Shown: in pieces, positions 1 to 64,000 of the stretch
How positions within the stretch are numbered: the stretch's first letter is position 1
Layout of the letters: each line of letters starts with the position of its first letter
IMG/VR virus record: IMGVR_UViG_3300031688_001478
Location: 1-64,000 of that record
DNA from: a virus
DNA length: 64,000 bases
Direction: 5' to 3' (one strand)
The notes under the pieces: model-generated
What the model saw: the letters and a program-made list of their open reading frames with translations, nothing else
The model's database searches: none
What the model was told of the DNA's origin: nothing
Translations under genes and position numbers: made by a program

Positions 1-3000
1 TGGATCAATAGTATAGAAGTAATCACCTGTAGTAACATCTTTATAGTTGTTTAACTGCTTGAGTAACGGTGTTTCAGTGTTAAGAGCGAAACATTCCCAC
101 GTTGTAGGTGTGGTTGCTACCCGGTATACTGGCTTTAAGTCTTTAAAACTGTTGTTAATTAACTGTTTAACAGTGAACTTGGTGTTGGTAAAGGTACCAG
201 TGGGTACTAAACGAACGCCACGTTGGGCATCTATGCTGTCAATCCACACGTGAACCACATGCTCTTCCCACTTAGTAGGCACATAATCAAACTTCCAATC
301 GCTTACTAAGGTGCTATGAGGATCAACTACCCAGTACATGTTGCTGTCTAAGTTCATTTCAAACAATAACAGTTGGTCTATTATGTCTTTATCACTGTTC
401 AAGTAGCATATAGGATACTCTTTTTGCTCACCTGCTACAGCATTTAATATTAATTGGTCTGGTATACTGCAAGTTAATACTTGTTCATCAGTTAATTGAC
501 TAGCATTATACGTTGTGGGCCACAGTCTAAGACCGCCATGTCCTATAACTAACCCTTCTGCGTCTGTTCTTTTCCATACATGCACTACATTTGTATTGTT
601 TACATGTGGTATAATGCTCTCTGCAATAACAGTTTCGGTTAATTCAATGTCTGGATCTACTGTCCACACATAGCCTACGTCACTATGCTTGGCTAATACG
701 TCCTGTATTTCCTTTGATGTCATGTGTTCTAACTGTTCAACGGGCCATATAGGATCTCTACTTGCTACCTTAGGCAGTTCTTTTAGTTTAACATAACTGT
801 TTTCTTTAATTTGTTCTAGTGTGTAGTGGGCTACCGGCATTAGTTTAACGCCACTTTGCTTACTGCTACCTGCATGTTGCCACATGTGGACTACATCTTT
901 ATCATATTGTGTTGGGTAATAACTATAATCGAAGTCTGCATCTACTTGTACATGTGCATCAACTACCCACATCATGCTTACGGTTGTTTGTAGTGCCAGA
1001 GCTTCGTAGACGCCGTCTAACGGCTGTAACAGTTCTTCCGGCTGTATGTGGTACACTGGATACTTTTTCTGTGTACAAGCCGGCTCTCTAATATACTTTG
1101 GTCTACCTTTGCCTTCGTTCTTGTTCCTTAAACTAACTCCACCGTAATCGTATTGCTTACCTGTTACAGGATTTAGTTTTTGCCATACATGTTGCTTACC
1201 ATCGTCGAACACATCAGGCTGGAAGTCAAAGTCAAATCCTACAAGTACATCAACGTCTGGATCAACTACCCAGAACCAAGCATGAGTACTCTTTGCTAAT
1301 CCTTCTTGATATGAACTGTATGTTTCAAACTCATACGTTAATGCTACAGGACTCATGTCGTGTACTTTAACATCACCATTCCAATCCTTTGGCATCCATA
1401 TAAGTATGCCATTGAATATATGTTTAGTGTTACGTTCGAATGTTGTTGGGCTCCACGGTATATGACTTATGTCATTAAAGGCTGTGGGCAGTATCCAACA
1501 GTCAGCATCTACTCGATCCATTCCTTCATCAGTGTATATGATCGGGTAGCTTCTACCTCCGACGGGGTTAGTGGCAATAAACTTGCTGTCCTCACTGCCA
1601 GATCTCGGAACAAGTTTAATACCTCCTGCTCTGTTGTCGCTGATATTTGTAATTGCTTTGGGGTATTTGTGTTCCAGGTCATCCGGAAACTTGAATATGT
1701 GTATGTACTTTGTGTCATGCTGTTGTGGAACATAGTTGAACTCCTCGTTAATTTGATGTTCGTTGTCTACTAACCAGAACATTTTAGTTCTGCTTTTCCT
1801 TGCAGGAGTATCATAGTCGCTGATATTATCTGCATAGAATATATCATAACGTACAGGACAAATATCTTCTTGATACTTATGCTTGGTTACGTCAAAGTGT
1901 TTGTTCATTAATCGTACGCCACCACATCGGGTATCCCATGCGTCTGTAAAGTCTGCCGGGTAACGTTCTTCTAGGTGACTGGGTATTTTAAATACATGTA
2001 TATAATCTAATTCGTGACTTGCTGGAACGTATAACAGTTTACCATTAAACTGAAACTCTCTATCCACAATCCAGAACCATTCTGTTTTACTACGCTCTGC
2101 ATAGTCGCTGTATGTTTCTGCATTAAAGTCTTCGTTGTCTATATAGAACACATCATACGCTTCGTCCTCTACTGGACATGCAGGATGTATTTTAAGTTCC
2201 GCGTCTTTCCAATTCATAGGCACTAGTCTAATGCCACCCATACCCAACGGATACTTTTCTTTTAATTGGTATGGCATTTTAAAACTGTGTACAAAGTCTT
2301 TCTCAAAAGGATTAGGAACCCAGTCAAGTGTTTTAGTATTAATAGTATGTTCTTTATCTATTAACCAAACATATTCGTTTGTGTGTACATCACGCTGACT
2401 GTAATCGTCTACGTCGGTAACAAACATAAACGGTATGTCTAAGTCTGCATTTAAGAAGCCGTGGTATTTAATTTGTGCGTCTTTCCAATCACGTGGATAT
2501 AATTTAATGCCACCTTCTTCTTTTGGATACTTATGTTCTAGTTGTCCCCTTAAATGAAAACTGTGTATGAAGTCTGGTTCAAAGTTCCCCGGTGCCCAAT
2601 CGATGTTTTCAGTTATTTTATATTCAGGATCAACGCACCAAACATGTGTGCTACTAGAGTTATCAAAGTAGTCCCCCGGTGTCGTGCTTGTTAGTACGTT
2701 GAATGTTTTTGTACATGCTACTGCATTGTGATGGAATGTTTCTGGAAACCCAATTGGCTTTTTAACTTTTAATGTTACTCCGCCATAGTTCAATTGGTTC
2801 CACTTCCAAACATGTTCGTAATTTTTTGTATGCGAGTCTGGCTTAAAGTCAAATATACTATAGTCGGTAACAGTAATGTCTTCTTCGATGAACCAATACA
2901 TTGATGTATTGCTAGAGATAGCAGACACGTTACTGACTTGTTGTGCAAAAGGTAACTGCTCTACTAGAGCTTCGTTCTCTCCTACATAAAAAATATCATA

Positions 3001-3003
3001 CAT
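1..3003 (-). CDS. Tandem-repeat glycosyltransferase-like protein, 3' end beyond window
   Basis: I translated this frame by hand: it starts at ATG 3003 and has no stop in 1,001 codons to the window edge, so the C terminus is missing. The protein is built of at least ten tandem modules of about 70-110 residues, starting near residues 1, 101, 190, 283, 386, 486, 557, 648, 751 and 863, with an eleventh cut by the edge (from about 959). Each module runs: an opening like YDIFY or YPVYH, a W-x-V-V-D-x-D/E/H motif, an aromatic-x-P, an I/V-H-V/S-W/F motif and G-G-V-x-L-x-P. Module 6 has lost the aspartate. The pattern matches the single-module protein at 28044-29039, whose VDGDN motif looks like a GT-A DxD metal site, so this is probably a chain of glycosyltransferase-like or derived glycan-binding domains. 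The start overlaps the upstream gene by 8 bases. Activity of the modules is unknown. Confidence 0.8.
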   Translation of the reverse strand, partial: MYDIFYVGENEALVEQLPFAQQVSNVSAISSNTSMYWFIEEDITVTDYSIFDFKPDSHTKNYEHVWKWNQLNYGGVTLKVKKPIGFPETFHHNAVACTKTFNVLTSTTPGDYFDNSSSTHVWCVDPEYKITENIDWAPGNFEPDFIHSFHLRGQLEHKYPKEEGGIKLYPRDWKDAQIKYHGFLNADLDIPFMFVTDVDDYSQRDVHTNEYVWLIDKEHTINTKTLDWVPNPFEKDFVHSFKMPYQLKEKYPLGMGGIRLVPMNWKDAELKIHPACPVEDEAYDVFYIDNEDFNAETYSDYAERSKTEWFWIVDREFQFNGKLLYVPASHELDYIHVFKIPSHLEERYPADFTDAWDTRCGGVRLMNKHFDVTKHKYQEDICPVRYDIFYADNISDYDTPARKSRTKMFWLVDNEHQINEEFNYVPQQHDTKYIHIFKFPDDLEHKYPKAITNISDNRAGGIKLVPRSGSEDSKFIATNPVGGRSYPIIYTDEGMDRVDADCWILPTAFNDISHIPWSPTTFERNTKHIFNGILIWMPKDWNGDVKVHDMSPVALTYEFETYSSYQEGLAKSTHAWFWVVDPDVDVLVGFDFDFQPDVFDDGKQHVWQKLNPVTGKQYDYGGVSLRNKNEGKGRPKYIREPACTQKKYPVYHIQPEELLQPLDGVYEALALQTTVSMMWVVDAHVQVDADFDYSYYPTQYDKDVVHMWQHAGSSKQSGVKLMPVAHYTLEQIKENSYVKLKELPKVASRDPIWPVEQLEHMTSKEIQDVLAKHSDVGYVWTVDPDIELTETVIAESIIPHVNNTNVVHVWKRTDAEGLVIGHGGLRLWPTTYNASQLTDEQVLTCSIPDQLILNAVAGEQKEYPICYLNSDKDIIDQLLLFEMNLDSNMYWVVDPHSTLVSDWKFDYVPTKWEEHVVHVWIDSIDAQRGVRLVPTGTFTNTKFTVKQLINNSFKDLKPVYRVATTPTTWECFALNTETPLLKQLNNYKDVTTGDYFYTIDP

Positions 3004-3376
3004 CTATTTTGTGTCCTACTACTGCGTTTATATATTTATTGATATGGTCTAGTCCGTTGTCTAGGTTTTCTAATTCACGGAACATTAATTGGTTAGCACT
3101 AAAGCAACAATCGTCTCGGTGATGTCTTGCACTAATCTTACACACATGACAGTTCCCTTTTAGTTTCCAGAACATCATTTCCTCTGGAGTTAACAGTGGA
3201 TCATATAGCCATGGGTTGCGTGATACTTCGGTAGGCGATAGTTCGCTATAGTCGTGGTCCGCAAGTAGTTCTTTAACGTAACCGTTTATGCCTATTGCTT
3301 CTATTCGTTCTTTAACTTTTTCGTTAGTCACTTGTATGTACTCTGATGTTGTAATGGTTTGTAAAAGCAGTAGCAT
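2996..3376 (-). CDS. Small Cys/His-rich protein, unknown function
   Basis: A protein of up to 126 residues that I do not recognise. Its most notable feature is a Cys/His cluster (CHVC, then ARHHRDDCC) near residues 77-92, which could bind a metal such as zinc; this is inference from composition only. The ATG at 3376 overlaps the end of the carbamoyltransferase by 53 bases. A GTG at 3331 would overlap it by only 8 bases, the spacing typical of this operon, and would give 111 residues; neither start has a convincing ribosome-binding site. It lies between the carbamoyltransferase and the repeat glycosyltransferase-like gene and overlaps the latter by 8 bases, so the three are probably co-translated. 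Confidence 0.65.
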   Translation of the reverse strand: MLLLLQTITTSEYIQVTNEKVKERIEAIGINGYVKELLADHDYSELSPTEVSRNPWLYDPLLTPEEMMFWKLKGNCHVCKISARHHRDDCCFSANQLMFRELENLDNGLDHINKYINAVVGHKIDV

Positions 3377-4868
3377 CTTCTTTAGTATTAACTATTGGCT
3401 GACCTTTAACATTGAGACTCGTATTGAGAACAATAGGACAACCTGATACTTTGTGCCATTCGGATAGTGCTTCATATAGTTCAGGGTGCTGTTTTCTATT
3501 AACAGTCTGAACCCTACTCGTTCCATCCCCATGTACGACAGCAGGTATTTCATCTGGACGTTTGCATTTTGCTACAAACTGCATGTATGGACTTTCGTTT
3601 AAACCGCCCGGCAGTTCAAACCAATCTTGTACATGTTCTTCTAAAATGATAGGAGCAAACGGTCTAAACTTTTGTCTACGTTTAATTTCATTTACTCTAT
3701 CCTTAATCTCTTCCCCTCTAGGATCAGCAAATAAACTTCTGTTCCCTAATGCTCTAGGACCAAACTCTGCTCTGCCATTGGCAACTCCAAAGATTTCCCC
3801 ATTGTTTAAACTCTCGACAAACTTCCTTACGGGCCACTTGCCTTCTATTACAGTTCCTAAGTAAGGAGTTTTCCATTCTACTTTCTTTAATGTATCTGCA
3901 AAATGTAAGAATGCCGCGGCACCTAAACTACTTCCAGCATCACCTGGGTTAGGCATTATGTGTACGTCATCGAATATATCAAACAGTTTACTATTAGCAA
4001 CACAGTTTAATGCACAGCCACCCATGAACACTAAGTTCTTACTATGAGTGTACTTGTAGGCTAACTCCGCGTATTCCATAATTCTTTCTTCACATACTAA
4101 CTGAGCACTTGCGGCTAAGTCGTACTTAATTTGTTCGTTACCCGGAATGTTTAAATTGTTTATTAAGAAGTCGTCTGGTAAGCCTCTACTCATATCAATG
4201 GTGTGTAGACACTCTCCTCTATTCTCTTTAGTAATCTTTTCATGCTTAAACAATTGCTTACGCATCTGTTTAGCGAATATCGGATTACCGTATGCCGCCA
4301 TTCCCATTAGCACATATTCATCTTCCATAGGCTTCAGTCCTACTCTGGCTGTTACAGCACTATAGAATAAACCTAGACTACTTGGGAAGTTTGTTTCGTG
4401 TACCAATTCAAACTTGCCACCTCGTTCTTCATACCTGTATATGGTTGCAGTCTGCACTTCGCCTATTGCATCGATAGTCATTATAGCACACTCGTCGAAG
4501 TCACTAGTAAGTACTCCTGCGGCGGCATGACTTTGATGATGTAATGTATGCTGAACTGGAATACCGTCTAGCTGTGGATAAAATCTTTTAAGCCATTGCT
4601 CGGCAGTTGGTTCCGTGAACACAGCCTTAACTGCATCCATTCTCAGTTGTTTTAGTCTACGTTTAGACTTTAACTTACTATCCTCATGCATTACTATAAC
4701 ATCTGGCATGCCAAATGTCAATGCTTCTGCCATTAATTCTTTGTGTAAGAAAGGATCGTTCTTCTTTCTACTATAACGTTCGCTGTGACCAGCAAACATA
4801 ATCTTGCCTTCGTCGACTACACAAACAGACGCATCATGGAACATACAACTTATACCAAGTATTCTCAT
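3324..4868 (-). CDS. Carbamoyltransferase, NodU/CmcH/TobZ family
   Basis: A 514-residue enzyme of the O-carbamoyltransferase family, which moves a carbamoyl group from carbamoyl phosphate, through carbamoyl-AMP, onto a sugar or other hydroxyl. The N-terminal Kae1-like half shows HDAS at 11-14 and the metal-binding HHQSH at 110-114. The C-terminal YrdC-like half shows FGPRALGNRS and the NTSLN-x-KGQPI block near the end. It is somewhat shorter than many relatives and stops soon after that block. It overlaps the small acidic gene upstream by an ATGA junction. Neighbouring nucleotide-sugar and glycosyltransferase genes suggest that the acceptor is a glycan, but the sequence does not show the acceptor. 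Confidence 0.93.
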   Translation of the reverse strand: MRILGISCMFHDASVCVVDEGKIMFAGHSERYSRKKNDPFLHKELMAEALTFGMPDVIVMHEDSKLKSKRRLKQLRMDAVKAVFTEPTAEQWLKRFYPQLDGIPVQHTLHHQSHAAAGVLTSDFDECAIMTIDAIGEVQTATIYRYEERGGKFELVHETNFPSSLGLFYSAVTARVGLKPMEDEYVLMGMAAYGNPIFAKQMRKQLFKHEKITKENRGECLHTIDMSRGLPDDFLINNLNIPGNEQIKYDLAASAQLVCEERIMEYAELAYKYTHSKNLVFMGGCALNCVANSKLFDIFDDVHIMPNPGDAGSSLGAAAFLHFADTLKKVEWKTPYLGTVIEGKWPVRKFVESLNNGEIFGVANGRAEFGPRALGNRSLFADPRGEEIKDRVNEIKRRQKFRPFAPIILEEHVQDWFELPGGLNESPYMQFVAKCKRPDEIPAVVHGDGTSRVQTVNRKQHPELYEALSEWHKVSGCPIVLNTSLNVKGQPIVNTKEDATAFTNHYNIRVHTSD

Positions 4869-5086
4869 CTATAAATAAATGGATCTGCTTTACGGATTTG
4901 TTCTAACTTATCCTTCAGCATCTCTTCTTCCTCATCAGTAAGATTTAATTCGGGTACATCGGGTACTTCAATTTCTGTAGGGCCTCTAAGTACTTCAGCT
5001 TTCTTACTTATTGGATTACCCTGCAAGTCACCGTGGTCGATAATCTCTGTTACCTCTTCGGCTAGTTCGTTTCTTTCTTCTGGCAT
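4865..5086 (-). CDS. Small acidic protein, unknown function
   Basis: A 73-residue, strongly acidic protein with an E/D-rich helix-like C-terminal half (NLTDEEEEMLKDKL) and no cysteine. I recognise no family. It is held by tight junctions: TAATG with the SGNH-like gene upstream and ATGA with the carbamoyltransferase downstream, so it is very probably translated. Possible roles are a small partner or chaperone of an adjacent enzyme, or a peptide substrate for one of the radical SAM enzymes just upstream; both are speculation. Confidence 0.7.
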   Translation of the reverse strand: MPEERNELAEEVTEIIDHGDLQGNPISKKAEVLRGPTEIEVPDVPELNLTDEEEEMLKDKLEQIRKADPFIYR

Positions 5087-5802
5087 TATAATTCCTCTAT
5101 AAACTTTTTAACTTCATTTGCATATAGCGTGTGTAAATGCTTATCTGCGTGGTACCATTCTGAGAAGTGTGAAGCGTTTTCTTCTGTGTCGTACCTTTCT
5201 ATAAAACTGTCTTCACTCTCAAAGAACACATCATGCGGGAACGTATGCATTAAATGTTTTAATCTTAAATGATCAAACGTCTCTGCTTTTATTGACGCAC
5301 AATTATTTACCTGTATGTGATCAACTTCGTAAGATTTTAAGAACGAATCTAGCATAGTCATATAAGTTATTTTTTTAAACAGTCCAAAGTTATAGTCTGT
5401 GTGATATAACTGCAATGCTTTGAACCATGTAGTGAAGTCGCCAGTGTTTTTGTATTGTTCTGCATCAGATCCGTTTGCCCAATGTATATGTTGATCTTCC
5501 CATGTAAACTCTACTCGTTCGTTAGTAGTCCAGCCTACACATACAAGTAACTCCTTTGGATCTCTTCCTTGATATACCCACTGACTAACATAGTCAATAG
5601 TGGATCGCATGATGTATTCATTACTGCCACCCGGTGCTGAATGATTTGTGTAGTTAAGTTCAAACGCTCTAGCAAGTTGTCCGGGCCATGCATGGACAAT
5701 ATTTTGTTTAGTAGCCGCAGTTGTTCCTGGGCCACATATCTCACTACCTGCCATATGGCTACAACCGATTGCGTATAAGTGTGTTTTGTCTTTTAAATCC
5801 AT
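5086..5802 (-). CDS. SGNH/GDSL-like hydrolase family protein
   Basis: A 238-residue protein with an N-terminal GCSHMAG motif (candidate nucleophile Ser15) instead of the classical GDS. A GGSNEYI block (the Gly/Asn part of block II/III) and a GWTTNER segment follow. Near the C terminus, Asp220 with His222 or His224 could complete a catalytic triad. SGNH enzymes remove or transfer acyl groups on sugars and lipids; T4-like marine phages often carry such GCSxxxG proteins. The start ATG directly abuts the stop of the radical SAM gene upstream, and the end shares TAATG with the next gene. Placement beside a carbamoyltransferase suggests work on glycan hydroxyls or acyl groups, which is inference. 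Confidence 0.7.
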   Translation of the reverse strand: MDLKDKTHLYAIGCSHMAGSEICGPGTTAATKQNIVHAWPGQLARAFELNYTNHSAPGGSNEYIMRSTIDYVSQWVYQGRDPKELLVCVGWTTNERVEFTWEDQHIHWANGSDAEQYKNTGDFTTWFKALQLYHTDYNFGLFKKITYMTMLDSFLKSYEVDHIQVNNCASIKAETFDHLRLKHLMHTFPHDVFFESEDSFIERYDTEENASHFSEWYHADKHLHTLYANEVKKFIEEL

Positions 5803-7110
5803 TTACCAATCCAGTAATTTGTATAAGTCTGGCAGACTGTCTGCTAAACTTTGGTTACGTTTATCATCTAATAACAATGTGTAACGTTTGAATATTTCCA
5901 TTTGCGTTTCAGCATCATCGTTAACTTGGTCATCGCCCAATGCATTAATAATTCCTAGCACTGTTTGTTTATTCCTTTCATCGTTAGCAAAGTATGTACT
6001 AGTATCAAGCCAGTGATGTAATCTACTCTTTGCTTCGTCTCTAATGTTCTTAGGCAAGTTACGAATGTCTAAGCATTTAGGATAGTTGTTCATTAAGAAA
6101 CTAATGTCTATTCGTCTACCACTTAGTTCAGTGATCTCTTCAGCATAGTCTAGTAAGTCTGTTATATTTAATATGTTATATATTTGTACAACAGGACTAA
6201 ACAACAAGTTACCTACAACTTTAGAATCAGCATACTCTTTAATATGCTTATCTACTATAGACCATTTGCTTCCACTTCTAATATATTCATTGGTGGTACT
6301 GTAGCCATCAACACTTAAACACATCAACACATCTCTAAACTTGACTACTAAGTCTAGGAACCTGGGTTGTATGTTAGTCATGTTAGAGTTGAACACTAAG
6401 TCAATGTCCTTAGCAATACCCATCTCTACACATTTTTCTAGTATCCAATATACACGTTGTATAATAGTTGGCTCACCACCCGTAAAGTATAATCTATTTA
6501 CATTAGGTAACCACTCCTCTACTGTTGCTAAGAAGTCTGGCTCATCGAACCAAGGGATAGTGTAATCGTCGAACTGCTCCCAATGAGTGTTCTCTATTAC
6601 GAATGCACGTTCTTCTTCTGTGTATATAGTATCGTCTTTTAATTCTTTATATATAGCACTACTGTTTTGGCTCTGACACATTCTACATTTTAAGTTACAT
6701 AGTGTGCCAAGTCTAAAGTCTAAGTATTGCGGTGACTCCTCTACGAAGTAATCGTTGTTAATACTCTTGTCTATTATCTTTTTAATCTCTGGAGCATTTC
6801 TATGGAAGCCCATCCAGTCTTTGATATAGTTTTCTCTGTAACTAGGTATGCCCAAGTCTTCTAATTGGTAGCAAGGCTCACACCCTTCTACTTGGTCGCC
6901 TTCTATCATTTGCTTTCTTATCTTACGATAGTGTTTCCCATTCCAAACATCTTCAATCTTATCACCACGGTCTAACATAATAGGATGCTTGTCGTCATTG
7001 TCTCGTTTCACTTGCCCACTAGCAACACAGCAAAAGTTAACTGTGCTTGTTGGCTGTGTCATTACATGTATCCAAGGATACGGACAAAATGTTTTACTAT
7101 AGTCCGTCAT
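5803..7110 (-). CDS. Radical SAM protein A, N-terminal twitch-like cluster domain
   Basis: A 435-residue radical SAM protein. The N-terminal domain carries FCPYPW (Cys9), a CC pair (27-28) and a CxxC (77, 80) followed by a Y-x-x-E-D-x-G-x-x-S-x-R segment. This is the layout of radical SAM proteins whose twitch/SPASM-like auxiliary Fe-S domain precedes the core. The core has CNLKCRMC (Cys138/142/145), which binds the 4Fe-4S cluster that cleaves S-adenosylmethionine, and a TGGEP motif for SAM binding. The C terminus has the short SLPDLYKLL version of a motif shared with its paralogues. A further in-frame start 21 codons upstream lies deep inside the previous gene; ATG 7110, with a 14-base overlap, aligns with the paralogues. 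The substrate is unknown. Confidence 0.9.
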   Translation of the reverse strand: MTDYSKTFCPYPWIHVMTQPTSTVNFCCVASGQVKRDNDDKHPIMLDRGDKIEDVWNGKHYRKIRKQMIEGDQVEGCEPCYQLEDLGIPSYRENYIKDWMGFHRNAPEIKKIIDKSINNDYFVEESPQYLDFRLGTLCNLKCRMCQSQNSSAIYKELKDDTIYTEEERAFVIENTHWEQFDDYTIPWFDEPDFLATVEEWLPNVNRLYFTGGEPTIIQRVYWILEKCVEMGIAKDIDLVFNSNMTNIQPRFLDLVVKFRDVLMCLSVDGYSTTNEYIRSGSKWSIVDKHIKEYADSKVVGNLLFSPVVQIYNILNITDLLDYAEEITELSGRRIDISFLMNNYPKCLDIRNLPKNIRDEAKSRLHHWLDTSTYFANDERNKQTVLGIINALGDDQVNDDAETQMEIFKRYTLLLDDKRNQSLADSLPDLYKLLDW

Positions 7111-8326
7111 GTTTATTGCCTGCTTTAATTTGTTGCATGTCTGACATAAACTGCATTGTGTCACTCTGCTCAAAAAATGGTTTAAGGTGTTCCCATAACT
7201 CTGGGAATGTTTCTGCTATACTCTCATCTCTGTACTTGTCACTGAATGCTGTCTGTCTTACAAACTCGTCCATGTGTCCTAAGTAGTGCTCTTGGTTCAT
7301 ATACGATAACGTTGTTTGTATTCTAGGATCATTATGTCCAGCAAACTTCTCTGTTATTGCTCTCTTAACAGACTTAGGTAATGCTTTAGGACTTACATGC
7401 TTAGGCTCGTATACCATATTAAAATGTATGTTACAGTCTATGTCGTTCTCTAGTTGCCATGTGAGTATCTCATCCATGTACATAACATTAAACAACCCTA
7501 CTGTATAAAAAATATTTAACTCTAAGAAGTCGTGTTGATTAAACTTGTGGAAGTTATCTACAACTTCATCAAACTGTTGTGGGTGACGTATGTATTCAAA
7601 CTGTTTGCCTACACCATCAATACTAAAAAATATTTGTACTCGTTTAAACTCTTTCCAAAGTTCAATAGCATGTGCCGGATATATAGATCCGTTAGTGTTA
7701 TAACTAATACTTATATCCTTAGCTCTGCCTTTATCAACTAACGATTGTAATATTTCAAAATGTCTTTTAATAAGGAAAGGTTCTCCACCAAAGAACTCCA
7801 AGCTCTCCACTTCCTCAATCTGAGATTCTAAGTCGTCCCAGAACGCTTCGTTCATCTCGGGCCACCGTCCTTGCTTCGCCATCATCTGTGCAAACAAGTT
7901 AGTCGAGTTGTCTCGTTCTATTTCTTCTGGTACCCATTGGCTACTTGCAAAACTTGTACATATTCTACACTTGGTGTTACATATATTGCCTAGTTTCAAA
8001 TCCATGCTCTTTGGTTTTAGATGATCCAAGTCTTCTATGTGATGTGAAAACTTTATAAGTTCTCTTAAACGTTTACTTTCTATTCCAGCATCTTCTTCGT
8101 TCCAACAATTGAAACATGCTTTAGGTTTCTCTCCTGCTAGGAAGTCTGTCTTTAAGTCTGCTAGCCATTCGCTATCCCATGCTTGTTTTAATGTGCCACC
8201 GTCTGCTAAGTCGATACCAGGAACAGTTTCCTGCATAACACAACAAACAGCAACCGAGCCATCTGTTCGTGCTTCCTGATTAACCCATGGGAGTATACAA
8301 AAATGTTCTGGTGTAGCAGTTGACAT
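7097..8326 (-). CDS. Radical SAM protein B, N-terminal twitch-like cluster domain
   Basis: A 409-residue paralogue of radical SAM protein A. N-terminal cluster cysteines are Cys10 (FCILPW), Cys28-Cys29 and Cys71/Cys74, followed by EEDAGIESKR. The core motif is CNTKCRIC (116/120/123), with FFGGEP as the SAM-binding motif. The C-terminal motif ETFPELWEHL matches the others. It is separated by three bases from the small acidic gene upstream (8330-8491) and overlaps gene A downstream by 14 bases. It has no cysteine-rich C-terminal SPASM domain, so the auxiliary cluster, if present, sits in the N-terminal domain. Confidence 0.9.
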   Translation of the reverse strand: MSTATPEHFCILPWVNQEARTDGSVAVCCVMQETVPGIDLADGGTLKQAWDSEWLADLKTDFLAGEKPKACFNCWNEEDAGIESKRLRELIKFSHHIEDLDHLKPKSMDLKLGNICNTKCRICTSFASSQWVPEEIERDNSTNLFAQMMAKQGRWPEMNEAFWDDLESQIEEVESLEFFGGEPFLIKRHFEILQSLVDKGRAKDISISYNTNGSIYPAHAIELWKEFKRVQIFFSIDGVGKQFEYIRHPQQFDEVVDNFHKFNQHDFLELNIFYTVGLFNVMYMDEILTWQLENDIDCNIHFNMVYEPKHVSPKALPKSVKRAITEKFAGHNDPRIQTTLSYMNQEHYLGHMDEFVRQTAFSDKYRDESIAETFPELWEHLKPFFEQSDTMQFMSDMQQIKAGNKHDGL

Positions 8327-8329
8327 TAC

Positions 8330-8491
8330 TTAATCCTTGTTCCCATAGATGATATCTACTAACGAGTCTTCGTCATTGTCATCCGGTGTAAAATTATCGT
8401 CGGGTGCAATCTCGGCATCAGCATTTGCAAATCGTCTGCGTTGTATGGCGTCCCAATTAATATCTAGCGCCTGTTTTTCTTTATCAGTCAT
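8330..8491 (-). CDS. Small acidic protein between two radical SAM genes
   Basis: A 53-residue protein starting at ATG 8491, which overlaps the end of radical SAM gene C by 8 bases; longer starts upstream would run further into that gene. The middle is basic (QRRRF) and the C-terminal half very acidic (PDDNFTPDDNDEDS). There is no cysteine, signal peptide or membrane segment. I recognise no family. Its place between radical SAM genes B and C is where a peptide substrate or small partner would be expected in radical SAM peptide-modification operons, but nothing in the sequence proves that. Confidence 0.65.
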   Translation of the reverse strand: MTDKEKQALDINWDAIQRRRFANADAEIAPDDNFTPDDNDEDSLVDIIYGNKD

Positions 8492-9842
8492 CTTCTCTCC
8501 ATTGTGGATTTCTTTCAGCATCTCTTTCTACTCTACTCTTTGATAAGTCTACAGCATCATACTGTTCTCTATAAAGTTCAAACTCTGGATGCACATCAAA
8601 GAAATCTTCTTTTCTAAACCTGTCCATTTCTTTTACACTTTCTAAAAACTCTACAGTTAAGTGTGTATCGTCTCCATCTAGGAAACTTCTAAATGCTTTA
8701 AATGTATTTGTTGTTCTGCCTAACTTGTCCCAATCTTTTATTTCTTCTAGTAATACATCAATTTTGTGCTGTGCTTCTTCTCTTAAATGTTTAGGCATCA
8801 CAGTTGCTCTTTGGAATGCTTGTCCTAGTAAAATGTTTACAGCGAAACCTTCTATAGTAATAAAGTTTGTGTCAACTAGTTCTCTAAAAAAGTCTGTAAT
8901 GTTTAATGCATTAAAAATACTTACAGTACAACTAACGTGGAAGTCTCGTATCTCAGGTGCTTCGTCATGTAGTCGCTGTCTGTTTGCAACTAAGTCTTTC
9001 CATATAGTTCCTTTACGCAGATACTCTCCACGTTTACCACTAGCATCTATACTAGCACCGATGCCAACAGACTCAAACTTCTTCCAAAGCTCAATAACAT
9101 CTTGTCCCTTGTATGTGAGCTTACTAAAGTTTGTGTTATAGTAAATTCTCATAGGGGTATTTTCTTTTGTTCTTCCCATGTCAACTAACTTATTCATTAT
9201 GTACCAATGCTCATCCATTATCAACGGCTCGCCACCTGCCCAGTATATTTTCTCTACTGTGTCTAGGTACGGATCGAATGTTTCTAGGAAGTCTGTTGAT
9301 CCTTTTTTGATTTGGTGTATAGCCTGCGTTGGCGTTTTATTAAACTGACTGTCCGTTGCATCGTTAAACCATAAGCTACTTAAATCAGGCCCACATGATC
9401 TACATCTCATGTTGCAGATATTACTAAAGCGAATATCCATGTACGTCATGTTTACACCGTCAACACTACCATCTTCATGTGTGTTAAGTACTTCTTGGAA
9501 CTGGTCCTTACCGTACGGGTTATGCTTTCCTTCAATAAACTCTTCGTTACTTCTTATTCTTAATGTCTGATGTCCATGTGACTCTTGCTCGTAACATCTA
9601 TTACAGTTAGAAAGTTTTTTGTGGTTAAGCATATCCAGTCTAAACTTTTTCAATCCAGGACCATTCCATACGCTTTCTAATGTTGAGCCTTCTTCGTTTA
9701 GATCGCCTACCGGAGAATGCAGTTCACTTAAACAACAAGTAAACACTCTGCCATCGGGCCACGGGTGCATGTGTATCCACGGTATCACACAGAACGCTTC
9801 GCTTTCCATTAGTTCTTTTTTTGATAGATCTTTAAAACTCAT
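8484..9842 (-). CDS. Radical SAM protein C, N-terminal twitch-like cluster domain
   Basis: A 452-residue radical SAM protein. The start ATG 9842 forms an ATGA junction with the desaturase stop and is preferred over an in-frame start 16 codons upstream. N-terminal cluster cysteines are Cys18 (FCVIPW), Cys36-Cys37 and Cys80/Cys83. The core motif is CNMRCRSC (143/147/150), followed by AGGEP. The C-terminal motif is a variant (DVHPEFELY). It lies directly downstream of a fatty-acid desaturase and upstream of the small acidic gene. The family is clear; the reaction and substrate are not. Confidence 0.9.
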   Translation of the reverse strand: MSFKDLSKKELMESEAFCVIPWIHMHPWPDGRVFTCCLSELHSPVGDLNEEGSTLESVWNGPGLKKFRLDMLNHKKLSNCNRCYEQESHGHQTLRIRSNEEFIEGKHNPYGKDQFQEVLNTHEDGSVDGVNMTYMDIRFSNICNMRCRSCGPDLSSLWFNDATDSQFNKTPTQAIHQIKKGSTDFLETFDPYLDTVEKIYWAGGEPLIMDEHWYIMNKLVDMGRTKENTPMRIYYNTNFSKLTYKGQDVIELWKKFESVGIGASIDASGKRGEYLRKGTIWKDLVANRQRLHDEAPEIRDFHVSCTVSIFNALNITDFFRELVDTNFITIEGFAVNILLGQAFQRATVMPKHLREEAQHKIDVLLEEIKDWDKLGRTTNTFKAFRSFLDGDDTHLTVEFLESVKEMDRFRKEDFFDVHPEFELYREQYDAVDLSKSRVERDAERNPQWREDD

Positions 9843-10615
9843 TTGCTTATTACCTTTATTATCAATCCGTTTAAATCCCACTCCCACCATTTGTTTCCTT
9901 GGTATGCTAGACTAGGATCATTGTGATGATTATTATGCCAACCCTCACCGAACGTTATTATATTTACCAGCCAATGGTTAGTACTCTTGTCGTTAGTGTC
10001 ATACGTTCTGTAACCCATCCATGTAAGCCCTTTACCATGACCCCATGTATTAAACGCACCGGTGGCCCAAACACATAAACTTACAGGAGCCAAGTACGCA
10101 TACAGCACTAGCAATGGATCTATTAATGCTAAAACTACAATGTATACTAGTATGTATCCAAAAAAGTAGTTATGCGAGTGTAATACTGCGTTGTTCTTTA
10201 GCCAATCTTTAGCAAGTCGTATGTTATATTTTTCATCCTTTAACCCTAATGTCCAGCTCTTCCACAAGCTCATGTGGTGCGGACTATGAGGATCACTGTC
10301 GCTATCAGATGCTTTGTGGTGTTCTCTATGCTTAACTATGTAACCAAACACACTACTTAAACTTGCTAAGGTGCCTGTTACGTTAAGTACATTTTCCCAA
10401 AACTTGTTAGTCTTGAAACTCCTATGTGCAAAGTATCTGTGTTGCCCAACGAATATTCCTATGCTACTAAACCAAAAGTAAACAATAGCAGTTACCCACA
10501 ACAGTTCACTAGGACCTATAAGCAGTACTGCTAGTAGTCCGGCATGAGCCAGCCATCTAAGACTGTCTCCTTTAGTTTTAGTATACGCTAGTATGTTCAC
10601 TTTGCTCCACTGCAT
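9839..10615 (-). CDS. Membrane fatty-acid desaturase (acyl-CoA/acyl-lipid type)
   Basis: A 258-residue integral membrane di-iron desaturase that would introduce a double bond into an acyl chain, in the delta-9 stearoyl-CoA desaturase superfamily. The three histidine boxes are visible: HRYFAH (59-64), HREHH (96-100) and HNNHH near residues 234-238. Hydrophobic stretches at about 22-58 and 150-190 form the membrane segments. The ATG at 10615 overlaps radical SAM gene D by 38 bases; a GTG at 10600 is an alternative. It ends in an ATGA junction with radical SAM gene C. Its position inside the radical SAM cluster suggests membrane lipid remodelling during infection, which is inference. It needs a host electron donor. 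Confidence 0.92.
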   Translation of the reverse strand: MQWSKVNILAYTKTKGDSLRWLAHAGLLAVLLIGPSELLWVTAIVYFWFSSIGIFVGQHRYFAHRSFKTNKFWENVLNVTGTLASLSSVFGYIVKHREHHKASDSDSDPHSPHHMSLWKSWTLGLKDEKYNIRLAKDWLKNNAVLHSHNYFFGYILVYIVVLALIDPLLVLYAYLAPVSLCVWATGAFNTWGHGKGLTWMGYRTYDTNDKSTNHWLVNIITFGEGWHNNHHNDPSLAYQGNKWWEWDLNGLIIKVISK

Positions 10616-11822
10616 CTACTAACTTAGTAAATGTATTTCTCCATTCGCTGTTATCGTTGTTGTCTAGTAAATCGTTAAAGCGACAAAACTGTTCCCACTT
10701 TAATTCATTCCACTCATCGTTATTAAACATGCTAAGTAAAGTGCCTAATTTATGATCATTGCCCAACGCTTGTCTAAATTCTGTATGTATCAACTCTCTT
10801 GCCTTAACAGGTATAACTGCAGGACTTAGGTAATCAGGATCATACACGAAGTTCATATCAACTTCTATCCCAATGCTATCGGCCCATTTAAAAAATTCAG
10901 GCAATGTAGCATAATTGTAAGCACTCACTGTTTGTGTAATTCTTAATGTTAATGTATCTTGTAATGGTAATAATGTATTAATAGTTTTTAATACGGCTTC
11001 CCATTTTGTATTAGTTCTTATAAAAGCATTCCTATCTTCTAAGTCATCAATACTTAAACATATTCTTGCTTCTTTAAAGTGGGGCCATAGTTCTAATGCA
11101 ATTGGAGGTAGCATAGTACAGTTAATGTTATACCACAGTATAATATCTTTTGCTCTGCCACTAGCTACTAATTTCTTTAAGTAAGTCCAATGCTGTTTAA
11201 TCAATGTAGGCTCTCCACCATTGATATAAATTACTTCTAAGTTTGGAGCGGAGTTATATAGGTCGTCATAAAAATTATCATCCTCTGCCCATTTAAAATC
11301 TTCAGGAAAGTTAAGTCCTAAGTAACCTTTATTTACGAAGTCAGCTTTCTCCACAATGTCTTTATAGTCTTCAAGCCACTTTGAACTACTTGCCGGATTA
11401 CATGTACGGCACCGAACGTTACATACATTGCCAAGACGAAGCTCGACAAAGCGGAGATCCATATCAATATCGCCACCTTCCCTAGTAACCCCACTCGCCC
11501 AATCAAGGGTGTTCTGTGGAAAAACAGATTGTTCATGTATTCGTTTGGACTTGATTCCGTTATCTTCTTCATTGTAACACCTCATGCAAGCCTTTGGCTT
11601 TTCATCGTTGAGCATCTGTAGGCGAACTTCTTTATAGTAGTCGCTGTTCATCTGCTCTTCGATATTGTTTTTGTTTAAGTCTAGGAACTCATCGTAATCA
11701 TCCTTATAATTTCTAGCTCTGTTTTTGCCATCAGTGTGGTCACTGATGCAACACAATGTGATACCACCGTGAGGATGGGTGGCTAAGTGTTGCCAAGGTA
11801 GAGGACAATATGTAGAACTCAA
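10578..11822 (-). CDS. Radical SAM protein D, N-terminal twitch-like cluster domain
   Basis: A 414-residue radical SAM protein. Cluster cysteines of the N-terminal domain are Cys6 (YCPLPW), Cys24-Cys25 and Cys79/Cys82, followed by NEEDNGIKSKR. The core is CNVRCRTC (134/138/141), followed by NGGEP. The C-terminal motif is weaker (NTFTKLVDAV) and lacks the FPEL proline. It overlaps radical SAM gene E by an ATGA junction (11819-11822), so D and E are probably made in equal amounts. The substrate is unknown. Confidence 0.9.
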   Translation of the reverse strand: MSSTYCPLPWQHLATHPHGGITLCCISDHTDGKNRARNYKDDYDEFLDLNKNNIEEQMNSDYYKEVRLQMLNDEKPKACMRCYNEEDNGIKSKRIHEQSVFPQNTLDWASGVTREGGDIDMDLRFVELRLGNVCNVRCRTCNPASSSKWLEDYKDIVEKADFVNKGYLGLNFPEDFKWAEDDNFYDDLYNSAPNLEVIYINGGEPTLIKQHWTYLKKLVASGRAKDIILWYNINCTMLPPIALELWPHFKEARICLSIDDLEDRNAFIRTNTKWEAVLKTINTLLPLQDTLTLRITQTVSAYNYATLPEFFKWADSIGIEVDMNFVYDPDYLSPAVIPVKARELIHTEFRQALGNDHKLGTLLSMFNNDEWNELKWEQFCRFNDLLDNNDNSEWRNTFTKLVDAVEQSEHTSVY

Positions 11823-13183
11823 TTTATCAACTCCCTGGTGCTATGCTGTTTGTAACCATTTGTCAACACTTCCTCATATTCTTTCGTGTAATCGAAGTCT
11901 TGTTTTATCAACTCGTGTAACTCGGGAAAGACTTCTGTAAAGTTCTCTTCTCGATAATGGTCTCCTCCTGCTATTTGTGATTTAAATATTTTCCATTTGT
12001 TTTCTATACTTCGTTGGTCAAACATTAATAGTTTATCCTCGGAAACTTTTGCTCGTAGTTTTTCATCTACGCTGGCACCATTCTCATATAACGGTGAGTT
12101 AAAGTATTTTAGTAATGCTACTACTTCACTCTCATAGTCACCTGACCATGTGTGCTCTTGTAATTGTTGTGTGATTATTTTCTTAGCAAACGCTGGTAGT
12201 ACATTACATGTAAGCCACTTAGGATAATGTGCAATGTTATTCCATATTTTAAATGTAGGATAGTGTTTGTGGAAGTAATCGTGGAACTCAGGCAAGTACA
12301 TTATATTTAATGCTGTAACAGTATGTGTTATTTGCATGTGTACTGGATAGTCGCCTGTGTGTAGTTCGTAAAAATAATCTAAGTTCTGTTTGACCTCGTC
12401 CCACTTACCAGGGTGCCTTAAGAATTCAAATCTGTCTCCGATGCCGTCTATACTAATACTAAACGATAACTCTTTAAAGTTACTTGCCATACGTTGCAAG
12501 AACACAGGGTCTGCTATTGTGCCGTTAGTACTTAACGTCATGCTAATGTTTTGTGAATAGTTCTCATTAATAAGTTTGTCAACAAACTTCTTGAACTCTT
12601 TCATATAGAAAGGTTCGCCACCCATAATCTCTAATCGTCTTATGCCAGGTAGCCACTCATCCATTGTAGTCCAAAACTTACTGTTCTCCATATCGTTCAT
12701 GGGAACCTTCGCACTAGTTTCCCAATACGGTATGTGTCTCTCTTTAGCTTCTGCTAACCACTTACTACTGTAGTTTGCATTACAACTTCTACATGCTAAG
12801 TTACAAGTGTTATCAAATATTAATTGCATGTCCATTACTGCTGTAGGTTTAGCAGTCCATTCGAATGTTTCCATCCAGTTAGGGCCATACCAGTTATCGT
12901 AGTAGTCATTGTATTGTTGGCGTTTACTGTATTTGCCATTGTCTTCATCGATCCAGCATGTTTCACAGTTAGCTGGCTTACCGCCATCGAGGATCTCATT
13001 TCTTATACGTTGATGGTTATGACTAGTAAATATATCTTGTACAGCATCATCGCCTAAGGTGTAGCTTGTACCATGGTGGTCCTGTAGTCTATCTTTTGCG
13101 ATACAACATGTGCGGATACTTCCACCTGGCTCGTTGCTCAAGTGTGTCCATAGTAATGCACAATATTTTTTATCTTCGCTCAT
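11819..13183 (-). CDS. Radical SAM protein E, N-terminal twitch-like cluster domain
   Basis: A 454-residue radical SAM protein. N-terminal cluster cysteines are Cys8 (YCALLW, with Leu where the others have Pro), Cys26-Cys27 and Cys73/Cys76, followed by DEDNGKYSKR. The core is CNLACRSC (127/131/134), followed by MGGEP. The C-terminal motif is EVFPELHELI, after which about 28 residues follow, more than in the paralogues. The start at 13183 overlaps the aminotransferase-like gene by 14 bases. It is co-transcribed with that gene and a 2OG-Fe(II) oxygenase, so the three could act in one pathway; this is inference from order alone. Confidence 0.9.
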   Translation of the reverse strand: MSEDKKYCALLWTHLSNEPGGSIRTCCIAKDRLQDHHGTSYTLGDDAVQDIFTSHNHQRIRNEILDGGKPANCETCWIDEDNGKYSKRQQYNDYYDNWYGPNWMETFEWTAKPTAVMDMQLIFDNTCNLACRSCNANYSSKWLAEAKERHIPYWETSAKVPMNDMENSKFWTTMDEWLPGIRRLEIMGGEPFYMKEFKKFVDKLINENYSQNISMTLSTNGTIADPVFLQRMASNFKELSFSISIDGIGDRFEFLRHPGKWDEVKQNLDYFYELHTGDYPVHMQITHTVTALNIMYLPEFHDYFHKHYPTFKIWNNIAHYPKWLTCNVLPAFAKKIITQQLQEHTWSGDYESEVVALLKYFNSPLYENGASVDEKLRAKVSEDKLLMFDQRSIENKWKIFKSQIAGGDHYREENFTEVFPELHELIKQDFDYTKEYEEVLTNGYKQHSTRELIN

Positions 13184-14057
13184 ACTGGTCCTGTATTAAT
13201 TTGCTGATACATAGTCTAGTAGTATCATTGCCTCTGTTGTAGTCACTATACTTATCGTCATTGCTCGTAGCAAACAATATGCAGTTAGTGGCATCAACAC
13301 CAAGGTCCTTGCACACTTGTTGCTGTACGGCCCTGTACTTTGTTACTATGAAGTCTGCAGAGTATTGCTCTATGCAATGCAGTCCTACTAATGCTCCAAA
13401 GTTATTTACAATGCCATGCTGGTTAGCAAATGTTACAGCATCGTCTACTTCTGTTCTTTGGTATCTTACTCCGCACCTACTACCTATAATAGGAAACGTT
13501 TTCCCTAAACTGAATGTTACTTCTTCTATACACTTATAATTTAAATCAATTTCCATACCGTAGCACATACCAAAGTATGCACAATCAATTAGTACTGGAA
13601 CATTTAATGCTGAACATTTCTCTAGTAACTTAATGTGCTGTGGGTGTGCTGTACCAAAGTCACTAAACGGTATGCTTATAATAACAGCATCGCCTACAGT
13701 AATTTCATTTGCATCATATATCCACTTCCAATTGTTACCCATAACATTGCTGGCAACCTTATGCATCATGAAGTCACCTTTTAAGAATCTAAAGTTCTTA
13801 TCATGGTGTCTCATCATAAACATTTGGAATGCTTCACTAGTACCATGTGTCATAGTACCATGCTGAAAGTTTTCTAAACCAGTGAGTGTATTTTCTGTAC
13901 TGGACCAAATCCAGTTTCGCATTTTATCTACGAACTGTTTCTCTAATCCAGTTACACCGTCAGCAACAAAAAAGTTATTCCATACTTCTGGTTGAGTAAC
14001 ATACTGTTGTAAACTAGCAGTTATCTCTATGTCTTGTATAGCGTAAGCACCCTTCAT
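13170..14057 (-). CDS. PLP-dependent aminotransferase-like protein (fold type I)
   Basis: A 295-residue protein resembling the large domain of class I/II PLP-dependent aminotransferases. A GTSEAF segment near 72-77 fits the phosphate-binding loop. VLIDCAYFG places Asp158 where the cofactor pyridine-nitrogen aspartate is expected, and SLGKTF places Lys186 as the Schiff-base lysine. At 295 residues it is shorter than usual aminotransferases (350-430), so the small domain is reduced. The substrate is not predictable from sequence. It starts with an ATGA junction to the 2OG oxygenase gene and overlaps radical SAM gene E. A role in making an amino sugar or a modified amino acid is possible. Confidence 0.7.
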   Translation of the reverse strand: MKGAYAIQDIEITASLQQYVTQPEVWNNFFVADGVTGLEKQFVDKMRNWIWSSTENTLTGLENFQHGTMTHGTSEAFQMFMMRHHDKNFRFLKGDFMMHKVASNVMGNNWKWIYDANEITVGDAVIISIPFSDFGTAHPQHIKLLEKCSALNVPVLIDCAYFGMCYGMEIDLNYKCIEEVTFSLGKTFPIIGSRCGVRYQRTEVDDAVTFANQHGIVNNFGALVGLHCIEQYSADFIVTKYRAVQQQVCKDLGVDATNCILFATSNDDKYSDYNRGNDTTRLCISKLIQDQYERR

Positions 14058-14842
14058 TCGTCACCGTCCAATTTGCCATGCCCGTATTCATTTTCTAAAT
14101 GGTATGGCTGATCAGCATCTTTATCATACCAGTATAAACTTTTGTGTGGAGGATCTCTCCAATCATGTTTACTATCTGCTATGTAGTAAAATAATCTAAA
14201 GCCTACTCTAAACTTGTCATCGGGACAAGCAATTGGATTAGGATGTCCATGGAAGCCACGTTTGTGATATTTCCAAATGACAACGTTACCCATCTCTGGT
14301 AGATAACTTACTACCTTGCCTTGCTTATCGAAATCCCAAAACTGTAAGTCGCCGTTCCATTCTTCTTCCCACTCAGGAGTAAAATATAATATTAAACTTA
14401 ATGCTCTGTGTGTTTGACATTCTTCATTCCAGTTAAAGTCGGAATGTATTTTAAGACTATCTCCCTTATAACTTTTCATATACCCTGCACCAACTAAATA
14501 CGGATCGGGTAGTAGGTGAGGAACGTCACATACTTTTCGTAGCCATTCTAAAAACTCTGGACTATGTAAAGCACTAACAAGTTGTCTAGCCACCGGTGCA
14601 TGTTTTAAATTCTTACACTCTTCCATATAGCTATCGGCTCGGGTAAACGTAGTCCAATACTTTTCAGGTATCGTAATACTCTCTTCATACAATGCGTTTG
14701 GGAGACCGTCAGGAATAAAATCTTTTAAATGCAAAGTAGGATAAGGAGGCGTATAACGATATTGTTCGTTAAGATTACGCATTTCCTTTTCGCTACCCCA
14801 CTTGTCGTGTATGTAGTTTATTATCTTCTGGTCCCAGTTCAT
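14054..14842 (-). CDS. 2OG-Fe(II) oxygenase, prolyl-4-hydroxylase-like
   Basis: A 262-residue Fe(II)/2-oxoglutarate dioxygenase. The iron-binding facial triad is visible as HSD (His133, Asp135) and a distal His198 or His200 in FHGHPNP. A downstream Arg in FRVGFRLFYY (212 or 216) would bind 2-oxoglutarate. The family hydroxylates proteins or small molecules and is common in T4-like marine phages, where substrates are unknown. The gene begins on the last base of the dehydrogenase (14842) and ends in ATGA with the aminotransferase gene. Its oxygen-dependent chemistry contrasts with the oxygen-sensitive radical SAM enzymes encoded beside it. Confidence 0.88.
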   Translation of the reverse strand: MNWDQKIINYIHDKWGSEKEMRNLNEQYRYTPPYPTLHLKDFIPDGLPNALYEESITIPEKYWTTFTRADSYMEECKNLKHAPVARQLVSALHSPEFLEWLRKVCDVPHLLPDPYLVGAGYMKSYKGDSLKIHSDFNWNEECQTHRALSLILYFTPEWEEEWNGDLQFWDFDKQGKVVSYLPEMGNVVIWKYHKRGFHGHPNPIACPDDKFRVGFRLFYYIADSKHDWRDPPHKSLYWYDKDADQPYHLENEYGHGKLDGDE

Positions 14843-16134
14843 TATTTCTTTACCCTAGTGTTACCATAGTGAACAACTTCAACGCCCTCTATGTCTGGAG
14901 TTTTTCTCCACGGATCAACAACTATACTACCTAGTGCAAAACTAAGTTCAGTGCCATTACCCGTTCTAACACTTAATGCTTCATCGCATGATGAAGGAGA
15001 GTGCTGTTCGTACCACCCTGGTACTGTATCTAATTGTTCGCCGTATGTAACTTGTGGATTATGTGCTAGTAAATATACTGCTGGATTGTTTAATACATAC
15101 TCCGGTGGCATGTCACCAGTTTGTTCGTCATAGTAATACAATGGATGCCCTTGGGCAAGAACATAGTGACCTACCAGCATACTACTAGAACCACTTTCAT
15201 ATGGCACTAATGGTTTGTATGCTTTACCTACAATAACTATAGGTATGTCATTTGCTAAGTCTAGCAATCTCTTTGCCATGTTCTCTGCCTGCTTTTCTCT
15301 CGAAAGCATTACAGCATCAAACAAGTCGTAGCCTAAGTCTAGTTCTTCTGCCATCCAACGTAGTGCGATATTATCTCTTGGGTGACAAGCACCACCATCG
15401 CCCATGCCTGGCTTCATGTACCCAGGTCCCATAATACGCCTTCCAGAATTTGCCAAAGCATCACACACAACTTCTGCGTTAATGTTGCCTGACGCTTCTG
15501 CTACGTCTTGTATCATGTTAACTAAACTAACTTTTGCTGATATAAATGTATTGTAAAATACTTTAATGCATTCACATTCATCCCATGTACCTATAACATA
15601 CTTGGGATCGTTCTGCATTATTGTTTTATAAAAGTCTACAAGTTCCTTTGCGTCACCTGTTTCATTTCCATCTTCTGTTCCAATCATTACCATTTCTGGA
15701 TTAACCATATCCCACTTCACAGTACCCATAGCAATTAAGTATGGGTTGTATATAAAGCGAGTGTTGGGTAATAGTGGTACAAGTTCTTTTCGAACTGTGC
15801 CGGGTAAGACTGTGCTTATAAGAACAACCAGTTGTTCCTTTGTTGCGACAGCATTTACTTGAGAAAGAACTTTCTTTACTATTGTGTAATCAAAGTCTTT
15901 GTTTGGTAAATGGCTGGTAGGTGCTTTGCCGTCATACTGTGGATCATGCGGAGTAGGTGCGGCTACAAAGATAATATCTTTGCCAACTACAGCTTCTTCC
16001 ATCGTGTTAACCATTGCAAAGTTTTCAGGCTTTACATCGTTAATATCGTATCCAACAGTATAATGAACTTCAGCGACCATTTCGGCGCAGGCTTGCCCTA
16101 GCTTGCCTACCCCAATAAATCCGATTGAGGCCAT
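14842..16134 (-). CDS. UDP-glucose/GDP-mannose dehydrogenase family protein
   Basis: A 430-residue NAD-dependent nucleotide-sugar dehydrogenase, which normally oxidises the C6 hydroxyl of a nucleotide sugar to a carboxylate. The N-terminal Rossmann motif is GVGKLG (8-13). The central domain has ECIKVFYNTF (Lys191 region) and GGACHPRDN with the expected catalytic Cys250; the family usually has PKD where this has PRD. An AKP-like substrate/NAD domain follows. It is the first gene after a 59-base gap that holds a T4-late-like box (16176-16183) and a good ribosome-binding site (TAGGAGA), so it may start its own late transcript. The sugar substrate is not resolved by sequence. Confidence 0.9.
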   Translation of the reverse strand: MASIGFIGVGKLGQACAEMVAEVHYTVGYDINDVKPENFAMVNTMEEAVVGKDIIFVAAPTPHDPQYDGKAPTSHLPNKDFDYTIVKKVLSQVNAVATKEQLVVLISTVLPGTVRKELVPLLPNTRFIYNPYLIAMGTVKWDMVNPEMVMIGTEDGNETGDAKELVDFYKTIMQNDPKYVIGTWDECECIKVFYNTFISAKVSLVNMIQDVAEASGNINAEVVCDALANSGRRIMGPGYMKPGMGDGGACHPRDNIALRWMAEELDLGYDLFDAVMLSREKQAENMAKRLLDLANDIPIVIVGKAYKPLVPYESGSSSMLVGHYVLAQGHPLYYYDEQTGDMPPEYVLNNPAVYLLAHNPQVTYGEQLDTVPGWYEQHSPSSCDEALSVRTGNGTELSFALGSIVVDPWRKTPDIEGVEVVHYGNTRVKK

Positions 16135-16175
16135 TATCTATCTCCTAATTTTATTGTGTGTATCGTATACTGTAC

Positions 16176-16183
16176 TATTTATG
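16176..16183 (-). promoter_or_regulatory. T4-type late promoter box (CATAAATA)
   Basis: On the minus strand this reads CATAAATA, one base from the T4 late consensus TATAAATA. It lies 41 bases upstream of the dehydrogenase start, in one of the few real intergenic gaps in the accessory cluster. Transcription would start about six bases downstream and give a leader containing the TAGGAGA ribosome-binding site. Confidence 0.5.
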
Positions 16184-16193
16184 CAAATTTCTA

Positions 16194-17525
16194 TCAGCTA
16201 TTATAGAATTCTTGCATTTGTTTATACCGGTCAGTATCTTCGACTACCCATAAATAAGGATCTGTGTTAACTAATTCAAGGAATCGTGCCTTGTTACGTT
16301 TTAATTTTGCTTGTACATCTACACTATGATATAGCTGATGTGTTTGTTCTATTGGTATTTGGGCTAATGCAGTAATGTTTTCTTTTACCATTCTCATGCG
16401 TTCGCCTGGGTGAGCTGTACTATCATATGTTTCATCAAAGAACTCAGGGAATGTTTCAAAGCCTAAATCTTTAAATGCTTGGAGACACCCTGCATACCCA
16501 ACAGATAATAACGGTAACTCGTAGTAAGCACTTTTTAAACTCTTCTCAGATACCCAGCCTGATAATGGCATAGTCATTGCCTCGAGTTCCCATTGGTCTA
16601 TTGAAGTTTCAAATATAGTTGTGTTATTGTTTGGAGGGAATATTGAAAACCCAAACCTGAACTCTTGTGCCCAGTGTGTTTCTGTTGCTATGTAAGTATA
16701 GCAATTGTCTACTACATCAGTGTGTATAATATCTTGCCACTCACCAATAGTAGTCATATGATGGTCACCGTCTGCTAGAATACATAAGTCTAAATCATTT
16801 GGTCTAAGATAACTTAGATGTGTATGTGGCAGAAGTTCTTTGCGATATTTTATAAATTTTACTATCTCAGTCCTATGTTCTTTCTCATAGTTATTTAAAC
16901 ATACGAATATTTTTTCTCTTCTAACTTCACCGCCAGGACTAACATACAGTTTTAGTTTTGCTTCAATATGTCTGCCTACAATTCTATTAGGATACACAGA
17001 GTAGTATTGGACATCTGCCGCCGGGAATAGTTTCTTATGTATTTTTACTTCAGTAGTATTACCTAACCAGAAGTGCAATCGGTCACCGTAAATTTTCTTT
17101 AATTGTCGCTTGATTACTTTAGTTCGGTCATGAAGTAATTCCGGCATATCTGCAGAACCCTGGGTTTCGAATACTCTGCTACTATACATATCCCAACCAC
17201 TTGAAAACAATAAATGTATATTTTTATATTCCTCTATTGTTTCAACAACTTTCATTAACAGCGGACCGTCGTCTAAGTACGAGTTTACACTTAATCCTAA
17301 TTCTAGTATGTGTGTTATACCACCGTCACGTTTAGCACTAGCTATAACATCGTAAATATTATCGTAATGCACTACCAAAGGAGCTTGTCCAGGCTGTGTG
17401 CTTATAAGGTCAGGCATGCTATTAGACCTGCATGGTATGCCGAGTGGTCTGTCATTAGCAAACGTATCGAATGCATCTTCAGGAGAGAAGAGACATCGTA
17501 CTATGCATAGCAATTTATTACTCAT
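16194..17525 (-). CDS. Glycosyltransferase-like protein (paralogue of 18300-19541)
   Basis: A 443-residue protein. ATG 17525 has a strong ribosome-binding site (GGAGG, eight to nine bases upstream), which decides the start over an upstream TTG. The middle has FVCLNNYEKEHRTE. The C-terminal part has VSEKSLKSAYYELPLLSVGYAG, broken here as SEKSLK and LPLLSVGYAG, then DLGFETFPEFFDETYD. These segments recur in the gene at 18300-19541 and resemble bacterial and viral fucosyltransferase/exostosin-like glycosyltransferases, where the E-K-x-x-K region binds the donor nucleotide sugar. Family assignment is from motif memory and needs a profile search. It overlaps the unknown gene upstream by 8 bases. 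Confidence 0.65.
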   Translation of the reverse strand: MSNKLLCIVRCLFSPEDAFDTFANDRPLGIPCRSNSMPDLISTQPGQAPLVVHYDNIYDVIASAKRDGGITHILELGLSVNSYLDDGPLLMKVVETIEEYKNIHLLFSSGWDMYSSRVFETQGSADMPELLHDRTKVIKRQLKKIYGDRLHFWLGNTTEVKIHKKLFPAADVQYYSVYPNRIVGRHIEAKLKLYVSPGGEVRREKIFVCLNNYEKEHRTEIVKFIKYRKELLPHTHLSYLRPNDLDLCILADGDHHMTTIGEWQDIIHTDVVDNCYTYIATETHWAQEFRFGFSIFPPNNNTTIFETSIDQWELEAMTMPLSGWVSEKSLKSAYYELPLLSVGYAGCLQAFKDLGFETFPEFFDETYDSTAHPGERMRMVKENITALAQIPIEQTHQLYHSVDVQAKLKRNKARFLELVNTDPYLWVVEDTDRYKQMQEFYNS

Positions 17526-18303
17526 AATGGTTTCCTCCAAATGAGCTCATAGGATGCGGATAAGCCGCTCGATCCACTTCGCCCACACTAGTAAGTTTCA
17601 TCTCTATAATCATTTTCCAAACATCTGCAATATCGGCAAACCTGTTTCTGTACCAAGCATAATCAGAACCAAGTAAATTCATATATGCCAGTGTAACTAG
17701 CCGCACTTCATCTGTGAGTGCTTGATTTATTCTAAGCATTGAATATACAAACGTATCATTTGCTTCATATGGTATGGGTTTTTCTGTGGGAGTAGAATCG
17801 CCGGCAGTCTTATCACTAATGTCTAATATATTATGCATCATGACTATTGAATTAGCAACTACCCTTTCATTATTGTCACCTTGCTCTGCAAAACAATTTA
17901 AAATTGATATGCACCATCTAGGTGTTATGTTATAAATTATATCGTTCCAGTCCGTTGAAATTAGTTGTCGTAGTACATCAATGTCCCATTCCTCTCTCCT
18001 GAGGTCGAAATGTAATCCATTACTATTTCTGGACAAAATAATACATGCTTTAGTACGCACAATTGAGTTAGGGTGATTAATTGCTACATAACTTAATATT
18101 TCGATTCGAGTAGAATTCCAGTCTTTAAATCTTGGATTGCTATAATAGTTATAAAAGTACTTAGGCAATACTAGTGAATTGCGTGAGGATCCATGCTCGG
18201 CGGTTTCATCATATGCGTCTTTGAACTGCGTGGCGATGCTAGTATGTAAAATTTCATCCCAATTGGTTAAGTCCGGCTTGTTAACATGATTCATGCCGGT
18301 CAT
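17518..18303 (-). CDS. Unknown protein between two glycosyltransferase-like paralogues
   Basis: A 261-residue protein that I do not recognise. It looks mainly alpha-helical, with repeated stretches that could be HEAT-like helices (for example SIVRTKACIILSR and EVRLVTLAYMNLL), no signal peptide and no membrane segment. It begins in an ATGA junction with one glycosyltransferase-like gene (18300-19541) and its end holds the ribosome-binding site of the other (16194-17525), so the three form a translationally coupled unit. A scaffold or regulatory partner for the two paralogues is a guess from position. Confidence 0.7.
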   Translation of the reverse strand: MTGMNHVNKPDLTNWDEILHTSIATQFKDAYDETAEHGSSRNSLVLPKYFYNYYSNPRFKDWNSTRIEILSYVAINHPNSIVRTKACIILSRNSNGLHFDLRREEWDIDVLRQLISTDWNDIIYNITPRWCISILNCFAEQGDNNERVVANSIVMMHNILDISDKTAGDSTPTEKPIPYEANDTFVYSMLRINQALTDEVRLVTLAYMNLLGSDYAWYRNRFADIADVWKMIIEMKLTSVGEVDRAAYPHPMSSFGGNHYE

Positions 18304-19541
18304 AAGCTAAATTCTGGTGTGTTGTTTACTACTGTGTTGTATTTAGTTATTAATTCTTGCGTGGGGATAAAACAATGTGTTCCATATACTGCTAAGTTAT
18401 GGTCTATAATGCTTTGACATTCGGTGCTATTGTAATAAGAATGTATGTCTGCTATATCGATATCTGTTAATCGTTTTATTTCTACATACAGTTTCTTTAA
18501 ACGTAATAACGGATCAGGTTCAGAATCAAACGAATAGTTTATGAAGTTATCAAACAATTTAAATCCTAAGTCTTGCATTAGTTTATTAGCACCCGCAATC
18601 CCTGATATTAAAAACAGTTGTCTAAAGTAAACTGGTTTAAAACTTTTTTCAGTAACATGTCCTTGCATCGATAGTCTCTCGCCATCTAGTTCTATTACTG
18701 ATCTAACATCGTAGCCATGCATAGTTTCATTCACAATATTAATGTAACTATCATTATAATAATTCTGAGGCAATGAATCTTGCCATATGGCTATGTCGGT
18801 TTGTGATAGCGTTATGTCTTGTTGTAACTTAATGTCTTTACCTAAGTACGACACATAACTACTGTCTGGAGGCATTCGGTCTACAATAAATGTTCTGTGT
18901 TTCTTCTCTAAATTATTTAAACATAAAAAATGTTTTGTACGTTGATTCGAATGGTGTTCAATTTGTTCTCTATTAAACTGTTTTATTCTATTGAAGTAAA
19001 CAGCCATGAACTTTGCATCTACATCAGGGCGTTTAGTTTTAATAGCATCTACAACATATTTGTTACACAGGTAAAAATTAAGTCTCTCATTATCAATGTC
19101 TTTTACACTATCCAATATATAATCTACAGCATTAAATCCTGCATGTTCATAGTGCCCCAGGTCCCATGTGTTTGAAAACATAAAGTTAACTTGTGGGAAA
19201 GGCTCGAATGTTTTTATTAGTTTATGTAATGTATTAGCATCATCTTTAATAGCATGTATGTATATAGGAAATAGTAATAGTATAACAGGCGTACCATTAA
19301 TTCTTCTTAACTGTTTTTTAATAGGCAAGTTTAAATCAATGGTTTCAGTACGATGGCCCACTGGTGTATAAGTAGGATATGTTCCATCTGCTCCTACATT
19401 TTGTGTATCATCATCATGGTTTGTGTGCCAATCTGCGTTAGCAAACTTTGGCCCGGGCGGCTGACTGTCGTTCCAAACATTAGAAAGCTTCGGCCCCATT
19501 TCGTAATTACCTAAATTTTTAAATTGTAGAAATACTATCAT
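18300..19541 (-). CDS. Glycosyltransferase-like protein (paralogue of 16194-17525)
   Basis: A 413-residue protein. It shares with the gene at 16194-17525 an F-L-C-L-N-N-x-E-K-x-H-R-T block, a C-terminal TEKSFKPVYF block and a DLGFKLFDNF block. In bacterial and viral fucosyltransferase/exostosin-like enzymes the comparable E-K-x-x-K-P region contacts the nucleotide-sugar donor. Sequence identity between the two looks low outside these blocks, so they are old paralogues with probably different acceptors. It starts two bases after the stop of radical SAM gene F. The substrates are not predictable. Confidence 0.6.
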   Translation of the reverse strand: MIVFLQFKNLGNYEMGPKLSNVWNDSQPPGPKFANADWHTNHDDDTQNVGADGTYPTYTPVGHRTETIDLNLPIKKQLRRINGTPVILLLFPIYIHAIKDDANTLHKLIKTFEPFPQVNFMFSNTWDLGHYEHAGFNAVDYILDSVKDIDNERLNFYLCNKYVVDAIKTKRPDVDAKFMAVYFNRIKQFNREQIEHHSNQRTKHFLCLNNLEKKHRTFIVDRMPPDSSYVSYLGKDIKLQQDITLSQTDIAIWQDSLPQNYYNDSYINIVNETMHGYDVRSVIELDGERLSMQGHVTEKSFKPVYFRQLFLISGIAGANKLMQDLGFKLFDNFINYSFDSEPDPLLRLKKLYVEIKRLTDIDIADIHSYYNSTECQSIIDHNLAVYGTHCFIPTQELITKYNTVVNNTPEFSL

Positions 19542-19543
19542 TG

Positions 19544-20962
19544 CTATCTCGAGTTATGTTTCGGATCAGGGCGTGTGTACCAATTGTATAATTCCTCGTC
19601 TGCTTTATAAATTTCTTCTATTGTTAATGCTTCGCCTTCAGCGCCATCGTTTCTAATAGTAGCAATAGTTTGTTGCCATTGTCTGCCATTAAAGAACTGA
19701 TCCTCATGTGTATCTGGAAACTGTTCGGCGAACGTAGGAGTGTTTAGTATTGTTTCTAGTTGAGTTATTACTGTGCTTTGTTTCTCAGTTACAATAGGAC
19801 GCAAATCATCTAACAAACTGTTTACTATTCTATCTAGTATATGTCTGGGCCAACTCATAAATGTAAATACTACGTCAGGATGGAATGCAAACATATTCTT
19901 AGTTTCAATTTTAACATTAAGGTCTAGTGAGTACTGTACGAAGTCACGTAAGCCAAATAGTCCAGGACCTGTTAGTGTTAAGTCCATAAGCATTTTACTA
20001 TCGCCACCAGGACATGCAACACCTTCTCTAAAGTTCTTATCCCACTCTTCCCATACTAAACCTGTGCGTATGAACTCGCCTATCTTTCCTATGCCGTCGA
20101 TACTAGCACACATAGTCCAGTCCTTTGCTTGTGGCAACCAGTCGTACAAGTAGTGCTTACCAAAACGTACTCTACTTAGGTTACTGTTATAACGTAAGTG
20201 TACTTTGCGTAAGTTATCATCTTCGGATAGTCTAGCCATGCTCTTCCAATGTATATCATACATAAGTGGCTCACCGCCAACCCAGTATATTTCTTCCACC
20301 GTGCCTGACTTAATTGCTTCCCAAAATTCTTCTTCTACTACTTCCTTTTGAAACTTTTGTATAATCTTTTTATTTTCTGGAACCATGAACGGTTGGCTCT
20401 CTGGAGTCCAGTGGTCGTTCTGTCTCTTCTCTGTTTCCCATGCTGAACTAAGTTGCTCACCGCACATACGACATTTGAAGTTACATAAGTTACTAACCCT
20501 GTAATCAAAACTAATAGGATTCATTGTAGTAAAGCCATCGTCGTCTGTACTATCGAAGCACTCGTCTATTTTATCTTCAAATAAGAAACCAGTAAACCAT
20601 TGACGGTATGTACTTTGACTTAGTACACTATCGTTGCACACATTACATTGTGGTATCTCTTCACCTGCCATTAACTTCTTACGGATGTCCATCATATATG
20701 GACTGTTCCAATGTTCTTTTAAACTAATAGGCTTATAGTCATCGATGGTCCCGCTCTCTTTAAACTTGCCAGTACTTTCATCATTACTTGCATCGATGTA
20801 TTGCTTTTGGAATTGGTGTTCTTCTCTACTAGCACAACACATACGTCTCTCTGACTGCGGACTAATATAAGTATGTGTCCATGGAGCAGTACAGAAAACT
20901 TTGTTCTCTGAGTCTTCGACCATACTGCCATGAGCCCATTTAGGCTTAATTCTATTACTCAT
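19544..20962 (-). CDS. Radical SAM protein F, N-terminal twitch-like cluster domain
   Basis: A 472-residue radical SAM protein. N-terminal cluster cysteines are Cys24 (FCTAPW), Cys42-Cys43 and Cys106/Cys109; the last pair sits in CNVCNDSVLSQSTYR, more divergent than in A-E. The core is CNFKCRMC (160/164/167), with VGGEP as the SAM motif. It is the only one of the eight without a recognisable C-terminal FPEL-like motif, ending instead in a charged tail. It overlaps the unknown gene 20955-21947 by 8 bases. The substrate is unknown. Confidence 0.9.
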   Translation of the reverse strand: MSNRIKPKWAHGSMVEDSENKVFCTAPWTHTYISPQSERRMCCASREEHQFQKQYIDASNDESTGKFKESGTIDDYKPISLKEHWNSPYMMDIRKKLMAGEEIPQCNVCNDSVLSQSTYRQWFTGFLFEDKIDECFDSTDDDGFTTMNPISFDYRVSNLCNFKCRMCGEQLSSAWETEKRQNDHWTPESQPFMVPENKKIIQKFQKEVVEEEFWEAIKSGTVEEIYWVGGEPLMYDIHWKSMARLSEDDNLRKVHLRYNSNLSRVRFGKHYLYDWLPQAKDWTMCASIDGIGKIGEFIRTGLVWEEWDKNFREGVACPGGDSKMLMDLTLTGPGLFGLRDFVQYSLDLNVKIETKNMFAFHPDVVFTFMSWPRHILDRIVNSLLDDLRPIVTEKQSTVITQLETILNTPTFAEQFPDTHEDQFFNGRQWQQTIATIRNDGAEGEALTIEEIYKADEELYNWYTRPDPKHNSR

Positions 20963-21947
20963 CGTCTTCCCATACAGCGATATCGCTAATGTAAGGACAT
21001 GCTTCTAATTTGGTTATAATACTTTCGAACGTTTCATTTTGTAACGCTCCTAGTTTAGCTCTGCCTATGGCATGTTTAGGCTCTGTGTGGTCAATGCCAT
21101 ATTTAGAAACTTCGTTGGCTTCACACCATTGATGCAATCTTCTATTTAAATGTGTTTCAACCTCAGCATCAAATACTTGAAACGAGGCTTGATTCAAACC
21201 AATACATGCACTACCGGATATTAATGTTTGAGGTTTAACCTCTTTACGTTTTATTAATTCTAAATCTTTTGATGCATAAGCATGACCTAAATCTTTGCCT
21301 ACGGTAAAGAAGTCTAAAAACAAATCACCTGTATAGTATTGACTTTGGAATTGTGCGTAGTCGTCATCTGTTAATTCTATATATTCTGCTTCTGCATTAG
21401 GACTAAAATGTCTTGCTACTATAAAGTATTGCTTCTCATCTAATTCTTCTACTGCAAAGAAACGAGATATGTTTGCTTCTATTTCGTGTACCGTTTTATT
21501 TAAACGTTCCAATATCTCTACTTCCGGATGAGATTCTTCTGTATAAACAAAGCCTGAAACTTCTGTTAACTCTACTAATTGTTTTTCAAAAATAAAATGT
21601 ACTTCGTTTAATTTGTCGTGCATTTCTTTTGTAGTATCTGTTATAGATAACTTTAGATCCGGATCGGCTCCTTGCGAATCTATATCAGTATTTAAACTAT
21701 TAATTAGTAGTTGCATGTTTACACTTTGATTAGCGTCATACAAATTCCAATGTAGCCATCTATATTCATCAGCTATTGCTGTTTTTGTAATGTTATAAAA
21801 CTGATTACCAATATGCGTGTCTGCTAGTTTCCAAACAAGTTCTTGGTTGCCACCTTTAAAACTACTCTTGCCTATTACATTAGTGCCACCACTATCCATT
21901 ACACCTACGGGTGTTGGACTTAAACTCAGTTTGTAGTACTTACTCAC
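20955..21947 (-). CDS. Unknown 330-residue protein between radical SAM genes F and G
   Basis: I do not recognise this protein. It is soluble-looking, with a likely helical or coiled segment near 105-170 (TTKEMHDKLNEVHFIFEKQL onward) and a conserved-looking block near 215-260 (FFTVGKDLGHAYASKDLELI, SGSACIGLN). It overlaps radical SAM gene G by an ATGA-like 4-base junction and gene F by 8 bases, so the three are very probably co-translated. A substrate protein, substrate carrier or partner of F or G is the natural guess. No catalytic motif was found. Confidence 0.75.
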   Translation of the reverse strand: MSKYYKLSLSPTPVGVMDSGGTNVIGKSSFKGGNQELVWKLADTHIGNQFYNITKTAIADEYRWLHWNLYDANQSVNMQLLINSLNTDIDSQGADPDLKLSITDTTKEMHDKLNEVHFIFEKQLVELTEVSGFVYTEESHPEVEILERLNKTVHEIEANISRFFAVEELDEKQYFIVARHFSPNAEAEYIELTDDDYAQFQSQYYTGDLFLDFFTVGKDLGHAYASKDLELIKRKEVKPQTLISGSACIGLNQASFQVFDAEVETHLNRRLHQWCEANEVSKYGIDHTEPKHAIGRAKLGALQNETFESIITKLEACPYISDIAVWEDDE

Positions 21948-23620
21948 TCGTCTACTGCTCCGCCAAGTCCATCAGTGTCTGTGTCCCAACCAATGCTACT
22001 ACCAGCACGTTTTTTAATATTAGGATTAACTCCTTCTATTTCATTTTCGTATTTGGTATCATCATAGTCATCGTCGCTCTCACCTGTTTGGCGCCCACGT
22101 ACTTTCATTTCTACAACTTTAACTTCGCCGTCCTCTGTAACAATACGTTTGGCATACAATGTATTAGTTACACCTACACTATCTGGTGCTTGTATGTCGT
22201 GGTCATCGCTAATGTCTAATACATCAATGCTGTCGTACCAGTCTACTAGCCTAGGGAATGTTGTTCTAAAATTATGTCCACGTCTCGAATCGTACTGCTC
22301 GTAAAACACTTTGAAGTCATGGTCTAACAAGTATTGCTCTGCTGTATTCCTGTGTGGAGTTTTAACAACATCTAAATATTCTATTAGTCTGCTTATTTGA
22401 TCTTGTTCCCATGCTTGGAGTAATTCTACGCCATGCATATCTCTCTCGCCTTTATTTCGAGTATCATCTAACCACTCGCTAAGTTCATCATGATACATTT
22501 TACGCAAGTCATCTGGCAATGTTAATGGACTTTGGAAACTAGGGAAACGTAATATGTTTACACTAATACCCGGAACGTGATGTCCGTATTTTCTCTTCAT
22601 AGACAATGTCCAATCTAAGAATTGACAAATAGTATCTAAGCATAATGCATTGACAGTCATCATCATGTGTACGCCTTCGTATCTTGCCTCTGTGGCAAAA
22701 CGTTCAAACTGTGCTGTCCATATTTCCCAATCTAATCCGTCTCTGATATATTCTGCTTGGGCACCAAAGGCTTCACAACTTGTATACACATGGAAGTGGT
22801 CAATGTGTTGTGTAGCATCAATAAACTTGTTTAGTAACCCAGGCTTAGCCATTAAGTTACTGTTAATAGCCAAACGCATCTTCTTAGCATTGGGCTCGTC
22901 TGTTTCTTTAAACCAATCGAACAGTTTGTAGATACTAGGAGTCATTAATGGCTCACCGCCAGTAACACGAATCTCTTCTAGCTCTTTACTTAGCTCGGGC
23001 CACCATCTCCAAAATGCATCTACATAAGGATTGGCTGTACCGGCATCGTACGGTTCGGCATACGGAGCATCATCGATAAAGTGACCTCTTGCATCTGACT
23101 TAATACCTTGATACCCACCATTGGTTCTAATATCTTTAACCCATGTACTACTAAACGCAGGATTGCAATAACTACATGCTAACTGGCATGTTCTATCAAA
23201 TGCAACCTCACAGGTTTTTAAATTAACATCAGCGTTAGGATCTAACGTTGCAATGTGTTGTAAGTCTCTATCTTCATATATAACTGTTTTATATACTCTG
23301 TCGGACACAGCTTCATTGCCGTCCGAGTCTTGCCCCATGTCTTCAATCTTCCAACAGTACTCACACTCTTTGGGCCGTGTGCCTTCCTGCATCATTTGAC
23401 GCATCTTCTTTTTGTGTCTGCTGTTGTGAATAGCACTAGGGTTTTCTTTAATGTCTTCTAAATCTATTTGGTGTGCTGGGGGATGATGACAACTAGTTGT
23501 TCCACCATGGCCCAACCATATAGTAGCATTGTACCATTTGGCGCCGCAAAAGGAATCTGATACTGGATCTATCATCCTTGCTTTAAATTCTCTGTGAGTC
23601 TCGTCTACCTTCCTAACCAT
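21944..23620 (-). CDS. Radical SAM protein G, CHHPP subgroup
   Basis: A 558-residue radical SAM protein, about 100 residues longer than A-F. The N-terminal domain differs: FCGAKW (Cys25), then SCHHPPAH (Cys44 followed by His and Pro) in place of the CC pair, then CEYC (86/89). The core is CQLACSYC (145/149/152), with TGGEP as the SAM motif. The C-terminal motif is RTTFPRLVDWY, followed by about 90 acidic, low-complexity residues. Radical SAM protein H shares the CxHPP signature and length, so the two form a subgroup. It is upstream of the 330-residue unknown and overlaps the SDR gene by 8 bases. Confidence 0.9.
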   Translation of the reverse strand: MVRKVDETHREFKARMIDPVSDSFCGAKWYNATIWLGHGGTTSCHHPPAHQIDLEDIKENPSAIHNSRHKKKMRQMMQEGTRPKECEYCWKIEDMGQDSDGNEAVSDRVYKTVIYEDRDLQHIATLDPNADVNLKTCEVAFDRTCQLACSYCNPAFSSTWVKDIRTNGGYQGIKSDARGHFIDDAPYAEPYDAGTANPYVDAFWRWWPELSKELEEIRVTGGEPLMTPSIYKLFDWFKETDEPNAKKMRLAINSNLMAKPGLLNKFIDATQHIDHFHVYTSCEAFGAQAEYIRDGLDWEIWTAQFERFATEARYEGVHMMMTVNALCLDTICQFLDWTLSMKRKYGHHVPGISVNILRFPSFQSPLTLPDDLRKMYHDELSEWLDDTRNKGERDMHGVELLQAWEQDQISRLIEYLDVVKTPHRNTAEQYLLDHDFKVFYEQYDSRRGHNFRTTFPRLVDWYDSIDVLDISDDHDIQAPDSVGVTNTLYAKRIVTEDGEVKVVEMKVRGRQTGESDDDYDDTKYENEIEGVNPNIKKRAGSSIGWDTDTDGLGGAVDE

Positions 23621-24215
23621 TATAATTTCCTACGTCGAAGCTCAAGCTTCTTACCTGTACCTGATTATTTAGTCCTATTATCCATTCTAACATCTCCGCT
23701 ACACTATCAGCAGTCATCATATAATCTTCTGCAAAATCTTTAAGCCATGCTGTGCTATCAGTGTCAACCATGCCTGGCTTAATGTTCGTTACTCTGCACT
23801 TACCTTTCTGGAACTGATTACTTAGTTGTAAACTTGCCCAGTCGAGTCTTGCTTTGTCACTAACATACGGAGTCCAGTCTTTGTTGTAACCCATCTGTGC
23901 AAAGTTATGTATACTGTCGCTACTTGTTGCACCCATATTAATTATTTGCCTAGGCTTGTTTTCCCATGCTTCATAGAACAGGTATAGTAGTCTGACTTGG
24001 CTACCGGGTGCGTATGCGTTGTTAACGAATATATCAGCTTTCCATTCTAATGCTTCTTTAACAATACGTTTGCAAGTACTCTCTTTCATAATATTGTAGC
24101 CATTGCTTTTACTAAAGCCCATGACTTCAATACCCTGAGCTTCTAGCCTTTCAACTAGATACTTTCCGATGCCCCTTGTGTGTCCTGTTATTGCAACTCT
24201 TTTTGTGTGTGCCAT
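23613..24215 (-). CDS. Short-chain dehydrogenase/reductase (SDR)
   Basis: A 200-residue Rossmann-fold oxidoreductase. The cofactor motif TGHTRGIG (10-17), the NNA motif (65-67), a serine region in GATSSDS and the catalytic YVSDK (Tyr117, Lys121) are all present, so it is probably an active NAD(P)-dependent enzyme. It is shorter than the usual 250 residues but keeps the catalytic core. It follows metK after a 22-base gap; the gap plus upstream bases carries a late-promoter-like box (24221-24228) exactly five bases before the ATG. The substrate is unknown; a sugar or modified product of the neighbouring enzymes is possible. Confidence 0.85.
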   Translation of the reverse strand: MAHTKRVAITGHTRGIGKYLVERLEAQGIEVMGFSKSNGYNIMKESTCKRIVKEALEWKADIFVNNAYAPGSQVRLLYLFYEAWENKPRQIINMGATSSDSIHNFAQMGYNKDWTPYVSDKARLDWASLQLSNQFQKGKCRVTNIKPGMVDTDSTAWLKDFAEDYMMTADSVAEMLEWIIGLNNQVQVRSLSFDVGNYNG

Positions 24216-24220
24216 ACTAC

Positions 24221-24228
24221 TATTTACC
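24221..24228 (-). promoter_or_regulatory. Late-promoter-like box (GGTAAATA) five bases before the SDR start
   Basis: Minus strand GGTAAATA, six of eight matches to TATAAATA. It is separated from ATG 24215 by exactly five bases (GTAGT), the same spacing as the boxes at 33092, 37036 and 58439. It is the weakest of the four and might be chance. Confidence 0.35.
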
Positions 24229-24237
24229 TGCTTTTTT

Positions 24238-25338
24238 CTAGTTATTAAACAAATCTACGCTTTCCCAAGGTAAATCATCTTTACCGAAGTGCCCGTAGTT
24301 AGTTGTCCTTGTTAAGTCTAGATTAAACAAATCAAAACGTTTAATAATTCCTAGTGGTGTTAAGTCAACATTATCACGGAAGTAGTCTTCAAACTCCTTT
24401 CTAACAATGCCATCTGCGTACACATATATACTAGTAGGTTCTTTAACACCGATAGCATAACTTAGTTGCACTACACAGTTTTTAGCCTTGCCACTAGCAA
24501 CAACATTCTTTGCTAAGTAACGTGCCATGTAAGCACCGCTTCTGTCTACTTTAGTACAATCCTTGCCACTAAATGCTCCGCCGCCATGTGGGGCATAGCC
24601 ACCGTATGTGTCTACAATAATCTTACGTCCTGTAAGTCCTGTGTCTCCATCTGGTCCACCTATAACAAATTTACCTGTAGGGTTAATATGCCATACTGTT
24701 TTTAGTACGTCTACTTTATCTTTGATAACCGGCAATATAATGCCTAGTACACGTTCTCTTACTTCGTCTATGCTTAGTTCGTCGCTATGTTGAGTACTAC
24801 ATACAACTGTCTTAATGTATGAAGGCTCTCCTAGTTTTTTGTATGCAAATGTTACTTGACTCTTTGCATCCGGTCCTAACCAATCTGCACCGTTGCGTCT
24901 TGCTTCTTCTAGTGCTTGTAGTATTTTATGACTGTAATGTATTGTGCTAGGCATAAAGTTATCTGTTTCGTCACATGCGTAACCAAACATAATACCTTGA
25001 TCTCCTGCTCCAAAGTCGTCAGTGCCTAAGGCAATGTCTGAACTTTGTCCATGCAGTTCGTTGTATACCACTAATCTTTCCCAATGGAATCCGTCTTGTT
25101 CGTAACCAATCTCTTTTACTACGTTGCGTATTAGTGATTCAACTTCCTCTTTACTAATGAGTTTGTCTGACTTATATTCGCCTGCTACTGTAACCATGTT
25201 AGTTGTAACTAATGTTTCAACTGCCGCTCTATTATTAATGTTACCATCGATAATAAATGTTGCTACTGTATCAGAGATTAAGTCGGCTATTTTATCCGGA
25301 TGTCCGTTACTCACGCTTTCGCTTGTGAATTCGTACAT
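24238..25338 (-). CDS. metK: S-adenosylmethionine synthetase (methionine adenosyltransferase)
   Basis: A 366-residue enzyme that makes S-adenosylmethionine from methionine and ATP. Family motifs are clear: GHPDKIADLISD near residues 12-23, GAGDQGIMFGYA, and the P-loop-like GGGAFSGKDCTKVDRSGAYM (shown here as GGGAFSGKD followed by KVDRS). It is slightly shorter than the usual 380-400 residues but covers all three repeats of the fold. The ribosome-binding site AGGAGAGG lies just before the ATG. Upstream sits both a sigma70-like promoter (25383-25411) and a perfect T4-late box (25376-25383). In this context it would supply SAM to the eight radical SAM enzymes encoded around it. Confidence 0.97.
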   Translation of the reverse strand: MYEFTSESVSNGHPDKIADLISDTVATFIIDGNINNRAAVETLVTTNMVTVAGEYKSDKLISKEEVESLIRNVVKEIGYEQDGFHWERLVVYNELHGQSSDIALGTDDFGAGDQGIMFGYACDETDNFMPSTIHYSHKILQALEEARRNGADWLGPDAKSQVTFAYKKLGEPSYIKTVVCSTQHSDELSIDEVRERVLGIILPVIKDKVDVLKTVWHINPTGKFVIGGPDGDTGLTGRKIIVDTYGGYAPHGGGAFSGKDCTKVDRSGAYMARYLAKNVVASGKAKNCVVQLSYAIGVKEPTSIYVYADGIVRKEFEDYFRDNVDLTPLGIIKRFDLFNLDLTRTTNYGHFGKDDLPWESVDLFNN

Positions 25339-25375
25339 AATCCTCTCCTGTTGTTTACTTCATATAGAAGTGTTC

Positions 25376-25383
25376 TATTTATA
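25376..25383 (-). promoter_or_regulatory. T4-type late promoter box (TATAAATA) of metK
   Basis: The minus strand reads TATAAATA, a perfect match to the T4 late consensus. It is 37 bases before the metK ATG, giving a leader of about 32 bases with the AGGAGAGG ribosome-binding site. Its first base is shared with the last base of the sigma70-like -10 box. Confidence 0.7.
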
Positions 25384-25411
25384 TTATAACATGAATTGCT
25401 TAATAAATCAA
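25383..25411 (-). promoter_or_regulatory. Sigma70-like promoter of metK
   Basis: On the minus strand: -35 TTGATT (25411-25406), a 17-base spacer ending in TGT, and a perfect -10 TATAAT (25388-25383), i.e. an extended -10. The -35 overlaps the stop codon of the SCP2-like gene. This would allow host RNA polymerase to express metK before the late regulators are made. Confidence 0.65.
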
Positions 25412-25731
25412 GCAACAAATAATCCTTTCATGCTTTTACCTTTTGACATATCACCGTTGAATGTCATTTTGCCACCCATAACTAATTTAACTGGGTCAGC
25501 GCCTTTAGTAAACATCTCAATCATTGTATCTTTGCTAACAAATCCTACAGTGATGTCTGCTTTATCTAAATGCTCGTTACACAGAATACATTTCTTATCG
25601 TGTACACTAATAGAAAACTTACCATTAGTTTCACTAATAACATTAACGTTAATATCAATATCAATGCCTTCTGATTTTTCTTTCTGAAATTTACCTTCTA
25701 AGTCTGTTTTAATTGTGCCAAAGTCTAACAT
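25408..25731 (-). CDS. SCP2 sterol-carrier-like protein
   Basis: A 107-residue protein resembling the SCP2 fold, a small lipid- or hydrophobic-ligand-binding domain. The C-terminal half has the typical order ADITVGFVSKDTMIEMFTKG, here read as ADITVGF then TMIEMF, followed by KLVMGGKMTFNGDMSK. Start ATG 25731 has a strong ribosome-binding site (AAAGGAGG, six bases upstream), so the longer start at 25785, inside radical SAM gene H, is rejected. It follows radical SAM gene H after 28 bases and precedes metK. Phage copies are uncommon; it may carry a lipid or a hydrophobic substrate for neighbouring enzymes, which is inference. Confidence 0.7.
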   Translation of the reverse strand: MLDFGTIKTDLEGKFQKEKSEGIDIDINVNVISETNGKFSISVHDKKCILCNEHLDKADITVGFVSKDTMIEMFTKGADPVKLVMGGKMTFNGDMSKGKSMKGLFVA

Positions 25732-25759
25732 ATTATCCTCCTTTTGGATATTAAGTTTT

Positions 25760-27394
25760 TCATAGCAATGCTTCTGCCTCTTCACATTGTTGCCAAAATT
25801 GATGCATCTCTGGAAATGTTGCTAAGAAATTTGTGTCTCTTCTTGCGTCATGTTCGCTAAAGAATTTAAAAAAGTCTGCTCTGTCTCTTCTTAACTTATC
25901 ACTATCGATGTCTTGTTTCATTATATCTAAGTTACGTTTTGCTTTAGCAATTTCAAAATCTTTAAAACCTCTGTAGTCTACATAGTCTTCAGTTGCTTTG
26001 TTATCTTCCATAAATTGAATTGCTTCCTGCATGTAGTCACAATACTCGCTAGGTAGTACATGTATACTTTGCCATGCTGGTGCTCTAAGCAATGGAATGT
26101 CAAACCATATACGTTGCTCCGGAACTTCCCAACCCATTGCAAACTGGTTCTCTTTACTCCACTTATCTCTAAGGTCTAATATTCCTTGTAGGAATTCTGT
26201 AAAACTTGTAACACTTAAACAGTTAAACGTGTTAATAAAATTAATACTAGTAAATCTAGTTTCGTCTAAAAACCTATGACAGTTATTCCACACAGTATCA
26301 AATACCATACCATTACGCATATACTCTGCTTGTTCGCCCCAACCATCTAAACTACAAAACACACTAAAGTTATGATATGCTTTGTCGTTGTATTCGTAAA
26401 TATATGTGAAACTATTGTTATCCTGTTCTTCGCATTGTCCAACTTGCATAAACGTTTGCGGTATCTCTTCTCGTTCTATTACTGCTAAGTTGCTGTCGTG
26501 ATAACGTTTTGCATCAGCGCCAATTATAGCATGATCCCATGTTTGCCAATCTGTGCCGTCTAGTGGATCTGCTACATATACTTCTGCACCATGTTGTACA
26601 TTATCTAATCTCTTAACTGAATCTAAAAACTTTACAAACAATGCATCGTTGGCAGGACACATGTTTGTTGTTATACTTAATTCTAAATCTTTATTTGGAT
26701 TTGCTAATACATAATCTAATACTTTAAAAGTATTCTTATCCATTAATGGCTCACCACCAGTCATACGAAACACACGAAGTGTTTTATACATCTCGGGCCA
26801 CCACTTCCAAAACGCTGTAACGTATGGATTAAGATCCTGTTTTACTTTTAATGGCATTAAGTTTTTTAGTGCAAGACTGTCAATATTATTATGTGGAGCA
26901 GTAGTTGGATATTCCCCAAACTCGTCTATCTCTTCTTGCCATGCTGTACTTAAATGTGGAGAACAATAACTGCACTTGAAGTTACATGCTTGATTAAAGT
27001 TTACTTCTACATAACGTGGATTGATGTTGCCACTAGCACCAGCATCTAAAATATCTTCTTTACTTTCTTGTGCCCAATACTCGCCACTGCGATATACTCT
27101 GTCACTTCTTGCACCCGTATCTTCTATGTCCCAACAATAACTACAGCCATCTGGTCTCTCGCCTTTAAGCATTTGTCTGCGTTGTTCTTTCTTTTCTTTT
27201 GTGTTATGTAGTGCTGTTGGATTATCTTTTAACTCATCTAACGGAATTGAATGTGTAGGCGGATGATAGCAACTGTGTGTTTGACCATTTGTTAAGTGCA
27301 TAGATACCTGAGACCATTTAGCATAACACATGCTAGGACTAATATTATCTAGTTGCTCTTTAGCCTTATCAGCGGCTTGGTCGTATATGCTCAT
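25760..27394 (-). CDS. Radical SAM protein H, CHHPP-like subgroup
   Basis: A 544-residue radical SAM protein, the closest paralogue of G by motif and size. The N-terminal domain has MCYAKW (Cys23), SCYHPPTH (Cys42 then HPP) and CSYC (84/87), so exactly four cysteines are available for an auxiliary cluster. The core is CNFKCSYC (137/141/144), with TGGEP as the SAM motif. A long insertion (roughly residues 265-345) follows the core, and LATFPEMHQFW is the C-terminal motif. It starts in an ATGA junction with the SDR-like gene 27391-28038 and is followed by the SCP2-like gene. Confidence 0.9.
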   Translation of the reverse strand: MSIYDQAADKAKEQLDNISPSMCYAKWSQVSMHLTNGQTHSCYHPPTHSIPLDELKDNPTALHNTKEKKEQRRQMLKGERPDGCSYCWDIEDTGARSDRVYRSGEYWAQESKEDILDAGASGNINPRYVEVNFNQACNFKCSYCSPHLSTAWQEEIDEFGEYPTTAPHNNIDSLALKNLMPLKVKQDLNPYVTAFWKWWPEMYKTLRVFRMTGGEPLMDKNTFKVLDYVLANPNKDLELSITTNMCPANDALFVKFLDSVKRLDNVQHGAEVYVADPLDGTDWQTWDHAIIGADAKRYHDSNLAVIEREEIPQTFMQVGQCEEQDNNSFTYIYEYNDKAYHNFSVFCSLDGWGEQAEYMRNGMVFDTVWNNCHRFLDETRFTSINFINTFNCLSVTSFTEFLQGILDLRDKWSKENQFAMGWEVPEQRIWFDIPLLRAPAWQSIHVLPSEYCDYMQEAIQFMEDNKATEDYVDYRGFKDFEIAKAKRNLDIMKQDIDSDKLRRDRADFFKFFSEHDARRDTNFLATFPEMHQFWQQCEEAEALL

Positions 27395-28038
27395 ACGGTA
27401 ATTCCGTGCGTTTTGAAGAACGATTTCATGAGATGGCTGATTAATGTTACTTCACCATTCATAGTTTCGTATTCGGAGTCATCCAGATCTCCATTGATAA
27501 TTCTAGCAGTTGCCTCAGCCCAGAGCTCTGGTGCCTGGTCCATGCCGCCAGGACATATTCCGTATGCGTTGTTGTTAGGCTCGATTGCAATACATTTCAT
27601 TAGTTGTTGCTCTGCCGATCTAAGATACCTGTATGAAAGGTTCTCGAAGCCATACTCTCTTCTACCCAAAGTAACAGAACTAGTGATAAAAATAAATTGT
27701 TTACAATGACTTAAGATATCATATATAGCTAATTTGCCATACATTGTTTGTTGTAGGTTGTCGTCATTTTCCTTTTTAAAAGTTTCAACATGATCTAAGT
27801 AATATGTGTCGGCAACATTCCTACGCTTATATTTTGGTGTAGCACCACCAACAACTCTCTGATTAAATACTACCACATCTGGATCAGGGTATTTACTAAA
27901 CTCTGTTTCCATCTGTGCCGGGTCAGTATAGTCGAGAGTATCTCTACCTAATTTAATAACGTTGTGTCCGGAACCCGTTAGATAGCCAGCAATTGACAAA
28001 GGATATTGTGTTGTGGATCCTATTAAGTATATAACCAT
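27391..28038 (-). CDS. SDR-like protein with altered catalytic site
   Basis: A 215-residue Rossmann-like protein resembling NAD-dependent SDR enzymes: beta-strand MVIYLIGSTT at the N terminus, VVVFNQR in the NNA position, and ITSSVTLGRREYG with SYRYLR later. The glycine-rich loop lacks the TGxxxGxG pattern, and the YxxxK motif appears as Tyr136...Arg140, so normal dehydrogenase activity is doubtful. It may have become a binding protein or use another residue. It sits between a glycosyltransferase-like gene (gap of five bases) and radical SAM gene H (ATGA overlap). Confidence 0.6.
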   Translation of the reverse strand: MVIYLIGSTTQYPLSIAGYLTGSGHNVIKLGRDTLDYTDPAQMETEFSKYPDPDVVVFNQRVVGGATPKYKRRNVADTYYLDHVETFKKENDDNLQQTMYGKLAIYDILSHCKQFIFITSSVTLGRREYGFENLSYRYLRSAEQQLMKCIAIEPNNNAYGICPGGMDQAPELWAEATARIINGDLDDSEYETMNGEVTLISHLMKSFFKTHGITV

Positions 28039-28043
28039 GTTAG

Positions 28044-29039
28044 TTACAGCAATCCTTTTTCTAAAAGTTCTTGTATTTGTTTTTCTCTAACCATTGCACC
28101 CCAACGTTTAGGATTAACAAAAGTCTTCTTAAAGAATTTACACATGTTAGGATTTGGATCGAACAACATCATATCATTAATTTCTTCGTTTAATGTTACA
28201 CCGATATCCTTGATTGCTATCTCTAACATCTCAGGATTATGTGATACTTTAGTGTAAGGGCAAACGACATTGCCTGGGAAACGTGGTAGCACTTGGTTAC
28301 TAAAGAAATCACTAAACCAGTCATAGTCTGATATTAAATTAGTATCCCATTCAGTTAATACAGTCATTTGGCATCCAAGCCTTGCTCCGTATATAGCCCA
28401 CATGCCGTTGTCTATATCACTTCCAATGTTACACCATGTTTGTAATCTGTTATAGTTCTGCCACCATATCTTATCTTTAAATTCATCTGGCTTTACACGA
28501 ACACCTTGGTCGGTACTCATTTTAACGCCTTCTCTAAAGCCTGCTCTGAAGGCTTGAAACGGACTTGCTGTTTGATGTACTTCACTGAATGTGTCGTTAA
28601 GTTGTATGTAATCTAGCTTCCAACAAAACTCCATACCCTCACCATCTTGTGCGGACTCATGAGTGTTAATTGTTTTAGTATATTCTGTGGGCCAACATTT
28701 AAGTCCACCATTACCGTACACTAAACCGTTTAGAATGTTTTTAGCATTCCAACTAAAAATACATTTACTGATATCATTACCATCATGATCTGTCTCAGGA
28801 ACATCTAATACTTGTTCGAAGAAATCATCCATAACAATATTGTCACCGTCTACTGTGATAAATCGTTCTGTTTCTGATTGGTTAGCACATGCCTTGTGAG
28901 CGGCATCGAATCCTGTAACTCCGTGTACTCGTTTAGCCCATGGGACCTTGTTTAACAAGTCTGCCCAATGTTCTTCTGCATTTGGCTCGTCATAGCTGAT
29001 GTAAAAGATATCTAATTCTGTTACGTCTATTTTCGCCAT
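28044..29039 (-). CDS. Glycosyltransferase-like protein, single-module relative of the repeat protein at 1-3003
   Basis: A 331-residue protein opening with LDIFYISYDEPNAEEHW and carrying a VDGDN motif (Asp64, Asp66) that looks like the metal-binding DxD of GT-A glycosyltransferases. WNAKNILNGL and GNGGLKCWPTEY follow. The order I-F-Y, D-x-D, aromatic-W, G-G-L-x-x-W-P is the same as in each module of the left-edge repeat protein, most clearly module 9 (GHGGLRLWPTTY). The rest (residues 115-331) has no counterpart there. I take it as the more complete, probably active version. A late-promoter-like box is 38 bases upstream. Donor and acceptor are unknown. Confidence 0.65.
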   Translation of the reverse strand: MAKIDVTELDIFYISYDEPNAEEHWADLLNKVPWAKRVHGVTGFDAAHKACANQSETERFITVDGDNIVMDDFFEQVLDVPETDHDGNDISKCIFSWNAKNILNGLVYGNGGLKCWPTEYTKTINTHESAQDGEGMEFCWKLDYIQLNDTFSEVHQTASPFQAFRAGFREGVKMSTDQGVRVKPDEFKDKIWWQNYNRLQTWCNIGSDIDNGMWAIYGARLGCQMTVLTEWDTNLISDYDWFSDFFSNQVLPRFPGNVVCPYTKVSHNPEMLEIAIKDIGVTLNEEINDMMLFDPNPNMCKFFKKTFVNPKRWGAMVREKQIQELLEKGLL

Positions 29040-29064
29040 ATGATGTATCCTGTGTTAGTGTAGT

Positions 29065-29682
29065 TTATACTCTAACGTATTTATCATATATTTTGGAGGT
29101 GTATATACTAATGTCGGTAAAATTAGCAAGTGTATGGGGTAATGTAACTGTTTTATCTTTGTGTAATGCAATACCGTCGACTATAAATTTCTCTATTACA
29201 AAATGCGGGTCGCCTTTTTCTGTTGCATAAAATTTTAAATTATGCTTTGTTTTATTCTTTTTAATTGTGTTAGCATGTATCTTTACTGTAATCTCTTTTG
29301 CAGTCAGGCTTACTTTTACATCAAACGCACTACCATTAAAGCCTACGTAGGATTTAACTTCAGTTAAAAAGTTTCCGTTAGTAGTAACTTTGTCACTAGT
29401 GTAAGTCTTTAATATAATATGGCAAACACCATGTTCATCTCGTTCTATACTGAACTGGGCCATTCCCTTTTTACGTTCATCAATAATTTTACAATCAATA
29501 GTTTTAAGTTCTGCAACAGCATTGTCACCGATAGATTTTGCTTCAGGCGGCTTAGTACTTTTATATAATATGTCACCATCATCATTGTATACCAAATAAG
29601 TAGTATCGTTTTCTGATGCAATTACTTTTGCTAAACTACCTTTCTCTTGTTTAAGTAGAGCTAATCGTTCACCTGGAGTCAT
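29065..29682 (-). CDS. Unknown 205-residue protein
   Basis: I do not recognise this protein. The C-terminal two thirds look like an all-beta domain (alternating strands such as VSLTAKEITVKIHANTI and DPHFVIEKFIVDG), and a lysine-rich loop (IKKNKTKHNLKF) lies near 152-163. There is one CxI-D and few cysteines, no signal peptide and no membrane segment. The beta-rich character suggests a binding or structural protein. It follows the glycosyltransferase gene 29692-30555 by nine bases, and its last codons hold a late-promoter-like box for the next gene. Confidence 0.65.
   Translation of the reverse strand: MTPGERLALLKQEKGSLAKVIASENDTTYLVYNDDGDILYKSTKPPEAKSIGDNAVAELKTIDCKIIDERKKGMAQFSIERDEHGVCHIILKTYTSDKVTTNGNFLTEVKSYVGFNGSAFDVKVSLTAKEITVKIHANTIKKNKTKHNLKFYATEKGDPHFVIEKFIVDGIALHKDKTVTLPHTLANFTDISIYTSKIYDKYVRV
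29078..29085 (-). promoter_or_regulatory. Late-promoter-like box (GATAAATA)
   Basis: Minus strand GATAAATA, one base from TATAAATA, in the last codons of the upstream gene and 38 bases before ATG 29039. The leader would contain an AGGA ribosome-binding site. Distance resembles the metK and dehydrogenase boxes. Confidence 0.4.
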
Positions 29683-29691
29683 AATGTTTTC

Positions 29692-30555
29692 CTATTGGAG
29701 ATAGTCGCTTTCTAGCTGTGCAACCATATCCTTTGTTAGCCATTCCTTTGAAACATAATGAAACGGGTGTGTTATTTGGAAATTGCCTATCTTAAAATCT
29801 TTGTAAGACTTATAATATGTAGGCAATGTTTCAGTCCAATCGGTGTGTACTAAACTTGTTGGAATATTTTGTACTTCGCTTTTCATGTGTATAAACGTAG
29901 GTAGTTCTGTCATGTGGTCTGCTGTACACTTATCTTTTATTCCTAAGATATGCATAGCAAGGCTGAATGCCACATCTGCACTTAGCCAGTCTGGTTTTCC
30001 TTTTGGCATATACTTAAAGTACATACGTTCCCAATTATGGAATATAATCTCTACCATCTTGAAAAACTCTGTTGCAAGGTCTGACTTTTTAAAATAAAAG
30101 AATGCTGTATAAACATTTGGCATATCATTTAGTTTTAAGGACTGCCTGTAGTGTGTATCGTATACATGTTCGTCTCTATATGTTTTTACATTAGTACAAG
30201 ACCATATATCCTTTTGTGCTAAAATATCCCACCACTGACTTACATCTGTAGGGAACAACATATCCGTGTCTAGTATTACTGTCTCATCATACGGAGTCAT
30301 GTAATAGTATTTCCACTTGTTATTAATTTTCCATTCTTTATCTTCAGCATCATCTTCCCAAGGTATATCCACAATGTGATCAAATACTTTTTTGTGTTTT
30401 GCTGTAATAAGTTTTTTAGTCCTAGCGTCAATACACACCGTAAGATTGTTTACAATGCCCTGTGTTAGCTTTAAGTTCATTGCGAGTGCATACGCCTGCT
30501 CTAGATAATCTACAGTGCCGTTGTTTTGTGCTATTACAATGTAACCCTTACTCAT
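29692..30555 (-). CDS. GT-A glycosyltransferase-like protein (GT8-like)
   Basis: A 287-residue protein with the plan of retaining GT8-type glycosyltransferases. The N-terminal strand YIVIAQNN is followed by an aromatic stretch before PYDETVILDTDML, where Asp96-Thr-Asp98 is the expected metal-binding DxD. A later YTAFFYFKKSD segment and an SADVAFSLAMHILG helix are also present. The same plan, in the same order, is in the gene at 31838-32734, so they are paralogues. It overlaps the phosphomannomutase-like gene by 8 bases. The pairing with a sugar-phosphate mutase and a nucleotide-sugar dehydrogenase suggests glycan synthesis; the donor is not known. Confidence 0.75.
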   Translation of the reverse strand: MSKGYIVIAQNNGTVDYLEQAYALAMNLKLTQGIVNNLTVCIDARTKKLITAKHKKVFDHIVDIPWEDDAEDKEWKINNKWKYYYMTPYDETVILDTDMLFPTDVSQWWDILAQKDIWSCTNVKTYRDEHVYDTHYRQSLKLNDMPNVYTAFFYFKKSDLATEFFKMVEIIFHNWERMYFKYMPKGKPDWLSADVAFSLAMHILGIKDKCTADHMTELPTFIHMKSEVQNIPTSLVHTDWTETLPTYYKSYKDFKIGNFQITHPFHYVSKEWLTKDMVAQLESDYLQ

Positions 30556-31234
30556 TTTCTAATAATCTCTGTGTGTCTTTCCAGTTTGTAACTGCGAACA
30601 CTTGTTCTGGTTGTAGTTGTACTGCTAGAGGATAATCATTTCCTGCAGGGTCAACTCTGTCGCCATAAAATTTAATTGAGTCTATGTCGAAGTCTTTTAA
30701 TATTTGAGACTTATCACATCCCTTTTTAAATATATCTATACCTGTCTCACCGCCAACTTTTGCACTTAGCTCTGGGAAACGTGTATTAAATCTTTCAGCA
30801 ATAGCAGTTCTTTCTTGCACTATTAAATCGTATTGATAGTAGTGTTCTCTTTGTTGTTTGTTTGCATGTCTACCCACAACACTAAAGTTAACCATGCCGG
30901 TTCTCTCTTCTATGTGTAAGCCTGTTTGTGTTTGCCATTTGCTGTTATCTAATTCGTTTACTAGAAAGAAGCCTGATTCAGCTGGCAACTTCCAATCATT
31001 ATGACTAAGTTGCTCGTCTTTAGCATACACATCATTACCACTACAGTTATAAACTCTCATACATGCGTTGTAAACTTCATCGCCAATTTGTTCTATTGTC
31101 TTTGGTCGGTCACTGCCTGTTACTAAAATTACACTATGGGTTTTAGCAAACTCTAAAAACTGTTGTTTAAACTCAGCGTCTATTGTTCCTCTACTAGGAG
31201 TTAGTGTGCCATCTACATCAAAGATATAATTCAT
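30548..31234 (-). CDS. Phosphomannomutase-like HAD-superfamily enzyme
   Basis: A 228-residue enzyme resembling the eukaryotic-type (HAD IIB) phosphomannomutase, which interconverts mannose-6-phosphate and mannose-1-phosphate on the way to GDP-mannose. Visible motifs, in order: FDVDGTLTPSRG with nucleophile Asp6 and Asp8, TGSDRPKTIEQIG, GRHANKQQREHYY, GGETGIDIFKKGCDK and FYGDRVDPAGNDYPLA. ATG 31234 places the first motif right at the N terminus as in the family, so I reject a start 15 codons upstream. Some members act as phosphatases, so mutase activity is not certain. It is the sugar-activation step of the local glycan set. Confidence 0.85.
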   Translation of the reverse strand: MNYIFDVDGTLTPSRGTIDAEFKQQFLEFAKTHSVILVTGSDRPKTIEQIGDEVYNACMRVYNCSGNDVYAKDEQLSHNDWKLPAESGFFLVNELDNSKWQTQTGLHIEERTGMVNFSVVGRHANKQQREHYYQYDLIVQERTAIAERFNTRFPELSAKVGGETGIDIFKKGCDKSQILKDFDIDSIKFYGDRVDPAGNDYPLAVQLQPEQVFAVTNWKDTQRLLENE

Positions 31235-31241
31235 GTGTGTG

Positions 31242-31346
31242 TTACTTCTTTTTTCTTTTATTGAACTGTTTATTAGCATTACGTTGCCAACTCCATTCGA
31301 AGAATTTACTAATTGCGTTGCTTATCATTCGTTGTAATTCAAACAT
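31242..31346 (-). CDS. Very small basic protein (34 residues)
   Basis: Found by reading the gap: ATG 31346 overlaps the stop of the 75-residue gene upstream by 8 bases, and the stop lies seven bases before the phosphomannomutase ATG. It would encode 34 residues with a very basic C terminus (NKRKKK) and a Trp/Phe-rich middle (KFFEWSW). It might bind nucleic acid or membrane. It is short enough that chance cannot be excluded, although it fits the gap and overlap pattern exactly. Confidence 0.4.
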   Translation of the reverse strand: MFELQRMISNAISKFFEWSWQRNANKQFNKRKKK

Positions 31347-31566
31347 CTTTCTTCCACGTTGAGGGATCGCCCCAACTAATTAAATCGTTTATAGCAGACT
31401 GGCATCCGTGAATGTAATCTCTATCTTCTTCGCTTAGTACTGACCAAGCGTAGGTAACTTTGTCTATCATCGCTGTTACTTCTTCTGGATGATCCAGGTG
31501 ATAGTTGCTTTCCATACATGCTTGAATCTCATCCATTCGCTTGTCTAGTTTTTCTCGTAACTTCAC
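31339..31566 (-). CDS. Small protein, unknown function (75 residues)
   Basis: A 75-residue protein starting at GTG 31566, whose GTGA overlaps the stop of the 55-residue gene upstream; an in-frame TTG at 31581 is a poorer start. It is charged and helical at the N terminus (KLREKLDKRMDEIQ), with SVLSEEDRDYIHGCQSAI and a C-terminal SWGDPSTW. I recognise no family, though its acidic helical character resembles small phage regulators. It is in a row of four tiny overlapping genes. Confidence 0.6.
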   Translation of the reverse strand: MKLREKLDKRMDEIQACMESNYHLDHPEEVTAMIDKVTYAWSVLSEEDRDYIHGCQSAINDLISWGDPSTWKKDV

Positions 31567-31730
31567 TTTACTGGTTTCCAATCTTCTTTAAATAAACAAA
31601 ATCTAGTTTGCCCATCCTTTGTTTCGTACACAAACTGTGTTGCTAATAGTTGTACAACTTTGCCCGTGTTAGTTCTATTAAACCCAGACTCGTGATGCAC
31701 TATAACATCTTTAAGATTTGGCTTTTTCAT
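31563..31730 (-). CDS. Small protein, unknown function (55 residues)
   Basis: Read by hand from the minus strand: ATG 31730, 55 codons, TGA 31563-31565. A good ribosome-binding site (GAGG, six to seven bases upstream) supports it. The sequence has a beta-like pattern (KVVQLLATQFVYETKDGQ, then RFCLFKEDW), suggesting a small beta-sheet domain. It overlaps the 45-residue gene by 20 bases and the 75-residue gene by four (GTGA). No family was recognised. Confidence 0.55.
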   Translation of the reverse strand: MKKPNLKDVIVHHESGFNRTNTGKVVQLLATQFVYETKDGQTRFCLFKEDWKPVK

Positions 31731-31848
31731 CTTGTTCCTCTTCTCGTAAGTCTTCGCCTTCCTTACCTCTAGTGCGATTACCGTCCGAATTTAATTCTGT
31801 TAAATCTTGTTGCTTGTTTTTTTGATTGTGTTCTTCTTCACATGACAT
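31711..31848 (-). CDS. Very small charged protein (45 residues)
   Basis: Read by hand: ATG 31848, 45 codons, TAA 31711-31713. It is almost entirely charged and polar (SCEEEHNQKNKQ, then REEEQDEKAKS), so probably disordered. It overlaps the glycosyltransferase stop by 11 bases and the next small gene by 20. It may act as a spacer carrying the downstream ribosome-binding site or as a real peptide. Confidence 0.45.
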   Translation of the reverse strand: MSCEEEHNQKNKQQDLTELNSDGNRTRGKEGEDLREEEQDEKAKS

Positions 31849-32734
31849 GGCTTAGTAACTCCTTACTTACTCTATTTATCGCCCACTTGTTCATAACATG
31901 TATATCTACGCCACGCCATCTACATAACATAAAGTCGCCTAGACTTTTTGGCTTCTCTAAGTAGAATATTAATTCATTTTTCTCTGGAGAGGAATGTACA
32001 TCGTCGGTATCAAATGTTTTATAAAGTGCAGGCACCGGAAGTTGTGGAACTCCTTTCTCTACAAATCCGGATAGCATGTGTGCGGCTACACTAAAACTGT
32101 AATCATTACGATATAAGCCACCGGGCCATCTGTACAGTTCTTGGTAGTATTGAGTGTTGTCTCGTACATGTCGTACGGTATTAAAAAACTGTTGTGCATA
32201 GTTAGACTTTTTAAAGTAAACTACTGTAGCCCAATACATAGTGATGCCAACAGGACTCAAACGTTTAAGTGAATCGTCATTACGTTCTGACATAATGTCT
32301 TCGTAGTTCCAGTTCATCATTAATTCGTTGTCGTGTCCCCAACACTGATTTAATACATCACTCATAACTAAGTAGTCTGCATCTATTAGTATTGTTTCAT
32401 CATATGGACTTAGGTCGTAAGCATCACATCTATCTATGTTATAAAACGGAAGTGATGTACTTTTGTGGCTCGTATCTTTGTATGAGCGTCTGTTAATGTT
32501 CTTGAATGCTTTGTCTTTAGTTGTTATAACAATATTTGATATAGCATTGTGTATGAAATCGTAACCCATTTCATCTAAGTTATAATCATAACTGTATTGG
32601 TTTGTAACAACTGTGATATTATCTATACCTAAGTTTTCTTTGATATAGTATGCATTTATAGTTGCTAACTTTAGATAATCTATTTCCTCATTGTTATGAG
32701 CAAATATTAATATGCCTTTACTTGGAGTTGTCAT
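31838..32734 (-). CDS. GT-A glycosyltransferase-like protein (GT8-like), paralogue of 29692-30555
   Basis: A 298-residue protein. N-terminal strand GILIFAHNNEEIDYL, PYDETILIDADYLV with Asp118-Ala-Asp120 as metal-binding DxD, then ATVVYFKKSNYAQQFF and DYSFSVAAHML match the order of the gene at 29692-30555. ATG 32734 is preferred to the TTG one codon upstream. It overlaps the 122-residue gene upstream by 17 bases. Together with its paralogue it would add sugars to an acceptor not identifiable here. Both lie between the fibre genes and the radical SAM cluster. Confidence 0.75.
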   Translation of the reverse strand: MTTPSKGILIFAHNNEEIDYLKLATINAYYIKENLGIDNITVVTNQYSYDYNLDEMGYDFIHNAISNIVITTKDKAFKNINRRSYKDTSHKSTSLPFYNIDRCDAYDLSPYDETILIDADYLVMSDVLNQCWGHDNELMMNWNYEDIMSERNDDSLKRLSPVGITMYWATVVYFKKSNYAQQFFNTVRHVRDNTQYYQELYRWPGGLYRNDYSFSVAAHMLSGFVEKGVPQLPVPALYKTFDTDDVHSSPEKNELIFYLEKPKSLGDFMLCRWRGVDIHVMNKWAINRVSKELLSHVM

Positions 32735-33086
32735 CAAGTTCCATATCCACCAGCTTATGAACTTTTCTGCTTTTCTTTATTTTGGAATATTCGTAATGAT
32801 ATTCGTTGGTAGCTTCAAAGTACCTTGATAGAATCTCTTCTAAGAAATCATCTAGCCCGACAATTTCAATTGGATTGTTATACACATCTAACAGTACTGC
32901 TTTAGTGTGCCCTTGTGTTATTAATGTCTGTACAAACGATATAAGCATTTGAGAAATCTCAAACGTACCACCGTTAGTACTGTAACTTAATAGTGTTTGC
33001 ACTTTAGATCGAAGTGCGTTGTGTTGTACGTTTAGAGTTAATCTATAGTTCGCGAACTCTAATGCTTTGGTTAATTTAGAAGTCAT
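32718..33086 (-). CDS. Conserved-looking small phage protein, unknown function
   Basis: A 122-residue, probably helical protein (YRLTLNVQHNALRSKVQTLL at the N terminus; LDDFLEEILSRYFEATNEYH in the middle) ending in a basic stretch and an acidic tail. I associate this pattern with unannotated small proteins of T4-like marine phages, but cannot name a family. It is the first gene after the strong terminator at 33104-33135. It has a late-promoter-like box whose 3' end is exactly five bases before ATG 33086 and no clear ribosome-binding site, so its mRNA may be leaderless. Confidence 0.7.
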   Translation of the reverse strand: MTSKLTKALEFANYRLTLNVQHNALRSKVQTLLSYSTNGGTFEISQMLISFVQTLITQGHTKAVLLDVYNNPIEIVGLDDFLEEILSRYFEATNEYHYEYSKIKKSRKVHKLVDMELDDNSK

Positions 33087-33091
33087 AGCTA

Positions 33092-33099
33092 TATTTATC
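33092..33099 (-). promoter_or_regulatory. T4-type late promoter box (GATAAATA), five bases before an ATG
   Basis: Minus strand GATAAATA followed by five bases (TAGCT) and ATG 33086. T4 late transcripts start about six bases after this box, so the transcript would begin at or next to the start codon. It lies just downstream of a terminator, where a new promoter is needed. Confidence 0.6.
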
Positions 33100-33103
33100 A
33101 GTC

Positions 33104-33135
33104 AAAAAAAAGCCAGTTACTGTGAACTGGCTTTT
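33104..33135 (-). terminator. Rho-independent terminator after the fibre genes
   Basis: On the minus strand: AAAAGCCAGTT, a six-base loop, AACTGGCTTTT, then a run of T (eight in all). The 11-base-pair stem is perfect and the U-tract is on the correct side for minus-strand transcription from 34196. It closes the structural operon and separates it from the glycosyltransferase/radical SAM operon, which restarts at the box at 33092-33099. Confidence 0.88.
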
Positions 33136-33149
33136 AAATTTATATCTTA

Positions 33150-34196
33150 TTACAAGTTACTTATTGCTGATGTACCAGGTTGTGCTAATGTTATACCATT
33201 GTTTGCTCGTTTAGTAGTACAAGTACTTGAAACTGTACCGTCTACACTATCAACATAACCGACTGAGTCATCACTGTTACCGTCAACACCATCCGCTCCA
33301 ATACCATCGCCTAATGCGTGATCATCTCTAAGTGTTGCTTTGAATGTTATAGCTGTTGGGTTAGTAGTGCTGTTAACTTTAGCAACTAATTGGTAGTAGT
33401 TACTTGCATATGAACTAGAACCATACTTGATATACATCTGTACATACGAAGTAGTCAATTCATAAAAGCCTTTACCGGCACTTGTACCTGTTGAACCTGA
33501 ACTAGTTAAGTTGTTCAAGTTAAAAGTAAGTGTGCCCATTGCACTTAATAGTGCTGTCCAGTTACTATTCTGTGAACCAATTGTTCCTGCGGCTGAACCT
33601 GATGTTCCTCCTGACCTTGAAGAAGAAAAATTAATTTCTCCACCTGCATTAAAGAACGCTCTACATTGTGCTTCACTGGCAAAGCTCACTGAAAATTCAT
33701 GTGTTACTTCTGGTGTTGATGAGCTTCCCCATCCTGATGTTCTACTTGAGGTTGCTAACGATTCTGAAGTTAAACTTCCACTTGGTACACTAAATCTGCT
33801 ATCAAAACATGATTTAGCATCTGCCATTAAGTTAGACCAGTCAGTTGATGAAATACCATCACCTGCCGCTGAATCTGAAGTACTTGAAGAATTTAATGTT
33901 AAGCCAAGGAATGTACCTACCGCTTGAATCTCATCCTGTAAATTTTTATATCCATTGTCTGTGCTACTTGCTCGGATAAGCTCTCCGCCTGCCGCATCCA
34001 ACGAACCAATTGATTGGTCGTAACCATAAATTGAACTTGCTGTGTATGTGCCCAATGTATGATCTGCAGGAGTACTTAACTGCCTGTAGACATTGTTTTT
34101 CATTCCATCGTAATCAGCGTTACCGATTACATCACCAGCGACCACTTGGGTCATTGTGTGTCCACCGGATACTGTTAAAGTGCTTCCACTTGCCAT
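33150..34196 (-). CDS. Fibre-like virion protein
   Basis: A 348-residue protein rich in Ser, Thr, Gly and Asn, with an N-terminal beta-like segment (STLTVSGGHTMTQVVAG), a low-complexity Ser/Thr middle and a beta-rich C-terminal half. I do not recognise a named domain. Composition, position after the tail fibre and its own late box (34224-34231) with a GGAG ribosome-binding site all indicate a virion component, probably a second fibre or fibre-tip protein. It ends 15 bases before a strong terminator. Confidence 0.65.
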   Translation of the reverse strand: MASGSTLTVSGGHTMTQVVAGDVIGNADYDGMKNNVYRQLSTPADHTLGTYTASSIYGYDQSIGSLDAAGGELIRASSTDNGYKNLQDEIQAVGTFLGLTLNSSSTSDSAAGDGISSTDWSNLMADAKSCFDSRFSVPSGSLTSESLATSSRTSGWGSSSTPEVTHEFSVSFASEAQCRAFFNAGGEINFSSSRSGGTSGSAAGTIGSQNSNWTALLSAMGTLTFNLNNLTSSGSTGTSAGKGFYELTTSYVQMYIKYGSSSYASNYYQLVAKVNSTTNPTAITFKATLRDDHALGDGIGADGVDGNSDDSVGYVDSVDGTVSSTCTTKRANNGITLAQPGTSAISNL

Positions 34197-34223
34197 ATTA
34201 AACTCCTACTAGTTTCTTACTTA

Positions 34224-34231
34224 TATTTATC
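34224..34231 (-). promoter_or_regulatory. T4-type late promoter box (GATAAATA)
   Basis: Minus strand GATAAATA, one base from consensus, beginning on the last base of the tail-fibre stop codon and 27 bases before ATG 34196. The leader carries an AGGAG ribosome-binding site. Confidence 0.6.
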
Positions 34232-36396
34232 TATCTAACACCGATAACTGCTTCTACTATGCCTTCACCGCCGTCATTTTTATCTTCTAAACTTCTTCCT
34301 ACAATAGCCCTTGTGTCATACTCATCTTCCATACTTGCCCATGCAACTCCTGGAACATCACTAGAAACTAAACGTTGTCCTTTCTTAATTTTGCCAATTA
34401 CTTTAACAGGTACTCTTCCTGCTAATGCTACTGGTAAACCTTCTGCTTCACTGTTCATTAAGTAAGCAGGGTTTGTTGATATAACACCAAACACATCTGT
34501 GTCTGCATGTTCTAAAGTCATTGTAATTTCAGCATCGCCACCAATTTTAACTACTGTGCCTGCCTCGTAAGTTGCGTCAGCTGAGTATATCTCCGCCATA
34601 TCCGCGTACTTAGCCGAACTTGCCACACCAGTAAATGTTGTTGCAAATACTTCTGCGTATTTGAGACTTGCTGAACCTAAGCTAACTGCATTATCTGTTG
34701 CTGGTGTAATATTATGTGTATGCGTGTCTGCCGCATCGCTTCTTAAGAAACTTGCACTACTAATACTATCTAATGTATCAGCGTCTACGTTTAAAGCATC
34801 GATTACAGACTTAGTTACTTGACTGTCTACATACCCTTTAACTGATTGTTGAGTTGGAATAAGTGTAGCACTATTGCTAGACATATTATCTTCGTCAACG
34901 AATGCTGTTGCAGTAATTGTACCATCAGATAATGAACCAAACTTAACAGTAGTTGAACCTGCATCAACACCTGCTGTTGCGAGTAGCTCAGATGTAAATG
35001 ATTTTGCACCACCTAATGTTTGCGTACCTGTTGTTCTAATAACTGTGTTGTCTACAGCAACTGAACCAACTACTCCGCCGTTGTATGTAAAGTCTGCAAT
35101 ACCATCGCCGTCTGTTAGTGCATTGCTTAACGATGTATTCTGTAAGTTACCTGTACTAGCATCAAAAATAACTGTGCCATCTGTTGCTTTTAAGTCAAAT
35201 CCTTTAACACCGTTAGTAGTAATATTCTGTGTAGCTGTTACTGATACATTACTTAAATGTGCTGTATCCATCGGGTTAGCTGTAGAACCAATTGTTTCAA
35301 TTGTGTCTGCTCCAAATCCTATAATACTTCCCGACATGTGAATGTCGTCTACATATAATGTTTTAACAGGCTTTGATGTTGTACCAACTGAAAGTTTTGA
35401 TTGACCGCCAGCATCAGTAATAGTATGTATAACTTGATCAGCCGCTGATGAACTACCAATTGTAATCGATCCGCCTAAAAATGCATTATTAAATCGTTGT
35501 GTTGAAGTACCTAACGAAGCAGTATCTGTATTAGTTGGAATAAGATTTGTACTACCTGTGTGGTAGAAGCCTGCTGATGGAGTTATGGATCCGGAAATTA
35601 GTAATGCATTAGCCGAGGTAGCCGAAGTGGCTAAGTCCGCTAATGGTACTGATGTATCACTATATGCTCGTCTTAAATTCATACCTGGCTTAATAACTAA
35701 GCCAATACCTAAACCGCCCGAGTCATTAAATTCGCTGGATAAATCTACAGATGCACTGTCGTTATCTCTATAACTCGTTCCTAATGTAGCGTCTGTTACA
35801 GTGAACTCTACGTTATCACTAAAGATAGCCATAACAGTTTCAAGTCCTGACGGAGTACCAAAAGCGGTACCACTGTCATTAACATATACTAAGGCTATAA
35901 CTGCTCTTTTAATACTGTTGTTGTCTGTTAAATATAGTGTTCTTAATCTTGTTCCAAAGTTAGGACCGCCTGACTCTGATTGCCATCTACTTGTTACAGT
36001 ACCTGGGTATGAAACTTCACGCCATGCTGTACCGTCATATAATTTTTCTTTGTTGTCAACTGTATCGAAGTAAGTTGTGCCGGCGGCTAAGTCTGATGTC
36101 GGGGCCGAAGAAGCAATGAGAGGAGTTTGCCTTCTCCATGCCGTGCCATCATATACACGCATAGTGTTGTCAGATGTATTATACCAATGCTGACCTACTA
36201 ATGCTGTTTTGCCTCTAGCAACTGGATTACTAGTAGAAGCAAAGTTCTCTAGCATCCATAAAGTGTTTTGTACGAAAAATTGACCATAGCCTGATACGTT
36301 CCTGCCTACAAGTGCTACACCATACTTAGTGCTTACCTCACCTGTTGCGACGGTAATAGTACTGCCTTCGTCTGTCGTTTTTACTGAATACGTCAT
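34231..36396 (-). CDS. Tail fibre protein
   Basis: A 721-residue protein with fibre-type repeats. Two copies of a W/Y-x-x-T-x-D-N-x-x-x-V/L-YDGTAWR motif lie near residues 70-130, a pattern common in fibres of T4-like marine phages. A long beta-rich stretch with many T-x-x-LG-S-x-x-R-F/K-like segments follows. The C-terminal domain has ALAGRVPVKVIGKIKKGQ, then LVSSDVPGVAW, which resembles the terminal assembly/chaperone-type domain of other phage fibres. The ATG at 36396 has AGAGGA as ribosome-binding site. It probably recognises the host surface or links to the receptor-binding tip. Confidence 0.8.
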   Translation of the reverse strand: MTYSVKTTDEGSTITVATGEVSTKYGVALVGRNVSGYGQFFVQNTLWMLENFASTSNPVARGKTALVGQHWYNTSDNTMRVYDGTAWRRQTPLIASSAPTSDLAAGTTYFDTVDNKEKLYDGTAWREVSYPGTVTSRWQSESGGPNFGTRLRTLYLTDNNSIKRAVIALVYVNDSGTAFGTPSGLETVMAIFSDNVEFTVTDATLGTSYRDNDSASVDLSSEFNDSGGLGIGLVIKPGMNLRRAYSDTSVPLADLATSATSANALLISGSITPSAGFYHTGSTNLIPTNTDTASLGTSTQRFNNAFLGGSITIGSSSAADQVIHTITDAGGQSKLSVGTTSKPVKTLYVDDIHMSGSIIGFGADTIETIGSTANPMDTAHLSNVSVTATQNITTNGVKGFDLKATDGTVIFDASTGNLQNTSLSNALTDGDGIADFTYNGGVVGSVAVDNTVIRTTGTQTLGGAKSFTSELLATAGVDAGSTTVKFGSLSDGTITATAFVDEDNMSSNSATLIPTQQSVKGYVDSQVTKSVIDALNVDADTLDSISSASFLRSDAADTHTHNITPATDNAVSLGSASLKYAEVFATTFTGVASSAKYADMAEIYSADATYEAGTVVKIGGDAEITMTLEHADTDVFGVISTNPAYLMNSEAEGLPVALAGRVPVKVIGKIKKGQRLVSSDVPGVAWASMEDEYDTRAIVGRSLEDKNDGGEGIVEAVIGVR

Positions 36397-36409
36397 TTCT
36401 TAAATTCCT

Positions 36410-37030
36410 CTAATTTAATTGAACTCGAACCGTATAAACGATTTCAATTTCTCTGTTTTTACTTTTTTGTACTGGGTGAAATATAACATGTGTCAGTAAT
36501 ATACTGTCGTCAATATCATCAGCATAAGATAATAATCCTAACTCGTCGAATACATACGATCCATCTTGTGTTGTGCTGGTGTCAAATGCATCAGCATCAC
36601 TTGGTTCGTTGTACCCCAATGTACAAGTAATTTTTAAGTCAGTGTAACTCGGTCCTGGGATAACTTCGATTTTATCCGTTGTCGTGTTATTACTAACTAC
36701 TTTTTGGTAAGTCCTTGAGTACAATGTTCCACTGCTCTCATAACTTTCGCTAACTCTTGGAGATTTGTAAATTACTTTACCTGCTGTGTCGACACTGGTT
36801 GCTCCGTTGCCAAAGCCCATCCATTGAACATAGTAATTACCTAATTTATCTGTAATTGCCCTAGCAATCATATTCGCCATGTTGCCATAGTGAATAGCAT
36901 TACGTTTGTTTACTAGTTCTTCGCCAGTTTCTTTATCCTTAATAAGGATATGACCTGACATTTTTAGACCCATTGTATCATCCACAGGACTCTCCGCTTG
37001 TTCTTGGTTAATTATCTCTTTATCTTCCAT
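36410..37030 (-). CDS. Putative baseplate/virion structural protein
   Basis: A 206-residue protein with an acidic N-terminal stretch, then GHILIKDKETGEELVNKRNAIHYGNM (read as GHILIKDKETG and NAIHYGNM), QWMGFGNGATSVD and a beta-rich C-terminal half with VFDELGLLS. I associate the I-x-D-x-x-T-G-E-x-L-V-x-K-x-NAIH and F-G-N-G-x-T motifs with structural genes of T4-like marine phages next to the baseplate, but cannot give a T4 gene number; the gp8-gp10 region is the expected place. ATG 37030 follows a late box by exactly five bases; a GTG at 37045 inside the box is less likely. Confidence 0.65.
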   Translation of the reverse strand: MEDKEIINQEQAESPVDDTMGLKMSGHILIKDKETGEELVNKRNAIHYGNMANMIARAITDKLGNYYVQWMGFGNGATSVDTAGKVIYKSPRVSESYESSGTLYSRTYQKVVSNNTTTDKIEVIPGPSYTDLKITCTLGYNEPSDADAFDTSTTQDGSYVFDELGLLSYADDIDDSILLTHVIFHPVQKSKNREIEIVYTVRVQLN

Positions 37031-37035
37031 GCTGT

Positions 37036-37043
37036 TATTTATC
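37036..37043 (-). promoter_or_regulatory. T4-type late promoter box (GATAAATA), five bases before an ATG
   Basis: Minus strand GATAAATA followed by ACAGC and ATG 37030. The transcript predicted from T4 geometry would start at the ATG, leaving no leader and no ribosome-binding site. Confidence 0.55.
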
Positions 37044-37067
37044 ACTTTTCTTTAAAAATAGTTTTAA

Positions 37068-40000
37068 TTAAGTACCTTGTATGAATCCTACTATACTATT
37101 AACGTCAGTTGAGCCCGATGTATCACTTAAACTTGTAGTAACATAGGAACTATCACTGTCATCTGCTAACCAGTTCAGGTCTTGTGGATCTCTATAACCA
37201 GCCAATTTAATATTTTGTGTTTCTTCACCGTTGTATACTTTACTGCTTACTGCAATAATTGGGTTAGCCGTTGTACCTCTAGTACCACGTATAATGCCTA
37301 GCAACTTATTACTTATTGAGTCAATGCCTGTATACTCTATTCTTTCTGAGTTAATCCATATAACACCTTTATTACTAGCGGATGCGTTTGGTAAAACATC
37401 AGCATCTGCTACTGTAATGGTAGTATCCCACTCATTAACTATTGCTGTAACTGTTGTTAATCCTGATGTCGAACTTCTATAAAAGTCTGTTCTTCCAAAT
37501 AGATCCATAAACACAGTATGTCTAACTGGTTTAGAACTTGCTGTTCCTATTGCAATATTGCCATGTGAAACGTTACTTGTATAAACATTCATAACTAATG
37601 TTTCAAATGGTTGTATAACAATAAGTTCTTCTGGTCTGTCTGGTCCGTATCCTGACTTAGTAAATGTTACTGCATCAAATCCGTATACTGTTTCGTTGTT
37701 AACTCTATAGTTTACAGCGCCTTGACTATCGGTATCAAACACACCGTGGAAGTTATTAACTGTTACATCTTTATCCCAAACTTCTTCATCCCATGCAAAG
37801 AAGTCAAAGCCTCTTGTATTAGTGTAGAATGTAGTTGGGTGTGTGCCTGGAACAATATCCATAAACACATTAGCATCTAATATCTCGCCGTTAAAGTCTC
37901 CGCCAACTGCTGTCTTAACTAAACTTAATGTATAGTTTAGGTTGCCATCGTTAACCATGTTAGTCATAATAGCTTTATTAGTTGTTATAGTTGTATTTGC
38001 TCCTGCGCCAGTGCCGTGTGCTGAATCCATAGCATGTACAAATGCTGTTCTAATATGTGTATTGAACTTAAACTCTCTGTCACTTGCTCTCCAATTAACA
38101 CTAGTGTTGCCCATTGCGGCTTCTGTTGTGCCTTCAATACTTATAATGTTTTTAGCAATACTTTCTTTTAATGTTTCTTTAGCAGGGTTAAAGCCGTGTA
38201 CTGATTCAAAGTCAAGTACATCACCTACTTGTATTCCACCTAATGTTGGATTGTCTGTGTATGCTTTATTAAACACAATTTTGTTATCTGCAACATTATA
38301 TGTCCAGTTAGTAACTGCGCCGGCTAGTAACGTACTAGCACTAACGTTTGGTACTACTACGTCATTATGCCTAACTGTTAAACTAGAAACATCACTTGCA
38401 TCAGTAATGTAAGGTATGAAGTTAAATGGTACTTCAGTTAAGTTACTGGATGCTATTACTCGCTGTGTCTTTGTTGTAAGCGAATTTTGATACAAGTCTG
38501 AATTAACTCTATCAATTATAATCTTAGTGTTTATTTTTCTTACTGGAGCATTACTACTTACAAATCCTGCGTATGCTGTATCGCTGTTAAGTATAGTTGC
38601 ATCAGCTGTAATACTTGCATCTAGTATACGAACAGATGTTGCATCCTCATCAAAGTATGGAGGTCTATCAAAGTCACTAGTTGATCCCTTCAATATTTCT
38701 ACTGGAGCTTTCTTAATATCTCTATAGTTTCTAATCTTACTACTGTAAGGTTTAACTTCATTGAAGTATTCAACTGCTTTGCTAAAGTTATCAACTTTTA
38801 ATCCTTTAAATTGGATTAAGTCAGTTTCTTCTTTTTGTACATTTAAGTATGTAGATTTAAACGCCCAACTCAATTCTATTTGTTCGCCTATTGCAAACTT
38901 AACCATACTAAAGAATAACTTGTTCCAGTAAAGTTTATGTGTGCCTATGAATACTTTAGTGTACAAGTGATGTAGTATTTGTCTAATCTCTTTTCCGATT
39001 TCAAGTTGTTGCTTATCAGTGTATACCTTTTTATTCCACTGTACCGTTTCGTTTTCCATAGCAATCAGTGTAAACTTGTTATCTGTTTTAGTGTATTCGA
39101 ATAACTTATATTTAGAAGTAGCAGTATCTTGTACTTGTATAATACTCTTGTCTAGTAAGTTTTTTATTAACTTTAATTGCTTTTCAGTTTTAACTCGTCT
39201 AAGTGGTCTATAATCTTCGTTATAATAAATTTTAGTATTTTTTACTTTGTTAGTTCGTAGTAACTTAAACCAGTTAGAAGTTATTAAATGAGGAGTTGAA
39301 GTTGGTAGCCCAACTCTCCAATCTGTAAATACTGTGTCCATTTGTAGTTCTGAGAATATGTCGTTCATTGTTTCGAACATTTGCTTTCTAGCCGCTAAAA
39401 TATCCTTAAACATTGTTTGTCTAGGTCTAAACTGTGAACCGTATCTCTCGCCTTCACTAAGTCCTGCAACAGGAACAATTTCGTTTATAGCATTGTATCC
39501 TGCTAAACTGTCCATAACCTTAATACTTAGGTTGTGCGGAATAGTTGCATTAGTATTGCCTTCACCTGCTAAAGTCCAGCTGGTGTGCTTCTGCGATAAT
39601 CCAGATTCTTTTCTTCTAAAGTTTAAACTTACAATAGAGTCTTCAGTTTTAATTAAATCGCCTAACTTATTAATTGTCATTGCTTCCGGAGAAACAAGTG
39701 CAAAATAAGGCATTCTGTTTCCTTCAGGATTATCTAACAACTGTTCAAGCTCTTGTGTACTTTTGTTTCTATTGTATTTCATCATAGCATCGTTGGATAC
39801 TTCACTTATGCCTCTAACCCAATAGTAGTACGAAGTTATTGTTTTGCCTCGTTTGTTTATTGCTTTCTCATCAATGTATGCACCACTGTCTATTGCTGTT
39901 CCAGGTCCTGCATATTCTATTGGTGGTACAGTATTTCGTGTCCACTCGTAAATTACAATTTCACTTCCTGGGAATTTAGAACCCCAATCATTGTTTCGTT

Positions 40001-43000
40001 GCATATTATTGTAAGCAAATTGTCCGTATGTTCCTTTACCTTGCTCGTACCAGTTATATCGTACTTTACTAGTATCCCACCAAGTTTGTCCTACTTGCTC
40101 TTCGCCAAACTTAGTATACGCTGGATCATACACAATAGGATCATTCTCTACTTTGTAAGTAATGTCCTTATCTATGAATCCTGGTATAATACCTTTGAAT
40201 GGATCGTATAAGTTAATATCAAATTCTTTTACAGCCGTATCAGCATCGTAAGTAATTACGTCATCTATGAATGCAATGTCTGTTAATGTTTCTTGCTTTC
40301 TTATTACTGTACCGCTTTCTAAATATGCCCAGCCGTTACCACCGTAGTTATCAATCCATACATTGGCATGGTCGGCTAATGTTAATCCTGCTTCAGTGTC
40401 ATATCTCATGCTCTGTAACAATAATGGTTTAACGTCTTGCCTTGTGAGGTTCGTGTTAGTAAACACAACAGGGCTAGTGCCGTCTACTCCTCTAAGTTCG
40501 TATTCATACAAGTTTGCTATTGTACTAGCATTACCTAATCCCATTCCTAAAGTAAAGCCTTGCGTCCATGGAAGGTTACCTTGCCAACCGCCGCCACGTC
40601 CTAATAATCCTGCTGTACTGTTAGCGCCTGTTAATGCAGAACCAGTAACGTCTAATTGAGGATCAATGCCAGTGGAGTCGATGTTCTCAAAGTTTGGATA
40701 AGTTCCACACACATAGTCACCATCTGTAATGCCTAATAACTGTAGTAGTCCTGGGTTAAGTTCATCACTTAGTCTTATACCACTAATGTTTGGTCCGCCC
40801 ATAAGTAGTTCGCCGAAACTAGCAAGGTCGCCACCGGTTCCGTCACCGCCGCCACCAGGGCCGCCATTTGCTCCGGTTAATCCTCTGCTACCGTTTCTGC
40901 CGTCTCCGTTATTATCTCCATCTGGATTTAAAGGTCGTCCGTCCGGTCCGTATTGTACTTCGTCTGCTCCGAACCAAGGGTTACCATTTTCGTCTAATGG
41001 ACTCCATAAAGTAATGTCATCTGCTAATTGTCCTAATGGGGAACGCGGAAGAATCATGCCATTTGGCAGTCCTAAATCGTTGAGTGCATTACCGGCTTCG
41101 CTACAGCTAGGAATATCTCTTGCTGTTAAGAATACTCTACCGCCTGAACCTGCACCGGGCTTATTCAATGTGCCCAAAGTATCACTGTCAAGTACACCTG
41201 TTGTTTTACGTTTAATATCGTACTGTATTGGTACGCCAGCGTCTAAGTCACTTGGGAATATTTTGTATATGCCTCTATCAATAACTTGTATATCTGTTAT
41301 GCCGCCATAGCCGTCAACGCCTGTAATAACAAACTTAGCAGGTCTCTCAACAGCTGGCTGAGGTTTAAGTCTCGCGGACACTTCCGCATCTCTACCTTGT
41401 CCTCTAACGGTAATAGTTGGAGGATTATCTATGCTATAGCCAGAGCCTTCTAGTTTCAAGCCTACTGAAGCTATTCCGCCATTTGAATCGTAAGTGATTG
41501 CGTCATAGTCTACTAATGCTCCACCACCTGGTTCGCCACGTTGTCCAATCTTAAACGTTATAGGTGTAGCCATTCCATTTGTAAGGTAGCCACTGCCTGG
41601 GTTATTAACTGTGAATGCAAGAATGCCACTAGTACCTTGACTTACTACAGGTGTACCACCCATAAGTCTCATTATGGCTCCGACTTCGTAACCTGTACCT
41701 GCTGTAATACAAATACTGCTTTTAACAAGAGCTTGTCTGTTTTGTTCTGCTGTTACAGTATTAGTAGTATATGATGTAACATGTGTAGCAACATCCAACG
41801 TACTTGACGTGCCGCTGACAGTATGTCTAGTTGCGCCTGCGCCAGTTGTAGTTGGTGTTAGTGTTGTTTCTTTATTAAAGCATACTTGATTATCTTGCTT
41901 AATAGAATAGTCTAACACTTCTTTATATATTCCGCCTGCACAACCATTTCTAATTATCATTGGATCTGATAACTTGTTTCTAATCATTAAGCACTTTTCT
42001 TTAGTTGCTGAATCTACAGTAATAAGAACGTTAACTGATGTTGTTTGACTTAGTATCTCTTTCTTAATTGCTGTTAAGTTAGTTGAGCCACTTAGCGATA
42101 TGCTATCACCGTTAATAAAGAACGAGTCACCGGCGCCAACCATTTTAGTTTGTCCACATATTTTAACTCTAGCTTTAGGCTTACAAATTGGTACATTAAC
42201 TGTTCCACTTACTGGAGCAACTGTGCCTGATGTTGAATTCTTCTGTAAAGCTGTTAATGAAAGATAGCTAGTACTTGCTGTATTGTTCTGTTTCTGATTA
42301 AGACCTACACCAGATACTAAACCAGTTCCGCCAAATATTGCTCCGCTGGTCATATTGCCGTTAACACCGAACTGAGGAACTCCTGATGGTGCTTGGTTAA
42401 TAGGGTATGTTTTGTATATTGGGAGATTAATAGATCCCATTCCACCATAGCCGCCTGAGCCTCCTAGGTGTATCATGTTCTGTCCTACGTTTAATCTGCT
42501 ATTAGAATAGCCACCTATAAAGTTATGCGCCATGCCTGCTATGGGTGGGTATAAAGGAAAGCCGTGTATCTGTGTTTGGTTTGCCAATGTTACCAAATTA
42601 GTATTCTGATTTCCGTTTGGAGGAGGATTACCAACTCCAACTGATCCCTTACTTGGGTAGCCGGCTCCGTTAACATCGTCTGCTGGATGTTCCATGTAAT
42701 ATTTAAATGCTGTACTTGTCTTCGAATCTTTGTCTAGAGTAATAGTAATATATCTGCCTTTACTAGCATCATATGTAAATGATATTTTGCCATTTTCTTT
42801 AACAAAGCCGTTACCATGTTCTGTATAACCTTGATTTATTAACTGACCAGGGCCAACATTATTTTGTTGCCATGGTGTCATTCCAGCTGATATTTGCCAT
42901 TTAACACCTGACCATGCATGTATATCTACTTTGTCTATAGGACTTAATGTACTTGCAACGCCTGTGCCTGCAATCTTAGATCCAGTCGATCCTGCATGAG

Positions 43001-46000
43001 TACTTTGGTAAACTGTTAGTCTATCTTTAGCACTATACATATCAAACAATATTCTAACTGGATATGTTTGAGAAGTGTCTTCCGCAAACTTGTACTTAAA
43101 TGTTTCTGTTTGTCCTCTGCCCTGCGTGTTCATCTCATTTACAAATACAGATGTAACTGGTGGTACCGGAGGTTTTGGTGGTACCGGAGGAGGTGGAGGA
43201 CACGGATCATCGTGCTGTGTAAGAGATATTAACGGTGTCCAGTCAATTACAGTTGTGCCTGTAGTTGCCACACTTGCACCTGGGCCTGTCTGTCCCTTGC
43301 TAATTGTTGATGGTGGAACAATTGTTTGAATCGGTTGTGGCGGTAGTGGGTTGCCAGCTGGATCAGTAAAAGGCCACCCTTTGTTTGGTGGTGGTGTCGG
43401 TATCGGATTCGCTATCACCGGAATACTAACGCCTGGAGCAGGTGGATTCGATGGCATCTGAGGATAACCAAGTCCTGTATGTACAAGCTGTTGCTGTAAA
43501 GTATTATATGCTACACCTCTGCCTACTGCAGAAGGTATAGGATTTTGTGTTGTTATGTTAGGAATAATATTATTTACTAGAGGTGTTCCACTCACAAATG
43601 GAAGCACTGGTAAAGAATGACCTATACTTGAATTTGGTTTACCGGCACCGCCCATGCCTGCGCCGCCTTGTTGGAAATAAGGTGTGCCGCCCTTCGCCGC
43701 TGAACCGCCCCTCATCAGTTTATTTACTTGGTTCATTATTCCAGTAATTCCTGTTAAGGACATATACATGGAATCACATTGTACTAATGCTCCCGACTTA
43801 ATAGCCATCTGTCTATTAATCTCATCTGCATATTCTTGTGAGGTATGCATTGGGAACGCTGTTGCAACTTTGGCTCCATTAACCATAATATCGCCATCAT
43901 GTTTTGATATTAAGTATGCTTCTGAATCTGCGCCACCTGTTGTTGGCAATGTATCTGTGCCGTGTACTTTATATTCTTTTTCTGAAACATATCTAATTCC
44001 GCCTGTTGCGTACGGATGGTCAAACCCAAATCCTTCTAAACGTATAACAGTAGAGCTAGGTACAGATTCAACTTTCCATGCCCAGTTATAATAGTTCGGT
44101 TCCATGTCAACAATGTTTATAACTTTGTTTACAATTGTGTCTGTTCCATCTGTGTCTAAAGTATGTGCTTCTTTTAAAGTAACTTCTACCTGGTCTGTCA
44201 TCATAGTTGCATTGCCAAATGCATTATCCTGGAATGTAAGACTTGCTGTGCCTGTCGCTGTTGCATTTTGAGATAGTACCACTCCTGTTACTGTAACTTC
44301 TGCAACTGTTGTGCCTCCAGTAATGCCTGCGCCACTTACTAGCATACCGGATGTTACTACTGCATTCGGTGAAGCGATAGTTGCCGTTGTACTGCCACTA
44401 GTTGTACCTACTGAAACTACAACACTTGTAGGCTCTACAAAATCTCCGTACACACTAATTGTAGTTGCTGATTTCCCAACAACTCTGTATACACCTGAAT
44501 AGTAACCTGCGTTGTTAATTTTAACAACTCCTAAGTTTGCAACTGTTGAAGTGTTCATGTCTGTTGTAAATACTAAACCGTTATTAACTGCTAAACTTAA
44601 TGCACTTGAACTAACATTTGAACTAAAAGTACTTTCAGTAACTGTGAATGTTGTTATAATAGAATTTGCTGTACTGTAATTATTTGTTCTCTTAGAGAAC
44701 TGTATAGTCGCACCGTTTGACATTGTAACTGCTGTGTCTACTACCATTGTAACTGCATCAGTTATAGCAGTAACTTTAGTGTTAGCTGGTATCCCAGAGC
44801 CACTTACAACATGTCCAACTTGAATAGTGTTATCGCCTGCTGTAATGATTATAGTAGTTGCACTAGATAATGCACCATTAATTGTTGTGGAATAAATTCC
44901 TGTATCAGTTGTATCAACTAATGTTGTTGCCATTGTAGACGGACTTACTGTAACATTACTTGCTTTATAAGTATTACCGTTTAAGGCACCTGTACTTGAA
45001 TCTGTGAACGTTATATACGAGCCTTCTTCAAAGTCGTTCATTGAAGTAGTGCCTGTATAAGTTAAGTTAACTGTGTTGCTAGTACCAACGTTGGCATCTA
45101 GAGCAAACGTTTCTGAAGTATTAATATAATAGTTTACTGCTGAAACATTACCACTTACTGTTGGCTCAATTTTTTCTATTAACAATCTTAACGGCTCTTT
45201 ATATCCAATGCCTGAAATTGTTACAGAATTTTTAACAACTTGATCTTCATTTAAGAAGTATCCAACCGGAGTATTAACTTCCATAATAGTGTTATCAAAC
45301 ATCTTGTCACCATCAGCAAGTTCGATATTTGCATAATAACTATCTAGTGCAATGCCTTCACGTTTTAATGCTATAACATTATCGTAATAGTTTGTAATGT
45401 TTGCTTCGTCTGTTAAGTAGTTTGAGTTAGCATAAGCATCTAAACTTATGTCAGTGTACAACATTGTTGTACCTAAATTATCGTTGAATTTAATATAAGC
45501 AACATTACTAGTAGCATCAAATCCTGTGGGTTGAACTAACTTGTATGCATTAAAGTCTGAATGCTCACTAACAGCAAAATGTACTACATCATTTTCTTGA
45601 GGTATCTTATTAGCTGGACGAGAATCAATATCAAATAATCCTGTAAAATCATTTAAGTTCATTGCTTGGTATGCCACGTTGTACGAGGATATGTAACCTG
45701 CGTTTGGTAGTGGGGTATACTTGCTGTCAGTAATACCTGTGAAGTCAACATTTTTAGTAGTGGGCCACAAGTCTTTAGTTTTCATATCTGTTGGTCTATG
45801 AATAAATCTTGTGCTATCATCTACGTCAATTAATATAGTCGAGTCCGATAAGTCGTCTGGTGTTATTTCTAATGTTCGTTGTTGTTTTAGTCTTGCCGCT
45901 AATGCATCCTCGGCTTTAACTTTAATATTTAATGTGCTACCAGGTAAGTCACCTTGATATGCTTCTGCAAAATCTACTGTTGCTCTTTCAATAATTGTGA

Positions 46001-49000
46001 TAGGAGTATTTTCGTTTAACTCTCCACCCGGTAGTTTAGTTACATCATAAAATGTAATAGTAGAATTATGAGTACCAGCATTATTATCTATTGCAAAACC
46101 GTTTGTTCCGTCTGTCTCTAAAGCATCACTTATTAGTGTGCCGTTAATAAGCACTTCTATATGCGGATAGTTACCGTTTATAATTTGTAAGTTGTCTATT
46201 GCAATGTTACCTGCTTCCGGAGTTGCTTGACTAGTTACGTTGCCTGACTCAGGAGCAAAAGTAAATGCTAATGATCCAGATGTTGTTCTTTCAGTAGGAA
46301 CAATAGTTGATCTGCTACCAGAATCGAATTCCCAATTAACAGTATTGTCTTCTTCTACGGCTACTACTGTTGTGCCATTGATATTAACAATAACGTTAGT
46401 GTTCGTTGTGGCGTTTGCAGTTTCAAAACTGTATCGCTGTCTAGGTTGGAAACGCTTAGAGCCAGTATTAAGAATAATATCTGCTGAGTTATCTAATTTT
46501 AATTTGTTTACAAGGTCATCTTTTTGTGCATCGTTGGCACTACTTACAGTAAAGTCGTTACCTGAAAGTTGTAACTTGTAGTTAGTGGACGCCGCTGTGC
46601 CCAGTGTAAGTACTGATGCTGTAACGTTAGCGTTGGTATTAGCGTTGGTGTTAATTGCTTCTGCAACAAGTGTAACATTACTAGACGAACTGAGGTCAAT
46701 GAACGATGCCGCATTTGCGGAGAAGTTATCTGTTATGCTTATACCAGTTAACACATTAGCACTAAAGGATCCTGAGCTATCTAAGAATGCATTACTAACA
46801 GCATACGGCTTACTGAAGTAAGTTGTAATATTTGCAGTAAGTAACTGTGCCGCTACAACTGTTACACTAGGATTAATAGTATAACCATATCCTGGTTCAG
46901 TAACTGTAACATCTTTAATAGTACCGTCTGTGTTCAAGTTAACAGTTGCTTCAGCAGTTGTTCCACCTGCGTACATAAATGATCCTGGGATCTCTGCTGG
47001 TGGTCCTTCAATTTCTAAAACAGGTACACTATAGAATTTAGTAGTTGCACCTAGTAGTTCCACTTCACTAATTACACTAACAATATCTTCCGGATAAACA
47101 ATTTGTATTAATTGATTTTCGCTTGTAATTTCTGAATCTTGTATTTTAATATCTAGTCTCTGGTTGTTTTGAACGTCACCAAAATCTCCAGACTTAAGAG
47201 CCCACTCGTCGTATACTGCTATACTACCAGGAACTAATACTTTATCACTGTTAAGTAATTTTTCAATACTTGCCTTAGTACCCTTGTCTCTAATCATACC
47301 ATTGTAGAAATCGAATTGGTTATCGTCTACAAGTTCAAACTCTCTTAGATATTTTCTTTCGGTGTAACCATACTGTCGTCTACTTGCTTCGTATACTTGT
47401 CTTTCAACTGGTACATGACCGATCTCATTGTATCTACCCATGTCTTGTGCAAGTGTATCGTAGTTTGGCTTTAAGCCATCTTCAGTAATTAAGAAACCTT
47501 CACTCATTAACGAGCCTGTCCAGTTTGCTGTTCTCTTACCTTTAACTTTTAATCTTTTTTGTCTATGCCCAAACACTGTGTCGTAAATTGTATCTCCAAA
47601 CACAGTCTTATTATTAATAAGCATAGCATGTTCTATACTATTTGTATGGATAATAATTCCAAAAATCTGCGAGTTAGTTGGTGGAGTAACTTCAATAGTA
47701 CTTCCTTCTCTAACAATTAAACAGTCTGTTGGTAAAATCTTTTTACCAGTTTCGTCTAATATACTAAACTGTCCTTTAAATGATTCTGCAATCTCGCTTA
47801 TTCTACCTTCAATGGAAGTGAACTTAATTTTTCTTGCCATTGGACTTAGGCTTAATGTATTACCAGTTGCCCACTTACCTAAACTCCAGAATAAAAATTG
47901 CTTGCCTGAATATACCCAGTCACTAACATCATTTATTTCGTTGTTGAAGTCGTTAAAGTCGTAGCCTTGTGTTTTCTGCTTTCTTCCTAACTCAGTTAAG
48001 AACTCAAATACTTCGCCTATAGTTTTATAAACTGTGCCGTATTCTACACGTTCTGTTACGCCAGTTCCTTCTAAGTAGTAAGTTGCTTCAGCGGCATTAA
48101 CCATTGGCAATGAGCTGAGCCTTTGATAAAATTCTGTATTAGTTACTGCTGTTGCTTTTGCAACTGCACTTTTTGCCTGGTAGTAGTTGTATCCAGACTT
48201 AACAATATCGCCTGCGTTGTATGAGAGTGTAGCCCCGTAATTTGAAAAGTCTGCTGGTTCGCCTCCAACACTTACTTCTGTACGTTGCCCTTCTTTATTA
48301 GAAGGCTCAACTTCAAAGAATCTCTTAGTACTGCTGTATCCTGAAAGTTTGTAATACCCGTCTGCTGTAAGCTCAACTATTACACCAGTGTATTGGTTTG
48401 TAGTTGTGTAAGGTCCAACGTGAACACTTACTTGAATATCTTCATGTGGAAGAATTAAACTTGAACTATTACCTGTTATGCTGTAGCTATCGCTGAATAC
48501 TGTCATAGTATCTTTGTCAACAAAGCCAGCAAACTTATGTCCTAGTTTACCGTTAACTGATTTAAACGGAGTAGCAAATTCTGTTTTGGTGTTTATACCA
48601 TGGAATCGTAAGTACGAATCAATAAATTGTGTATACCCTGTGTTAGTAAGTAATGTTTTATTGTCAGCGGCAGTATTACCGTGTACAATTGCATCTTTAA
48701 CTTGGTAACGTTTAAATGTTGTTTTGTCAAGTAGTTGTAAAGGGTTTGCTGAACTTCTAATAATTTTTTCTGGCTCTGCAAACACACTAGCAAACTTACC
48801 TGGCTTTGTGAGGAATAATGCTTCTGCTATTGCAAAAGGATATTGCTCTGACATCTTCCAAGCATTCTCTACTGGAGCTCCATCGCCAAATTTCCATTCA
48901 TTAGCAACCTTTGTAACGTCACTAGTGTATGTAGTTGTCTGTGTATTAACTAATGAGTAATTCTCTGTGCCTGCTGTAGCAAATGTGCCTGCACCTAATA

Positions 49001-52000
49001 TGTTGTTTGCAAGGTCAGTTGTAGTAAATCTAAACTTAGGACCTACGGTGTACGGATATGCTGGAGCGCCAGCAGTATCTATTGTGGCAACATACGCCCA
49101 TACGCCACTTGGAAACTCTGGAGTTACCATAAAGCGTCCATTAAATTCGTCTAAGTCACCTGTTGCAGTATCGAACACATAGTCCTCTATGAACTCGCCT
49201 GTAGGTATTCCGCCTACTCCTAGTGCATAAGTATCTCTTGCGTTTGTTTTTAAACTATAACTAGATACTAAACGTTTAATATCACTAGTATCGTTTAATC
49301 TGTCTGTATATCCATATGGCCCGTAAATTGGCAAACCATCAAATGCCCAACCAATTATTGGACTATGCGTTGATGTACTCCATGCACTAAGCCCAACTGT
49401 TTTTGGACTAGGCTGTACATAACCATAGCGGTTATTTGCATCTGGGTTTCCACCTGCTGTATCTCTGCCTACTTCGTTTCTGTACATAGCATTGTAATGC
49501 CAATTGCTAGTAGTATCAATAGTAACACCTGTGTTGCCGTTAAATACTAAACCTCCGTTAACTGCAATACCTGTATGCGTTTTAGCAGTAGTTGTGGCTG
49601 TAACAAATTGTGCCGCGGTAGATGTACTTGCATCTGAGTAATGATTGGCGTCGGTAGCATCTGCTATAACTTTTATTGTATATTTCGATGTCTTGTCTTC
49701 TACAAAAGCAGTACTATTACTAATAGGGAATGTTCCAATAACATGATTTAATAAGTTACTTGTTGTTACATTAATGTGCGTAGTGGTGCCGTCTGTTCTT
49801 TCGTTTATATGTAAACCGTCTGTAGTTCCTACAAACGAAGTTGCACTAGCTGTTGCTGTGCCAAGCTCTGCTTGAGTCCATACTGTGGTTCTAGTTGTGG
49901 ACGCTGTGCTTGAAATATTTGCTGGTGCTAATAACTTAGCATCTGCGTCTACTGGTAACATACTCTTTAATCCAATACGTCTGTAAGGATTATTAATTTT
50001 GTATGCTGAATTATCTACATTCTTTGTGGTGCCTTGCCTAATGATACCGTTTTCAATATCACTCCACATTGGTTTGTTGCCACTACCATAATTAGTGTTT
50101 GTTGTTGTAATATATTGAGTGTCCCACCAGCTTGGCTTTTTAACAAGTCCCAACATTTCCCATGGATGCGTATGTGGTCTAGCAGTATCAAAACTATCTT
50201 CAAAAATGCCTCTCCAGTACCCAGCGTTTGCTGTGCCTGAGTTATAGTTCCATGTAAACGGTTTATCAACATCGTAATATTCGTTTTCAACAAAGTCCGC
50301 TTCGTTTCTTGCAATAAATTTGTTAAAGTTTTCTCTTAAAATGTTGTAGTATGCAGTTCTAGAAATACCAGTATTTCTAAATGTTCCTGGTCTAATATCG
50401 TGTACATTTAAATCTGGATAATTTAGTTTGTCTCTATAAACTTGTTGTATGCTGTTGTAAACTCTCTTTTCAAATTCTAATAAAATCTCATCTTGCTTAT
50501 CGTTGTCTGCAACTGTTCTACTGCCGTCATGTCCAACTATAACGTTAATTGCTTCTGCAAATGATGTATCAGACATAATTTTTGGTAACTGTACAGGTGT
50601 AATACCCATAGCAGATGTAGTTGGAGGACATTGAGCACTTTCTCTATTTTTGTTAAAGAATCTAACTTTAATAGTATTGCCTAATGTTAACGTATATTCT
50701 GTTGTAAATGATAGAGTACACACGCCGAGTTTGCCAGCCATTGTATAATCTTTATCTATTAATAATAATACATCATTGCCTTTAGCATCTTGATCATAAA
50801 CATGAATAGCATTTTCTATTTTATCTAAATTTAAGAAGTTAGATAGTGTGTATTCTTTTTGTACAATATTATTAATAAGAAGTAATTCTTCATCATACCT
50901 GTCGCCTAATGCTAACATGTAACTGTAGTCAAATACTAGTTTACCTGGATTGTATGCTATGACGTTTTGTAGAACGTCTTCCAATATTGCATGGTCAGTC
51001 ATTACTGTTGTATCGTTAGCATCGATATAGCGTTTAATTTCTTTCTTTAATCTGTTTTTATATTTTAGATACTCATCGCCGTTAAACTTCATTGCATCTA
51101 CAATGTTAAATTTATCGTTGCTTATAAGGAATCCTGCCATCTGCAAATCGTCGTCTGTTTGCACAATTTTGTTTGCAAGAGTTTTATCGTCATCTAGGCT
51201 AGCAAAATTGTTATCACCTAAAGCATTACCAACTATGTTTGTTTGCTCTTGGATATAGTCCTTAACATGTTCTAAGTACTGCGGTTCACTAATAGTTAAT
51301 ACATCAGATTTTTCAGTATTAGCATACCAGCCTAACGGTAATTCATATCGCCCGGTTCGTTTCTTGTCTTGTATTATTCCAGTAGTTGTTGGAGTAGTAA
51401 TTCTAATAGTATCATTCTTTACTACATTGAATGTTGTAAACTCTATTGCTTTTAACGTAGTGTTGTATGTCCAGTCTGCTCTACGAATTCCATTTACTTT
51501 TACTCTAATTTTAGTAGCATCAGACGGTACAGTAGTAAGGTTCCAGAGTGTGCGTTTATTGTCGATGTCAAGTTGCGATACTTCAAAATCGTCTTCCACT
51601 TTCTGTTTAAATGAGTCTTTATGTCCACGCCATGCTGTGTCGTAAGTAATTACTCCGTCAGTATCTGTCTTCTTATAATAACTATAACCTTTTACAAAGC
51701 TAGTAGTTGTGCCGCCGAAAGGTGTGTAACTAATTACATCACTAGACATGTTATTATCAAACACAATTTCACTAAAGTTATTAAAGTTTTTATATTCTAA
51801 TGGGAATCCTAATACACTGTCGTTAGTTGAACTAGTAAGTGCGTCCTTATAGGAAAATAACTTAGTTCCTTTGAATGATGAACTTGGATACGTTACTTCG
51901 TTGCCAACAGATTTTTTACTAGAGTCGTATGCCGCAAATAATGGCGCTGAATTAACTTTTGTCTTTCTTTGACCAACAATCCATTTTGTTCCAGACCAGT

Positions 52001-53678
52001 AGTATTCTTTACCTTGATGTTGCACTCCAAACAGAACAGCTACAATGTCGCCTGTTACTGGAGTCCACGGAACAAAGTTTGAGTCACCGTCAACTGCTCC
52101 AACTGGATTAGTTGTTGGATGTGGCATCCTTGTTAATTTTATTCTGTTATTAAAAGTTAATGCTACACCGTCTGCAATAGTTTCTGCTTGACTTAATGTA
52201 ATAGTAAGTGTGCTAGTATTAATTGTTTTTACTGTTGTATCGACACCACTAATGCCTGTGCCTTTAACTAAAGCACCAACGTAAACATCTGCCATACTAT
52301 CTAGTACAACAGTAGTGGAACTAGAAACAGCACCGTTAACAGTTTGTGTTTGCGTATCCTCTACAACATAAATGTATTTTGATATGGTTGCATCTTCGTC
52401 TGGTAATAGCAGTTTGTTAGCAAGTTTTAATCCTTGATTATCTAGTAAAGCACTAACGGCTCTGCCTTGCACTTCATTTTTAGTATAGCCTGTGCCACTT
52501 AAATCAGCACTGAATGTTGTTCCTTTACTTCCAAAGTTATATAATTCTAAATTTCTATCAAATTCTAGGATCGGTCTTTTTGCTCTGTAAGCCTTATCAG
52601 GCAATGCAGTAGCCGATTCTGTAAATCTATCTTTGTGATGCCAAAAGTTAATCCTACTCCAAGTATTGTTATCTTCAGCGGCCCTTTGCATAATCAAGTA
52701 GTCGGGTACTATCTGGGTGTTGCCGCCATCCCATGGATCAGCATCAAAGCCTGCAGTACCTGTGTTCATGTATGAAAGAAACTTGCCAGTGCCTGTAACA
52801 TATCCTTTCCAGTAAGTTTCACCAGTTAATGTTATATCATCTAATCCAATAAAGAATTCGTTGTCAATTTTCTTTCCTAGTGCGTCATAGTATTGTCTAG
52901 CAGTGCCGTTGTCTTCTAATAATAATGCGGCGGCTGTAATTGCGCCTGATGGTATGTCAGATGCTATAAGCGTTGATTCCGCCGTTATAACTTCATCGTC
53001 CCACGGTGTAAATGCTGGTGTTGAAAATATAGCACTAAAGTTTTGATCCTTAGCATATAACACTATGCTATCGCCTACACCTTCTACGATGTATCTGATT
53101 CCTAAGTACGTTGCTGGAATAACATGTGTGCCTGCAAATTCTATAACAGCGCCGTTTTTAAGTTCTATGCCATTAGGTGAAGTATAAAACTTCTTGCCTA
53201 TTATATCTTTTAAAACATTAATAGTTGTTGCACTAGTTCCGTTAACTGTAATCTTGTTTGGGCCGTCTGTGCTCCAGAAATATTCCTGGAAGTTAACTAG
53301 CTTGTCGTAATCAATTGGAGGTAAAAAACTATAAAAATTTGTGTCAAACAATACATTTTCGTTTTTAGTATCTACGCCATAACTCGATAATTGGTTAACA
53401 AAGTCTTCGTAGAATAATACATTTGTTGCTTCGCCGGTAGATCCATCAATTGTGTTTACTACTGGCTCTAAACTGTATTTTTGTCTGCTTGGATTTGGTT
53501 CAACAATGTAGTGGTCTTGGCTGGAGTTAAATTGATCTGGCTCCTTACGTCCAATGTATGCGGAAATTGTTTCAATGTTACTTTTACTGAATAACTGTTC
53601 TACGGTACTTTCAAAAAAGTTCTTTAATACCGTGGTCTGTAATGCACCGGGTAACTTACTTATTTGCTTATCAGCCAT
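37068..53678 (-). CDS. Giant baseplate protein at the gp7 position, with YHYH domain
   Basis: An uninterrupted 5,536-codon frame, over a quarter of the window. Its place directly after gp6 is that of T4 gp7 (about 1,030 residues). Visible parts: an N-terminal region with NFQEYFWSTDGP; a YHYH domain (about residues 1360-1555) with WHYNAM, GWAFDGLPIYGPYGY, then AYPYTVGPKF; three copies of a small beta module with V-x-G-x-G-I and L-x-x-x-x-x-x-x-x-G-x-x-L/I-x-F (about 445-510, 2930-2997, 3087-3152); a proline-rich linker (about 3370-3510, with PPPPPVPPKPPVPP); a Gly-rich collagen-like stretch (about 4245-4285); and a charged, more globular C-terminal third. It would form the baseplate wedge periphery and possibly fibre-like arms. 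The gp7 equivalence rests mainly on gene order. Confidence 0.75.
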   Translation of the reverse strand: MADKQISKLPGALQTTVLKNFFESTVEQLFSKSNIETISAYIGRKEPDQFNSSQDHYIVEPNPSRQKYSLEPVVNTIDGSTGEATNVLFYEDFVNQLSSYGVDTKNENVLFDTNFYSFLPPIDYDKLVNFQEYFWSTDGPNKITVNGTSATTINVLKDIIGKKFYTSPNGIELKNGAVIEFAGTHVIPATYLGIRYIVEGVGDSIVLYAKDQNFSAIFSTPAFTPWDDEVITAESTLIASDIPSGAITAAALLLEDNGTARQYYDALGKKIDNEFFIGLDDITLTGETYWKGYVTGTGKFLSYMNTGTAGFDADPWDGGNTQIVPDYLIMQRAAEDNNTWSRINFWHHKDRFTESATALPDKAYRAKRPILEFDRNLELYNFGSKGTTFSADLSGTGYTKNEVQGRAVSALLDNQGLKLANKLLLPDEDATISKYIYVVEDTQTQTVNGAVSSSTTVVLDSMADVYVGALVKGTGISGVDTTVKTINTSTLTITLSQAETIADGVALTFNNRIKLTRMPHPTTNPVGAVDGDSNFVPWTPVTGDIVAVLFGVQHQGKEYYWSGTKWIVGQRKTKVNSAPLFAAYDSSKKSVGNEVTYPSSSFKGTKLFSYKDALTSSTNDSVLGFPLEYKNFNNFSEIVFDNNMSSDVISYTPFGGTTTSFVKGYSYYKKTDTDGVITYDTAWRGHKDSFKQKVEDDFEVSQLDIDNKRTLWNLTTVPSDATKIRVKVNGIRRADWTYNTTLKAIEFTTFNVVKNDTIRITTPTTTGIIQDKKRTGRYELPLGWYANTEKSDVLTISEPQYLEHVKDYIQEQTNIVGNALGDNNFASLDDDKTLANKIVQTDDDLQMAGFLISNDKFNIVDAMKFNGDEYLKYKNRLKKEIKRYIDANDTTVMTDHAILEDVLQNVIAYNPGKLVFDYSYMLALGDRYDEELLLINNIVQKEYTLSNFLNLDKIENAIHVYDQDAKGNDVLLLIDKDYTMAGKLGVCTLSFTTEYTLTLGNTIKVRFFNKNRESAQCPPTTSAMGITPVQLPKIMSDTSFAEAINVIVGHDGSRTVADNDKQDEILLEFEKRVYNSIQQVYRDKLNYPDLNVHDIRPGTFRNTGISRTAYYNILRENFNKFIARNEADFVENEYYDVDKPFTWNYNSGTANAGYWRGIFEDSFDTARPHTHPWEMLGLVKKPSWWDTQYITTTNTNYGSGNKPMWSDIENGIIRQGTTKNVDNSAYKINNPYRRIGLKSMLPVDADAKLLAPANISSTASTTRTTVWTQAELGTATASATSFVGTTDGLHINERTDGTTTHINVTTSNLLNHVIGTFPISNSTAFVEDKTSKYTIKVIADATDANHYSDASTSTAAQFVTATTTAKTHTGIAVNGGLVFNGNTGVTIDTTSNWHYNAMYRNEVGRDTAGGNPDANNRYGYVQPSPKTVGLSAWSTSTHSPIIGWAFDGLPIYGPYGYTDRLNDTSDIKRLVSSYSLKTNARDTYALGVGGIPTGEFIEDYVFDTATGDLDEFNGRFMVTPEFPSGVWAYVATIDTAGAPAYPYTVGPKFRFTTTDLANNILGAGTFATAGTENYSLVNTQTTTYTSDVTKVANEWKFGDGAPVENAWKMSEQYPFAIAEALFLTKPGKFASVFAEPEKIIRSSANPLQLLDKTTFKRYQVKDAIVHGNTAADNKTLLTNTGYTQFIDSYLRFHGINTKTEFATPFKSVNGKLGHKFAGFVDKDTMTVFSDSYSITGNSSSLILPHEDIQVSVHVGPYTTTNQYTGVIVELTADGYYKLSGYSSTKRFFEVEPSNKEGQRTEVSVGGEPADFSNYGATLSYNAGDIVKSGYNYYQAKSAVAKATAVTNTEFYQRLSSLPMVNAAEATYYLEGTGVTERVEYGTVYKTIGEVFEFLTELGRKQKTQGYDFNDFNNEINDVSDWVYSGKQFLFWSLGKWATGNTLSLSPMARKIKFTSIEGRISEIAESFKGQFSILDETGKKILPTDCLIVREGSTIEVTPPTNSQIFGIIIHTNSIEHAMLINNKTVFGDTIYDTVFGHRQKRLKVKGKRTANWTGSLMSEGFLITEDGLKPNYDTLAQDMGRYNEIGHVPVERQVYEASRRQYGYTERKYLREFELVDDNQFDFYNGMIRDKGTKASIEKLLNSDKVLVPGSIAVYDEWALKSGDFGDVQNNQRLDIKIQDSEITSENQLIQIVYPEDIVSVISEVELLGATTKFYSVPVLEIEGPPAEIPGSFMYAGGTTAEATVNLNTDGTIKDVTVTEPGYGYTINPSVTVVAAQLLTANITTYFSKPYAVSNAFLDSSGSFSANVLTGISITDNFSANAASFIDLSSSSNVTLVAEAINTNANTNANVTASVLTLGTAASTNYKLQLSGNDFTVSSANDAQKDDLVNKLKLDNSADIILNTGSKRFQPRQRYSFETANATTNTNVIVNINGTTVVAVEEDNTVNWEFDSGSRSTIVPTERTTSGSLAFTFAPESGNVTSQATPEAGNIAIDNLQIINGNYPHIEVLINGTLISDALETDGTNGFAIDNNAGTHNSTITFYDVTKLPGGELNENTPITIIERATVDFAEAYQGDLPGSTLNIKVKAEDALAARLKQQRTLEITPDDLSDSTILIDVDDSTRFIHRPTDMKTKDLWPTTKNVDFTGITDSKYTPLPNAGYISSYNVAYQAMNLNDFTGLFDIDSRPANKIPQENDVVHFAVSEHSDFNAYKLVQPTGFDATSNVAYIKFNDNLGTTMLYTDISLDAYANSNYLTDEANITNYYDNVIALKREGIALDSYYANIELADGDKMFDNTIMEVNTPVGYFLNEDQVVKNSVTISGIGYKEPLRLLIEKIEPTVSGNVSAVNYYINTSETFALDANVGTSNTVNLTYTGTTSMNDFEEGSYITFTDSSTGALNGNTYKASNVTVSPSTMATTLVDTTDTGIYSTTINGALSSATTIIITAGDNTIQVGHVVSGSGIPANTKVTAITDAVTMVVDTAVTMSNGATIQFSKRTNNYSTANSIITTFTVTESTFSSNVSSSALSLAVNNGLVFTTDMNTSTVANLGVVKINNAGYYSGVYRVVGKSATTISVYGDFVEPTSVVVSVGTTSGSTTATIASPNAVVTSGMLVSGAGITGGTTVAEVTVTGVVLSQNATATGTASLTFQDNAFGNATMMTDQVEVTLKEAHTLDTDGTDTIVNKVINIVDMEPNYYNWAWKVESVPSSTVIRLEGFGFDHPYATGGIRYVSEKEYKVHGTDTLPTTGGADSEAYLISKHDGDIMVNGAKVATAFPMHTSQEYADEINRQMAIKSGALVQCDSMYMSLTGITGIMNQVNKLMRGGSAAKGGTPYFQQGGAGMGGAGKPNSSIGHSLPVLPFVSGTPLVNNIIPNITTQNPIPSAVGRGVAYNTLQQQLVHTGLGYPQMPSNPPAPGVSIPVIANPIPTPPPNKGWPFTDPAGNPLPPQPIQTIVPPSTISKGQTGPGASVATTGTTVIDWTPLISLTQHDDPCPPPPPVPPKPPVPPVTSVFVNEMNTQGRGQTETFKYKFAEDTSQTYPVRILFDMYSAKDRLTVYQSTHAGSTGSKIAGTGVASTLSPIDKVDIHAWSGVKWQISAGMTPWQQNNVGPGQLINQGYTEHGNGFVKENGKISFTYDASKGRYITITLDKDSKTSTAFKYYMEHPADDVNGAGYPSKGSVGVGNPPPNGNQNTNLVTLANQTQIHGFPLYPPIAGMAHNFIGGYSNSRLNVGQNMIHLGGSGGYGGMGSINLPIYKTYPINQAPSGVPQFGVNGNMTSGAIFGGTGLVSGVGLNQKQNNTASTSYLSLTALQKNSTSGTVAPVSGTVNVPICKPKARVKICGQTKMVGAGDSFFINGDSISLSGSTNLTAIKKEILSQTTSVNVLITVDSATKEKCLMIRNKLSDPMIIRNGCAGGIYKEVLDYSIKQDNQVCFNKETTLTPTTTGAGATRHTVSGTSSTLDVATHVTSYTTNTVTAEQNRQALVKSSICITAGTGYEVGAIMRLMGGTPVVSQGTSGILAFTVNNPGSGYLTNGMATPITFKIGQRGEPGGGALVDYDAITYDSNGGIASVGLKLEGSGYSIDNPPTITVRGQGRDAEVSARLKPQPAVERPAKFVITGVDGYGGITDIQVIDRGIYKIFPSDLDAGVPIQYDIKRKTTGVLDSDTLGTLNKPGAGSGGRVFLTARDIPSCSEAGNALNDLGLPNGMILPRSPLGQLADDITLWSPLDENGNPWFGADEVQYGPDGRPLNPDGDNNGDGRNGSRGLTGANGGPGGGGDGTGGDLASFGELLMGGPNISGIRLSDELNPGLLQLLGITDGDYVCGTYPNFENIDSTGIDPQLDVTGSALTGANSTAGLLGRGGGWQGNLPWTQGFTLGMGLGNASTIANLYEYELRGVDGTSPVVFTNTNLTRQDVKPLLLQSMRYDTEAGLTLADHANVWIDNYGGNGWAYLESGTVIRKQETLTDIAFIDDVITYDADTAVKEFDINLYDPFKGIIPGFIDKDITYKVENDPIVYDPAYTKFGEEQVGQTWWDTSKVRYNWYEQGKGTYGQFAYNNMQRNNDWGSKFPGSEIVIYEWTRNTVPPIEYAGPGTAIDSGAYIDEKAINKRGKTITSYYYWVRGISEVSNDAMMKYNRNKSTQELEQLLDNPEGNRMPYFALVSPEAMTINKLGDLIKTEDSIVSLNFRRKESGLSQKHTSWTLAGEGNTNATIPHNLSIKVMDSLAGYNAINEIVPVAGLSEGERYGSQFRPRQTMFKDILAARKQMFETMNDIFSELQMDTVFTDWRVGLPTSTPHLITSNWFKLLRTNKVKNTKIYYNEDYRPLRRVKTEKQLKLIKNLLDKSIIQVQDTATSKYKLFEYTKTDNKFTLIAMENETVQWNKKVYTDKQQLEIGKEIRQILHHLYTKVFIGTHKLYWNKLFFSMVKFAIGEQIELSWAFKSTYLNVQKEETDLIQFKGLKVDNFSKAVEYFNEVKPYSSKIRNYRDIKKAPVEILKGSTSDFDRPPYFDEDATSVRILDASITADATILNSDTAYAGFVSSNAPVRKINTKIIIDRVNSDLYQNSLTTKTQRVIASSNLTEVPFNFIPYITDASDVSSLTVRHNDVVVPNVSASTLLAGAVTNWTYNVADNKIVFNKAYTDNPTLGGIQVGDVLDFESVHGFNPAKETLKESIAKNIISIEGTTEAAMGNTSVNWRASDREFKFNTHIRTAFVHAMDSAHGTGAGANTTITTNKAIMTNMVNDGNLNYTLSLVKTAVGGDFNGEILDANVFMDIVPGTHPTTFYTNTRGFDFFAWDEEVWDKDVTVNNFHGVFDTDSQGAVNYRVNNETVYGFDAVTFTKSGYGPDRPEELIVIQPFETLVMNVYTSNVSHGNIAIGTASSKPVRHTVFMDLFGRTDFYRSSTSGLTTVTAIVNEWDTTITVADADVLPNASASNKGVIWINSERIEYTGIDSISNKLLGIIRGTRGTTANPIIAVSSKVYNGEETQNIKLAGYRDPQDLNWLADDSDSSYVTTSLSDTSGSTDVNSIVGFIQGT

Positions 53679-53686
53679 GTTTTTTC

Positions 53687-56600
53687 CTAATATCCGCTGT
53701 TGTCTGTTGAGCTACTAGAGTTGCCCACAGAATTATTTAGGGTAATTGTATTACCCAATGTAGTGTTTGCTACACTTTGATCCAGTACATAAGTACCATG
53801 GTAGTATGTTACACTGTTAGGCATGTAAAATACTTGCCCAAAGAATGTGTGCGTCATACTTGTTCCGTCACCTGCAAAGTTTGCCGCTTCAGCTGAAGCA
53901 TATAACGGATAGTAACCATTAATAGCATAAGGACCCACAGAGCTGTCAACACCATTGTATGTTGTTAATAGTCCGCTACTAGTCTTGTTAGGCTTAATGT
54001 TACCATGTGTTAATTTGTCTACAACATCAATTTCGTCAATGCCGGCTGTACTTAAAAATAGTTCGTCTGCATCTGCTTTAACTTGGAATAAGTCTCCAAA
54101 AACACCACTTGCTTTTGTAGGCACAATAACAATACTGCCTATAGCATTTCCAACTTGCTGATGTATATAACTGCTTAGTTCTGTGAAGTAAAAAGTATCG
54201 CCGAAGTCCCAATTATCTACATTGAAATATTGGTTAATTGCGCCAATAACTTTTGTTTTAATTTCGTTATCACTTAAACTTGTTCCAGGCAATCGAACAA
54301 CTTTGAATTTTGCTTGTAGCTCATCAGTTGCATCATCGCCAAATATTAATTTAAATCTTCCACTCTTGAATACTAATTGGTCACTAGCAGATTTAAAGTC
54401 TTGTAAAATAGCAAATTCGTTTTCTAATTCTGAACTAGTAGGTGCTGTTGGGAAATCTGTTCCTGGCACTTTAATATAAGATTGCATGTCTTCCCAGTAC
54501 GAAGAAGTAAGTACAAAGAATTCATGTACGTTACTAACACTAGGATCGATTCGCATACTATTGTCTGCAACGTGAGTCCATTTAAATACTACACCGTTTT
54601 GTCTGAGTGACTTAGAATTCTGTGTAAAACTTCTGCCTTTTTTAGCAAAGTGACTTGAACTTTCGTAGTTGCTAACACTTGCTAAGTTTGTGCTACTCTT
54701 AGTTAAAATAAATACCTTCCCAGTGTCTTTAGAATAAATCTTTTTATTATGCATGCCACCAGTAGTTTCATTTTTACCTTGCTGGTTATTAAATAAATCA
54801 ACAACAGTTTTGTTTCTAACTAAGTAGAATTCGTAATCAGCAGTATTATACGGCACACCAGCGGCGCCTGTCACAGTTGATCTATCTCCAGCAAACGTTA
54901 GTGTTGTTTCTTTTCTTAAATCTAATATGCCTGTTTTAACTGGTCTAGTATAAGTGTAGCCATCAAAGTCTTCATAGTTTTCAAATAATATAATGTCGTC
55001 TGCGCCAACAAAATGTTCAAACTGGATTGGATTATCTGGACTATCTGATGATGCTGTATTAACAGGAGTAACTTTAACCTTCTTAGGATCAGTATATCCG
55101 TCTGGGTAACTAAAGTTTCCTATAGCACTATATACTATCGGAGCATCAAGTCTAGAGTTGTCGTTAACATACTTAACTGCAATAGTATCACTTCTGTTAT
55201 TTCTAGCAGAGTTGTCTATGGCATAGTGATGTCTTGCTTCAAAGTCAACTACAAGTGTTCCTGTCTGTGCCGCATAGTTACTAGTAGCTAATTGGAAAGA
55301 AGCGCCAGCTACTGTACATGAACCGCCTGCCGCCAGTGTTAAGTTCTGATTATTATATCTGTATGCAATGCCGCCTGTAGCATTTAAAATTGGTCCACCG
55401 AATGTGGTACCATCAAACGCTATAGTTATTTTTGGCAACTTATAAATTACGCCAGTGTCTGCAACTACTACTACTTTGTCAGTAACAGTTGTTGATGCCG
55501 ATGTGCCTAATTCAATTGATGTTGGTTGTACAAAAGCCCCTATGGCTCCATTTTGATAAATTCCTAAGTTAGATATAACTGAAACTGCTATATCGTAATG
55601 CTTAACATTTCTGGAAATCAACGGTATATTAGAAAAGTAAGATCCTGTAGTACCTAAATACCACTTGTCTCCAATTATTACACCGTCTTCGTCAACCCAT
55701 GTAAATGATTCTGTGAAACTAGGCTTAATGTTTAATGTTGGTAATTCAATTGAATCGTATTTTGCTAAACCTGTTGCGTTATCCTGTAACCTGTTTTCAT
55801 TGACATTATAAAATCTAACATCGTCTAAACTTTCGAACACAAATTGTGTTCCTCTAATTTCAATATCATATCTGTATGATAATGTATCTACATTAACATA
55901 TTTAAATTTTAATATCCAACTTGCATCTAATCCTGTTCCTGATGAATCTCCGGTATACGAAGCACTAAAGTCTTTAGCAGTACTTAAATTATTATTCTCT
56001 ATAATATAGAATCTATTTTCGCTAGGCATAAATCTTACGCCAAATGTTCTTCTAGAAGCCATTGCCGATTTTAATTGCTGTTCTTCTAATGCAAATAATG
56101 TTTTTCTTAAAATAACAATTACTTCATCACATTTCCAACCATTTGTAATTTTCTTATTAAGTTTAACTGGGCCATTTGATGTACTACTAGCCGAGTTTCT
56201 AACACCGTTGTTATCCATACTAACAATCTTAGCCCATTCATATTTTGTTTTATCAGTGGGATCATAGAATTTTAACATATAGCCAGGCTGTATAATTTTA
56301 AACAGCGTATTAGCTACATTAACGTCAGTAGGTGTTCCACCAGCTGTATATGTCTCAGACATATACCCAAACACACCTGTAGCAATTCTTGGCAATGTAT
56401 TCCATGTTATGCCGAATAATGAAATATCAAACATATCAGTATAAGCAGGAACTTCTTTAACTTTAGTTCTAAATGTGCTGTAAATAAAATCATTAAGTTT
56501 TAAGTTCTTAATAATAGTTGGAAACTTTGTGTTAATAAAATCTTGTGTAGTATTCGTAGTTGTTACTTTAAATGCATCACTAGAGTTACTAGGCTCTTCA

Positions 56601-58060
56601 TACAATGCGCCATCTTCTGCGATACTAGTTGTGGTCTGGAAAGTACTAGTAGGATCTGTAATATCAATATATCTACTGTGTCCAGCATGTGTTTTGTTAG
56701 TAACTTTTAATTTTTTAATGTTTGTGCTTTTAGCTAAAGGAAGTACTTGGTAGTCTTGAGCTGTAACCATTCTGTCTTGAGCATAATATGCCTGTGGTGC
56801 TCTTTCCTTAATGCCAGCAAGTGTTTCTGCAGGTAAACTGTTTGATACCTTGCTTTCTAGTTTTGATGTAATTGTTAACTGATGCGATTTACCATCTCCT
56901 GTAAAGTATGGTATAGTTGTTACAACAGTTCTAACATCATCTGGCTGTAGTGCAAATCTTTCGTTGTCACTAACTCTGTACTGAGCTTTAAATGATCCCA
57001 TAGGTACGTTTGCAAAGTTACCGTCTGCAAACTGTAGTCTAATACCACCTTGTCCTACATTTTGTACAGCATATAATAACGGAGTATTTTTAGCCTTAGT
57101 GTTATACATTAAAGTCTGTCCAACAGTGTTTGGAACTTTAACCCACTTAGTTAATACTTTATCATTACTATCTACTTCTGACAAATATACATCTGTTTCA
57201 TTAATATTATCAACAGCAATTGCTTGTTGTCTGTTTTCAATTGGTGTAGTAAAATCGAAATTTGATGATCGCAATGTGCCTTGCTTAAACATCATAAAGA
57301 ATCCAGTATTTTTACTTAATGATCCTAGTCCGTCATTTCTATGAAGTATTGAAAAGTTGTTTGTGCTGTCTGGATGCTTTTCTGCAAACACACCGGCATC
57401 TTCAAAATCAACATTCACAAATTCAAATGCTCTGTCAACTCCGTTAACATTTACATCAAAGCCGTATGTTTGCGATGCAGTGATTGGAGTGTTAATATCG
57501 TATCTGTCTGTTATGATTCCACCGACAGTTCCTGTTTTTACAGGCTTACTAAATCTGTTAACATTACCAAATGCACTATTCATTATAGTTAAAAATTGTT
57601 CGTAACTGTCTGGATTGTTTGCATCGTTCCAGCTAATAGTTTTATCGTTTATACTTGCACCCGAACTATCTGTTAACGCCTCTGAAGTTGACACGCTTAC
57701 AATTTTCATTAATCCACTTGCAGGCATATTTCGTTTTGGATTGTATCCAAGTTGTCTAGCAAGTTTAAATACCGAGTCTCTTCGCTCAGCAGTTTCTAAA
57801 AAGTTTTCTCTTGTATTAACATCCATTCTGAATGCAATACTTTGCCCGAGGTAGGCAAGCAATTCTATGATTGCTATGAATTCTGAACTTTCAATATAAT
57901 CATTGAAGTTTTCTGGAAAATTAGATTTGATATATTCGACCATTGCATTTCTAATAGTGTCAAAGTCGTATGCTTGAAAGTCTACTTGACTATATGCCTG
58001 ATAGGCTACTGACCAATCTTCTGCCGCGAATAAATTATTTTGTCTGCTATTAACTGCCAT
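53687..58060 (-). CDS. 6: Baseplate wedge protein gp6
   Basis: A 1,457-residue homologue of T4 gp6, the wedge protein that forms the inner ring of the baseplate. The diagnostic part is N-terminal: DYIESSEFIAIIELLAYLGQ, then RENFLETAERRDSV and ARQLGYNPKRNMPA, shared with the gp6/J-like family. The C-terminal end has FNVDNWDFGDTFYFTELSSY, also typical. It is about twice the T4 length (660), as often seen in marine relatives, with extra beta-rich domains in the middle. It begins one base after the gp25 stop and ends eight bases before the giant gene start. Confidence 0.9.
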   Translation of the reverse strand: MAVNSRQNNLFAAEDWSVAYQAYSQVDFQAYDFDTIRNAMVEYIKSNFPENFNDYIESSEFIAIIELLAYLGQSIAFRMDVNTRENFLETAERRDSVFKLARQLGYNPKRNMPASGLMKIVSVSTSEALTDSSGASINDKTISWNDANNPDSYEQFLTIMNSAFGNVNRFSKPVKTGTVGGIITDRYDINTPITASQTYGFDVNVNGVDRAFEFVNVDFEDAGVFAEKHPDSTNNFSILHRNDGLGSLSKNTGFFMMFKQGTLRSSNFDFTTPIENRQQAIAVDNINETDVYLSEVDSNDKVLTKWVKVPNTVGQTLMYNTKAKNTPLLYAVQNVGQGGIRLQFADGNFANVPMGSFKAQYRVSDNERFALQPDDVRTVVTTIPYFTGDGKSHQLTITSKLESKVSNSLPAETLAGIKERAPQAYYAQDRMVTAQDYQVLPLAKSTNIKKLKVTNKTHAGHSRYIDITDPTSTFQTTTSIAEDGALYEEPSNSSDAFKVTTTNTTQDFINTKFPTIIKNLKLNDFIYSTFRTKVKEVPAYTDMFDISLFGITWNTLPRIATGVFGYMSETYTAGGTPTDVNVANTLFKIIQPGYMLKFYDPTDKTKYEWAKIVSMDNNGVRNSASSTSNGPVKLNKKITNGWKCDEVIVILRKTLFALEEQQLKSAMASRRTFGVRFMPSENRFYIIENNNLSTAKDFSASYTGDSSGTGLDASWILKFKYVNVDTLSYRYDIEIRGTQFVFESLDDVRFYNVNENRLQDNATGLAKYDSIELPTLNIKPSFTESFTWVDEDGVIIGDKWYLGTTGSYFSNIPLISRNVKHYDIAVSVISNLGIYQNGAIGAFVQPTSIELGTSASTTVTDKVVVVADTGVIYKLPKITIAFDGTTFGGPILNATGGIAYRYNNQNLTLAAGGSCTVAGASFQLATSNYAAQTGTLVVDFEARHHYAIDNSARNNRSDTIAVKYVNDNSRLDAPIVYSAIGNFSYPDGYTDPKKVKVTPVNTASSDSPDNPIQFEHFVGADDIILFENYEDFDGYTYTRPVKTGILDLRKETTLTFAGDRSTVTGAAGVPYNTADYEFYLVRNKTVVDLFNNQQGKNETTGGMHNKKIYSKDTGKVFILTKSSTNLASVSNYESSSHFAKKGRSFTQNSKSLRQNGVVFKWTHVADNSMRIDPSVSNVHEFFVLTSSYWEDMQSYIKVPGTDFPTAPTSSELENEFAILQDFKSASDQLVFKSGRFKLIFGDDATDELQAKFKVVRLPGTSLSDNEIKTKVIGAINQYFNVDNWDFGDTFYFTELSSYIHQQVGNAIGSIVIVPTKASGVFGDLFQVKADADELFLSTAGIDEIDVVDKLTHGNIKPNKTSSGLLTTYNGVDSSVGPYAINGYYPLYASAEAANFAGDGTSMTHTFFGQVFYMPNSVTYYHGTYVLDQSVANTTLGNTITLNNSVGNSSSSTDNSGY

Positions 58061-58061
58061 G

Positions 58062-58433
58062 TTATATCTCTACGTTTTCCCTAGCATACTCTACAAATAG
58101 TGTGTCTTCCGATAAAAACGGTTTAAACTTTAAGTGTAATGTTATGCGAATTGTGTGGTCTAATACATCAGTGAACATATCGGTCATTTCTACCCTGCTG
58201 TCCTTCGATACAATACGCTCTATATCTTCTTTGATTTCTGCAACAACGTATTGGTCTAGAGGGTTCATTATAATATCCCAAATTCTAGTACCATATGTAG
58301 GTCTCATTACTCGCTCACCTCTTTTGGTATAAAGTTCGTTAAGTAAGTCAGCTTTTATAAGTTCACCATCAATTAGCGTATAAGGTGCCCTTACCTTGCC
58401 TGTTGTGCTGAATCCTCTGTATATATTTGCCAT
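58062..58433 (-). CDS. 25: Baseplate wedge protein gp25
   Basis: A 123-residue member of the gp25/lysozyme-like baseplate family. It has GERVMRPTYGTRIWDIIMNPLD, read as ERVMRPTYGTR and WDIIMNP, which is the family signature, followed by DIERIVSKDSRVEM and a final beta hairpin (ITLHLKFKPF). In T4 gp25 joins gp6 and gp53 in the wedge core. It has no clear ribosome-binding site; a late-promoter box ends exactly five bases before its ATG. The oppositely transcribed island at 58577 shares the intergenic region. Confidence 0.93.
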   Translation of the reverse strand: MANIYRGFSTTGKVRAPYTLIDGELIKADLLNELYTKRGERVMRPTYGTRIWDIIMNPLDQYVVAEIKEDIERIVSKDSRVEMTDMFTDVLDHTIRITLHLKFKPFLSEDTLFVEYARENVEI

Positions 58434-58438
58434 ACAAC

Positions 58439-58446
58439 TATTTATC
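58439..58446 (-). promoter_or_regulatory. T4-type late promoter box (GATAAATA) of gp25
   Basis: Minus strand GATAAATA, then GTTGT and ATG 58433. Same five-base spacing as at 33092 and 37036. It would start the gp25-gp6-giant transcript. Confidence 0.65.
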
Positions 58447-58498
58447 CTAAAGGATTAAAACTAGTTATAATAAACACCATAATAAGCCTAAAAAAATG

Positions 58499-58527
58499 TT
58501 GACTTTTCAATAGAATGGATACATAAT
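58499..58527 (+). promoter_or_regulatory. Sigma70-like promoter of the plus-strand island
   Basis: Plus strand -35 TTGACT (58499-58504), a 17-base spacer and -10 CATAAT (58522-58527): each hexamer is five of six or four of six from consensus. The predicted start near 58534 gives a leader of about 43 bases with an AGGA ribosome-binding site before ATG 58577. No late box is seen on this strand, suggesting early expression by host polymerase. Confidence 0.7.
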
Positions 58528-58576
58528 AACATAGTAGGAATTATCTTGCTAATTTTATAAATTTATAGGAATAACA

Positions 58577-58852
58577 ATGAGAAATATCATTGAACGATTC
58601 GACAGCATTTGCAAAAAAGCAGACGCAGTTAACAAGCAGTTAAAATTAACTGATCAGTCTTCTGGGTACGGACCTCGTTTCCAAAAGATGATGTCGAAAA
58701 AACAGAATCGTCTACATTCCGTAGGCATTTACGATTACCACACTAAGGGCTATGTATTGTTCGAAATGGTTAATCTTGTAGGTCAGAAGGGCAAAGTACC
58801 ACAGGAATTCTATGACATGGAATCTATGCTCAAGAATGCCGTTACCGCCTAA
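58577..58852 (+). CDS. Small unknown protein, first gene of the plus-strand island
   Basis: A 91-residue basic protein with a helical N terminus (RNIIERFDSICKKADAVNKQ), a central KMMSKKQNRLHS and a beta-like IYDYHTKGYVLFEMV. I recognise no family. It is the promoter-proximal gene of an early-type island of three plus-strand genes and overlaps the hydrolase gene by 17 bases. Small size, charge and early promoter would fit a host-takeover protein, but that is inference. Confidence 0.75.
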   Translation: MRNIIERFDSICKKADAVNKQLKLTDQSSGYGPRFQKMMSKKQNRLHSVGIYDYHTKGYVLFEMVNLVGQKGKVPQEFYDMESMLKNAVTA

Positions 58853-59462
58853 CAAAAATATTGTTTTTATACATGGTAGTGGCGCCTCCACGTTAAGTTT
58901 TAACTTTTTACAAATATTCTTGCCAGAACATAACGTACTTTATATAGAGTACGACACGCAAGAGCTACCGGAAACATTAGTAACTCGTATCAAAATGGAA
59001 ATACTCGATGAGTTTGGGCATGAACCATTCTCCGTAATAGCACATAGTTACGGGTGTTTGCTAGGATTAAAAGCGGTACAGGCATTTGCTAACTGTGAAG
59101 TATTTTTAGCCATGAGTGCTCCGTGGGGCGGTAGTAGAACAGCAAAATGGTTATCGTATGCATTCAGACACAGCAAACTTTTTACAGCACTAAATCCAAA
59201 GAGTACGTTTATCACTGCATTACAAACTGTAAACAATGATTTTAAGATAATTAACATAGTAACAACAGGAACTAGAGGAGCCGGAAATGCTCTTGCTGGT
59301 ATGGGTGAATCTAACGATGGCACTCTAACTGTTAAAACACAGAAATCTGTTCCTAGTAATTTTAATAATTTGAAACAGATTGAAATGGGTACTAGTCACA
59401 ACGAAGTGCTAGTTAATTTTGAAACGGTTGAAATTATAAAAAGGGAGATGTTTGGTGAATAA
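58836..59462 (+). CDS. Alpha/beta-hydrolase (lipase/esterase-like)
   Basis: A 208-residue alpha/beta-hydrolase. It shows the oxyanion-hole motif HGSG (13-16), the nucleophile elbow AHSYG with Ser71, SAPWGGS (94-100), and later Asp161 (SNDG) and His188 (TSHNE) in the right order for a Ser-Asp-His triad. The family hydrolyses ester or thioester bonds of lipids or small molecules. ATG 58836 is chosen because it starts just before the conserved strand; an upstream in-frame start at 58812 lies deeper in the previous gene. It is in an early-type operon, unlike the late structural genes around it, so a role in host lipid or envelope change is more likely than a virion role. Confidence 0.85.
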   Translation: MPLPPNKNIVFIHGSGASTLSFNFLQIFLPEHNVLYIEYDTQELPETLVTRIKMEILDEFGHEPFSVIAHSYGCLLGLKAVQAFANCEVFLAMSAPWGGSRTAKWLSYAFRHSKLFTALNPKSTFITALQTVNNDFKIINIVTTGTRGAGNALAGMGESNDGTLTVKTQKSVPSNFNNLKQIEMGTSHNEVLVNFETVEIIKREMFGE

Positions 59463-59667
59463 TAACCATAGCTTAAACGATACCTTAGAAGAAGAACTTC
59501 GTCTTATGCTTGTTGACAAGAACAACGAATGTAATCAACTAAGAGCCGAAATTAAAACTTTAAGAAGATCAGTTGCTGAAGAACAAGAAGGCAAATATAG
59601 AGCCTATATCAAGTTTGCTGATTTACAACAACAAATACATACAAATAAGAATAACGAAACAGCTTAA
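59455..59667 (+). CDS. Small coiled-coil protein
   Basis: A protein of about 70 residues, starting at GTG 59455 whose GTGAATAA overlaps the hydrolase stop; GGGAG a few bases upstream serves as ribosome-binding site, so the TTG at 59452 is rejected. It is a continuous charged helix with heptad-like leucines (LEEELRLMLVDKNNE, then LRAEIKTLRRS), so a coiled coil or helical adaptor. No family was recognised. Its stop overlaps the convergent gp5-like gene by four bases. Confidence 0.7.
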   Translation: MNNNHSLNDTLEEELRLMLVDKNNECNQLRAEIKTLRRSVAEEQEGKYRAYIKFADLQQQIHTNKNNETA

Positions 59668-61208
59668 CTAGTTGGATTGTCTTTGTCTGCATGGCCTATA
59701 TAAGGCTCTCGAGTCAGTAATGGCTCTATAATACTAGTAACAGTATCTTTATTACCATCTCTCTCACCGTCAGTGGTCAACGGATTATCTTCGCTAGTTG
59801 CTTGAAAGTCATATTCCCACCCTGGTGTTTCTATTGGCTGGTCTTCATGTGCTATTGTCGGTATAGCCAAAGCGGCTTTACTGTTTTCTGCCTGTGTTGC
59901 ACTACCACCATCATTGAGATGCACTGTACTGCCCACTACGTTTACTTTATTACCTGCTTGTATATTTGTCTCACCGCCTGCCTTAATATGCTGAGTTTCT
60001 GACGCTGTACTAAACATGTTAGACTTAGCATTTAAATGCATGTCAGTGCCAGCGGTTGCAAGTAGTGATTGTCTGGCAGTTAAATGCATACTGCCTAACT
60101 CGTCTACTTCTAACACAAAGTCTTTCATAACTTTCATAGTAGCTTCTGCGCCAGCGTTAATGTTGAGTACGCCACGTTGATTGCCGTCCTCGTCTTGTTG
60201 TCCATGTGCTTCGCCATAAACACCTGCATTAATATTTACAGATGTGTTGCCTTCTAGATTTAAATTTTTGTCTGCACGAATATTGATGTTACCTTTAGCT
60301 CTATACGAAATATCTTTTTCACTATATATTTGTATGTCGCCGTCTCCACTCATCTCTACCCACGCAGTACCTTTTGCATTTATTATATAAATTAGTCCGT
60401 TAGTGTCGTCCATTAATACTTGGTTGCCACCTGCTGTTCTAATTCTTATATTTTTACTGTCGCCGTTGATGTCGCCATCGTCCATCACAAAACTGTGTCC
60501 ACCTGTTCTGTGTGTGCCGTCTTTTTTACCTGTAGTTAAATTTACATCTTCTGCACCAGGAGTAGATATACCAAATACTGCACTAGGTGATTCTCTTCTT
60601 GCACTAGATGACGATAAGCCTCTGAGCTTGTCATTTATTAAGCCTTGGTCAAGAATAGGTTTTGTTATATATGGGTTAACTGGTCGTGTAGCATTAACAC
60701 CGTGATTTATTTGGTCTGTTTGTCTATTAACTTCTGCAACTGGCAATTTTTGGTCTGTGCCAAAAGTTCTGCCTGCGGCATTACCAGGTACCATGTTAGC
60801 CATTTGATCTGGTAGTAAACATCCTAGTACAAATGGTAATTTAGATTTGCCGTCAGCAAAACATACTAATACCCAGTTACCTACATCAGGCGGTACCATC
60901 CACATGCCATATGTTTTTTGTGTTTCGACATACGATGCTAAATTGTCTCCAATTCTGTTAGCCGGGGTACTTCCACCAAACGGAGTACTCCAGAATGCAT
61001 TAACCCAATTACTCGGATTATCTCTATCTTTGCCTAACGATGGAATATACACTGTTAGTCTGCCACTGTTAGTATCGTCTTTAGGTCTAACAATAACTTC
61101 GCCTAAATATACACCGAAATCTAAATCAGCATTTTTAGTCATTTCCGCAGTGGGATTATTTCTACTAACTTTAAACTTATCTGCTCTATAATTTCCGCGT
61201 AAACTCAT
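59664..61208 (-). CDS. 5: Baseplate hub/spike protein, gp5-like (no lysozyme domain)
   Basis: A 514-residue protein with the OB-fold of the T4 gp5/VgrG type: GVYLGEVIVRPKDDTNSGRL (read as GEVIVRPKDD and GRLTVYIPSLG), then VGNWVLVCFADGKSKLPFVLG at about 30-135. The C-terminal half has alternating short beta segments (GNINIRADKNLNLEGN, VNINAG) typical of the triple-stranded spike beta-helix. There is no lysozyme domain between them, unlike T4 gp5, as in many marine relatives. It follows the 828-residue hub-like gene by an ATGA overlap and converges on the plus-strand island. It would form the membrane-piercing needle. Confidence 0.85.
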   Translation of the reverse strand: MSLRGNYRADKFKVSRNNPTAEMTKNADLDFGVYLGEVIVRPKDDTNSGRLTVYIPSLGKDRDNPSNWVNAFWSTPFGGSTPANRIGDNLASYVETQKTYGMWMVPPDVGNWVLVCFADGKSKLPFVLGCLLPDQMANMVPGNAAGRTFGTDQKLPVAEVNRQTDQINHGVNATRPVNPYITKPILDQGLINDKLRGLSSSSARRESPSAVFGISTPGAEDVNLTTGKKDGTHRTGGHSFVMDDGDINGDSKNIRIRTAGGNQVLMDDTNGLIYIINAKGTAWVEMSGDGDIQIYSEKDISYRAKGNINIRADKNLNLEGNTSVNINAGVYGEAHGQQDEDGNQRGVLNINAGAEATMKVMKDFVLEVDELGSMHLTARQSLLATAGTDMHLNAKSNMFSTASETQHIKAGGETNIQAGNKVNVVGSTVHLNDGGSATQAENSKAALAIPTIAHEDQPIETPGWEYDFQATSEDNPLTTDGERDGNKDTVTSIIEPLLTREPYIGHADKDNPTS

Positions 61209-63691
61209 CCGCCTGTACTCCTGTCCGCTTTGGACTCATTAAATGTTTCTAGTTGTCGTGCGTTGACGGCGTCTGCTTCTGCATTAGGATCAAATCCATC
61301 ATCTGCTGGACCGGCTAAGTAGCCATCTCCGTAATCTATATCTACTATGTCGTACTCAGATAAATTTAGTGCTGTATTCTTTTTAGCATTTACTTCTATT
61401 TCAAACATGCCATTACTAAATGTACATGTAGTTGCCATGATTTGATATACACCGCTTATAAAGTAAGCCGTGCCTGCTTTCTCAAGATACCCTGTGTTGT
61501 TATCTTCATCATCCATATCAGGATCTATTACCCTCGGAGTTTGCATTGTAAATAGAAAATAGTTATCATTGCCGGTATACGATATGGAATCCATAGTGGT
61601 TGCCTTTCCAATGTTGTCTAGTTTCGCTGACATGCCTTTGCCTTTCTGCGGGTCCGTTGGCTTCTCGCCTAAGTACCATACATCGCCTCTAATTTTTAAT
61701 CCTAAATCAATTAATATACTTGCATCATTGACATTTTGGTACATGTATCCAAACAATGTTGCTTTAGGCGTGCCGTCAACAGTATTACCTGATGTGGACA
61801 CAATACTCTTAGTATAGTCAAATCCCGGTTTAGTAACTGCCATCTTTAACGAGTTCATTGCTTGACGAGAACTAAGTTCGCCAATAACAATTTCACTGCC
61901 ACCGGCATTGTCAATAAGATCCGCTCCATACAAATAGCCACTCGGCTCTGGCTTGTACGGTGGGTCGTTTTGCGTTGGCGTCGGATCCGATGATGTAGGG
62001 GTGCTAGGATCTGCATTGGCTTCTTGGGACCTGAAATACCCTAGCGGATCATTGCCTCCGTTATTCAATAATACCATAGCTTCTGCTAAATTCCTTTGTG
62101 TCTGTTTATTTTCTTGTAGAGACTTTCTTTCAGAAGCACTTAACTGTAGTTGGTCAGCAACTTCATTCTGGTATGCAGAGTTATTTAATTTCTTGGTTAG
62201 TGCGTCTGTGTTTTCTTGTGCCGCCGCAATCTTAGCCTTCTTTTGTGAATTGTTGAGGTCGTCATCAGTTGTCGGAGTTCCTGGTGCGTTAGGATTAGTA
62301 GATGCATCACCCATCAATCCTCCTTGCGGAGCACCTAGTAATAGTTGTCCTGCTTTATAGCCAATAGTTGCTTCTAAAATTTGGTCATTTTGTCCAGTAT
62401 ACAAATAATGATATGCTTTTTTTATTTTCAGTTCATTTATTCGAGTGTTAATATTTTCTTTAGTAGTATCAAATTCACCCGGGCCACTGGCTAGTGAGTC
62501 GTCTGCTGTTTCATAAAGTATAGGTTTATAAGTTACTTTCTTTGCGTAAGTATTTCTTCTATGGTCATAGTCTAGCCACTCAGTAACCGCTTCTATTCTG
62601 TACCATGTGGTAAATGTTTGATTCATGTCTAGACCGTCTTTGTCTATGGTAGGATCAGTGAAGTCTGTCTTTCTTGTGATTGCCTTTAAAAAGTCATCAT
62701 TCATTACTAGCAATGTTGTAAGGATCTTATGTAAGTTAGTGCCTTGCTTTAGTTGTATTCTGTTTCGTCTCCAAACTCCACCGCTGGCTTCTATACCACC
62801 ATCTAAACTGTCTGGATTGTCTTCTAATATTTTATCGTATTCTTCTCTGGTCTTGATTCCCATGGAATCTGCATTCATTAATCTGTTTACTTGTTCAGCT
62901 TGTTTGTAGTTACTATAATTTAAATTGCCGTCTCCACCGAGCATCAACACAAGATTAGAGAAGTCAAACGATACTTCATCTTGTACAGCATGTTCTTTAT
63001 AGTTGTCTTCTCTGAACTGTTTAAGTGTATCTTCTAAGGATTTCATACATTCTACAATAGTGCTACCAGTCATACTGGTGTCAGCTGGAATTGTATAAAA
63101 TGTATCCGAGTATGCGGTTGATTCGGTTTGTACGAACGTAACATCATATGTGCTACCAGCATCATTAATGTTTACATCGATAGTCGCAATTTCTAATTGC
63201 CAACACCATGGCCCATCGATAGAAACAGGTTCGCCACCGGATTCATTATCGTCTAAATCCTCTGTGTATCCTTTAAAGTTCAATTCGAGAAATACAGGTG
63301 CATTAGCAAACATACCGGCTTTGATGCCTAGCACTTGTTTTGCCATCTGTATCTGGTCTAGTAAGTCTGCGGCGCCGGGCTGTATAAGTGTAAAAGAACC
63401 GTTGGTCACAAATACACCTGCTCCGGACCTAACGATATTTAATTCTACATTTTCTATTGCTACACCAGTTACACTAGTCTGAGCAATAATAACTGTTTGT
63501 TCTGGTGCGGCTTTTAAGGCTCCGTTTTTATATCCGCCGCCGTTGCCGTCATCATCGGGTATCATGTAAAGTCTAAAATTATATGATGCGTTATTGAAAG
63601 CATCTAGTTTGTTACCGGCTACAGCACCAATCCATCGGTCTTCCTTTATAGGAGTTTCAGCTGTCTCTTTGTCTTTGGAAGATCCAAACAT
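61205..63691 (-). CDS. Putative baseplate hub/structural protein
   Basis: An 828-residue protein. The N-terminal part (about 20-210) looks like a beta-rich hub domain with NASYNFRLYMIPDD, ELNFKGYTEDLDD and WQLEIATIDVNINDAGSTYD. The middle is mixed, and a low-complexity linker rich in Pro, Ser and Thr (about 555-580, SQEANADPSTPTSS region) leads to a C-terminal beta domain. I cannot match it to a T4 gene with certainty; position between gp53 and gp5 suggests a hub protein in the role of gp27. It joins gp53 through TAATG and gp5 through ATGA, so the three are stoichiometrically linked. Confidence 0.65.
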   Translation of the reverse strand: MFGSSKDKETAETPIKEDRWIGAVAGNKLDAFNNASYNFRLYMIPDDDGNGGGYKNGALKAAPEQTVIIAQTSVTGVAIENVELNIVRSGAGVFVTNGSFTLIQPGAADLLDQIQMAKQVLGIKAGMFANAPVFLELNFKGYTEDLDDNESGGEPVSIDGPWCWQLEIATIDVNINDAGSTYDVTFVQTESTAYSDTFYTIPADTSMTGSTIVECMKSLEDTLKQFREDNYKEHAVQDEVSFDFSNLVLMLGGDGNLNYSNYKQAEQVNRLMNADSMGIKTREEYDKILEDNPDSLDGGIEASGGVWRRNRIQLKQGTNLHKILTTLLVMNDDFLKAITRKTDFTDPTIDKDGLDMNQTFTTWYRIEAVTEWLDYDHRRNTYAKKVTYKPILYETADDSLASGPGEFDTTKENINTRINELKIKKAYHYLYTGQNDQILEATIGYKAGQLLLGAPQGGLMGDASTNPNAPGTPTTDDDLNNSQKKAKIAAAQENTDALTKKLNNSAYQNEVADQLQLSASERKSLQENKQTQRNLAEAMVLLNNGGNDPLGYFRSQEANADPSTPTSSDPTPTQNDPPYKPEPSGYLYGADLIDNAGGSEIVIGELSSRQAMNSLKMAVTKPGFDYTKSIVSTSGNTVDGTPKATLFGYMYQNVNDASILIDLGLKIRGDVWYLGEKPTDPQKGKGMSAKLDNIGKATTMDSISYTGNDNYFLFTMQTPRVIDPDMDDEDNNTGYLEKAGTAYFISGVYQIMATTCTFSNGMFEIEVNAKKNTALNLSEYDIVDIDYGDGYLAGPADDGFDPNAEADAVNARQLETFNESKADRSTGG

Positions 63692-63990
63692 TAGTTTGCT
63701 AGCCTGTCTATTACTTCCTTAGAGGGTACGAATATTATTAAACCTGACACAAAGTCTTCTATAGGGTCTACTAATGCATCTGGGTTTCTTAATGCAAACA
63801 CCCACCATAGTTGGACCGTTCCATATAGTTCGTATGCTAGTAAGTCAGGGCGTTTTGCGTATTTAGGTTCTACTGAATACTTTCTATCTGCTCGACTTTT
63901 TGGAAGTTTAGGCAAATCGTTTACGTCAAGAAATAATCCTCTTGTGGAAGCTCTGCGTAAAAAACTGTCTTTGTTAACCGTGTTAGCCAT
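63691..63990 (-). CDS. 53: Baseplate wedge protein gp53
   Basis: A 99-residue homologue of T4 gp53, which binds the gp6-gp25-gp7 wedge. The family signature is the central stretch RPDLLAYELYGTVQLWWVFA, read as DLLAYELYG then QLWWVFALRNPDA, followed by DPIEDFVSGLIIFVPS, where a LysM-like fold is expected. It is shorter than T4 gp53 (196) but has the same core. The start codon is ten bases from the window edge, so upstream regulation is not visible. Confidence 0.92.
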   Translation of the reverse strand: MANTVNKDSFLRRASTRGLFLDVNDLPKLPKSRADRKYSVEPKYAKRPDLLAYELYGTVQLWWVFALRNPDALVDPIEDFVSGLIIFVPSKEVIDRLAN

Positions 63991-64000
63991 TAGATAAATC

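Follow-up and report, generated by a model that had tools for sequence, protein, structure and literature searches.

A probable sugar-attaching enzyme of phages with up to 17 truncated copies of its catalytic domain ahead of one intact copy

Here, we describe a gene, referred to as gene B, at the end of a viral contig from IMG/VR (IMGVR_UViG_3300031688_001478), of which positions 1 to 64,000 were analysed (the window). Gene B starts with an ATG at position 3003 and is encoded on the minus strand; its open frame of 1,001 codons runs off base 1 (1-3003). This frame, which the first-pass annotation had noted as leaving the window, is real, and because base 1 of the window is also base 1 of the 101,134-base record, gene B is truncated by the contig end, with the remaining 293 codons past the contig edge. 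The annotation had also proposed to look for the full gene in assembled contigs, and it was found in two near-identical contigs, L002 and L003 (L003:10001-13885), whose translations are identical and 1,294 aa long (P0003). Compared by eye, the full-length copies differ from the window frame at one residue, N for D near residue 988. A third contig carries a diverged homologue of 1,308 aa that is ∼40% identical.

Upstream of gene B lies gene K (3324-4868, minus strand), which encodes a carbamoyltransferase of the NodU/TobZ type. An ORF of 126 aa (2996-3376, minus strand), for which a family search gave no match, overlaps the end of gene K and the start of gene B. Gene A (28044-29039, minus strand), homologous to the complete module of gene B described below, encodes a complete GT-A-like paralogue with a VDGD motif. 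Genes A and B lie ∼25 kb apart in the window with radical-SAM, carbamoyltransferase, and other genes between them. The stretch from 5803 to 27394 encodes seven radical-SAM proteins, often with SPASM (Pfam E < 1e-3), three of which score under the Radical_SAM gathering score, together with a fatty-acid desaturase and a UDP-glucose/GDP-mannose dehydrogenase; the ORF at 21944-23620 appears, by eye only, to be an eighth radical-SAM-like gene. In other loci the two genes are neighbours; here, this block seems to keep them apart. Two small conserved genes of the cassette (32718-33086 and 29065-29682) gave no Pfam or PHROG match and have relatives in 41 and 26-40, respectively, of the loci first fetched. 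The cassette adjoins tail-fibre and baseplate genes, which lie upstream of gene A. An open frame of 5,536 codons (37068-53678), in which a search for DNA tandem repeats found none, lies between the gene for the tail fibre (34231-36396) and one for a baseplate wedge protein.

The full-length protein P0003 consists of 12 modules, i.e., 11 short modules, of which 10 were detected by profile and one, M6, was assigned by position, followed by one complete module at the C terminus (aa 1079-1294). The window covers ten short modules and part of the eleventh; thus, the earlier count of at least ten degenerate modules was correct for the visible part and missed the complete twelfth module past the contig edge. 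With approximate boundaries, and all on the minus strand, the profile places M1 at aa 1-97 (2713-3003), M2 at aa 98-187 (2443-2712), M3 at aa 188-282 (2158-2442), M4 at aa 283-384 (1852-2157), and M5 at aa 385-484 (1552-1851), with IEED, VDPE, IDKE, VDRE, and VDNE, respectively, at the position of the Asp-x-Asp (DxD) motif. The most degraded module, M6 (aa 485-555; 1339-1551), has LPTA, and its assignment is based on position and on weak matches of its counterparts in close relatives. M7 (aa 556-653; 1045-1338) keeps VDPD. M8 (aa 654-756; 736-1044; VDAH) and M9 (aa 757-861; 421-735; VDPD kept) are the first and second halves of a two-module unit, of which M10 (aa 862-962; 118-420; VDPH) and M11 (aa 963-1001, where the contig edge cuts it; 1-117; IDPD) are the second copies. 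M7 to M10 were detected by profile, and M11 was detected by profile on the full-length protein.

A BLASTP self-comparison of the whole gene B protein reported the full-length match alone and no repeats; therefore, the repeats are demonstrated by a profile in combination with shuffled sequences. Only complete C-terminal modules, from other contigs and from this family, went into this profile, and its comparison with shuffles is the repeat test. The ten detected short modules in P0003 have domain scores of 3.8-49 bits while the highest-scoring domain among 200 shuffled versions of P0003/P0004 reaches 1.8 bits, confirming the tandem repeats described for 1-3003. M6 is below the profile threshold in P0003, and the corresponding modules of close relatives reach only 5-7 bits, which fits the loss of its aspartate noted earlier.

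The complete module is a full domain of 217 residues and is present in P0003 only as module twelve, where the motif reads VDGD. An AlphaFold2 model of this module based on 42 homologues has a mean pLDDT of 92.0 and a pTM of 0.85. In a Foldseek search of the PDB, it matches HddC, ArnC, polypeptide GalNAc-transferases, WrtF, and SunS (best E 6.8e-4, TM 0.3-0.5), and nearly all of the top PDB and viral fold matches are GT-A or nucleotidyl-sugar enzymes (E 7e-4 to 1e-2). In BFVD, the top two matches are uncharacterised metagenomic phage proteins, A0A6J5LK21 and A0A6J5L5L5 (TMq 0.93 and 0.91; 26-27% identity); the matches after these have much weaker scores and are mostly viral glycosyltransferases, among them that of mycobacteriophage Che8. 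PF00535 gives weak matches in 4 of 42 family members (E up to 0.1; best 6.4e-4), and none of the window's proteins matches it at E up to 1. Because these fold and PF00535 matches are weak, the assignment of the complete module as a GT-A-type glycosyltransferase domain is consistent but remote; nevertheless, they argue for the GT-A-type origin first proposed from the letters alone. Across 94 distinct complete modules, both Asp residues of the VDxD motif and several further positions show 100% conservation, and the helical C-terminal half carries the invariant residues R148, E149, and K152. We, therefore, predict that the last module of the gene B protein transfers a sugar.

The short modules keep the sheet-forming half of this domain, i.e., strand 1, the strands bearing DxD, H-V-W, and G-G-V-x-L, and the next strand, and all of them are without the helical half bearing R148, E149, and K152. 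In 500 distinct short modules, core positions remain highly conserved (W 88%, H 85%, G 91%, and L 85%), with hydrophobic and turn positions at 85-91%. By contrast, the Asp pair of the DxD motif, which is at 100% in complete modules, is at 74% and 36% in the short ones, and the N, Y, G, and K of N-P-V...Y-G-Y-G-G-V-K drop from 100% to 34, 22, 13, and 26%, respectively. An AF2 model of M7-M9 (mean pLDDT 91.9, pTM 0.83) has in each module a helix and the strand order of the complete module up to strand 123-133; the C-terminal helices are absent. The best PDB matches of this model, chondroitin polymerase at the top and then WrtF and LH3, are weak (E 7.9e-4, TM about 0.2). Structure prediction, once suggested as a check for one module, gives weak GT-A matches for M7-M9 and for the complete module alike. 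In a profile-profile comparison, M7 aligned with the complete module (E 2.3e-15).

Gene A and the complete gene B module are homologous over most of their length (28% identity in A1, 240 bits), in line with the kinship originally claimed for 28044-29039. However, 397 of 402 short modules score higher with the gene B profile than with the gene A profile, and gene A was accordingly rejected as the source of the array. At the level of sequence, these scores indicate that the short modules are truncated, diverged copies of gene B's own complete domain, in agreement with the duplication and divergence of a domain that had been proposed. With the helical half missing and most of them without one Asp of the DxD motif, the short modules are more likely non-catalytic, as the first-pass annotation had also preferred. 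Because both Asp residues persist in 158 of 553 short modules, chiefly in those at positions −1 and −3 counted from the C terminus and not in those at −2, some short modules may still bind a metal or nucleotide. The window parallels this pattern in that M7, M9, and M11 have both Asp residues in contrast to M8 and M10.

The alternative raised at the outset was a polymerising enzyme with several active sites, in which several modules would be catalytic and would extend a glycan processively in the manner of the two GT-A domains of chondroitin polymerase. The VDPD or IDPD of M7, M9, and M11, the retention of DxD mostly at positions −1 and −3 across relatives, and the top rank of chondroitin polymerase among the PDB matches of M7-M9 are in its favour. 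However, an enzyme of this type would have at least two complete catalytic domains per chain while 71 of 75 non-redundant proteins (closed proteins thinned at 90% identity) have one complete module and two are seen only in four A+B fusions. Since the half with R148, E149, and K152 is missing from every short module and only the last module is complete, a multi-active-site polymerase is unsupported, and the loss of the N-P-V...Y-G-Y-G-G-V-K residues also stands against it. We consider this explanation very improbable.

The length of the array varies considerably. Among the 75 non-redundant proteins, the number of modules ranges from 1 to 18, as counted with an iterated profile that was trained on the counted proteins, and the complete module sits at the protein end, with a median of 2 residues after it. 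The array is absent in 17 of the 75 relatives, and the basic reaction, therefore, does not require it. The relatives closest to the window have modules 1-7 in common and vary in the copies of the M8-M9 unit. Based on module counts and identity patterns, L009 and L004 have one copy; P0003, L095, and L123 have two; L093 has three, L094 four, and L096 five. Pairwise module identities, computed for the relatives before L108, fall in L096 into two alternating classes for odd and even modules (44-54%), and two adjacent modules in L017 are 91% identical. The recent duplicates in L017 are possibly affected by assembly, a concern that applies far less to the diverged units of other loci; moreover, loci from one sampling series may represent one population. 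These patterns indicate that arrays grow or shrink by tandem duplication, often of two-module units.

Differences in copy number between close relatives and badly degraded modules such as M6 could also be explained by replication slippage leaving decaying copies without function. Three observations contradict this explanation. First, array dN/dS is 0.06-0.21 in eight pairs and is similar for the complete module. Second, the longest open frames of array proteins reach 1,953 aa. Third, the first five modules are collinear across long-array relatives. Thus, the arrays are kept by purifying selection, the decay reading was rejected on the dN/dS values across arrays, and a functionless by-product of slippage is extremely improbable.

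The genes around gene B come in two arrangements. Gene K is directly upstream of gene B in 31 of the 75 non-redundant relatives, all 31 of which have at least nine modules, and in 29 of these 31 loci gene C follows downstream of gene B to give the order K-B-C. An orthologue of gene A of ∼300 aa is directly upstream of gene B in 47 other loci; loci with this arrangement have 1-7 modules, and gene C is absent. Arrangement and module number are associated with P 2e-10, a value that is not independent evidence because the two groups of loci are related lineages. Gene A is fused to gene B in six loci, in three of which A, B, and C form a single ORF. Gene C (L003:14161-14868; L004:13914-14576) has a G-x-G-like stretch and a conserved NTSCEH motif; it was labelled methyltransferase-like by eye, and family and PDB searches with it found nothing.

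That gene K encodes a carbamoyltransferase and adjoins gene B in 31 relatives also fits a scenario of phage DNA modification, in which A and B would glycosylate and K would carbamoylate a hydroxymethylated base, and phage glycosyltransferases that glycosylate DNA are known. A carbamoyltransferase from a virome acts on 5-hydroxymethylcytosine, and the pairing of a carbamoyltransferase with a thymidylate-synthase relative marks modified contigs (PMC8670742). However, a thymidylate-synthase-family gene (dCMP hydroxymethylase; PF00303) is absent from the 101-kb record, which is possibly incomplete; the cassette adjoins tail genes; and glycosyltransferase neighbours have been reported for unmodified contigs too (PMC8670742). 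Altogether, DNA modification is decidedly unlikely.

The location of the cassette next to baseplate and tail-fibre genes, together with repeated modules that vary in number and are predicted to be rigid, is also compatible with gene B encoding a virion protein, i.e., a structural spacer or adhesin with modules as beads that bind host glycans. By contrast, the complete C-terminal domain has an invariant active-site set, and gene B sits among genes for enzymes (the carbamoyltransferase, the methyltransferase-like protein, and gene A), two of which are joined to it in a fusion in some contigs. A spacer or adhesin is, thus, unlikely.

The explanation that we favour, and that we regard as somewhat better than even, is that one catalytic C-terminal glycosyltransferase domain works together with a non-catalytic array that holds or spaces the acceptor. 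In this model, the C-terminal module would provide the single active site for sugar transfer, and the truncated modules would be rigidly stacked, non-catalytic sugar- or protein-binding domains made from gene B's own core. The row of modules would hold, present, or space the acceptor, thereby enabling one active site to glycosylate many sites. As a guess from gene order, a phage surface protein is the likely acceptor; DNA is less likely because the record has no thymidylate-synthase relative, unlike the pairing described in PMC8670742. Glycosyltransferase genes that adjoin structural genes are a feature of virion glycosylation systems, and the gene A cassette lies by the tail-fibre and baseplate genes. 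More speculatively, the acceptor might be the tail fibre, whose gene lies at the opposite end of the cassette, and the carbamoyltransferase and methyltransferase-like protein from the neighbouring genes might decorate the added sugar. A further suggestion, which we regard as doubtful, is that the number of dead modules acts as a tunable ruler in which gains and losses of two modules set the number or spacing of the acceptor sites that can be reached. If so, array length would evolve together with how long the glycosylated fibre or the glycan is, and the specificity of an enzyme would be encoded in copy number, for which no description was found.

At least 597 stretches in IMG/VR were confirmed as belonging to the family, and the look of the relatives together with marine MAG names points to uncultured aquatic phages. 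Six contigs assigned to bacterial MAGs (L085-L090) carry single-module or A+B-fused relatives with the same radical-SAM neighbours and may be phage sequence binned with bacteria. Despite being frequent in environmental viral contigs, the family was found in no isolate phage and in no Pfam or PHROG family. Specifically, a tblastn search of 50,697 isolate-phage records, which may omit very near ones, gave no match for P0001, P0002, P0004, or a single-module relative, and the window's proteins had no Pfam match above the cut-off, no PHROG match, and no PDB sequence match. A search of the literature on tandem or inactive glycosyltransferase domains in phages found nothing on the plan of gene B. 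Within these searches, the initial statement that no phage protein of such a plan has been described holds, except that the two uncharacterised BFVD proteins are members of the family. These uncultured Caudovirales phage proteins, A0A6J5LK21 (804 aa) and A0A6J5L5L5 (1,076 aa), belong to it by fold, and their BFVD/UniProt descriptions give no function, module structure, or copy-number analysis.

Among known systems, the closest are the GT2-like glycosyltransferases of the GT-A fold (PF00535; ArnC, WrtF, SunS, and polypeptide GalNAc-transferases), which share with the gene B family the order of elements and the Asp-x-Asp after the first sheet strands and which include the best structural matches of the complete module. 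However, the gene B family is too divergent from them for Pfam, PHROGs, or PDB sequence searches at curated thresholds, and it has extra characteristic C-terminal helices and arrays of truncated copies. The Che8 glycosyltransferase (Q855A2 in BFVD) matches the complete module with a Foldseek probability of 1.00 and TMq 0.46 at 12% identity, a comparison by fold only, and we know of no array in this protein. Virion glycosylation has been reported for mycobacteriophages (cited in PMC12619734). Gene B probably encodes a sugar-attaching enzyme of phages in which one live catalytic core follows up to 17 stripped copies of it; how many of these copies there are varies among close relatives while selection preserves their sequences. 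The family offers a natural series, from 1 to 18 modules, in which the capabilities of a dead catalytic fold can be explored. Two-domain GT-A polymerases such as the chondroitin polymerase K4CP (2z86) also have more than one GT-A domain per chain; however, both domains of K4CP are complete and active while in the gene B protein only the last of up to 18 modules is complete. Pseudo-enzyme domains are usually single and lie beside an active partner. LH3, which is among the matches of the M7-M9 model, has a GT-A domain and a glycosyltransferase-like accessory domain without activity; in contrast to the gene B protein with its variable array, LH3 is an animal enzyme with another partner domain and a single accessory domain.
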